Source of the DNA: Siniperca chuatsi
Taxonomy: Eukaryota; Chordata; Actinopteri; Centrarchiformes; Sinipercidae
Assembly: GCF_020085105.1 (NCBI RefSeq)
Contig: NC_058058.1
Location: forward strand, 6,378,175-6,442,174
Direction of reading: 5' to 3'
Length of the DNA stretch: 64,000 bases
Shown here: piece by piece, positions 1 through 64,000 of the stretch
Layout of the letters: each line of letters begins with the position of its first letter
Position numbering within the stretch: the stretch's first letter is position 1
Notes under the pieces: generated by a model
What the model saw: only the letters and a program-made list of their open reading frames with translations
What the model was told of the DNA's origin: nothing
Database searches by the model: none
Made by a program: the position numbers and the translations under genes

Positions 1-1
1 T

Positions 2-58
<57 letters not shown>
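1..58. repeat. (CA)n microsatellite at the left edge
   Basis: Near-pure CA dinucleotide run starting at the first base of the window, so its true length is not visible. It is followed by a short GT stretch. Confidence 0.95.
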
Positions 59-302
59 CACATACACTATGTGTGTGATGCTTTTTGAGATGAGACATTT
101 GATTTTGATACTATTTTACAAACTTGAACAGTAGATCAAGGGGGGGTGCATGTGTGTGCGCGTCCTCCTCCTCCAACACAGGACTCCCATTTGGCCCAGT
201 GGTCAGTGCTCCCAGTACTGGAATCAAACTGGTGAATTGTGTGTCAATTCTGTAATGTTCTTTCATGGAGAAACACCTCTTTCTAACAGACGTCTCCAAT
301 GA

Positions 303-340
303 CAACACACACACACACACGCACACACGCACACACACAC
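303..340. repeat. (CA)n microsatellite, interrupted
   Basis: CA repeat with two CG interruptions. The small open frames across it, encoding Thr-His runs, come from the repeat and are not genes. Confidence 0.9.
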
Positions 341-639
341 TCCTCCACAACTTGCTTTTGTTTGTTTTCAGGAAAAATAGGGATGGGAGATTCTCAAGCA
401 AAGATAAAGATGTCTTTTCCAAGCAGTTATCATCAAAGAAAGAGATCAGAAAGATGTATTTCTTCATCTTGTGCCAGACCTCTTTATCTGCTCACTTGTT
501 TCTTACATTTCCAATTTAAGACTCAATTCTGATCTACTGTTCCAGTTTGAGTCACGTCTGAGTGAACAAAAACACAACACATTCAGGTATATGAATACTT
601 GAATCTACTGTTATATGAAACACGTTTTTTAATACTTTT

Positions 640-990
640 TAAAGGGACAGTTGACCCCAAAATACATATCTTTCCTCTTACCTGTAGTGCTATTTATCCA
701 TCTAGATTGTTTTGGTGTGAGTTGCCGAGTTTTGGAGATATCGGCCGCAGAGATGTCTGCATTTTTTTAATATAATGGGACTATATGGCACTCGGCTTGT
801 TGTGCTCAAAGGGCCAAAAAATACATTTGAAAAACTCAACAGCAACGTCTCTTTCCAGAAATCATGACCCGGTTACTCAAGATAATCCACAGATTTGTGG
901 TGAGCCGTTTCATGTAGGAACTATTGGTAGAAATAAAATAGAAAGAAAATAGTTCCTACATGAAACTGCTCACAACAAATCTAATCAAAA
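640..990. repeat. Interspersed repeat with an internal hairpin
   Basis: A non-coding stretch containing two arms, about 898-925 and 949-974, that are nearly exact reverse complements separated by about 23 bases. The left side begins with a GGGACAGTTGACCCC-type motif, a pattern I associate with ends of non-autonomous DNA transposons in fish. The exact outer ends and any target-site duplication are not resolved. Confidence 0.45.
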
Positions 991-1660
991 TTAAAACCTA
1001 CCTTTGTACCTTTTTCATTGGATAGTTCCTGATTTAAATCAAAATGTAGTCAATTTCAGACTTTTTGTGTTTAGATGACTTTTAACACTCTTAAATATTA
1101 TATTTTATATAATAAAAATTCAGTTAAATTATTGCTATTACATTTTTCACTATTCACTTGATTATTCTTATATGGGTTTTTTTGTAAAGCACCTTGTAAT
1201 CATTAATTTTAAGAAGTGCTATCTCAATACACTTTTGTCTTATTATATCTTCATATTTCTCAGGTATCATATTACCCCTAGTATTGAAACATTCAAAAAA
1301 ATGTGTTGGTCTTGTGACCGTTACTATCCTACCTGTTTTGATATTTTGTGCTTAGTTGTTTTATTTGTGAGGCACTTTGTAGCTTTTGTTTTGAAAAATG
1401 CTACATAAATACATTTCTATGCACCTGACAGCATTTAAGTTCTTGTGAAACACCTCATCAGCATTAACTTGGCGTATGTTAAATAAACAAAACTAGTTCA
1501 GATTTAGCCTTCATCATTTGCAGTGGAAATTATATCAGTATCCCAGTCGTTAGACAACGAGAGTCTACAGATTCGATTGGTTCTCTAAAGACATTCACAT
1601 GGTGCAAAATGTGCATTGATGATTGAATAATTTGATGCTTTAAGTTATAGCAGGAGAAAT

Positions 1661-1684
1661 TGTGTGTGTGTGTGTGTGTGTGTG
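1661..1684. repeat. (GT)n microsatellite
   Basis: Short pure GT run. Confidence 0.9.
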
Positions 1685-1996
1685 CAGTGATCATACCGTC
1701 GTTTGGCAGATAGGTCTGAACAGCCTGAGAACTTCACAATCTGGACTTGATTTGCTATCAACATGCTCACATACACTTTGTTCCACACTCGTCCTCCTAC
1801 TCCACTGCTGCTCAATTCAACTCACACAGACACACGCACACGCACGCAGACACACACACACACGTACCAACTAAACTTCCTCTTCTCACACTCTCACTGC
1901 ACTGGTAAAGCATTTGTCTTTCTTCTGTAGTTTTTATCGTTTAACTTGTCTTTTCAGTGGCTCTCTCATTCTTTTTCCTTTCTTTCACTCTCTCCT

Positions 1997-1998
<2 letters not shown>

Positions 1999-2057
<59 letters not shown>
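1999..2057. repeat. (CA)n microsatellite
   Basis: Pure CA repeat of about 29 units. Confidence 0.95.
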
Positions 2058-2058
<1 letters not shown>

Positions 2059-2217
2059 CAGGCTGCTCTGGTGCACCGTTCTCCAGACTCTCAGCCCTCA
2101 ATGCCTGTTTTAATCATTTTCTCCTCCCTGTTTTCTATATCAAGGCTTCAGAAACACACAGCGGGGGAACAAAAATTGAGATCTTTTTCTTAAGCAAAAG
2201 CAGCAATACCTGTAGAA

Positions 2218-2702
2218 ATGCTCTGTTACAAGTAAAAGTCATGCATTCAAAATGTTACTGAAATGTTACTAAAAGTATAAAAGTATTAGCATCAAAAGTA
2301 CTCACAATGCAGAATGGCCCATTTCAGATTAACACATATTATTGGATTATAATTATTGATGCAGTCATGTGTGCATCACTTTAACGTTGCAGCTGGTAAA
2401 GGTGGGGCTACTGTAATTTTAATTAGGCTACTTTAAATCAATAAAGTCTTATCTTAACCTATAATAATACATCATAAATAATTTGTTGATTATATTTTGT
2501 ATTATTAATCTCAATCCACAAAGTAACTAGTAACTAAAGTTATCCAATAAACGGAGTAAAAAGTGGAGTAAAAAGTGCAATATTTGCCTCTAAACTGTTG
2601 TGGAGTTGAAGTATAAAGTAGCAGAAAATGAAAATACTCCAGTACAATACCTCAGAATTCTACATAAATACAGTACTTGAGTAAATGTACTTTCCACCAC
2701 TG
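2218..2702. repeat. Interspersed repeat family A, copy 1
   Basis: AT-rich non-coding repeat recognised by recurrent phrases such as ACTTAAGTA, AGTAAAAGT and TTCCACCACTGG. It recurs about ten times in this window in both orientations. I recognise the pattern as a very common teleost interspersed repeat but cannot assign its superfamily. The small open frames over it are chance. Confidence 0.7.
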
Positions 2703-3068
2703 GAAACGCAGTCAGTCAGGTTGCCCAGGTCCATCCAAACAGACATCAAGGTTTTGTTTTCAGTCTGGACTGACAAAAGGTTCAATGCAAATAAACTGTT
2801 CATGAATGTGTACCCTGTGTGTGTGTTGTGGTTTGTAGGCAAACATCATGCAACACTAACAGCTAACACTGACTGTCTGTGATTCCCATGATGCAAAAAT
2901 AATATTGTGTCACAGTACCAGTTCTCAAAACTGGTTCTCACAACAAAAAAGGCTTATTCTCACCATCTGTGCCAGGACTGCAATTAGCTGAAATTAAGGT
3001 TTGAAAATACAGCAGCACTCTGTGTTCTCAGGACAAAAACATACTGTTTTATAGGGTGTGATATTTCC

Positions 3069-3516
3069 AGTGGTCTAAGTACAATTAAGTATTGTATTTA
3101 AATACAAATCTGAGGAACATGTACTTTCCATTTGATGCCACTTTATACTTCTACTCCACTACAATTCACAGGCAAATTTTGTACTTTTATCAAGATTTTA
3201 CATAAATAACATTTGATGAGCTTATAAAATCTGATACATTGTTACAGATTAAACTACAACAGTATATAAAACAGTTAAAAATTAGCTCCACCTTAAGTAA
3301 CTACGCCTACATCATTAAAAGGCTGCTTACTCGTTTAAGCATCAGTAATAACAATATAAAGGTATATTTTAGAATAGTATACCAGTCACTTTTCCGCATT
3401 TAGTACTTTAACTTTTTAAATGTTTTTGAAAATATGTACTTTTACTTAAGTAACATTTTCAATGCAGGACTTTGCTACATTTACTTAAGTAAAGGATCTG
3501 AATACTTCCTCCATTT
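3069..3516. repeat. Interspersed repeat family A, copy 2
   Basis: Same family as the repeat at 2218-2702. It opens with the CCAGTGGTCTAAGTAC end and closes with TACTTAAGTAAAGGATCTG. It holds an undamaged version (GATTAAAC) of the octamer into which a hAT element inserted in the copy at 18,063. Confidence 0.7.
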
Positions 3517-3921
3517 CCTTGTTTTACTCGGTCTGTCCATTTGTCCAATACTTAAGTCCAGAGTACAACAAAAAACTGGCCAGATTCTCATGAAATTTGG
3601 TACAACTTTCATGGTCCCCAGAGGATGATTTCTAATGATTTAGGTGAATCGCTGACCTTTTGTCCAACACCACTATAAAATTATCAAATGATCAAGCAAG
3701 CTTATAAAATTTTCCTGGACAAACACTTCACGTACCAATGACATGTCACCTTTTAAAATACTGGCCAGATTTCCTTTAAATTTGCTGTTCATGAGCCACA
3801 GAGGATCATTCCCATTGTTTTAATGACTCTCTGACCTTTCCTCCAGCGCCATCATCAGGCCAAAAAAAAATTCCACTTGTACACTAAAATATATTTGAAA
3901 AATACTAAAGGACAGATTTAG

Positions 3922-4200
3922 AGCTGAAACATTTAGTCAAATTAATCGATCAGTCAACAGACAGAAAATGAATCAGCTTTTTTGATAATGAATTCATTGT
4001 TTACATAATTTATCAATCCCAAACTTCAGTCAGTCTCTGTTAACAGCTTCTCCAATGTGAGAATTTGCTGCTTTTCTCTGTTTTATGTAATTGTAAACTG
4101 AATATCTTTGGGTTTTGGACGTTTTATAGTCAAAAAAATGCATTGATTGATCTACACATTACTCAGTAATTACTATAATTGTTATTTGCAGCCTTAGACA
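3922..4200. repeat. Interspersed repeat family B, copy 1
   Basis: AT-rich repeat with several TAATCGAT/TAATTGAT motifs near its ends and an internal TTCTCCAATGTGAGAATTTG phrase. It recurs at about 5625, 13,494, 33,410, 34,420, 42,878 (partial) and 52,825. It is a common teleost repeat type and non-coding. Confidence 0.65.
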
Positions 4201-4654
4201 GATTGCAGTGCCCTTTACTGCACTTTGGGCATTCTTTGAGCTTTCATCTAACCCCACCCTCAGACCTAAATGTCAAATTTGCAAAAATGATATCTCATTA
4301 TTTATTGATATGTTTTAAATAGGACGGTTGCCATGAAATTTCCTGAGAACTTTCATTCTCTCAATGGGTGACTCAGTGGTATTTCCTCTACTACAACTTC
4401 AGGACAAACTTTACATTTTAGTCTCACTTCTGGTTCTGAGAAAAGCTAAATCATGAGTATGTTGTTTGTTCAATCCAACACATTTGTATTTTGTGGTGTA
4501 ATAAACACTGCAGCCTCTAAAGGTCACCAGTGGGGCTTTTAATATTGTGTCTTTATGGGATGTTAAAACGCTCAGTGGTCCAAAACTACCATAATGAAAC
4601 CTTACAGCCCAATTCAAGGTTCATAATAGGTTTTCCTGAATCAGACACAAGACA

Positions 4655-4789
4655 TAGAGACAGAGAGACAGAGACAGACAGAGAGAGAGAGAGACACACA
4701 GAGAGACAGAAAGAAAGAGAGACAGAGAGAGACAGAGAGAGAGAGAGAGACAGAGAGAGAGACAGACAGAGAGAGAGAGAGAGACAGAA

Positions 4790-4832
<43 letters not shown>

Positions 4833-4930
4833 AAGAGAGAGAGACAGAGACAGAGAGAGAGAGAGACAGAAAGAGAGAGAGACAGAGAGAGAGACAGATT
4901 GACAGAGAGAGACAGAGAGAGACAGAGAGA

Positions 4931-5022
<92 letters not shown>

Positions 5023-5085
5023 AAGAGAGAGAGACAGAGAGAGAGAGAGACAGAAAGAGAGAGACAGAAAGAGAGAGACAGAGAC

Positions 5086-5174
<89 letters not shown>

Positions 5175-5196
5175 GACAGACAGAGACAGAGAGAGG
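4655..5196. repeat. GA-rich simple repeat tract (about 540 bp)
   Basis: Long purine-only stretch made of GAGAGA runs interrupted by GACAGA and GAAAGA. It is stop-free in all three plus frames and in two of the three minus frames, giving long artefactual ORFs of Arg-Glu or Ser-Leu repeats. Such polypurine tracts can form triplex (H-DNA) structures. No gene is supported. Confidence 0.95.
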
Positions 5197-5300
5197 CAGG
5201 TGACACACTGTTCTGTTCTGTTTTAGATGGTGAATCTCAGCACTTTGGGATCCTCCAGTCTCTCCTTGCAGGGTACGACCAACCATCAGGCTGCAACTGG

Positions 5301-5303
<3 letters not shown>

Positions 5304-5337
<34 letters not shown>
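5304..5337. repeat. (CA)n microsatellite abutting a MITE
   Basis: CA run that ends directly at the left end of the inverted-repeat element at 5337-5600. Confidence 0.9.
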
Positions 5338-5342
<5 letters not shown>

Positions 5343-5600
5343 TCAGTTGCCAGTTTCTATTATTTTGTCCACCCCATTTATATCAAAGAAGGTAGGCTAA
5401 ATAATAGAGACACCTATCAGTATATAACAATACAACAGCACCACAAAACAACTACATCCTCCAAAATGATCAACACTCTGAAACTGGTTCAACAAAAACT
5501 GAACATTATAACCTTCATGAAGGAGGATTTATTGCAGGACTTTTGTGTTAGATTGTTAGTTTTAGCTAGGTGCACTTAATAAACTGGCAACTGAGTGTAT
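5337..5600. mobile_element. Tc1/mariner-type MITE with perfect terminal inverted repeats
   Basis: The first 20 bases (5337-5356) are the exact reverse complement of the last 20 (5581-5600), core ACTCAGTTGCCAGTTT. A TA dinucleotide sits inside the outer end of each arm, fitting the TA target duplication of Tc1/mariner elements. At 264 bp with no transposase it is non-autonomous. A fragment of the same family lies near 31,460-31,520. Confidence 0.8.
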
Positions 5601-5624
5601 ATACAGATAGTATGGACTAGTGTG

Positions 5625-5895
5625 GAAATGATTAGTTGATTAATCAGTTGACAAACAATTTTGACAATCGGTTAATCGTTTAAGTCATTTGTTACGTAAT
5701 AATGCTATACATTCCTGGTTCCAGCTTCTCAAATGTGAGGACTTGCTGTTTTTTTCTGTTTTATATAATTGTTAATTGAATATCTTAGATTTTTGGACTC
5801 TTTGTTGTGCAAAACAACCAATTTGAAGACATCAACTAGGGCTCTGGGTACTTGTGATGGCCAACAAAATATCGAATGTTGTTAGGTGAAACCCT
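5625..5895. repeat. Interspersed repeat family B, copy 2
   Basis: Shares the TTAATCAGTTGACAAAC end, the CTTCTCAAATGTGAGGA phrase and overall order with the repeat at 3922-4200. Non-coding. Confidence 0.6.
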
Positions 5896-6217
5896 AGCAT
5901 GGACAACCAGCCATCAACAAACACAGTGAAAAATATAAAACTGTGTAACTGTATTTTTGGGGCTGTTTACACAGACACATAAAACAAGACATTATCTAAA
6001 AATTACTCAAAAATAAATAAGTTATCTACTAAAACAAATTAACAATACAACATAAGCAAAAAACAAGAATCAATGAAGCCATTTAGACTTCTTAAATAAC
6101 ATAAATAAGATAAATAAATATTTAATAAGAGTTTTATAAGACTGAACTGATTCAGCTTGCGTGGGCTCCTCTGGCAGGTTATTCCGCATTAGAGAGGCCA
6201 TAATGAAGAATGATTGG

Positions 6218-6219
<2 letters not shown>

Positions 6220-6271
<52 letters not shown>
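6220..6271. repeat. (CA)n microsatellite with CAACCA tail
   Basis: Pure CA run followed by several CAACCA units to about 6290. Confidence 0.95.
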
Positions 6272-6273
<2 letters not shown>

Positions 6274-6295
6274 CCACAACCACAACCACAAACAC

Positions 6296-6966
6296 AATGT
6301 AAAAAATACTCCATTACAAATAAAAGTCCTGTTTGAAATAACATGTACAAGTAGTATCATCAAAATGTGCTTAATGATGTCAAAGTACTCACGTTAAATG
6401 TCAGAGTGTGAATATATTATTTATATTAGGCGAGAAAAGATTATGGCTTTTATTAGCTAGAGCAAACCTCAAAATCTGCTGAGGAAGATCATGTGATGTG
6501 ATCGAAAGCGCCAGAACATCCACTAAATGGGCCTTGTGGTGAGCTTGTTTTGTTAAGTATAACATCGATCATTCATATTACTGGATTATTACTACTGATG
6601 TATTAACATGTAAGAAGCATTTTGATGGTGTAGGCCTACTGATCGAGGTGGAGCTAATTATAACGACTTCTTACGCTGTTGGTTAGTTTCATGGATAACA
6701 AAGCATCGTATTTTATAAACTGATCACTTGTTTTGTTTTGAAAATCTGTTTCTGAAAAGAAGCTTGTACTGTATAGCAGCCAAATAACAGAAGTGCAGTA
6801 AAACATAAAGATCATTTCACTAAATAAATATATTAATTTAGTGAAATGAAATGAAGTAGAAGTGTTCAGTAGCATAAAATAGAAATACTCAAGTAATGTA
6901 CAAGTACCTCAAAGTTGAACATAAGTGCAGTACTTGATAATGTACTTACTCAGCTTCCACCACTGC
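6296..6966. repeat. Interspersed repeat family A, copy 3
   Basis: Carries the same phrases as the repeat at 2218-2702 (AAAATACTCCATTACAA, CAAGTAATGTACAAGTACC, TTCCACCACTG). The middle contains unrelated sequence, so it may itself be interrupted. Confidence 0.65.
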
Positions 6967-7459
6967 CCGTGACACTCTGCAGCCTTTTCTGGCCACATAA
7001 TCACATCATGGTGGGAAAATGTGTTTTTCCCCATTCTGTATTGCTGCCAAACACATTATTTATTAAAAGTCCTGAGGCTCATCTTTCCTAAGAACTCCAC
7101 TTCTGTTTATTGTCTTTGCTCATTCCTAGAAAATCGTTCAGGCTTTTTTGGCTCCGAACTTTGCTCGTCTTCCCTGCTGCAGTTGCTTGTGACACTTGTG
7201 AAGCTGCAGATCTGCTGGAAGAGCTAAATCTTATGAGTGCATCATCTAAAAACCTCAAATGTAACTCGTGCGCCCACACTGACCCACAAACATGCAGCCC
7301 CTCCTTTATGATTTGAGTACAGATCCAACATGCAACCATTACATCTAACCAAGCACACAAAGAAAACAAAACATGACTCGACAAACCAGTTCAACAGCCT
7401 GTATTTTATTATTATTTCCACATAATTAACTCTTAACTCAAGATAACAAACTTTGTTTC

Positions 7460-7957
7460 AAAGGTGGGGTATGCGATTCTGGAGAAATCCAATACCATGA
7501 CAAATACCATGATATAGAGCGAATGACGACACTGCAAGTAATGTAACTAACGTTATCTAGGTTGTGGGTTAGCAAACTGTCGCTACAGTTGCTGCTGCGA
7601 GGCTAACAGCCAGAGATGACGAGACGGTTTCCCAGAGCAGCACAGCAGCTGCAGACAGCGATACACACAACTCTCCTGCTACTATAGCTAACATCACAAC
7701 AACAGCAGATCTTGGCAAAATAGAAAGTAAGCTGAATGTCCGTGGGCAAGTCATTTAATGTTACCTGACACACAAATCATGTCTGGAATAGTGTTGTGTG
7801 GGTCGGTCCGAGACACTTTGTTTATTTCCTATTTCCAGAGCCAGGGCTGTGTACAAACACCAGCGCATACACTGAATGGACAGCTAGTGTGTGAGGAGAT
7901 ATTTGCTGAATTTGACAAAAAGACGTATAAGGGATTAGAATCGCATACCCCACCTTT
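7460..7957. mobile_element. MITE-like element with 21-bp perfect terminal inverted repeats
   Basis: Bases 7460-7480 are the exact reverse complement of 7937-7957 (core GGTGGGGTATGCGATTCT). The interior of about 450 bp has no transposase; the small open frames in it are not convincing genes. I could not see a clear target-site duplication, so the superfamily is unassigned. Confidence 0.75.
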
Positions 7958-8585
7958 AAAGGTTAAATAAGTCACTTACTGCAGTCACACAAAACAAAAA
8001 ATATGAATCTAGGAATATTTCTCTTTCTAATGTTTCACTAAACAGACAAAACTGATTATCCTGTTGTTGCACTCAGTGTTCAAGAGCATCTTATCACTTT
8101 GGATAAGAGCATCAGCTAAAAGCCTGTATTCTAAACTGACTGATGATGACATTGTTCTAACGTGAACAGACAGATCCACAGAGAGCTGGGGTCCAGCAGA
8201 CGGCTCGGCTCAGACTGTTAGCCTGTTTGAAGTGATACTCACTAAAACCCTGCTAATCTGAGAGCCGGGGGCCGACAGTCTCTGGACAGAACAGGTGGTC
8301 CCCTACTCAACCAGGAGCTAATGATGCATTATGTGTACGTGTGTGTATGTTTGTGTGTGTGTTTGGGGGAGAGAGCTAATTAGAGACCATCAGCTAATAG
8401 GCGCTGGGGTAACAAACCCCTCGCTAGCTGACCCTGCTGTAAAGATGCATCTCTGTCGGCTTCTCATGCTTCTACAGAGCAACAACCTGTAGTGAACTTG
8501 TGCTATCAATAAAATTTAAAAAAGACAAACGTGCCACTTAATAAACAAAATAAAAAGCTGATTGTTTTATAGGATATGGTTATAC

Positions 8586-8712
8586 CAGAGATGGAAGAAG
8601 TATGCTGATGTGTTACTTAAGTAAAGTAGCAATACCACAATGTAAAAATACTCCATTACAAGCAAAGGTCCTGCATTCAAAATCTTACTTAAAAGGTAAG
8701 TACAGAAAAGTT
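8586..8712. repeat. Interspersed repeat family A, copy 4 (truncated)
   Basis: Contains only the GATGGAAGAAGTATG end and the following CTTAAGTAAAGTAGC phrase of the repeat seen at 2218-2702. Confidence 0.55.
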
Positions 8713-10330
8713 ATCACTTCTTCTGCTTCTTCGGTTCAAAAATAATGTCGCAAATTGATTAAATTTAACTGCAGAGCCCTGAAAATGCAATTAACACTTA
8801 ATTTTGAGCTTATATATTTATATAATATTTAAAAGGTTTCACTAACTACAACAAATATTGATTCTATACAAATATTTAACCCAGATCAAATTGGGTAATC
8901 ATAACAATCTTTCTGTCTCGGTTAACCTGCCTTTGATGATTTGATGTTGCTTGTGCTAACAACTGTTAAACTATTAGGTAACCATCCACTTGTTTTACAG
9001 CACTGCAGTAAAGTAAGAACAAAAGATGACTACCTGCTAACATAAACATGCTAACATTGTGTATATTGACTGCAAGTGCCACTGTTACCCAAGCTAACTC
9101 AAAGTGATGCCCCCAAATCTATGTTTTAAATATAAAACACTGTAGTTTTGAAAGGTGACCAAAAGGTTTATAGCGTGTTTCTTCACAAAAAAGGAACCAC
9201 AGCTGCAGTCAGCTTGAATTATCGTCATTTTCAAACAGCAGTTTTCAGGGTGAAAAAAAGTATCAAACTGTCTGTAGAAAGTGGAAACATGTAAAATTAT
9301 TCCTGCAGCATAATCCAATTCACTGCTGTTAAATTGTATGCTCACTGTGTTATTTACAAAATGTGTCTGAATATATATGCTACTTCAGCTGAAGCATCAA
9401 AGCCCAGAAGAGGATGCTAGCATGACATGGGAGCGGTGCATTTAGCCATATTGTGGCAATTATATTTATATTTCAGTATGGTTATGTTTAGAGACTGTTA
9501 GACTGTAATTAGAGAGGGACCCATGGCTAGTGTAACTAATGAAAGCTAGCAAGCAGAGTTATTATGGGGATTTTATTATTTCAGCAGCTGCACTTACCCA
9601 ACAACAGTAAAGTAGCTGTTGCTCTGTTGTTAGGCATCGTCCAGCCCTGAGGTAGTTATAGCTTTATTGGACCACCTAGACCACCAGCACATCCTTATTA
9701 TTAGTGGATAAATGTTCCTTATAAAAGAAGCAAGGTCAAGCAAAACATCATTACTTTAGAGGATCTCTGTATCTTTGTGAGAACATTTGGTTCTCTCCTA
9801 GAAAAAATACAGGAACACACACACATGTCAAGGCTACTTCCAGCAGAGCAGAAGGCCTGGCTGAGTCACACAGATTAGATATCACGACTGATTAAATGGG
9901 TTATAATGACACATTAGAGCAGAAAGAACCAAGTGCCAACCTCATGCTTCAGTGTTGATTCACGGTGTACTGGGTGACCTCACTGCTGCTTCCTCCAACA
10001 CAGCTGCTTTCATCCCACAACCACAAATTAGGAATCTTTTTTTAAAATGAATAATTCAGAAAGGCCATGGCCTCTTTCAGCATCCCACAGTTATACGCAC
10101 AACCATTTACATTGACACCTGCGACCTGCTCAGTCCAACTATCGTCCTCTAATGTTAATGGGGTGTTGGTGGGAATAAAGGAAACTGTTCATATCAAACC
10201 AGGAAACTTTTTACCATGCCAGTCCCATGTTTATCTTTCTGTCATTCTTAACTGGAAAAAAGTCAGATAAAATGCCAAAGAACAATTGTAGAAAAAGAAA
10301 CTGTTCACCTAAAAATGAAAATAAAAGTTT
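8713..10330. other. No gene recognised
   Basis: AT-rich single-copy-looking DNA without recognisable exons, RNA genes or clear repeats. The small open frames at 9094-9345 (minus) and 10,067-10,270 (plus) show no domain, no convincing splice context and no similarity I recognise. Confidence 0.6.
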
Positions 10331-10344
10331 TACAAGATAATCTT

Positions 10345-10530
10345 CGATCAAGATCCACTTACTAGCTTTTTCCGGACTGTTCAACTGCATCTCATGGTGT
10401 TTATCAGCAAACTGAAGTCAGCTCACTCACTAAGGTCAGTGGATGACAACTGAGCCAACTTCAGTTGGCTGATGAAGAGTATGAGATGCAGCTGAAAGCT
10501 CAAAGCTAGTAAGTGGACCTACTTTCGGCT
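10345..10530. repeat. Inverted-repeat element
   Basis: The left part (CCACTTACTAGCTTT, CAACTGCATCTCATG) is matched in reverse complement by the right part (CATGAGATGCAG-like, AAAGCTAGTAAGTGG), making an imperfect palindrome of about 170 bp. Diverged pieces with the same words occur near 36,650-36,900. Probably a MITE or fold-back element. Confidence 0.55.
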
Positions 10531-11249
10531 CTGTGAGGTTGTACTTAGTTGAATGCTAAGGCTAGCATGGCAAACATGCTCACAGTAACGATGCGAACAT
10601 GCTGATGTTCAGCAGATAATTCATCACTATCTGAGTTAAGTGTGTTAGCATGCTAACATGTGCTAATTAGCACTAAACATAGAGTAGGCCTACTGTTGCA
10701 GGTATTTATTTTTGACCTGATGATGGCGCTAGATGAAAGGTTAAGTCACCAAAGTTATTACAATTCATCCTGAGGAGGAGATAAAAGCGTGTACCAAATT
10801 TCATGGCAATCCATCGAATAGTTGTTATAATATTTTAGTTAGGACCAAGGCTAACATGGCTAATCTTTCTCACCCTCATGTATGTTTACAACAGACAACA
10901 ACTTAACTGGCACAGCCCCCAGCCTTTCTCTGAAACAACTTGAGTGAGCAGGAAACTGGGTTTTCAGAGTTCACATTGGAGAAAATAAAGACCTCATATT
11001 CACTCTGAACAGCTCATGCTCTACCATCCAAGTCTTTTTAGTTCATATAACCGCAAAAAAACAAATTCAAACCAAAACCATCAAGCTAACACCATCGCTT
11101 CACAAGCATTCACCCTCACAACATGTGTTGCGCTTAACGTGTTATTAATGACATAAAAATAATGAACGCGTAATAATTACGACAACTTTTCACTTTGAGA
11201 TTAACCATTAAATATCTTGCTCTTTGGCACCTAATCAGCTTCTTGCTGC

Positions 11250-11557
11250 GAGTTAGATGAGAAGATTGATACCACTCTCATGTCTGTACGCTAATCATGA
11301 AGCTAAAGCCAGTAGGCTGTTAGGTTAGCTTAGCACAAAGAATGTAAACAGCTAGCCTGGCTCTATCCAAAGTAACAAAATCTACCTACAAGCACCTCTA
11401 AAGCTCACTAATTACAGTTATATTTCTTTTGTTTACTCCTTGCAAAAACTGTGTAAACGGTCCAGTCTTTATGCTAAGCTAAGCTAACCAACTGCTGGCT
11501 GTAGCTTAATATTTATAGTACAGACATGAGAGTGGTATCAATCTTCTCATCTCACTC
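11250..11557. mobile_element. Repeat family C, copy 1: MITE-like element with 39-bp inverted arms
   Basis: Arms at 11,250-11,288 and 11,519-11,557 are reverse complements with a single mismatch; both contain GATACCACTCTCATGTCTG or its complement. The interior carries CTAAGCTAAGCTAAC motifs. Related truncated copies lie near 30,240-30,575 and 49,852-50,050. No coding potential. Confidence 0.75.
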
Positions 11558-12226
11558 TCGGAAAGAAAGCAAAATTTCCCAAAATGTCGAACTATTCCTT
11601 AAAACCAGCATATTTGTGACCAGAGGGTCTTGCTCAAGGGCACTTGATGTTGTAATGTTTAGTGTTAGCATGTAAAGATTTTCATCTGTGTCTCCCATAA
11701 ACCAAACCTGTTGCAAGAAATAAATCTGTCATCAGAAATCAGCTCGAATGATAAGATTTTCATGACTTGTTGGTTCTTTAGAATTTGAAAGTCAGTCATG
11801 AATACACAAAACTAAAAAAATTAAGCTGTTTCACTTCTCTTTCCGTGGTTTTTGTTCATGAGAATATAAACACTTCCAGTAAACTAGTGGGATGAAACTA
11901 ACAGTTTAAACTAAGAAAACACAGCCTGACTAGAGCTGAAGTTTCTGTCACACAGAACATGAAGTACTTATTGTTTACTGTCAATATTTCACACATCTAC
12001 AAGAAACACTTTCCAAACGGCAGGGCCACCCACATAAAATGCTGTAGATACCGTGTTATTTTGTAAGCAAAGTGATTAGTTTTTGGCGTGTGCATGTGGG
12101 GGCGAGTTGATAGAGTTATATCACCGCGAATAAAAGCAGTTGTGTGGAAAAGTCACACTGACAACCAGGCATAATGGCCTGCTCTTCCCAGGAATCCAGC
12201 TTACACACAATCTTAACAGTCTGTTT

Positions 12227-12231
<5 letters not shown>

Positions 12232-12271
<40 letters not shown>
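12232..12271. repeat. (GT)n microsatellite
   Basis: Pure GT run of about 20 units. Confidence 0.95.
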
Positions 12272-12272
<1 letters not shown>

Positions 12273-12959
12273 ATAATCCTCTCCCCTAAAAAACATCCAA
12301 ACATCTGGCAAAATGCACCTCACCGTAAGATTTTTGTTTCCTTTAACACCCAAAAGCAAAATGCCAAATTAATTTCAATAGAATAAAATATTTAAAACTT
12401 GTGTGGGTGTGGGACAATATTTATTGTCTACTGATGTTACACACCCTTTTTTACTGGAAATAGACTACACAGTTGGCCAACAGAGAAACTAGTGTGTTTC
12501 TAATGTCTCTTTCTCTCTATCTCTCTATTAGGACTGTTATTGACTAAAACTCTTATTCCACTCAAAGTCATAGGCTTTTTTTTGACTAATCGATAAGTTG
12601 ATTTACAGTAATCTAAGAAAATCTTCCAATTTCCAAAAGACCAAAGAATGTGAATATTTGTGAATATTACTGTGATGTAAACATGCGATATATAGGGTTG
12701 GGTATCGTTTTGAAAATTTTCCATACTGATGTCAGCATGATACCTGAGTTTGGTGTGGATATAGCTTGATAATCAGACTGTTAGCCATTTTCTGTTTTGC
12801 CCACACCAGTCAGCAGCAACTGAAGTATCTGCCCTGCCAACCTAATGTTTCAGTCTATTAGAAAATAACTTTAATATGTTAATCAAAGAAATATGCTGAT
12901 TTAAAGCTGCTATAATAAATATTTATTCATATTAACAATGGATTAAATGATGGCAATGA

Positions 12960-13410
12960 TGGCGTTGCTCATCAGCCTCTGCAGCTCTAAGGAGCTTTTT
13001 AGCATCTTTTAGTTCATTGTTTTGGTTTTGGGGCCCACAGCGTTATTGTTTTGATTCAGTTTCACCGCTGACAGACACAGCTAGCAACTAGCTGGTGAAC
13101 ATAGTTGAGCATTTAGCAGCTAAAGAGCCAGATATTTCCCACAGGAGTTGGTGGAGACCAAAAACAGAGCTAAAAGAAAGTGAATATTGGACTTACATTC
13201 ATCATGTGGACACAAACACGAATGAATTCTAATGTTGCTCTGTGTCGGCTGGATGATGATGCCAATAAGCACAATAACAATAAGCCACTGTTTGCTAACA
13301 TGTTTGCCATATAAATTTTTATAAACTGATAATAAGTCAGTGTTGTGTCTACAGCTTGTGATACAGCAGTGATTAATTTTGCCGAAATAAAATAAGTGCA
13401 AAACTGGCAA
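12960..13410. repeat. Interspersed repeat family E, copy 1
   Basis: Shares a long series of phrases with 58,960-59,830: AACTAGCTGGTGAACATAG, GAGCATTTAGCAGCTAA, GGAGACCAAAAACAGAG and CTGTTTGCTAACA. This copy is uninterrupted and therefore shows the pre-insertion state of the second copy. Confidence 0.65.
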
Positions 13411-13493
13411 AGTTATGACTTAAATTAGGAAATATCTGATCAAAAAACAAGACCTGAAAAAGCATTCGATGCCCGCTTCAGTACTTAACAGTA

Positions 13494-13790
13494 GGGCTGC
13501 CACTAACAATTCATTTTATTATAAATTCATCTGCTGATTATTTTATCTATTAATCAATTAATTGTTTGGTTGGTGTCAGAAACCAGTGAAAAATGCACTC
13601 ACAATTTTTTATGTTTTGTCCCGTCAAGAACGCAAAACCCAAATATATAATAAAAGAAACAAGTGAAATATTTGCACTTTTTCTCAGAAATTGACTTAGA
13701 TGTTAATTCATTATCAAAATAGTTGACAAAATAATTTTCTGTCCATTGATAAATCAATTAATTGACTAACTTTCGGTCAACACTCAAAAC
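13494..13790. repeat. Interspersed repeat family B, copy 3
   Basis: Begins AGGGCTGCCACTAACAATTC and ends with TAATTGACTAAC motifs, the typical order for this family (compare 3922-4200). Confidence 0.7.
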
Positions 13791-14071
13791 ATATTGCAGT
13801 TTGATACCCAACCCCTCATGATGAGTAATCATTTTTATGACTAATGAGTAAACGCTCATTCTCTATAAAAACAACGACTAGTTAGTCAACCAAAACTACA
13901 ACAAGCAAACAGTCAACTAATTGACGAAGATCGGACAGGACTATCCATCTATCCATTACATTATAATTTTCAGGAATAAATGCAGAGGGAGGCAGATGGT
14001 TAGAAAAATGGAGAGTTTTAGCATTTTCTCTCTTTTCCACTGACTCTCATTAACACATCTTCCTTTCTCCA

Positions 14072-14095
14072 ACACACACACACACACACACACAC
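14072..14095. repeat. Short (CA)n microsatellite
   Basis: CA run; a second short one lies at 14,282-14,300. Between here and 16,350 I see no gene or further clear repeat. Confidence 0.85.
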
Positions 14096-16359
14096 ATAAA
14101 CATAAAGTAGATTCGGAGTCCAGAGCAACGCACTGGAAGGTGGAGGGAATCAGGTTCTATAATTAGAGGAGCGTTCAGGAGCCATACTGCTGAGCTGCTG
14201 AATGTTTAATGTCAGGCCTGCAGGCGTTACATTCGCAAAGAGCAAACCTCTGAGCCCCTTTATACCCCCTCACTCACTCACTCACACACACACACACACA
14301 AATGGAGGCCTGTACAGAGACAGATGAGGTGAGCAGCAGTAACAGCAGTAAAACTGGATGAGTGGATTCAGGTTTCAGAGAGGAAACGGCAGCACAATTC
14401 ACGGACACAGACTCAGTACATCTGACAACTGATACAACTGTAATTCCCAGCTATTGTCTGTAACCTGAACCACATGATGACACAGGAACCCAAACGTCCT
14501 CTCTGGATGAGGTAATGGTCGAATGCATCTGACGGGAAAGAGGCACTGCTCCAGACATGGAGTGAGAGCACGAAAAATCTGGGTGTTTGACCTCACATCC
14601 GTTATAAAATATGCTGTTTTTTTAATGTAATCTGGTTGGGGAAATTTTCCAACGAAACAACATTTAGTGCATGTTTTTCTATAATCATATGAAGGATTTC
14701 ACTTCTAAAATACCTTATACAGTATACATTTTTGAAGGATGAAGTTGATCAATTAATAACTTCATAATTTTGAGCCTGTGAAATGCTACCATTACTTTGT
14801 GCTATAACTGAGTTTTGGGCAAAATTGGTCCAATAAATAAAAATTTCAAAAGGTGTCGATAAAGATAACCAGGGTTCAAGGTTAGTTTAGAGTACCGTTC
14901 TTAAACCGGACCTGCTCAAAGCAGCACACAACTCTTTGCCTACGTTTTTAGTGACACACCAATGTTGACATCTGGGTCGTATCTGCAGTAATTCTGACCT
15001 TATTAAACAGATGTGAATCAGCCAGATATGACTGATCCATCCCAGTCACTTTCATTAAAAAACTACAACAACACAATTCTTTTCTGTAGTGAAATTTCGG
15101 ACTTATCGGCCAACGTGTACCATATGGCAGCATGATATATCTGTGATGAACAATTATTTCGGCCATGCCAATTTATCAGTCGAGCTCTAGGTATCAAATT
15201 ATGAGAGAACAAGTACATTCTGTGCATCCCTGTTTATTCGAGCTCAAAACGAGCACCAGCTGGGTGGATTTTACTGCGTCAGGACGCTTCAGACTGTATC
15301 AGGAGAGATGTTAGTCACTGCTTTTTCTTTTCGAATGGTCAAAACCTCCCGCCTCCCTCTGTGCAGCTCATTTCAGTCCAAAACAAATGCTAATAATGAT
15401 TATTTTGCTGTTGCTGTTGTTGCCTTAGAATTAAGTTGAAACCTGAGGAAAATTACACACCTGTCATCTGTTAAATATGAACAAATCCACCACTTCAGAA
15501 TGATCACCCGTATCAACGACAGGTATTACAGGTATTTAATTACAGTTTGAAAGACTTACTACAACCTCAGTTTATTAGACTAATGCTGGATGATGTTTAT
15601 CTATTCAGGTTGCTTTGGGATTGAGAAATGTGTTTTTTACCCAGAAAGTTACAAATATTACACATTTTAAGTATTTTTACAGCCCCAATATTTGCATAAA
15701 ACCTTCATTTTCTCAAGTTATCTCTTCATCAAGGCTACCAAAACATTACGATGGTGGAAGATTTCACCACACCTTTTCCACCCTAAGTAGTGTGATCATT
15801 AAATGTGGCCTCAAACACAAATAAATCCCCGAAATATTCATATGATATGGGTGTTTGTGGTGCTCAGTGCCTTTACAACAGCTCCTCTTACAGTATCATA
15901 ACATCTCTTCTGTTCTGAGCTCTGCTGCCTTGTTTTTTTCCAGCTCTCTTTTTAAATTCACATTTATTATAATGTGGGTTTTTTTCTTTCTTCACATGCA
16001 CATACAGCATGTCCTCAGCCCAAACAGTGACCAGGGAGTGGCGGAGCAGACAGGAATGTTTTAAAGGGAAAGCCAGGGAAGGATATTAACTCTCAGACTT
16101 CCTGGATGACTTGGACAATGACTGTACTGAAAGCTGAAGACATTTTGTTTTTATAGTTTATAGCTTATTTCCACACACTGATTTGTATGTTTTATGAGTA
16201 TTTCTCCTCTCGGTAATGATCATTTGGGTGGTTTTGGTCTGAGTTGACCCTCCTGACTGGCAGATGCAGACAATGTGACAGTCATGCTTGAGAATAATCA
16301 TACAAAAAAAAAAAAATGAACAACAGTAATTTTGAGGTTCCTGGTGGCAAACCGCTACA

Positions 16360-16728
16360 CTCCCTTTGAGGTGGCCCTTTTACTTTTTATCTAGTCTATA
16401 CGAGGAGCGGAGCCCATTAAATCCATCTCATACAGCAGGCAGACGTGGGTTCACCGCCGGGCACTTACCCAGCTCAAGACCGGATTTCTTCGACAGGAGA
16501 GGCTGGGAGAGCGATGCGACGGCCACTTCGGCTCCTGTCCTGGCTCCCTCCTTGTGTCGCCTTGCCTTTTATCGATTAGCTGCAGGTAGAAACAGTCCTC
16601 CGTTACCGTGCCCGTTTCTCTCCTCTCGTGCTCGGGGGGCTCCTGGCAGGTGACGGCGGCCTCTAGTCTTCCTGCGCCCCGGGAGCGCAGCGCTGAAACG
16701 CTGGGTAATCTCTGCAGCTCGCTCCGCT

Positions 16729-16764
<36 letters not shown>

Positions 16765-16870
16765 TCTCTCTCTCCGCCGCTGCCCTCTGACGTCGTGGAG
16801 GAAAGCCCCGCTCGGTGACGTCACGCCGTCCACAACACGGACACCCCACCCCGCGGCGTCACACCCCTTC
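16360..16870 (-). promoter_or_regulatory. CpG-rich promoter and probable first exon of an unidentified gene
   Basis: This block is far richer in G+C and CpG than its flanks. It contains a perfect cAMP-response element TGACGTCA (16,816-16,823), another CRE half site near 16,790, and a (TC)n tract at about 16,733-16,770. On the minus strand GAGCTGG is followed by the strong donor GTAAGT, which would end an exon at 16,469. The simplest reading is a 5' exon transcribed leftward from around 16,800 with a long first intron. The open frame across it is Arg-Glu-rich from the TC tract and unconvincing as protein. Weaker donor-like sites exist on the plus strand, so direction is not certain. Confidence 0.55.
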
Positions 16871-17282
16871 AGGAACTTGAGTGTTTACTGTAAAACCAAA
16901 GTGCTTGCGTGTTTGTTGGAAATTGGTCTTTTATGGTAATCTCTAGATCCACCAATTAGAAGTCTTGTCTAGATATCATTGTCCTGTAAAGCTACAACGT
17001 GTTCAGACATGTCATTAACTGCATGTAAACCTCTCCGGCGGTGTAATTTAACTACACTACACTTTAACTGATAGTACATCAAGTTCTGTACTTCAGCCTA
17101 AAGTGTAAAACGTCACACGTGTGTGTGAATGTGTGAAACGTGTGTTTTGATGTAATAGTGTTTCCAAAAGTTGTTGGGTCCCTGTTAATAGTGTTATAAA
17201 GAGTACGGTCTGGTGCCATATAAATAAAATTGCATTTTGTTGCCACGGCTCTAAAGGCCATTGTGAATATTACAGTAGAAGT

Positions 17283-17870
17283 ACTTTGACACGACTGCAG
17301 GCTGTACAGAACTCAGCTGCTCGGCTGTAAACCAGGACCAAGAAGTACGACCACATCACACCTGTTTCAGCCTCTTTGCATCGGCTCCCTGTTTGTTTTA
17401 GGGTTGATTTTTAGATCTTGTTGATTACTTTTAAGGCTCTTCATGGCCTGGCTCCAGATTATATTTTAGACCTTGTAATCCCTTATGAACCTTCACGTAG
17501 TTTGAGATCTTCGGGGAGGGGTCTCCTGTCTGTTCCTGAGTCCAGGATGAAAACAAAGGGGGACAGAGCTTTTGCCATCAGGGCCCCGAGGCTCTGGAAC
17601 AACTTGCTTGAAGAAATTAGGTTGTCTGAGTCAGTGTCTTCGTTTAAGTCTCGTCTCAAAACACATTTTTATCTGAAAGCAGATCCTGATCTTACCTGAA
17701 CTGTTGTTTATTTTACTGTTTATTTTATTGCTTTTGTGTATTTTATGTATTTTATTTCTTTATATTTCATCATTCACTGTGATATTTTATTTCTCTTGTT
17801 GTGAAGCACTTTGTACTTTGTTTTGATGAGTGCTCTATATTATTATTATTATTATTATTATTAGAAGAGT
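17283..17870 (+). mobile_element. L2/CR1-type LINE 3' fragment
   Basis: Encodes the C-terminal tail of a non-LTR retrotransposon reverse-transcriptase polyprotein: ITFKALHGLAPDYI, RAFAIRAPRLWNNL and FKSRLKTHFYL are signatures of this clade. In-frame stops lie in the upstream part, so it is dead. It ends in an (ATT)n tract, typical of L2-like 3' ends. A second copy in opposite orientation lies at 36,019-36,520. Confidence 0.85.
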
Positions 17871-18062
17871 GTGTCTCAGGAGACATTTTTAAAACTGTGA
17901 TTTTTAAGTTTTAAAAACTTAGATGATTTTTTTTTGACTGATTTGATCTCTCAGCTTTGGGGGAAAAACACCACAAAGTTAAATCAAATCTTTTGTTAGG
18001 AAAAAATAAGTTTACAGTAAAATATATTTGAAAGTTTTATTTGAGAAATTAAACACAACCTG

Positions 18063-18615
18063 TGCAGTGGAGGAATGCAACTGAGTGCATTTACTCAAGT
18101 TCTGTACATGAGCACAATTTTGAGGTAGCCTACTTGAGTATTTCTTCTGGTTACTAGTTAGTTTTCAGATTAAGATTTTACATTAAATAAACACATATAA
18201 TCAGTTTATAAACTACAATACATTGTTGAAGATTGAACCAGTGGTTTTCAACCTTTTTTGCATGCGACACCTTAGAACGAAGAAGTGTGTAAACTTCTCA
18301 CATGGTTTTATCTAAATAATTGTTCAAAGCCAAAAGAGGTAAAACTCTGAAATATTTCACAAACAAAGCTAGTGAAAAGTCAGTTCCTCTCCCATTAATC
18401 ATCTCACGGCCCCTCAGCTTTATCATGTGACCCTTTGGAGGGGCCCGACCCCTTGGTTGTAAATCCACTGGACTAAACTAGCTGACTGTATATAAAGTAG
18501 TTAAAACTCCACCTCGAGCAGCTACAACAATAAAACGGTGCTTTTACGCTGATGCATCAGTACGAATAATGTAATTTATTATATCACTCACGGGACGATT
18601 TTCTGCTTAATACTT
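18063..18615. repeat. Interspersed repeat family A, copy 5, interrupted by a hAT element
   Basis: Family A phrases (GTGGAGGAATGCAACTGAG, TTTTGAGGTAGCCTACTTG) run to 18,238 and resume at 18,471 after a 232-bp insertion. Confidence 0.7.
18239..18470. mobile_element. Non-autonomous hAT element nested in a family A repeat
   Basis: Starts CAGTGGTTTTCAACC and ends GGTTGTAAATCCACTG, which pair as an imperfect terminal inverted repeat of the hAT type. Flanking octamers GATTGAAC (18,231-18,238) and GACTAAAC (18,471-18,478) look like an aged 8-bp target-site duplication. An unoccupied family A copy near 3250 has GATTAAAC at this place. No transposase. Confidence 0.75.
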
Positions 18616-18849
18616 TAAGGAAATTTTATGTGATAATATCACTGCCGATCTCAGACATGACAACAGAAGAAACAGACCAGAAAAATTCTGCGTCTCTTTT
18701 TTCTGAAACCTAACCAAATAGTTTTGGTGCCTAAAAGGAACCAAGTCGTCAGACTTTCTGGCAGCAAGAACTTCTCCCTTGTGCCTCACTTCTCTTTGTC
18801 CGTTTTTAATTTAGGAAGAAAAACTGTAAGAGTTTTTAATTAGTTTACA

Positions 18850-21800
18850 AAAAAACCCCTAAAGCTAAATTTAACTACTGAACTTGGTAACTTCGTAAGA
18901 TAAATGAATAGTATTAACAGTTGATGGTGTCCCATGTTGACTGTAAAGCCCTCAGAGACAAATTACTTTTGGCTGTAAAAAATAAAACAGAATTAATCTG
19001 ATCAAACAATTGGGCACCTAGAGTGGCAGATGTTTGCCTTTGGCTCCTTATATTTACTTTTTGACCTTAAATTTCTTTACAAAATTGGTAAACTCAAGCT
19101 TATCAAATGTAACATCTTTAAACTAATTTCCCGTTTGCTGCAGGGTTCGCAACAAAACGGGGATTTTATTCATGAAGCAGATAACACTGGTGGGAAACTG
19201 AAACTCATGTTTATTTGAAAACCAAATGAAACCAACTTAAACAGCTACTGCAACTTCTTTATTTTTCTGTTTTATATTAATTCGATTTTACATATATTTA
19301 TACATACTTCAATTGCTTTAAATCCTACTTTTATTTATTATTTTAAATTGAGTTTCTTTTATACGTTTTAATGCCTTTTTATGTCTTCTGTACACAGCTG
19401 GATTAACCTGTTTGGGGGCCTAGCAGGAAAAATCTTGTGAAGGGCCCGTTGCCACAAAGTTTCCATTAAGATTAACATTGCACACAACTCACTGTAGATG
19501 GCAACTTCATTATATTTTGCACGAAGACTCAGAAACCAACCAACACCCATAAAGTGGAATACTACCCCTTTCCATGTTTTCTGTATGCTAGTTTCAGTTC
19601 AGGTAATATGATCAAACAACTATTTGTAGGAAAATGCACCATGTAAGATGCAAATGTAGAAGTAATTACCAAAAAGAAACTGACACACATTGAACCAGAG
19701 GTTTTTGCAGTTGCCTGCTTTGCCCGGTTGGTAAACGTTCAGCCTTTGCTTATGTAAAGACTATTGAATTGCCTTGTTGTTAAAAGGCGAAATACAAGCA
19801 AACTTGCCTTTCCTCACCAGGCCAAGATTATCCATCCTTGTGTCATTTTTGGACTAAAACAAAAGCAAATCCAACATGTGGTGTATTAAGAATTACAGCA
19901 GGAGGCCTAAATCATGTAACTGGATAACATTAAAGTCTCTAATACTTATCTACAACTACTTATTTAAACTTGTGGATTGCACAGTGGGAGAGTCAGGTGA
20001 AAAAAATCAAACAAAAAAACAACACGATGTGCACAAAATGTGATGATTGTAGGAAAGCATGAGATTTATTAGAGGGAGAAACATGAGGAATATGACAATA
20101 AATTGGCTTTTCTCGCTCTGTTCAGAATCTACTGGAAATAGAAATGTGCTGACAACTAAGAGGCCCACAGCACTGCAAAATTAACCTTAACTCATGAAGT
20201 GTAAGGATTCCCCCTATATTCTGATCCCCCTTCCGTCTGTCCACCCACCCGACATCTTTTGCCAACTCCAATCCTTCGCCTCGTTGGGAATGGAGCAGCT
20301 CAGGATTCAACCAGCTGGAAGACAAGGGAGAGAGAGGGGAAGAAAAGTTTTGGGTGAATTACAGAGAAAAGGCAACAAGCCATGGTAATAATACTTTCTT
20401 GGACATTTAAATGCTGGAACTTTCAAGAGCAATGGACAATAAATTAGTCCTGTCCATCTCCGACTGCAATTAGGGTGCCAGCGTTCACTTTAAAGTGCAC
20501 ATTCAAAAGTCACATTCATTTAGGGGTGAACAAAACAGACAGCAAGGTTTTCTGTCAGGTTTCAATTCTAAATATACACATTCAAAGCTTTTAAAAAGTT
20601 TTGAATAAAAAAAACAGAACCACGGCATCATTATATAGAATATTAAGGGAAATTTAGCATGAAATTGTCTGGTTGAGCTGAATAAAAGACTGAAATCTGC
20701 CTGCTGCGAATGCTGAACATCTGCTATTGTTTTTCCATCACAACAACCCCGAGAGAATAGAAACACATCAGTATTCAAGGGAAAGTGCGGGTGACACAGT
20801 CTGCATGCAAGATGTTTCCACTGAACACAAACACCAGGTGACTACAGAACAGGGAGGAAACTAATAGGTCAAGGAGGAACAGAGGATTCAAGGAGCCCGA
20901 TGTCACAGGAGTGTTCAGAGGCCGAGTTTGTTATTTCCAATATATCAGCTATGACAGGAGGAAAGAAATCTTTACTTCTGTTGATAATTAAAGAAAGCTA
21001 AAATGTTATTTATCACGTATCATTCAAGAATACATCTATGGAACAAAACATATTAAGCAAGTACATTAAGTACAAGCCTATGGAACAAAAAGAAGGTCAT
21101 AAGAAGGACATCTTTGGGATTCAAAACATTTACGAGAGGGAATTTTTCTGAAGGTTTGAGTGACCAACGTCCTTCAGCTTGTCTCTTTGATCCAGTTCAC
21201 TTCACACAAACTGTGATGTCAGTGCTCCTGCTGAGAGACCAGCAAGTCAGCACACAAGACGCCGACTCATCTTTAACTTTCAATGTCACTGATAAAATTA
21301 TTTAATTGACATCAGTCTGAAAGTGTTTTTATCCAACTGGACTCTGGACACTGATGTGAAAACGAACACATTTCCCAATTTTAAAATATAAGACAAACTT
21401 CACATTAGGTACGAGGGACTTCATAAAGTGCTCGACATTCCAATACAAAGTTAAATTCCTGTAATAACTTTTTTGTAACAAGCCATTTTACAAATTCGTA
21501 TGACAAGACTAAAATGACCAGGATGCACTCTTTCTAAAGCAGTCTGGTCTCACTGATTTATCTGAGAAATGTAATTGTCAGTCAGACAACATTTAGGTCT
21601 AAAGGAAGGATTCAGCTACTAAAATACTGTACAGTCTGTTTCACAGTGAAGTGCATACTGATTTAGCAGTTAGCCATATCAATCAAATGCTGAGTTAATT
21701 TGCAACCAGTACAGTCTCTCAAATGTCCAAAAGGTCATTCGTGGAGTCCGAGAGTGAGAGAGCGCAGTATTTGAGCCAAGGAGGAGCAGTATAAGGAAGA

Positions 21801-23345
21801 AGAGGAGATAGCAGGTTATTCTGATGGATGAAGAAAGGGAAGTATGTCCCGGGTGAGAGATAGGGGTGAAGTCTCCACTGGACGCAATAACTGACGCATC
21901 ATTTGAACCTCCTGTTTCGTCACTTTGGTGGTGAGCTGGAGGTCTGAGAGTAAAGCATCAACATTGAAACCTGCTGCTGAAACCGATTTTCTTAAGAGTG
22001 ACACAAAATTGGTCTCTTCTAGTCTGCTTTATAGAGACCAGGGGTTTTCACTCTCTGACGCTGTGGGTCCTCAGACAAAAATCGAGACATTATTAAAAGT
22101 ATGCAGAATTAACTATTAGCAGTTTCTGTTTGCAATGCACCCATGGATGTACAGACAACTATCACTGGATCACTTTGATACTGAAGAAAACTTAAAAACA
22201 CGATGATTCTCAGGCAAGCTCTGGAGTTATAAGGAGCACCTTGTTTCTATGATTTCTAAGTGGATTTAAGGACATTTATTTGCACTGAGGGATAATGCTG
22301 CTTCTCACTGAATCTAAAAATACGTGTATCATGTCTGTGTGTTCAGATTTAACTGAAACACTGAAAACAAGTGCAATTTCTGACACAAGTCACAGCAATC
22401 AGGCCCTAAGGGTTTTAAAGTACCTTCATTGCCTCCATGAGCTGTATGTCACAGCCTAACCTGTCGTTTTCAGAACATGTGCATGCACCTGTCCCTTTCA
22501 CCTCACGCAGTATCTTTGCCTCACATCTCTCACCCAACTCTTCTTTTTCAGCAATAACATCATGCATCATGTTTCTTTCGCTCAAAACTGTTAAAACGGT
22601 CATTGCAGATTTATGACATTTAATGAAAACCAACAGCTTTGGTTCTCTCTCTGTGCTACATAAAACTAATATGAGAATGTTAAATGCCACTGAAAAACAC
22701 TGGCTGGGTGGACAATGCATGTCTGATGCTTCTAATGCATTTCTATCTTTAAAGAAACAAAGGAGGAGGAAATGTAAGCTGATAGGAAAAACAGGAGATC
22801 GACTGTACGTGCACAAGAATCAGAGAGTGAGGAAGAGAAAAGGGCAAAGTCATCGATTAAACAAGAGCAAACCTGACCAGCAGAAGCAAACAATATGCGA
22901 CAAATGTCAATATTTTAAACACCTTCTGATGAAAAGCATCTCAATAATCGTGTATGGCATTCTGCTCTGCTAAATGTCAAAACCTTAAATTTCATCTCTA
23001 TATAGTGAAAGGCAGAAGCAGCAGCATAGTGCTAAGAGCCAGTTTGTTTTGTGGTTATTGATCAGTTCTACACTGGCTAGTTCTCTTTCAGACTTGATTT
23101 TGTGATGAAGAGTAACAAAAATACAACTTTAAATCCTTTCTATTTCTACAACATGGATGACACTGGTGGAACATTGTGAATTTCTTGATTTGCTGACGCC
23201 ACATTGAGTCTCCATCTTCCATGTTTACACCTCGCAAGGTTACATTTTGTTGCCACTGTGACACTCGATCAACTCTTGTATAATCTTCACCCTTGAGGGA
23301 AAAAAGAACCCATTGGAGGGGAAACGGGAAGGATGAAAAAGGTTT
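18850..23345. other. No coding exon recognised; probable ak2 downstream/3' UTR
   Basis: Single-copy-looking DNA between the L2-like fragment and the ak2 stop codon. The part nearest 23,345 should include the ak2 3' UTR. The first AATAAA on the minus strand that I noticed is at 22,275-22,280, about 1.07 kb past the stop, and is only a candidate polyadenylation signal. Open frames at 20,503-20,778, 22,415-22,816 and 22,623-22,973 show no recognisable protein. Confidence 0.5.
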
Positions 23346-35598
<12,253 letters not shown>

Positions 35599-35800
35599 GT
35601 CTGGACCGGGAGACCACCACGGCAGAAACTTTTTCCCGAGTCGTCCTGGTGACACTTCAGCCAAGTTGGCCAAGAAAAGAAACGTCTCCGCCTCTTTTTT
35701 GCTACAACGGTTAAACCCCACCCTCTACTGGAAAATCCGGCGTCTGATTGGCCGCCAGACTGTTCCGTCAGTAACTGTGTGCGTTGATTGGATGAAATTA
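35599..35800 (-). promoter_or_regulatory. ak2 promoter region with two CCAAT boxes
   Basis: Upstream of the ak2 ATG, on the coding strand, two CCAAT boxes (35,791-35,787 and 35,751-35,747) lie 40 bases apart, about 150-190 bases before the start codon. Local G+C is raised and I saw no TATA box at a suitable place, fitting a TATA-less housekeeping promoter bound by NF-Y. Function is inferred. Confidence 0.5.
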
Positions 35801-36018
35801 TTTCGACGTCTCGTTGTGTCACAACAGAAAAACGAAAAAGGCTTCAGTCCGGAATATTCAACATGTCAAGAAATTTACATTATTTTATTATACATTAGTG
35901 CTTTTATTCTTGATCATAGTCTTCCTGAATTGTTTTGGTGTGTTGAACATGTGCTTTTTGGTTTCTATGCCTGTCCCAATTAACAATTAATTACTATTTA
36001 TAATTTGTTTTTTTATAT

Positions 36019-36520
36019 AATAATAATAACATTTTATTTATAGAGCACTCATCAAAACAAAGTACAAAGTGCTTTACAACAAGAGAAATAAAATATCACA
36101 GTGAATGATGAAATATAAAGAAATAAAATACATAAAATACACAATAGCAATAAAATAAGCAGACAGTTCAGGTAAAATCAGGATCTGCTTTCAGATAAAA
36201 ATGTGTTTTGAGACGAGACTTAAACAAAGACACTGACTCAGAAAACCTAATTTCTTTGGGCAAGTTGTTCCAGAGCCTCGGGGCCCTGATAGCAAAAGCT
36301 CTGTCCCCCTTAGTTTTCGTCCTGGACTCAGGAACAGACAGAAGACCCCTGCCCGAAGATCTCAAACTACGTGAAGGTTCATAAGGGATTACAAGGTCTA
36401 AAATATAATCTGGAGCCAGGCCATGAAGAGCCTTAAAAGTAATCAACAAGATCTAAAAATCAATCCTAAAACCAACAGGGAGCCGATGCAAAGAGGCTGA
36501 AACAGGTGTGATGTGATATA
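36019..36520 (-). mobile_element. L2/CR1-type LINE 3' fragment, second copy
   Basis: Same sequence as the fragment at 17,283-17,870 but on the minus strand, including the ITFKALHGLAPDYI segment of an undamaged 93-codon stretch, and ending in ATT/AAT repeats at its 3' end (about 36,019-36,030). It is 5'-truncated near the same point of the element. Confidence 0.85.
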
Positions 36521-37469
36521 TATAATATTCTTTTCTTATTTATTGATTAATTTTTTATTTTTCCGTTATTTTTTTAAATTAGTTTATTATCCCCTTTTGT
36601 TCTTGGGTGTGTGCAGGTGTGTTTTGAGTAAAAGAAAAAAGAAAAATTTCAACTCAAGGTTCACTTACTACCGGGCCAACTCCATCTGCTGATGAAGACT
36701 TTGAGATGCAATTGAAAGCACAGGAAGAAAAGCATTTATTTTTTTTTCAGCGTGAATGTTAATTCTTGATGTTTGAAATAGTACAAAATAAATACCAACA
36801 TAAAAAAATCTTAAGTAAACATCTACTTACTCAGGAAACTATCTACTGATATGACATGCAGTTGTAAACTCCCCCAAAAAAGTTAGTAAGTAGAGTTATT
36901 GATTTATTGGCAAAATGATGTATGTTTATTAAAAACAAAACATTCCCCATGTTAGTGCAGGGAGGTTTCTATATATTATGTTATATTATATATTATTTAA
37001 CTTTGGACAACCTTGCTAAATATTTTTTTCAGTAGACTTTTCTGACTATGCAGGATGGTGTGTATAGTATTAGCTACATAGTCCAAACTTTTATAATTTC
37101 TTTGGTTTCTTTGAAGATTGTTTTCAGTATTTTGCCTTTGTTTGATAGTGACAGTACAGATTCAGTCAGCAAAGATGGAGAGGGAGAGAGGGAATTTCTT
37201 TCACTTTAAATTGTTTGTTTTGCCCTTTTTCCACTAAAACAAACTGTTTCTGCTTCATCAACCCAGTTACAGTACAGATCCTCGAGACTTCGAGAAAAAT
37301 AATACAATCTCATCACCTTCTCTGTGAAAGTCTCAAAATAAATAAAGCAATAGACCAACACATCATCACTCTGTGACTTGATTGTTACAGAATAAAATTC
37401 ATTTGTTTTTTCTGAACAAAAGAGAAGTGGAACATGGCACAATGAATAAAAAGTTCAGATTTTGGGGAA

Positions 37470-37500
37470 CAAGACGCTTTATAAAGCCCTCCCCGTCTAG
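37470..37500 (+). promoter_or_regulatory. TATA-like element of C-type lectin receptor gene 1
   Basis: TTTATAAAG at 37,478-37,486 lies 80 bases before the ATG and would place transcription start near 37,510. A homologous but altered block (CTTTAAGATAAAG, about 43,940-43,953) precedes the second paralogue, which supports shared promoter function. Confidence 0.5.
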
Positions 37501-37565
37501 GAAGGACTTTAACTAGTGTTCTGTGAAGCCTTTATTTAGTTCTCACTGGAGGTCACAGCAGAAAA

Positions 37566-37752
37566 ATGCCTGAAGCTGATGTGGTGTACTCTGATGTCAA
37601 GTTCACAAGAGAGAGGGAAATCGCCAATGGTGAGTCTTATATATGATACTTGATCTGTCTATCTATCTCTCTATCTATCTATTGTTCTCTCTCTATCTCT
37701 CTCTCTCTATCTATTTATCATTCTCTCTCTATCTATGTTTCTCTCTCTCTCT

Positions 37753-37800
<48 letters not shown>

Positions 37801-40800
37801 TTATCTATCCATATACAGACGGGTAACAAATTAAAGGAAAGACCGACATGAAGTGTGTTAGTGTGGAGTCCGGCCTCCTCGCCTAGTCTGTGGAACTCTG
37901 TTGGAGGGATGAACACCATTTCTCCACAAGATATTCCCTCATTTATATAAACAACCTGTATTTAATCAGGTCATCTCAGTGAGTCCAAGATCTCTTTTGC
38001 AAGAGAGACCCGAGTGCAGCAGATAAAAAGAAAAACAAACATAGTCAGAAATAACACAAGGACATATAGAGACAGTCACAGACATCACTAAATAGATTTG
38101 AAGCTGAAAGTTTATATTATATATAGAGAGAGATAGAGATTTTCTTCAAAATAGGTGTGAAACTGGGTTGAGATGTGGTGACTGTAAAGGCCGTAGCTTT
38201 CTAAGAAATACCTCCAAGATGTGTTTTCTTTTGTTTGTCAGAGTTTGAGTAAAATATTTATATTTAATCTTACACTTCATCATCAGTAGTCAGCGAGTTC
38301 ATCAGGACTTTGGTTTTGTGTTTTGTTGTTGCAGGGACAATTTCCTCATTGGCTGAAACCACTTACTCTGAAGTCAGGATCTCAAAGACTCAGCCATCCA
38401 CAGAGCTCCCTGGTGGGTAATAAACAGGAAGGTGGACTGTGACCTCCTGTCAGTGGTCATCATGAAGCAAACCGCCACCAGTCTCAGCATTTTTTATTTT
38501 TTCCAGAATGAAAACGTGTATTCTTTAATCAGACTGCTTAAGTGCTCGGCCCTGGGAAACAGAAGACTATTAAAATGCCAAAAAGTTTAGAAACGGCAAC
38601 TTAATTCCTTAGAAATTTTTTTTATTGTGAATAATACCATGTACACAATAAAATGTATATTGTGTACAGCAAAATGTATTACAGTAAAGAAATCAAATTT
38701 CTAACCTAAACTTTTAATACTTTACATAATAAAATGTGTGTCCCTCTTTAAAATATTGCATCTTTATGTAACTTTAATCAGTTAAACCACCTTTATTGTT
38801 TTACTATAGTTCAAGCAAATAGGAGACTAAATATTTAGAAGCTTAAAGGGTCATTTGAAGGCCACTTTTTAAAACACTGTAACTTTAAGGTATATTCACA
38901 GCTATAAATTAACACATTTGAGGTGCATTAAAGGGAAAACTGGCATTTTGTGTGTTTCTCAGCTGACTAAAATTTTAAAAATAATAATAATCTGTACAAA
39001 TATATTACAAACATTACTGGTGTGAACAAGCTTATAACAGCATCTGAAACTGTCAGGGCTTTGACTGAAGTAAACTGAATATGGAGCAAACGTCTGTGAT
39101 GACACATTATTGCAAATATGATGTAACTTTGAGGGGTTAAAATCAGGCATGGCAACTTTTTTACATGTCGTGTCCTTCTTTCTCGTAATATCTCCCGCTT
39201 TTCCCGACTGCAAAGAAAGAATGAAAGACAAACAAAATACCACTGGCTGTAGAGAGGACATATTGAAGAGAGGACATGTTGAAGAGAGGACATGTTGGGA
39301 GGGTCTTGTAGTTCACTGTAAAATGGAGAAAAGAGAAGAAGTCAAAGTCAAGAAAAAGGAACTATATATCGTCTGTTATCTGTTGCACAGTGTTTCCTGT
39401 AAATATTTTTTATGTGCTGTGGTCCTTCCCATCTTCACTGGCTGCGTAAACGTTCAAACAGTTGTGTGTGTGTGTGTGTGTAGACCTGAGTACTCATATT
39501 TGTGCACTTGATGTTATATTTTAACCTGTCATGTGTGCAGAGGCTCCTTGGGTGATGCATAATAAATAAACAGAAGTTGAGGTTACAGCCAGAGATCTGC
39601 AACGTAAGAAAGAGCTCAGAGCAGCAAGTGAGGAAAGTGTGTGAATGTGTGTTTTTCTGTAACAGTCTTTCTAAAAGTTCCTTAATACAACAACATATGA
39701 ACGGGTTACCAAAGCTTTAAAGGCCATTGTGACTATTACAGTATTACAAGTTCAAATTGCTCTTTTCTGTTTAAATATCAGTATATCAACATGTGTCTCA
39801 GGAGACATCTTTAAAACTATGATTCTAACAAACACCTGTAGAAGTAATCCAGTAAATCAGCCATAAAGTGCATAAAGTTGAACTATTTACATTAAAAACT
39901 TTTAGATTTTTTGACTGATCTCTCAGCTTTTGAGAAAAAAAAAACATCACAAAGTCTTAACTTCTGTACATAAGCACAATTTTGTGGTATTTGTACTTTA
40001 CATGAGTATTTTCTTTTCATGCCACTTTCTACCTCTACTCCACTACATTTCAGAGGTCATTTCTAAGGCTGCAGTATTATATTGTACAGGTGTTCATGTT
40101 ATTAGTCCACCTTCTTCACGTTTTCTCTGTCTGCAGTCTTTAACTGCAACTAGTTAACTTGATGAAGTGAACTAGCTCATTTAGGTTCGGGAGCAGGGCC
40201 ACGCGTCAACCACACCTCCAATCACCTGGTATACCTGGTCAACCCGTCCTGTCCTGTTTGTCTCAGTTTTCTCGACACACCCTCCTTTTCCCTCCCCCTC
40301 ATCCACTTACTTCTTTACCTCATCCCTCCCTCTGCACATCCCTATTCACATCCACATATTTTCATAATATTGCTCTATCCTGCACACTTTATATCCTGCA
40401 CTTACTTATTGCACTTCTGGTTAGATCTATACTGCATTTCGTTGCTTTGTACTTAAAACAGCCCCCCCCCTTGTGGTGTGGTCCTTGCTAGCAAACATTT
40501 AGAGACCTGGTTTCGTATACACATGGCCAAGCCAAGAAATCAAATACACGGAGGAACTCCCGCCCCAATTACAGAAACTGGGTTTCTCGATGTTTAAGAA
40601 ACAAGTTTAGTGGAGAAAGCACGCTGTGACCTGGTTACTTAAGTGCATGTAAACACACTGTCTGTCTCTTCTGCTGTTCAGTAGCTTCCCAACAACAAGC
40701 GGCATCAAATGGAGGGTCAAAGGTCACATCAGAGAGAGTGGCCTTGGTAGTTCTCAGTGCTCTCCTGGCAGCTGCTGTCATCGCTCTTGGTGTTACCTGT

Positions 40801-42589
40801 GAGTTTGTACAGTTCTTAATTAATTTAGATTGACTCATAGAATCTGATGGGTGTTTTAAAGAACAGACCTGGTGGCTTTTTTTTTTGTTTTTTTGCATTG
40901 ACAGAACAGGATAACAGCTTGAAATGAAGTGAAACTCAACAGAACTTTGAGTTTCAAGTTCTGTTTGTTTGGTATGGTTTTTTTCCAGTTGATGTGTTTT
41001 TCTTTTTCAGAACTGTTGTCAGCAAAAACCAAAATGGATTTACAAATGGCACAATTTCAGTATTTTTACAATCCAATTTTTTATCTAGAGCACTCCATAT
41101 TAATAAACATCGCTCTAAGTTAATCTTGGAATGATTCTCCTCTGACAAACAGATGTTTATCAGATGTTCTTCATCAAACACTGATTCACAGTTTATTAAA
41201 TGGGTGCTTGACCTTCACTGGCTATACTTTTTCTTTTTTTTTTTTAAAATCAGCTCATCAAAACATTCAAACCATGGGACGCGTCCAAAACGTGACAGAT
41301 GACCATGAAGCTGTGAAAAAAAATCTCACAGGTAAGCTGTTGTTTGTGTTTGAAACTGTTGAAAATGTGTCACATTTTGGATCAAACTTGGATTGTTTTC
41401 AACAGGTTGGTTTCAGTTTGATTCTGACAGGTGACCCCTGGCATTAGTCTGTTGATTATCTCTCAGCTCAACTGACCGTACCGTAAAAGAGGTTTGTTCT
41501 CTGTTCAGGACTGATGAAAGTGAAATCTTTTTATCCTCTTTCATAACAGAGACACTCAGTGAACTAAAATCATGCTACAAGTCGCAGAAAATATGCCCAC
41601 AATGTCCTGCACAAAATATTAGTAAGTAATGGATTTTCCTTTCTTCCATGTTTGCATCCTCTGATACTGACTAAAGAAACAGTGATCGATTGACAGATAG
41701 AATAATTGATTGGCAGTATACTGTTACTTGAAGTAGAAAACTGTTGCCTCTCTCTGTCTCAGCTGCTGCTCAGATTCACACACTAACTTCAAAGCTCCTG
41801 CTGCTTCTTAATCACACAAATATAAAAAGTGATTTGTTGCACCTGACTGACGTCTCCTGTGATCTCTGAAAGGTGAGCCATGTCTGAAATGTGAAGAAGG
41901 CTGGGAGCAACATGAAGGAAAGTGCTATTATTTCTCCACCAGTACTTCAGCCTGGGAAAAGAGCAGAGATGAATGTCGACAACAAGGAGGAGACCTGGTT
42001 AAGATAGACAGCAGAGATGAGCAGGTATAACACACTGCTGCAGGTTCATGTAGCTCACTGGCTTCGTTTGATCACATCCTTATGTTTCTGTATTAGTTTA
42101 CATGGTCTCTCAGCACAGAAAAGTGATGTTACATGTTGTAATTTTCATCTGTTTTTCCTGTACAGGAATTCCTGGACCTGAAACTGAGAGAAAAAATGAA
42201 CCAAGATGAGGACAAGTTCTGGATCGGACTGACCGACTCAAAGCAAGAGAACACGTGGTTGTGGGCAGACGGCTCACCGCTGAACACGAGGTTTGACTGT
42301 TATAGACACCTTTTTTGACAATTTCCAAAATCAAAGTTACCAGATTTATTTAACTAATTCTTTTTGTTCTCACTATCTCAGTTTGTCTTTTTGGAGCGGC
42401 AATGAGCCAGACAACTGGAAAGGGGACAATGCTGATGGAGAGGACTGTGCGAGGATGGGAGAGAAAGCAGGAGCTGCTTACCTGAAGGGTTGGTTTGATA
42501 AATCCTGCAAAGTGTCTCAAAGAAGTATCTGTGAGAAAGCAGCACAAACTGGACGTGTAATGCTTCACTGTAGTTCACTTCAGGTCTAA
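37566..42589 (+). CDS. C-type lectin-like type II receptor with ITIM and ITSM (paralogue 1, complete)
   Basis: Eight exons: 37,566-37,629; 38,335-38,412; 40,682-40,798; 41,254-41,331; 41,550-41,621; 41,873-42,024; 42,166-42,290; 42,382-42,589. All have GT-AG borders and join in frame to 297 codons plus stop. The cytoplasmic tail carries VVYSDV (Tyr8, an ITIM) and TTYSEV (Tyr32, an ITSM). A single transmembrane helix spans about residues 67-85. A stalk follows, with cysteines in SCYKSQKICPQC, then a C-type lectin domain from about 140 to 285 with the family signatures FWIGL (205-209), EPD (237-239), GEDC (248-251) and closing cysteines 271 and 279. Overall design resembles CD209/ASGR/KLR-type receptors. 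The ITIM/ITSM pair implies recruitment of SH2-domain phosphatases and an inhibitory role on leukocytes (inference). The calcium-site motifs are EPD and WFD rather than classical EPN and WND. AATAAA lies at 42,665-42,670. Exact orthology is not assigned. Confidence 0.88.
37655..37812. repeat. (ATCT)n microsatellite in lectin gene 1 intron 1
   Basis: Tetranucleotide tract starting about 25 bases after the exon 1 donor, mixed with TCTC runs in its first half and purest at about 37,753-37,806. Confidence 0.95.
39960..40062. repeat. Interspersed repeat family A, copy 7 (partial)
   Basis: Contains TTCTGTACATAAGCACAATT and CTCCACTACATTTCAGAGG phrases of the family; lies in lectin gene 1 intron 2. 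Confidence 0.6.
40085..40155 (+). pseudogene. Relic transmembrane-exon acceptor in lectin gene 1 intron 2
   Basis: The stretch GTTCATGTTATTAGTCCACC followed by a pyrimidine tract and CTGCAG matches the sequence in front of the old transmembrane exon of paralogue 2 (50,166-50,211). Here the exon behind it is gone. It suggests the ancestral gene had an additional copy of the transmembrane exon upstream of the present one. Confidence 0.4.
40300..40475 (+). mobile_element. LINE-type 3' tail
   Basis: Pyrimidine-rich segment with ACTGCATTTCGTTGCTTTGT, a phrase found near the 3' ends of teleost LINEs. Non-coding, inside lectin gene 1 intron 2. Confidence 0.4.
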
Positions 42590-42751
42590 CTCAGCCTGTT
42601 AAACAATCTCAGTACAGGATACAGAATGTGGAGCAATGTTACTTTTAGACAGTTAATGTTTAAAAATAAATAGACCCCCTGCAAACATTAAAATGCAGTT
42701 TCTTGAATGTGCTCAACAATTAAGGAAAATATCACATGTAACAGATGACCA

Positions 42752-42870
42752 GTGGTGGAGGAAGTATTCAGATAATTTTTTAAGTAAAAGTGCTAATAAC
42801 ACACTGTAAAAATACTCTGTTATAAAAGTAAAAGTCCTGCATTGAAAATGTTACTTAAGTAAAAGTATGT
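42752..42870. repeat. Interspersed repeat family A, copy 8 (partial), beside a family B fragment
   Basis: CAGTGGTGGAGGAAGTATTC end plus ACTCTGTTATAAAAGTAAAA phrase. A partial family B repeat follows at about 42,878-43,035. The matching place behind paralogue 2 (52,560) lacks about 38 bases between short direct repeats. Confidence 0.6.
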
Positions 42871-43904
42871 ATGTAGAGCCCAAAGTGAAACCTTCATATT
42901 GCTTGTTTTGTCCAACCAACAGTCCAAACCTCAAAATTATTACAAATACATTACAATTATTTAAATAATTCAAAAGAAAAGCAACAAATCTTCACATTTG
43001 GGAAGCTGGAACAATGAAACGTTATCATGGCTAATTGTGGAGGCTAAATAAAAATCCTGTGAAAAACTAGTATGTGCTGGTTTTTGTCGTGTGTATAATA
43101 CATATCAAGTGAGCATTGGTCATCTGGTGGTCCACAAACAAATTGTATGATGAAAAGTGTTCTTTATAGAGCGCCTTCTTCTTCTTCTTCTGCTGACAAG
43201 ACAGATCAAACGTAGATTTTTTCTAAAAAAGTCACTAAAACAAAAATTGATGATTCTCACATATGTTATTTTGGTTATTGCTGTTTTGGAATAAAAAAAC
43301 AATTATTTCATTTATAATTTCTGATCTTCATATTTGGCTTATTTTGCATTTTCCTGTTTTATTGATACTGTGTGATTTTAAATTGTTGTTTGTTTTTAAA
43401 GTTATGGTTTTTGTGTGGACCCCAGGAAGACTAGCGACCACTTTGTGGAAGCTAATGGGGATCCAAATACAGAATAAAGAATATAATTTAGATGATTGTT
43501 TAATAATTTATTAAATGACAGCCTTATCAATCCAAAAGAGCATTTCATTTGTCAACCATAAGGTTCGCTGAGTGAGGCGGTTTTAAAAGTGACACCACGA
43601 CCACAACTGTGACATTTCAACACTCAACACCTCTGATTATTGTCCAGCTGACATTCAGCAATAACACAATAACAGCTGTTATGATTGGCTATCAACACTT
43701 ACAGGGTAAACTATCCAGAAGCTTTTAAGTGTCCCACTCAACCTGAACCCACCCTGCAGTCAAGACAAACAAAAATGACCAGAAGGGGGCAGCACTTCCA
43801 TATTTGTGCCAAAAATTGCACTTATGAATGTGAAATGGCAGAAACACACAGTTCCTAAAACTGAATAACAGATGGAGCAACATCTGATCTGTGGCCTCAC
43901 TGTT

Positions 43905-43975
43905 ACAGAACATAAAAAATGTGGTTTGGGGACGTAGACTCTTTAAGATAAAGCCTCTTCCCCATCTTTGGGTCC
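43905..43975 (+). promoter_or_regulatory. Promoter-like block of C-type lectin paralogue 2
   Basis: The order ACAGAACATAAAAAATG, TTTGGGGACGTAGAC, CTTTAAGATAAAG, CTCTTCCCC parallels the gene 1 promoter at about 37,430-37,495. The TATA-like core is changed from TTTATAAAG to TTAAGATAAAG. The related exon 1 now lies 2.2 kb downstream, behind the GT array. Confidence 0.4.
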
Positions 43976-44062
43976 AACAGTGTTATAGTTAGCTCTGTTC
44001 CCCCCGATCCCTGTGAGCTTTTCCTCTCCTTGTGCTGCTCAGGTGTCCCCTGTTCGTGCTGT

Positions 44063-44191
44063 TTGTGAGTGTGTGCATGTGTGTGTGTGCGTATGTCTGT
44101 GCGTGTGTGTGTGTATCTGTGAGTGTGTGTGTGTGTGTGTATATCTGTGTGTGTTTGTGTATGTATATCTGTGTTTGTGCGTGTCTATATC

Positions 44192-44222
<31 letters not shown>

Positions 44223-44751
44223 CTATGTGTGTGTGTGTGTGTATGTATATCTATGTATATCTGTGTGTGTGTGTATGTATATATCTATGTGTGTGTGTAT
44301 ATGTGTATATATATGTGTGTATATCTGTGTGCATGTGTGTATATGTATATCTGTGTGTGCATGTGTGTATGTATATCTATGTGTGTGTGTGTGTATGTAT
44401 ATCTGTGTGTGTGTATATATGTATATCTGTGTGTGTGTGTGTGTGTGTATATCTGTGTGCATGTGTGTGTATGTATATCTATGTGTGTGTGTGTATATAT
44501 GTATATCTATGTGTGTGTGTGTGCGTATGTATATCTATGTGTGTGTGTGTGTATGTATATCTATGTGTGTGTGTGTGTGTATGTATATCTATATGTGTGT
44601 GTGTGTGTATATCTATGTGTGTGTGTGTGTGTGTATGTATATCTATGTGTGTGTGTGTGTGTATGTATATCTATGTGTGTGTGTGTGTGTATATCTATGT
44701 GTGTGTGTGTGTGTGTATGTATATCTATGTGTGTGTGTGTGTGTGTATGTA

Positions 44752-44782
<31 letters not shown>

Positions 44783-44893
44783 ATGTATATCTATGTGTGT
44801 GTGTGTATATGTATATCTATGTGTGTGTGTGTATGTATATCTATGTGTGTGTGTGTATATGTATATCTATGTGTGTGTGTGTATGTATGTATA

Positions 44894-44943
<50 letters not shown>

Positions 44944-45475
44944 TGTGTGTGTGTGTGTGTATATATATCTATGTGTGCGTGTGTGTGTATGTATATCTAT
45001 GTGTGTGTGTGTGTGTGTGTATGTATATCTATGTGTGTGTGTGTGTATATATGTATATCTGTGTGTGTGTGTGTGTATGTATATCTGTGTGCATGTGTGT
45101 GTATGTATATCTATGTGTGTATGTGTATGTATATCTATGTGTGTGTGTGTGTGTGTATGTATATCTATGTGTGTGTGTGTGCGTATGTATATCTGTGTGC
45201 GTGTGTGTGTATGTATATCTATGTGTGTATGTGTATATATGTATATCTATGTGTGTATGTGTATGTATATCTATGTGTGTGTGTGTGTGTGTGTATGTAT
45301 ATCTATGTGTGTGTGTGTGTGTGTATGTATATCTATATATGTGTGTGTGTGTGTGTATATCTATCTATGTGTGTGTGTGTGTGTGTATGTATATCTATGT
45401 GTGTGTGTGTGTGTATGTATATCTATGTGTGTGTGTGTATGTATATCTATGTGTGTGTGTGTGTGTGTGTATGTA

Positions 45476-45524
<49 letters not shown>

Positions 45525-45525
45525 A

Positions 45526-45574
<49 letters not shown>

Positions 45575-45829
45575 ATATATATGTGTGTGTGTGTGTGTAT
45601 GTATATCTATGTGTGTGTGTGTATATGTATATCTATGTGTGTGTGTGTGTGTGTATCTATGTGTGTGTGTGTATATGTATATCTATGTGTGTGTGTGTGT
45701 GTGTATATATCTATGTGTGTGTGTGTGTGTGTGTGTATATCTATGTGTGTGTGTGTGTGTGTATGTATATCTATGTGTGCGTGTGTGTGTGTATGTATAT
45801 CTATGTGTGTGTGTGTGTGTGTATGTATA

Positions 45830-45892
<63 letters not shown>

Positions 45893-45923
45893 ATATCTAT
45901 GTGTGTGTGTGTGTATATATGTA

Positions 45924-45970
<47 letters not shown>

Positions 45971-45984
45971 GTGTGTGTGTGTGC
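44063..45984. repeat. 1.9-kb compound GT / TATATCTAT tandem array
   Basis: Alternating (GT)n blocks of variable length and ATGTATATCTAT-like spacers, repeated dozens of times with unit lengths of roughly 20-40 bases. The plus strand has no stop in any frame, giving three overlapping artefactual ORFs of about 650-690 codons of Cys-Val-Tyr repeats. Long alternating purine-pyrimidine GT tracts can adopt Z-DNA. The array lies between the promoter-like block and exon 1 relic of paralogue 2. Confidence 0.97.
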
Positions 45985-46201
45985 ATTCTGGTCTGGCTTC
46001 CTGGCTGCGTCCTCTGAGTCTACAGGGAACTACGCCAGACTCCCGCACAGTTATTATTACAGCAATAGTAAAGACAGATACTAACTAAACCCAGTTCTAC
46101 TCCGCCGTGTTCTGCATTTGGGGTTCTTTGATTGTGCACTACGACAAACAGGAAGTTTTTTTTTTTTTTACATAAAATAAAGTGTCACTGATGCTCACTC
46201 A

Positions 46202-46271
46202 GATGTCAGAAGTTGATGGTTGGTGTGCTGTATATTGATGTTAAGTTAAAAAACCGTTAAAAAAAGAGCCG
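46202..46271 (+). pseudogene. Broken exon 1 of C-type lectin paralogue 2
   Basis: Aligns with gene 1 exon 1 (ATG, GAAG.TGATG, TGATGTTAAGTT against TGATGTCAAGTTC). The reading frame from its ATG hits a stop before the ITIM tyrosine. The alternative frame keeps VLYIDV but ends at TAA five codons later. A full cytoplasmic tail therefore cannot be made from this exon. Confidence 0.6.
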
Positions 46272-46417
46272 CCAGAAAAGTCAGTGGTGAGTTTTAAATA
46301 TGCAGTTTATACCATCTATGTATGTATCCATCTATGTATCTAATGCTGCCAAAGCTTTCAAAAAAATACCAAATACTTCCACGAAGTGTTTTTATTTGTT
46401 ATGAGTGTATAACATGA

Positions 46418-49400
46418 ATGTTTACAGGAGAAATGGAAAGCTTAACTTCCACAGTTACACACATAATTTCAAAAGGACACAACAGCATTTTGGTTTTTTG
46501 GCTTTTTGTTACAGAGAAAGTCTCCTCATCGACTGACACCCCTTGTTCTGAAGTCAGGATCCGGAAAACTCACACAATGAGCCGTCCACAGGTCTACATG
46601 GAAGGTAAATAACCAGTGGTGGCATGTAACTACATTTACTAGGACTGTACTCTACTTAAGTACAATTTTGAGGTACTTGTACTTGACTACATTTCAGAAG
46701 GAAATATTGCACTCTTTACTTCACTTATTTGATAACTTTAGTTGCTAGTTACTTTGCAGATTCAGATTAATAAAAAAAACAAATCAACCAATAAATTCTG
46801 ATGTATTATTATAGGTTAAGCTACCCAGCAATATATAAAGTAATTGAAATTAGCCCCTTCAACGTTAGTGATGCTTACACATTAATGTATCTATAATGAA
46901 TCCAGTAAAACAATATACAGTATATTATTCTGAAATGGGCCATTCTGAATAGCGAGTACTTTTACTTGTATGTTTTACTTTTTGTTGCCAAAAAAAAAAA
47001 ACTTACTTTAAAGATTTTGAATGCAGGAATTTTACTCATAAGTATTTCTGCACTGTTTTATTACAACTTTTAAAGTAAAGTACTGCTCTGGTAATAATCA
47101 ACGGAAAGGTGAACTGTGACCTCCTGTCAGTGGTCGCCATGAGGCATTTAGCCACCAGTCTAAACAAAACGTGTATCTTAAATAAAAAGACAGTATCTGC
47201 ATATAACTTTATTTATTTATTTATTTTTTAAATTGAGGCCACCTTCAGAGTTGTATTCTATAAATATATAACATTTAGTTCTAGTTACGTGGAAAATACA
47301 TTGAGTGATTTAAACCTTACTTATGACTCCTCTTTTACAGTAGTGCGCTGTTTGAAATGGGAGAGTTAAAAGTTGTAGCCGCAAGATAAAACAACTACAT
47401 TGCAGCTAAAAGATGACAAATAAATAAAATAAAACAATCCCATTCAGGTAACAGAATGTTTCCGTGATTAAGGGAAACTATGAGTAACTTTTGTAAGTTT
47501 AAGTAGGTTTTGTGTGTCTGTGGCATAGATATTTTGTAAAGGGCACAATGATGAGAAGCTGTCAAATCAACTGTATTTATATAGCATGTTTAAAAAAAAT
47601 TAAAAAAGGAGTTGACCAAAGTGTTGTACAGTGAGATGCAGTAGTCAAGTCTTAAGGAGATTAGTGCGGTGGTAAGAGTCTTCATACTGTTGAGAGATTG
47701 AGGATGGACCTGGCAATGTCCCTTAGCTGAAAGTAGCAACCTTTCACCACAGAGTTGATCTGATTCTCAAGTTTCAGTGCAGAGTCAAAGATGAAACCAA
47801 AATTCCTGGCATGGGCATGAAGATTTGATGTCAATCGCCCTAAGTGGCTAGCTACTATATGTTGGGGAGACCAAAAACAATCAGTTCTATCTTGTTATTT
47901 ACAGCTGTTATTTAACTGAAGGCAGTTTTTTGTCATCCAGCATTTCACATCCTGGAGGCAGTTAAGGGTGGATGTGATAGGTGGTATAATTGTGTGCCAT
48001 CCGCGTAACAGTGAAAGGAAACATTGTGCTTGCGGAAGATGGAGCATGTACAGAGCAAATAAAATTGGCCCTAATCCAGGCCCCTGAAATACTTCCTGTT
48101 TCAATACAGGAAGCCGGGATTGAGGTTTAGCTTCTTCATGAGTTCATCACTTGTAAAAGATCGCTGTCTAATAAAATTTCAATATACAGATACTTTAAGA
48201 CTATTCAGTCACTAAATAGACAGACACACTTAACTGGTACTACGAGATTCAGAGAAAAGCATGAACTTATTTTTTTTTGCCCCCTTTCAATTACGACCCA
48301 TTTTAAATTGATGAAATTTGATGTCTAATCTTACAGTAAAAAGGTTAAACAGCCAGTCAGATGTTTGCTGCATTCATTGAGGTGTATTCAAGGTGTTTGA
48401 GTCAGGGGTTCAGATGCCATCTCTCTATTTTGATCTATCCGTACTTCCCGATGGTTACTTCCTAGTCAATCGGAAAAGAAAGAAAGACACACAATCGACT
48501 ATAAAGAGAGGGTATGTTAGTTTACTGTAAAATGGAGTGATGAGAGGAAGTCATGGCAGAGAAAAAATGAGGAACTGACCATGAAGACAAGAGTGACGGT
48601 GTACTTTTCCTCTCACATACACATATGAAACCAAACTCATTTACACACTATACTGAAAACCACACGCACAAACAACTGAAAAATTATACACTCACATAAC
48701 AACTGAAAAGCTCTCATCATAACTATTGAAAAGCTTTCACACATACTAGTAAAGTGTGCTCATATACACAGCTGAAATGCTCTCGTATAAATAATGGTTC
48801 AGTAGTGGAAAATGAGTTTTACAGTAAAAAAGAAGGCCTTCCTTTTATCTGAAGGAAAGAGTAAGATGCCACACTAGGAAGTGCATGTGCTCTTGCTGAA
48901 TTTGAAGTACTTCAACCACAATATGTTCATCTGATCCTCTTTGTTTTTCAAGTCAAAAACTTTTGTGTTTTGAGGCGAGAGGCAATGAAGAGTCCGACAA
49001 TTTCGATCAGGAGAGGCTTTATAGAGTGCTTGATGATCATACACAAACTCTATCTGCATTTCTTGCTGCGTCCAGATATGATCATGATAATAGGAATGTC
49101 AGCAACCTACTAAGATCATTGTATAACGTCTCTAATGGCCCCTACTATACAGCCTCTCCTGAACAAAATTGTTGGACTCTTCGCTTTGCAGTGACTCAAT
49201 GCATTGCAGAGCATGGTGCTATAAGCCTCCAAGTGACAGGAGTCTGGCCAATAGACTCCAATGTTAACTGACAACAGAAATTTCAGGAGGGAAGTAGAAC
49301 AAGGGACTTTTCTAACCTGCTCTAATGCTCACATTTTTGACACTACACACAAATTTCACACAGCGCGGTCTCTTCTCTCTCACGATATCAATATTTAGGC

Positions 49401-52400
49401 AATAGGACTTACGGTCTTGAAGTTATAAGCAGGAGTTTGAGAGGTGGGCCTCAGCTTAAACGCTATGAAATGAACTCCCTCAACCAGGTAACCATCACCA
49501 TCGCCATGGTAACCTTTTATTGCAGGTGGGGAAACACAGGTGATTGAAATGAGCTAATTAGTGCAGTTTGACACACACACATATACAGGACTTAGACACA
49601 CTTTTTCAAGCATTTTTCAACTCTTATCTACTCATTCATACTTTCAGCTAGAAACTCCATTCAAACCTTAAAATATTCCACATCTTTCACACATTACGGG
49701 TATTATTCAACTTTTAAATCCCATTTATACTAATTAGACCCTTCCCCACTTTTCCAACTCTTCATACTCACAGCGTCAGCTTTTCAACATCCAGCAACAT
49801 CCACAATTTCTTCTGAAATTGCCTTCTGTACAGTTCATTATCGAGCTTAAAGGTGCTGGCAGGTGAATTTTGTTACATTTGGAAAGAGCCAAGCTAGCTA
49901 TTTCCAGGCTTTATGCTAAGCTAAGCTAACAGACTGCTATATCATATTTACCTTAGAGACATAAGAGTGGTGTTAGTCTTCTCATCTAACTTTTCAATAA
50001 AACAAGAGTCATGATGAGAAGCATATTTCACAAAATGTCATTTTGGTGGCAGTGATGCACTAAAAAAACTTTGATGTTACCTTACAGCCCTATAACTATA
50101 ACTTTCTGAAATTTTTCTTTTGTTTACTATCTTCTCAGCTTGTGTTTGGAAAGTCTGTATGGGTGTTCATGTTATTGTGTCCACCTTCTGTATTTTCTAA
50201 TCTTTGAACAGGTGAAGCTCCTGCCTCCAATCAATGCTCAGTGTCAAATGGACGGTCAAAGGTCACAAATGATGTTTAAGAAACAAGTTTAGTGGAGAAA
50301 GCACGCTGTGACCTGGTTACTTAAGTGCATGTAAACACATTGTCTGTCTCTTCTGCTGTTTAATAGCTTCCCAACAACAAGCGGCATCAAATGGAGGGTC
50401 AAAGGTCACATCAGAGAGAGTGGCCCTGCTGGTTCTCAGTGCTCTCCTGGCAGCTGCTGTCATTGTTATTTACCGTCTCTGTAAGTTCATCATGTAGACT
50501 GACTTTCAAAAGATCACATAGCTGCACTGGAGAATAAAACAGATGTTTTGGTTTTTAGGGTGACCTCAATAGAACAACTTGAGATAAAATTAATCTCAAA
50601 AGAACCAGTATTTTGTTTGTTCAACATGTTAAACTCCATTAATGGGTTTCAAGAGTAGTTCATATTTTGACAATAATACATCATCACTGTAAGTTAATTT
50701 TGGAAGCAGTGCTGTAAAAAAGGAATCAGGTTGGACAATGGCAATAGAGTTTTAAACAATGATTATTACCAAATGTCAAGTCTCTGCATGTTGATTTCCC
50801 TGGCAAACTGAAATAAATGGAAACCATTAAAGTAAATAAATCAATCTGACGTCATCTTGGAAGGATAATTGTTTATTATCAAGCACTGACTGATTTACCA
50901 ACGGAGTGTTTGATCTGCATTTCCCTTTTTTTAAATCAGCTTTTGAAAACATGCGACACAAGACAACTTTCCAGACACTGAGAGACGAGCATGAAGCTGT
51001 AAAAAGAAATCTCACAGGTAAGCAAGTCAGATTTTGAAACTGTCTAAAAAAGGTTCAGTCTACGAGTTACAAGTCCACTCTAACTTGCATTACAATACTG
51101 CAGGGTCACTTTAAAATGTGAAAAGGTTTGAATTAGTGACTGATCTATGATAATCTGTTTTCAAGCAATCTCTCTTTTTCTGTTTTCTTAGTCTGACTAT
51201 GATGTGTTGGTTCTCTGTTCAGGTTTAGAAAAAAAGACACGTCTTAATAAGACAAATGAAAGTGAAATCTCAATCCTTTTTTCATAACAGGAATACTCTC
51301 TGAAATAGAATCACACAAGATGGTGCATCCTATTCACGGAAACATTAGTAAGTTTTTCCCTTCATGTTTGTGTTTTCTGAAGCTGTTACACCCTCTAATA
51401 ACACCACAGACAGACCTGAATCCTAATGAATTGACAGATACAGTAAATAAGTCAGATAGGGATGGGTTTATTTTGCAGTGCAGCTGCAGGATAACTGCCT
51501 TGCTCAAGCCTGTGAAGGAGAAAATAGTTCATTTGTCTGATTGTCTCAGCTGCTCTCAGATTAAAAGAAACTCTTTAACTTCAGATTCACACACTAACTT
51601 CAAAGCTCCTGCTGCTTCTTAATCACACAAATATAAAAAGTGATTTGTTGCACCTGACTGACGTCTCCTGTGATCTCTGAAAGGTGAGCCATGTCTGAAA
51701 TGTGAAGAAGGCTGGGAGCAACATGAAGGAAAGTGCTATTATTTCTCCACCAGTACTTCAGCCTGGGAAAAGAGCAGAGATGAATGTCGACAACAAGGAG
51801 GAGACCTGGTTAAGATAGACAGCAGAGATGAGCAGGTATAACACACTGCTGCAGGTTCATGTAGCTCACTGGCTTCGTTTGATCACATCCTTATGTTTCT
51901 GTATTAGTTTACATGGTCTCTCAGCACAGAAAAGTGATGTTACATGTTGTAATTTTCATCTGTTTTTCCTGTACAGGAATTCCTGGACCTGAAACTGAGA
52001 GAAAAAATGAACCAAGATGAGGACAAGTTCTGGATCGGACTGACCGACTCAAAGCAAGAGAACACGTGGTTGTGGGCAGACGGCTCACCGCTGAACACGA
52101 GGTTTGACTCTTAAAAAACACCTTTTTTTGACAATTTCCAAAATCAAAGTTACCAGATTTATTTAACTAATTCTTTTTGTTCTCACTATCTCAGTTTGTC
52201 TTTTTGGAGCGGCAATGAGCCAGACAACTGGAAAGGGGACAATGCTGATGGAGAGGACTGTGCGAGGATGGGAGTGAAAGCAGGAGCTGCTTACCTGAAG
52301 GGTTGGTTTGATAAATCCTGCAAAGTGTCTCAAAGAAGTATCTGTGAGAAAGCAGCACAAACTGGACGTGTAACGCTTCACTGTAGTTCACTTCAGGTCT

Positions 52401-52402
52401 AA
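46418..52402 (+). CDS. C-type lectin-like receptor, paralogue 2 (5' end disrupted, ITIM/ITSM lost)
   Basis: Exons homologous to gene 1: 46,515-46,604; 50,367-50,480; 50,940-51,017; 51,291-51,347; 51,684-51,835; 51,977-52,101; 52,195-52,402. All keep GT-AG borders and matching phases, so the chain stays open to the stop. The ITSM reads TPCSEV, with the tyrosine replaced by cysteine. Exon 1 is broken, but an ATG at 46,418 is in frame straight into the 46,515 exon, and another lies at 46,577, so a tail-altered receptor could still be made. The transmembrane helix (VALLVLSALLAAAVIVIY) is present. The stalk exon is 57 bp against 72 in gene 1 and lacks its cysteines. The lectin domain differs from gene 1 at only two codons (GVKAG for GEKAG, VTL for VML). 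The 3' AATAAA of gene 1 is not conserved here. Either a decoy-like receptor or an early pseudogene. Confidence 0.6.
46612..47092. repeat. Interspersed repeat family A, copy 9
   Basis: Begins CCAGTGGTGGCATGTAACTA directly after the 46,515-46,604 exon donor and contains the usual ACTTGACTACATTTCAGAAG phrases. Confidence 0.65.
47560..48115. repeat. Degenerate interspersed repeat
   Basis: Non-coding stretch with TCAACTGTATTTATATAGC and ACAGAGCAAATAAAATTGG phrases that I associate with a widespread fish repeat. Its class is unknown to me. It lies in the long intron of lectin paralogue 2. Confidence 0.35.
48963..49271 (+). other. Unassigned 102-codon open stretch, possible transposon or exon relic
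   Basis: Stop-free from a TTG at 48,963 to 49,271 with a protein-like composition (for example NFDQERLYRVLDDHTQTLSA and QNCWTLRFAVTQCIAEHG), but no recognised domain and no ATG at its start. The last part overlaps a block duplicated at 55,487-55,860 in front of the third lectin copy, where the open stretch is not kept. I cannot say what it encodes. Confidence 0.25.
49218..49600. repeat. Segmental duplication block, copy in paralogue 2
   Basis: Matches 55,487-55,860 over about 370 bases (GCTCCAAGTGACAGG-like start, CTTGAAGTTATAAGCAGGAG, GTGATTGAAATGAGCTAATT), in the same orientation. It marks the tandem duplication that produced lectin copies 2 and 3. Confidence 0.75.
49852..50050. repeat. 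Repeat family C, copy 3 (truncated)
   Basis: Shares TTTATGCTAAGCTAAGCTAA and the GAGTGGTGTTAGTCTTCTC arm with the complete element at 11,250-11,557. Confidence 0.65.
50212..50278 (+). pseudogene. Truncated old transmembrane exon of lectin paralogue 2
   Basis: After a good acceptor (TCTTTGAACAG) the sequence resembles the start of the transmembrane exon (TCAAATGGACGGTCAAAGGT against TCAAATGGAGGGTCAAAGGT). At GATGTTTAAG it switches to the sequence that in gene 1 lies about 90 bases before the intact transmembrane exon. It ends in a stop and has no hydrophobic segment. The intact exon follows at 50,367. Confidence 0.55.
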
Positions 52403-52563
52403 CTCAGCCTGTTAAACAATCTCAGTACAGGATACCGAATGTGGAGCAATGTTACTTTTAAACAGTTAATGTTAATAATAGATCCTGCAAACATTAAAAT
52501 GCAGTTTCTTGAATGTGCTCAACAATTAAGGAAAATATCACATGTAACAGATGACCAGTGCTA

Positions 52564-53442
52564 ATAACACACTGTAAAAATACTCTGTTACAAGTAAAAG
52601 TCCTGCATTGAAAATGTTACTTAAGTAAAAGTATGTTAGTATAATCAGGAAAATGTACTTAAAGTAAAGTAAGTAAAAGTACTCAAAGCAGAAAATGTCC
52701 CCTGTGACTCTTATACTATTACATATTATATTATTAGATTATTATTACTCAGGCATTAATGTAATAGCAGGATTTTATTGTTGTAGTTGGTTGAGGTGGA
52801 GTTCATTTTTAACTATTCTGTATCGGACTGCAAGTAATGATTATTTCATTATGGATTAATCTGCTGATTATTTTCTCCACTAATCAACTGTTTGGTTTGT
52901 AAAACTTCTGAAAATAGTGAGAAATGCCGTCACAATGACCCAGATCCCAAAGTGACGCCTTCACAATGTTGTTGTGTCCAACCAACAGTCCAAACCTCAA
53001 AATTATTGAAATTTAATTAAAATTATTGAAAAAATTAAAAGGAAAATAAATAAATCCTCACATTTGAGAAGCTGAAACCACAAAATGTTTTTACATGAAA
53101 AATGACTTTAACGATTATCAAAATTGTTGGCATTTAATTTTCGGTCTACTGACTAATTGATTAATCAACTAATCGTTTCAGCTGTACTTGTATAAGCTTT
53201 TGGGTAGTTTAATTTATAACAAAACACCATATTTTATAAGATCTTCTTAAGTTTTGTGCGCAAAAATCTTAATTTGTAAAGTAACTAGTAACTAAAGCTG
53301 TCAAATAAATGTAGTGAAGTAAAAAGTACAATATTTGTGAAAGTAGCATGAAAGAAAATATTCATGTAAAGTACAAGTACCTCAAATTTGTACTTAAGTA
53401 TGGTACTTGAGTAAATGTACTTAGTTGCATTCCACCACTGGA
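52564..53442. repeat. Interspersed repeat family A, copy 10, with a nested family B copy
   Basis: Family A phrases at both sides (ACTCTGTTACAAGTAAAAGT; GCATTCCACCACTGG) surround a family B repeat at about 52,825-53,185 that ends GATTAATCAACTAATCGTTT. Confidence 0.65.
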
Positions 53443-54109
53443 GCAGACTGCGGCTGAAGATATGTAGGCAGGTTTTGGGTCTTCATTAATGAAAAGGAGG
53501 TAGTTTTGTGTGTCTATGGCAAAGAGATGTTCATATTTTTTTTCCAGTCCACAATGATGATTAGCTTTTACCAATAATGAATCAAATTACAGTTTGATAA
53601 AGGGGGTCTAGAATAAAGTTGACATTAAAACTACATCACCTCAAGATTTGGAAGAAATATTAACAGGACTGATTGTTTTCTGCCTTCATCAGTGAAATAC
53701 TTTAAGTTCATATTGTTGTATTCTATTTTAAATGTCAACATTTCAAGATTTCCTTAAAATAATTACTCTAACTTGTAGAAGAACTGTATGCTAAATAATT
53801 TGCCATTGTTTTAAACTCAGTTGAACCATTAAAGCTCACTAATTAACACGCCATGTCTTGTTTGTATAATTGCTACAAAAACCAAAGTGTAAAAACAAAA
53901 AACGTTGTGGTTTTACAGTTGATTGGTGCCAGACTATTTCTTGGGCCTATTACTCATTCAACTTTTAAATACCATTAAAAAAAATTAATTGTTCAACTTA
54001 GTTTTTAGTTTAGTTATAATGGAAGTGAATGAGAAAAACCTTTAAACCCACTCATCTTCAACCTCGTCCAACTCATTCAGACATTCACATAGAAACTGCA
54101 TTCAAACTT

Positions 54110-55170
54110 TAACCTTTTCTTTTTCTTTCGGCTGTTCCCTTTCAGGGGTCGCCACAGCGAATCATGTGCCTCCATCCAACCCTGTCCTCTGCATCCTCTT
54201 CACTCACACCAATTAACTTCATGTCCTCTCTCACTACATCCATAAATCTCCTCTTTGGTCTTCCTCTAGACCTCCTGCCTGGCAGCTCCAACCTCAGCAT
54301 CCTTCTACCAATATATTCACAGTCTCTCCTCTGAACACGTCCAAACCACCTCAATCTGGCCTCTCTGACTCTATCTCCGAAACATCTAACATGAGCTGTC
54401 CCTCTGATGTACTCATACCTGATCCTGTCCGTCCTCGTCACTCCCAGAGAGAACCTCAACATCTTAAGCTCTGCTACCTCCAGCTCTGCCTCTTGTCTTT
54501 TCTTCAGTGCCACTGTCTCTAAGCTGTACAACATCGCTGGTCTCACCACCGTCTTGAACACCTTTCCTTTCATTCTTGCTGATACTCTTTTATCACACAA
54601 CACACCTGACACTTTTCTCCACCCGTTCCAACCTGCTTGCACTCGCCTCTTCACCTCTTTTCCACAGTCTCCATTGCTCTGAACCGTTGACCCTAAGTAC
54701 TTAAAGTCCTGCACCTTCTTCACCTCTGCTCCCTGTAACCTCACCATTCCACCTGGGTCCCTCTCATTGACGCACATGTATTCTGTCTTACTGCGGCTAA
54801 GCTTCATTCCTCTGTTTTCTAGAGCCGACCTCCATCTCTCTAGATTTTCCTCCACCTGCTCCCTGCTCTCACTACAAATCACAATGTCATCCGCAAACAT
54901 CATAGTCCATGGAGATTCCTGTCTAACCTCATCTGTCAGCCTGTCCATCACCAGAGCAAACAAGAAGGGGCTCAGACCCGATCCTTGATGCAGACCCACC
55001 TCCACCTTGAACTCCTCTGTCACACCTACAGCACACCGCACCACGGTCTTACAGCTCTCATGCATGTCCTGCACCACTCTAACATACTTCTCTGCCACTC
55101 CAGACTTCCTCATACAATACCACAGCTCCTCTCTCGGCACCCTGTTATACGCTTTCTCTAAAAGACACAA
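54110..55170 (-). mobile_element. RTE-type non-LTR retrotransposon, 5'-truncated, 342-codon open frame
   Basis: The minus strand encodes the second half of a reverse transcriptase. It starts within the palm motif A region (LEKAYNRVPREELW), continues through the SPFLFALVMD segment and the catalytic FADD box (MMFADDIVICSE), and ends in a C-terminal extension with cysteine and basic residues. The frame runs to a stop at 54,142. The 3' end has the TTTCGGCTGTTCCC and GGGGTCGCCACAGCGAATC phrases typical of fish RTE/Expander-like elements. The 5' truncation at about 55,170 is usual for LINE insertions, and it is not an autonomous element. It sits within the tandem-duplicated lectin region, upstream of the third copy. 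Confidence 0.85.
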
Positions 55171-55486
55171 TGCAACCCCCTATGACCTTCTCTGTACTTC
55201 TCCATCAGAACTTTTCATATCTTTAATAATTTCTATACAATTGCAGTAATTCAAGTTTCATGCAATTTTCAGACCTTCTCAGATTTTTACATTAGTGTGT
55301 ATGGGGCAGTATGTTCAGAGTCAGAGCGGGTGACTTCACACACGGGAGTTTTTTCTCCTCAGAAATAAATTCTTCCTTACTCGCACAATTTTCACTCTTC
55401 ATACATAATTGTTTCTTCAAAACATAGATAAATGTGTGCTCTTTCACAGACTGTAACGATGGAAGCAAACGGACTTACATATTTGG

Positions 55487-55860
55487 TGCTATGAGTCTCC
55501 AAGTGACAGGAGTGCCAAGCACCTGGCCCATAGACTCCAATGTTAAGACCAGAAATTTCAGGAGTTAAGTAGTACAAAGGGACTTTTCTAACCTGCTCTA
55601 ATTCTCACACTTTATTTTGACACTACTCACATATTTCACTCAGCAGGGTCTCTTCTCTCACACAACATCGATATTTAGATGATAGGAGTTACGATCTTGA
55701 AGTTATAAGCAGGAGTTTGAGAGGTGGGCCTCAGCTTAATCTCTATTCAACTCTTTGAGCTGGGACTCACACAGCATCACCATGGCAACCTTTTAAGGTG
55801 GGGAAACACAGGTGATTGAAATGAGCTAATTAGTGCAGTTTGACACACACACACACGTGC
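55487..55860. repeat. Segmental duplication block, copy in front of lectin copy 3
   Basis: Counterpart of 49,218-49,600 in the same orientation, with small indels. Confidence 0.75.
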
Positions 55861-55901
55861 ACAGGACTACTCGTTCATACTTTATCCTTTTTTCATAACA
55901 G

Positions 55902-56560
55902 AAATACTCTGAAATAGAATCGTACAAGATGGTGCATCCTCTTCAAGGAAACATTAGTAAGTGATGGATTTTTCCCTTCATGTTTGTGTTTTCTGAAGCT
56001 GTTACACCCTCTAATAACACCACAGACAGACCCGAATCCTAATGAATTGACAGATTTATTTTGCAGTTCAGCTGCAGGATAGCTGCCTTGCTCAAGCTGT
56101 ACCTGTGAAGGAGAAAATAGTTCATTTGTCTGATTGTCTCAGCTGCTCTCAGATTAAAACTCACAAACTTGCAACCTTTTAATATAAACAGCGATTCATT
56201 GCACCTGTCTGACATCTGCTGTGAAAATGTAAAGAAGGCTGGGTGCAACATGGAGGACAGTGCTATTATTTCACTCTATCAGTTAACATGGTCTCTCAGC
56301 ACAGTGGGCAGACGGCTCACCGCTGGACATGAGGTTTTTTTAACGCTTTTTTTTTTTTTGTCAAAGTTAGCAGATTTATTTAACCAGTTCTTTTTGTTCT
56401 CACTATCTCAGTTGGTCTTTTTGGAGAGGCATTGAGCCGGACAACTGGACAGGGGAAGATCCTGATGGAGAAGACTGTGTGAGGATGGGAGAGAAAGCAG
56501 CAGCAGCTGCTGACCTGAAGTGCCTCAGAGATTATTTGTGAGAAGCAAAACAATTTGGGC
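55902..56560 (+). pseudogene. C-type lectin-like receptor, copy 3 (degenerate pseudogene)
   Basis: A stalk exon at 55,902-55,959 matches paralogue 2 (51,291-51,347) but has lost two bases, breaking the frame. The first lectin-domain exon is cut after its CYYF-like segment at about 56,272. The second is reduced to its last 30-odd bases, joined directly to intron sequence. The third (about 56,412-56,545) keeps SFWRGIEPDNW-like sequence but has lost the segment with GWFDKSC, so the domain cannot close. No transmembrane exon is visible. An AATAAA at 56,651-56,656 remains. Confidence 0.8.
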
Positions 56561-56659
56561 GTCAGATAAGTATATATGCGTGAAGTCCAGTTCAACTTCT
56601 CTGCCTATTTTACAATCTGATTGCAGGAACACAGCAGCAATGCTATTTTTAATAAAGCT

Positions 56660-58203
56660 CATTAAAACAATAATTTACTGATTGTGCAGGTTTAACCAGT
56701 TTATTACTCTGTGCTACAATATAATCTGACACTTTTAACATCTTTGTCGCAAACCACTTTTGGGTCGTTCAGGTTGCCAAGGGGTCACCAGTAAAAAAGT
56801 ATCAGCCAACTTTTTTCAACTACTGTCTTGTTTTATCTTCGCTTTTGAACTTTTGGCAAACTAAATAAAGCATTTATAAAAAATGATATGCCTGAAAAAA
56901 GTTCCAAAACATCTACAGTTAATTTTAATGAGGGGCGATTTATTGGATGAATCATTCAAATGTCTAAATATTTTTATTGGGCTGTTTTTGTCCTGCTGTT
57001 GGTGTTTAAATATTTAAGGCGAAACAAGCTGAGTAAAGGGAGATGTATTAGTGGATTATGCTGTAGTACAGATGGTGTAAGTTTTAAAGGACATTGTGAT
57101 ATTCTTTTCCTGCTAAAGCAGAATTCTCCACCAACAAAACTACAAAATGTTTCAAACTTACAAAAAATGTTGTACTCAAAAAGTTTGGTGTCTCTTTAAC
57201 TTTAGGAAAAGAAAAGCTCCTTTTGTTTTAGTAAAACCTCAAACATTAACTTACCACAAAAGGCAGCATCTCTACATTGTACCTTTTTTAAATATAGACA
57301 AAAGTCAAAATTAACTCTAGAGGACACAAAAAACCTGGATAACCACCATGTTTATTATGAGGATTCACATTAATAAGACTCCTCTGTTCACATCAGTGTC
57401 AACAGTTGTTTCTTAATATCATCAAAAGCCACAGTACATCCACATATGTGTTTGCACTTATTTTGACTGAGTAGATCTGTAGGTGTTACAGGGACGGACA
57501 GAAGAGATCCAATCAGCCTGAACTGGAAACACCTGAGTGGGTGTACAACACGCATGGAGATATGTATAATAATGTAATACAAAGTAAGGTAAAACAAGGA
57601 TTACTTTTCAGCCATTTTATTTATTAAAAATAACAATCTCAAGTCACAACTGAAAGAATCAACTTTCAACTGACTCGAGGGAAACGAAAACAAACCAAAG
57701 ACTTGAAAAACAGTATAAATTGCAGTTAACGTAAGGTTTCCTTTTCTCTTTTAAAATTGAAAAGACGATTTCACAGAAATATTTTAGACTTGTCTGTAGT
57801 GTTAGGCCAGTCTTCATTTTCTTAATTAGATGGGTCTAATGCAAGTTTGACAGCTTTACAAAAATAAAGATGTTTTGAAATAAAGGCTGGTTGTACATTT
57901 TCAAATAATATCAGTGTATTTAAAAAGCAATCCCAAAACATGGAAGTGAGCCTTCAGTATTTGGTAAAACATTCAGTCTTTGTCATGATTTCGTCAAAAC
58001 CTGCAGATAACTTGAAGAGAGAGCCTCTTTTTTTTTTTTTTTTTGTAGATCAACTAATTTTAGGTGTGAGTTTGAGAGACTTAATTTCTGTTTGATGGAA
58101 TGTATTTCTCTGAACTCTTTACACAATTTACACATTATTAAATGCAACCTGATGAACCAGATCTAAACACAGTTCTCCAAAAACAAACAAAAAAACCCCC
58201 ATA
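56660..58203. other. Intergenic region and zmym-like 3' UTR
   Basis: No exon recognised. On the minus strand, AATAAA-type signals near 57,617-57,626 lie about 590 bases past the zmym-like stop and could end that transcript. Confidence 0.4.
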
Positions 58204-61200
58204 TCATTCTGAATCCTCCTCGTCAGATATAAATGGTGCTCCATCTGGCGTCTGCTGGGCCACACCTCTTCTATCTTCCTCCTGCAGATCTCGGACGGTC
58301 ATGATTCGTACAAGCATGGCCTCCATGGTGCTGTCGTCCAGAGGGGTGGAGGAGAACCACTGAGGGCTGCTGGGAACACAACAGCGATCAGGGTGAAGGT
58401 AGAACAAGTCGGTGCGCTGCCTCACCGACTCTGAGCTGGATGGAAGGAGACAAAACAAAAATAAAGATGTTCAATAAGACTGAAAGATCAGGAGCCGTTA
58501 TAAACTGATGTGCAGTAAAATCAGACAGACCAACAGCGATCTGTAGAGACAGCTTGTTCATTCTGACTGATAATATACAACAAGTTCATAAGTAATGTGC
58601 AGTATCTTGTGTTTTTATGTGTACCTAATGTGTGTTGACTTGTCTTCCTGGATGTACTCTGTGTGGTATTAAATTCTGTGTACAAACTTTGAGACTGATA
58701 ATGTCTAAAGTTCTTAAGATGGTGGCATTTACTTGGACTTGTTTAGCAAACAGGGTTTACAATTAAAACTATATAAAAAAGTACTTTACAAAAACCAAGA
58801 CAGCAAGGCACTATAGACAGACGACAGAAAACAAGAAAAGTGCAACACAAATTAAAAAAGGTTCCATTGTTTGCATAAAAACTGTCACCTGAAAGCTGAT
58901 ATGATCAGTATTTTTATATCAACAATGGGTCAAACGACTATGTGAAAGGAGATGCTCATAATGATGGACCCACACAGTATTATCACCCGACTCTGCAGTT
59001 CCCCTCTATGGAGCTTTTCAATGACTTCAAGCTCATTGCTTTGGTTTTCCGGCAACTTTACTGTTTTGGTTCAGTCTTACCGCTCACAGCAGGCAGCTGT
59101 TTTCAGTGAAAAAGCTCTAAAAACAAACTGTGCACTACCTGCTCAGCACCAAACAGCAGACAGACAAACTTAGCGACTAGCTGGTGAACATAGTGGAGCA
59201 TTTAGCAGCTAATATTTCATGATGGTGGAGACCAAAAACAGAGTGAATTGGTGTTAGGTTAAATATCAGGCAATTATATTATATAGTTATAGTTTAGAGT
59301 ATGTTTATCTATAATATGTCAATTGGACATCTGTTTGGACCATTACGGGGCTCCAGGGTCAGGAACGACATGTTATGAGGTAACGTAAAGGGCCCCAATG
59401 AAAAAGAGCTTCCAGGTGTGTCTTTGGGGGTCCAGGAAAGTAAGATAAATATGTTTTGAAGGTAACCAAGAAGGGTGGCTCCAACTAAGGTTAAAGGTCA
59501 GTTTCTAGAATGGTATATATACGTTAAGCTTTTCTTGGTTCTTTAGGTTCTTGTAATGCTACTCAGCTGATATTAAAACCAGCCTGATTGACGATCGACT
59601 CGTGGTCTTGTGTATGTGTCCTGTCTTGTCATCTCTCGGCAAAGAATCTTACCCATCAGTGGGAGAGTGAATTTTGTATTTTAATTTATCAGGTGGCCAC
59701 AAACACAACTTCAAATTAATGATAATGTTGCTCTGTGGCTGCTGGGTGTGTAAATAAGCAACTGTTTGCTAACAAGTTCGCCACATATAAATTTAAAAAA
59801 GGTGATGATGGGTTAATGTTGCGTTTACTGCTTTCGCCGACCCCCAAGTGACCAAAAAAATAAATAAAAAATTCAGTTATTGCAGGTTTAAACATCAATT
59901 ATCGGCACATGGGCAATCAAAATCCAATTCTGGTCACATCTTAAATCACAACATCACATGTTGGAGATGAAAAAAAATACAGTGGATCAAGAGCCGACTA
60001 AACTAAAATGCATTTAAAAAAATAAAGCTGCAAACAGGGAGAGTGAGACACTCACCACTTGGAGAGGTAGAACTCGTAGAGTCTGACTGGACAGCGGAGA
60101 GGGTTCTCTGTGTTCTCCATCATCTCCGGGATTTCCTCTTTACTCTCATTTTTCTTACGCTTCTTAGCTGGGACGCCGTCTAAATCTGACAAACACACAC
60201 ATACACAACTTCCGTAAGTGACATATAACAACAAAAACGTGCACGTGACAAAGTGCTTTTTACACATTCCTGCTTTTATTACTTAATATTACAGTGAAAA
60301 GGGACAAAAAGATGTGTTTTAAATACGTGATCAGGATAAATTATCTTGTGGAGTTCATTTTGTACATGCCACCTGCTTTTAGACAAATCTGACTTTCATA
60401 ACCAGCACCTGCACCAAATGTCACTGAAACAATCAAATTAAATAAGTTAGGTGTTTAAAGTAGTTTTATATCTTAAATCAATATTGTTACAATACAATCA
60501 CTTTTTCACTTTGACCCTCAGCCATGATGGTACCTGACTCTGCCTCATTTATGGATATTGGGGGATAGAAGCGCAGGAAGGTGGTCTTGGTGTTGTTCTG
60601 GTTGGTTTTGGTGCAGCGCATGACGTGGGCAAAGGACAGCTGGCGGTGCTGCTCCACCGTGGTGAAGCCAAAGTACTTGCAACAGAAGAAGAGCAGAGTG
60701 TTGAGGAGGACGATGGGGGAGTACGCCCCCAACTGTTTACAGTCCCACAGAAACGCCTCCTCCACTCGTGAATTGATATAACCTGCAGAGAGAGGAAGAG
60801 GGACCAGTTATAAATCTATGGAACGCCATTTGTGCAAGTAACATCTTTCTTGTTAAGACTTCATTAAAATGTGTATTAACACGTAGAGTTTTGTGGTATT
60901 AACACGAAATATTTGTACATGTTAACACAACAAAAATTGACGCCTTAACGTGGCTTTTCTGGTTGTGGCCAATGAGCGCAAATGGCATAAATCTGGACAA
61001 TCTGAGTTGATCAGAGACAGAAAAAAAGACATGACGACTCACCGCTGGCTGTGATTGAGGGTTTGAAACCTTTGAGGATCTTGGTGAACTCGGTGGAGAA
61101 CTCGTTGTAAATCAGATCACTGAATATGTTCTCCATACGACCGTTCCTAAACAGGTACTAAAGAGAAACAACAAGAACTGTGTGACCTTCTACACTGTTG

Positions 61201-63751
61201 TCCCAAATGATTTCTGAAGGTGTACGCTCTTCAGTTTGCAAAAGCCACTGAGAAGAGGAGAATGAATGTGTATGAAAGCTTCCAGCAGAGGGCGCTGGTG
61301 CTGTAGAGGCGATACAATACAGGGTGCGACTCAAATCAGTCCCTTGTTCAGCACGTGACAATACAGAGGATTGGATTTTGGAAATTAAGTAAATTATAAT
61401 CAAAGTGTCCCAATGTTCATAGAATCAACACCAAAAACATACTGCATATGCCCAGAGATAGTATTGGTGGGTTAAAGTGTAAAATGTTATGAAGATTAGA
61501 AAAAAAAAAGCGATAACAACTGTTGCACCTATAACTTATTTTTCCTGCGAAACAAGCTGATGTGAAGAATGTTTATAAAACTTTTAAAAGTGTTGTTGTT
61601 TTATGCATTATGAATTAAGGCACATGTTGATTTAGCTTCTTACTTTTACTGAGTCTCCTGCATCATGTTATAAACTAAATTAACAAAAAAAATATACATG
61701 AATAATGTAGATAATTTATAAAAGTTAACTTTGGAATAAGGAGCAAGACCACACCTCAACAAGACCTCTATTACTTGTCAAGCCTACTTATACCTGATTA
61801 ATACACTCACTCAGTTTTCTCATGTCAATAAACTTGCTAGTAAAATAAGAGAAGTCTTGTTAGTCTGTTTATACAATGATATGTAACATCTTAGAAGTAT
61901 CAATTGGGTACAACAAAGTCTCACCAGAAAGGACAAAAATGGCTGCCCCAAAAAGATCAAGAGGGCAAAAATATTCATGAAGAGACAGATGTCTCACACA
62001 GCAAGTCATAGTGTACTGTAAATGTGTGTTTGTGTGCGCGCAGTGTTGCTCGTCTTGCCTGTTGTATGCTGAGACAGAGGTAGAACAGGCTGTCGGGGGA
62101 GTACGGCTCTCCGTCAGGTTGTTTCACCTCAGTGATGAAACAACAGAGGCTGCCACTCAGCTCGGTCACAGAGCAGAGAAGAACATCCTCCTTTAATGTC
62201 ACAGCATGTGCTAATAACAGAAGAAAAGAGTCAGGAGAAAGCGTCAGAGGATGTGTCAGCCATGTTGTATTTGTTTCAGACAGCAGTGAAAGCCCGACGC
62301 CATCTCATTCCTCATATGTTGTTAAATCAGTTCAGGTTTAGGGCTGCGACTGACTTTTGTCGACAGTGAAGAGGAGGACAAGAAACAAGGGGAGATAGAG
62401 AGGGGTACGACAAGCAGCAGCTGAAACTGAGGCAGGGGTGTTGCAGTTATGTTGCATGCACTGTAACCATTCGGCTAACAGAGCTCTCCGTCTGTTGATT
62501 GTTTTTTAATAAACTGATTAGTTTATAAAATGTTAAAAAGAAAAATTAAAAAAAATTAAAAATAGAGGGAAAAATACTCATTGTTACTTCCCATTGCCCA
62601 AGATAACGTCATCAAATTGCTTGTTTTGCCCCATCACCAATCCACAACCCAAAGACATTCACTCTGCCATTTTTGGATAGCACGCGATCGCCTGCTGATG
62701 ACGTCATTTCCGCATTTCAAAGTAAGAGCATGCAGTCTTTCTATGAGCTGTGATGTAAAAAATATAATTAGCAATAAGTAACTTGCATTCATTATTTTAT
62801 TATGCTAACGTGACACAGTAAGTAACTCGCAAAAAACCCAAAAGGCCCTATCTAGAGCCAGTGTTTGGTTTGTCCGTTCTGGGCTACTGTAGAAACATGG
62901 CGGTGCAACATGGCAACCTCCATGGAAGGGGACCCGCTCCCTCTGTAGATAAAAACAACTTATTCTAAGGTAATGAAAACACAACGATTTTCAGGCAGTT
63001 ATACACTAATGAAAACATACTTATAAATATTATATTCCATTTCTGCCAATAACTCCTCCTAAATGTTACACACTGGACCTTTAAGTTTTACTAAAAATGT
63101 AATTGTAAAAAAAAAAGGAAGAAAGACGGAAAAACATACGAGAAATGATGTCCAGGTTGGTTTGTGATTTCCTCCACTGTATCCATCTCTTCCAGGCATC
63201 AATTCCACATTGACTCTTCAGTTTATGGTGCTTCTTTGACATGGCCTTGGAAAGGTCTCTTTGAGATGTCTCCTCTTTAGCTGCCTTGGACAACTGTTGC
63301 AGCTTACCCTCCTTGGATAGAGAGGAGAGCAAAGATAACGCCACAGAAGGATGATACCACAGCTTCTAAACTCATTTCTCAGGTGGTTTGTTACCTTATT
63401 CTTGTTGTGGACTTTCCCCACACTTTGTTTTAATAGAGGACGGGCTGGTGCAGGGCTCTGTGAGCTCTGGGGGTCCTCTCTCATCTCCAGAGCAGGAGGA
63501 GGAGCTGGAGGTGGGAGCTCAGGCTGAGCCTCACTGGGCATGCCCACTTCTAAAACTGGAGGTGGGTTTTCGTGGGTGTGTGGTCGACTGAGCGACCCAA
63601 AGCTGGTGTCAGAGAAGGAGTCTTCCTGGTTGTTGAAAGTGGCCTGATGATCTGTATCCAAGTCATCACTACAGTTACTGGTGTGCTCTGAAAATGATGA
63701 AGATGATGATGAAGTTAAGGATAAACCAGTATGGAGCCGGAGAGTTTCCAT
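58204..63751 (-). CDS. ZMYM-family protein, C-terminal DUF3504 (Crypton-derived) region
   Basis: Seven exons: 63,395-63,751 (or starting at 63,687); 63,140-63,311; 62,059-62,210; 61,043-61,157; 60,534-60,782; 60,056-60,185; 58,204-58,435. With the upstream ATG they give 468 codons plus stop. Residues about 140-450 match the C-terminal domain of ZMYM2/3/4-type proteins: CGIDAWKRWIQW, GEPYSPDSLFYLCLSIQQ, RVEEAFLWDCKQLGAYSPIV, NPLRCPVRLYEFYLSKC and DLFYLHPDRCCVPSSPQWF. This domain derives from a Crypton tyrosine-recombinase transposon and acts in nuclear chromatin proteins. AKKRKK (355-360) could be a nuclear signal. No MYM zinc fingers are in the window. An excellent acceptor (CATCATTTTCAG) at 63,688-63,689 suggests upstream exons beyond the right edge. 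The alternative start is the ATG at 63,751, which has an in-frame stop six codons upstream. The intron after 62,059 uses a GC donor. The exact paralogue (zmym4/zmym6-like) is not settled. Confidence 0.85.
58960..59830. repeat. Interspersed repeat family E, copy 2, split by an insertion
   Basis: Matches 12,960-13,410 on both sides of a foreign segment at about 59,250-59,663. Lies in the last intron of the zmym-like gene. Confidence 0.65.
59250..59663. mobile_element. Candidate solo LTR or other insertion
   Basis: About 414 bases absent from the other family E copy. The same ten bases AGAGTGAATT occur on both sides (59,240-59,249 and 59,664-59,673), consistent with a target duplication. Inside are a TATATATACG stretch, then a TGACGATCGACTCGTGGTC segment near the right side, an order seen in retrotransposon LTRs. 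The ends do not show clean TG...CA, so the class is uncertain. No protein-coding content. Confidence 0.4.
62838..63082. mobile_element. MITE-like repeat family D, truncated inverted copy
   Basis: Reverse-complement match to the first two thirds of 24,602-24,978, including the AAACATGGCGGTGCAACATG segment. Lies in the second listed intron of the zmym-like gene. Confidence 0.7.
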
Positions 63752-64000
63752 GTTTTTGTTATAAGATCAAAACAGAGAGGGGGCTATTATGAATGACAGC
63801 AACATTTTTAATATCCCCCCTTTTGTGGCCTTTATTTAACATGGATGGTGTGTTAGGATCTTAATCAAATTTTCAAGAAAGTCCTGGCCAACATGGCAGC
63901 ACAATTATGTTACACAAGCTAACACAGACGCAATATTCACTGAGAGAAGAAGAAAAAGAGAAAACATAAACAGCACTAAACCACATTAAAGCAAAAATAG

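Follow-up and report, generated by a model that had tools for sequence, protein, structure and literature searches.

How did a lectin gene come to share one half, introns included, almost letter for letter with the neighbour on one side, and its stalk with the neighbour on the other? This question is raised by the middle member of a cluster of three related genes, here called copies 1, 2 and 3, where the near-identity of copies 1 and 2 sets in abruptly within an intron and the exons just before it are strongly diverged. We asked which copy gave sequence and which received it, and by what route the joints could have arisen.

Three tandem lectin genes and their surroundings

The window, that is, the whole stretch of 64,000 nucleotides that was analysed (C17:6,378,175-6,442,174 of a 718.8 Mb animal assembly in 65 contigs, probably of a bony fish judging by the repeats and the lectin type), holds three same-orientation genes between 37.5 and 56.7 kb for small type II membrane proteins with a single C-type lectin domain (CTLD). 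All three, arranged in tandem, belong to one small subfamily of type II membrane C-type lectins. Unless marked otherwise, the features described below lie on the + strand. In copies 1 and 2, the spliced frame was open all the way from a transmembrane (TM) exon to the stop, across two stalk exons and three CTLD exons (749 bases in copy 1, 734 bases in copy 2), so that both present an N-terminal TM exon, a stalk and a single C-terminal, three-exon CTLD, the layout of a group II (DC-SIGN-like) type II receptor. For copy 1, splice signals and the open spliced frame placed the TM exon at 40685-40798 (114 bp), and the spliced model continued with stalk exon A (41254-41331), stalk exon B (41550-41621), CTLD exon 1 (41873-42024), CTLD exon 2 (42166-42290) and CTLD exon 3 with the stop (42382-42589). 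The corresponding exons of copy 2 were the TM exon at 50367-50480, stalk exon A at 50940-51017, stalk exon B at 51291-51347 and the CTLD exons at 51684-51835, 51977-52101 and 52195-52402. The TM segments of both copies were identified as hydrophobic stretches, judged by eye. The joined CTLD matched Pfam PF00059 (Lectin_C) with E = 2.5e-22 for copy 1 and 2e-22 for copy 2, using query peptides with R at a boundary residue where the spliced gene models give S. Among the best 60 of 230 matches in the PDB, the top ones were multi-CTLD receptors (IgY receptor, PLA2R, and LY75), the leading single-CTLD protein was CLEC4E/Mincle, and DC-SIGN ranked lower.

Copy 3 (55484-56680) is, from its reading frame and exon content, a pseudogene or broken gene. 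A TM exon and a stalk exon A were looked for in copy 3 and not found, its stalk exon B has lost 2 bp relative to copy 2, which brings a stop into the expected frame, and its CTLD exon 1 runs directly into the intron and exon 2 as a result of deletions.

The surroundings of the cluster were also surveyed. An adenylate kinase domain (Pfam ADK) lies to its left in two stretches on the - strand (23346-23669 and 32433-32894), which we take to be probably AK2, and DUF3504 lies to its right in three stretches within 58207-60807 (-), presumably as in ZMYM-type proteins. Degenerate, GT-rich tandem repeats fill about 1.9 kb between copies 1 and 2 (44050-45990); they match themselves at many offsets and could favour breakage. 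Between copies 2 and 3, an open reverse transcriptase fragment of 345 aa (54145-55179, - strand; RVT_1 E = 2.8e-22) probably belongs to a LINE-like element. The window further contains two inverted repeat pairs, 17352-17861 with 36017-36515 (93.5% over 511 bp, perhaps a young repeat family) and 24602-24858 with 62831-63081 (89.9% over 257 bp), as well as about 550 bp of tandemly repeated, purine-rich (GA) sequence at 4642-5199.

Two copy-1-like tracts and a copy-3-like stretch in copy 2

Copies 1 and 2 were about 98% identical across 1.1 kb (41,770-42,870 in copy 1 and 51,581-52,641 in copy 2), a tract that comprises an intron, the three CTLD exons with their two introns, the 3' flank and the start of a repeat element. 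By self-BLAST, 41770-42754 matched 51581-52560 at 98.3% (987 columns, 8 mismatches, 6 gap openings) and a second segment, 42789-42870, matched 52557-52636 at 96.3% over 82. A MAFFT alignment of 41770-42870 gave 17 mismatches in 1054 aligned columns, a count that differs from that of BLAST through gap placement, and its first 529 columns were mismatch-free. This stretch spans the 103-bp end of an intron, CTLD exon 1, a 141-bp intron and CTLD exon 2, and in 20,000 shuffles the longest mismatch-free run of the homologous unit did not exceed 83. Immediately to the left, the introns of the two copies were 50-61% identical and stalk exons A and B about 72% and 60%, with exon edges taken 1-2 bp wider in this comparison than in the spliced models.

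These values agree with the first-pass annotation, which had described near-identity over about 1 kb from 41,771 and 51,583 on, introns included, a first CTLD intron of 141 bp in both copies (42025-42165 in copy 1), strongly diverged stalk exons upstream and two substitutions in the last exon, of which we counted exactly two; the identity profile that it had called for showed sharp steps at the tract edges. Its left start for the tract held as well. The right end, which it had put at 42,745, did not: since the identity runs on into the repeat element, that end point was about 125 bases short, and the real end lies at about 42870 in copy 1 and 52641 in copy 2.

The repeat element at this end is internally shortened in copy 1 (42750-43023, with the terminal CAGTGGTGGA at 42750), and the tract ends within it. 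Copy 2 has a longer repeat copy (52556-53440, ending in TCCACCACTG at 53431-53440), which holds the right tract boundary and from which about 38 bp are absent near the left end. The left part of the repeat falls within the tract and was 94-99% identical between the copies, depending on the alignment method; the right part was 82% identical (149 bp after 42,870), a closer likeness than that to the three other pieces spanning this part within the window (62-69%). The two repeat copies may descend from one shared insertion or from two separate ones. Beyond the repeat, no same-order match was listed between copy 1 to 44,000 and copy 2 to 54,000.

The mismatches were unevenly spread over the tract, with 0 of 529 in its left half and 17 of 525 in its right half, and 2 of 20,000 shuffles were as uneven. 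It could be hypothesized that the left half is the younger and goes back to a second event, but because the right-half mismatches are clustered around indels, and hence are not independent, this reading is only suggestive.

A second tract, absent from the first-pass annotation, was found by self-BLAST and alignment at the TM exon. Here, 40589-40781 of copy 1 and 50271-50463 of copy 2 were 96.9% identical (193 bp, 6 mismatches), of which about 96 bp are intronic and 97 belong to the 114-bp TM exon; to the left of the tract, identity was 46.7% over 152 aligned columns. The last 17 bp of the TM exon of copy 2 differ from those of copy 1, with register and phase kept. Directly upstream, 45 bp of copy 2 (50223-50267) were identical to copy 1 40684-40728 at 34 positions, a number reached by none of 2000 mononucleotide shuffles, and the exon start within the tract (50366-50410) was identical to the same 45 bp of copy 1 at all 45. 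The upstream 45 bp stop 3 bp short of the start of the copy-1-like tract. They look like the first part of an older TM exon of copy 2 itself, cut in the middle, onto which the intron and exon of copy 1 were joined.

Between the two tracts, one stretch of copy 2 resembles copy 3. This stretch (51270-51566), which holds stalk exon B, was 95.5% identical to copy 3 (12 mismatches in 266), in line with the earlier observation that the stalk exon of copy 2 and the intron after it are copy-3-like. Further upstream, copy 2 has a block in common with copy 3 (49214-49620, corresponding to 55484-55895), which had 42 mismatches in 356 for 49214-49581. Stalk exon B and its intron are thus nearer to copy 3 than the upstream block is (P = 0.0014), which suggests a possible further exchange, at stalk exon B, between copies 2 and 3.

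A conversion test across the three copies, also proposed at the first pass, was run as a scripted permutation test of the GENECONV type on 755 ungapped columns. Among the 216 variable sites, copies 1 and 2 agreed at 115, copies 2 and 3 at 84 and copies 1 and 3 at 12, and at 5 all three differed. The longest run of sites shared by copies 2 and 3 was 33 and that shared by copies 1 and 2 was 27, neither of which was reached in any of 20,000 permutations; for the control pair, copies 1 and 3, the longest run was 3 sites (555 of 20,000 permutations). The maximum chi-square breakpoint fell at 51541-51591 of copy 2, and none of 2000 permutations was as strong. Copy 2 is a mosaic, in which stalk exon B and the upstream sequence go with copy 3, and the CTLD half and most of the TM exon are near-copies of copy 1. 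This mosaic relation to a third paralogue, with its significant breakpoint, is what is looked for in an ectopic conversion tract, and the exchange appears non-reciprocal, in that the high identity begins at 40589, ends at about 42870 and is bounded by unexchanged flanks. The sharp steps, the breakpoint and the donor search described below support the gene conversion that had been proposed from the first reading.

Donor, recipient and rival explanations

Were copy 2 entirely native, one would expect the same distance to copy 3 on both sides of the joint. Instead, the noncoding divergence between copies 2 and 3 rose from 7 of 191 on the left of the joint to 14 of 65 on the right (Fisher 4e-5), or to 23 of 65 under two other alignment settings (Fisher 4e-10), the right side being limited to 65 aligned intron bases and copy 3 being decayed and gapped. 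Against the upstream block that copies 2 and 3 have in common (42/356), the right side differed with P = 0.045 under one setting and 2e-5 under the other two. Because this jump coincides with the onset of identity to copy 1, copy 2 is likely the recipient, and its CTLD side is probably foreign. Older exchanges may blur this picture, since the likeness of copies 1 and 3 also rises to the right of the joint under one setting: their mismatches went from 54/139 to 15/65 under the setting that gave P = 0.045, and from 54/139 and 62/139 to 23/65 under the other two. The second tract supports the direction from copy 1 to copy 2 independently, as the copy-1-like segment is joined there into what appears to be copy 2's own old TM exon.

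To look for other possible donors, we searched the 719 Mb genome with 831 bp of the tract, which gave 4 matches in three places, namely copies 1, 2 and 3 (copy 3 in two pieces). With the copy 2 protein as query (150 of 154 candidates scored), all matches of at least 66% identity among the 60 listed lay in the cluster, and those outside it had 26-55%. In these genome searches the best candidates were scored and very common words were skipped. No further copy was found within 50 kb on either side, and five stretches around CTLD hits on contigs C1, C13, C18 (two) and C19 held distant relatives only. Neither genome search gave a close match beyond the three copies, and copy 1 is thus the sole donor seen, although another copy may have been lost or missed.

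The explanation that fits best is ectopic (non-allelic) gene conversion in which copy 1 gave and copy 2 received sequence at least once in the recent past, probably with older exchanges as well; we assign it a probability of about 0.84. Identity by itself is symmetric, and the transfer could in principle have run the other way, copy 2 giving its CTLD and TM segments to copy 1. Among the sites that distinguish copies 1 and 2 towards the right of the tract, copy 3 does share the letter of copy 2 at 8 and that of copy 1 at 3, and several of these informative sites are clustered. But a native copy 2 should not jump from 3.7% to 21% or more in noncoding divergence from copy 3, and it is copy 2 that has, at the tract edge, what appears to be an old TM exon cut short; we regard the reverse transfer as quite unlikely. 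Unequal crossing over, which would make copy 2 a hybrid of a copy-3-like gene in its 5' part and copy 1 in its 3' part, with copy 3 as the residue, would account for the upstream block common to copies 2 and 3, as the order of hybrid followed by original predicts. The sequence downstream of copy 1 should then match that of copy 2 at 98%, yet the identity drops at 42,870 to 82% over the next 149 bp, with no further same-order match listed to 44,000 in copy 1 and 54,000 in copy 2; moreover, the upstream block has diverged by 11.8%, far above the tract, and the separate TM tract requires an additional event. On the downstream drop, the upstream divergence and the separate TM tract we rejected this explanation, which we consider very unlikely.

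A collapsed repeat placed twice in the assembly would produce exact identity such as that across the 529 aligned bases, but further right the copies differ at 17 aligned columns and by several indels, and the joints are mosaic, with native sequence retained. The assembly places 719 Mb in 65 contigs, this contig being 28.8 Mb, with no N in the window or the fetched flanks, and an artefact of this kind appears just as improbable as crossing over. That the tract is centred on coding exons might point to purifying selection alone on the CTLD exons after an old duplication. The identity extends, however, to 244 intron bases (41770-41872 and 42025-42165) and, at 95%, to the 3' flank inside the tract, against about 60% in the introns just to the left; selection alone was rejected on this intron identity and carries hardly any weight. 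Simple duplication was likewise rejected.

Under ectopic conversion from copy 1 to copy 2, the joints themselves can be read. On the right, the TM tract gives way to copy 2's own sequence in homologous register, and the CTLD tract ends within the repeat element common to both copies. The left-hand ends of both tracts are out of register, with copy 2's own stretch followed by the donor version of the same stretch. At the TM joint, donor intron of about 96 bp separates the 45 bp of copy 2's own exon from their donor version; at the CTLD joint, about 20-27 bp are repeated (read by eye), with native ...CTCAGATTAAAAGAAACTCTTTAACTT followed by donor CAGATTCACACACTAACTT... sequence. A broken end of copy 2 may have invaded copy 1 and started copying at the right end, the copying would have run leftwards past the break, and end joining would have closed the repair, i.e., a synthesis-dependent repair with overshoot. 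A duplicated stretch at both left joints is what invasion, leftward overshoot and end joining would be expected to leave, and the two short joints suggest such a route.

First exons, receptor function and known systems

We scanned for first exons with an ATG, an open frame, phase 1 and a GT[AG]AG donor. In 36500-40684, the scan returned a sole candidate for copy 1, about 3.1 kb upstream of the TM exon: a predicted exon 1 at 37566-37629, MPEADVVYSDVKFTREREIAN, with the ITIM-like motif VVYSDV and a phase-1 donor, GTGAG. We take this candidate to resemble the tails of inhibitory NK receptors. By itself the ITIM-like motif is unspecific, as 5, 13 and 2 open reading frame starts with such a motif lie upstream of copies 1, 2 and 3, respectively. 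DNA homologous to the candidate exon is also present upstream of copy 2 (46203-46286), where the local alignment score with copy 1 exon 1 was 22 and none of 300 shuffles scored as high (maximum 17.5). This homologue has stops in all three frames ahead of the conserved donor, and the only other candidate of the scan for copy 2 (48812-48860) is without an ITIM-like motif. Given the three-frame stops, copy 2 may fail to yield a complete protein.

The CTLDs of copies 1 and 2 were identical at 159 of 161 residues, the differences being E119V and M152T, and the two copies share a ligand-binding domain in the way that paired receptors do. A pair of activating and inhibitory receptors would fit the precedents but is not supported at present: copy 1 has a candidate ITIM exon, whereas the matching exon of copy 2 looks broken in frame, and copy 2 may lack a complete protein.

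Related immune receptor genes are already known from print to convert each other's ligand-binding exons. For dog CEACAM1/CEACAM28, a conversion tract of 2,332 bp with 99% identity and flanks of 80% and 92% has been described (PMC2110893), and, as in the present case, the tract is regional, covering the ligand-binding exon and introns with the recipient's other domains kept. That pair is of the immunoglobulin type, from a mammal, and is reported in the same source to be expressed with opposite signalling motifs, whereas here the fold is that of C-type lectins, the tracts are two and separate, and the first exon of copy 2 looks broken. In primate Siglec-11/Siglec-16, the region of the ligand-binding-domain exon has been converted repeatedly between two receptor genes, with participation of a nonfunctional allele (PMC5701461); the kind of exchange is similar, but the fold differs, and that case is known from several species and binding assays, ours from one genome. 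The paired ceacam receptors of Xenopus also show conversion confined to the ligand-binding exon region next to diverged neighbours, although, as described there, the tracts lie within one exon of genes in opposite orientation (PMC5112662), unlike the same orientation and the tract of three exons and two introns found here.

Closer in protein type are the lectin-like receptors of the mammalian natural killer complex, paralogues with a C-type-lectin-like domain for which gene conversion and within-species homogenisation have been proposed (PMC5350243); these are mammalian group V type receptors, and the account cited gives no such tract. Among fish, the DC-SIGN subgroup of the group II CTLD proteins of Fugu is likewise expanded and partly clustered, with four members in one cluster (PMC514892), a likeness by type; the term 'gene conversion' has 0 occurrences in the main text of that paper. 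Among the titles and abstract starts that we surveyed, none described a conversion tract of this kind in fish C-type lectins, and full texts may differ.

The process is a known one and no new one is needed; what is new is the example in this type of lectin and its unusually readable joints. Donor, recipient and an unconverted witness all lie within 20 kb, and because the three are so near and the search of the assembly turned up no further close copy, both the direction and the joints can be read. With the duplications at its left joints, this natural case could make it possible to deduce by which repair route ectopic conversion proceeds. For the cluster itself, a whole-gene tree would mislead. 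Copies 1 and 2 would bear nearly the same ligand-binding domain on strongly different stalks. That copy 2 is expressed through another first exon, and that conversion keeps its lectin head, on a different stalk and membrane segment, matched to that of copy 1 as an ITIM-bearing, DC-SIGN-like receptor, seems to us unlikely; if true, fish would have here a C-type lectin receptor of the paired or decoy kind, put together from three sources through one-sided repair that overshot.
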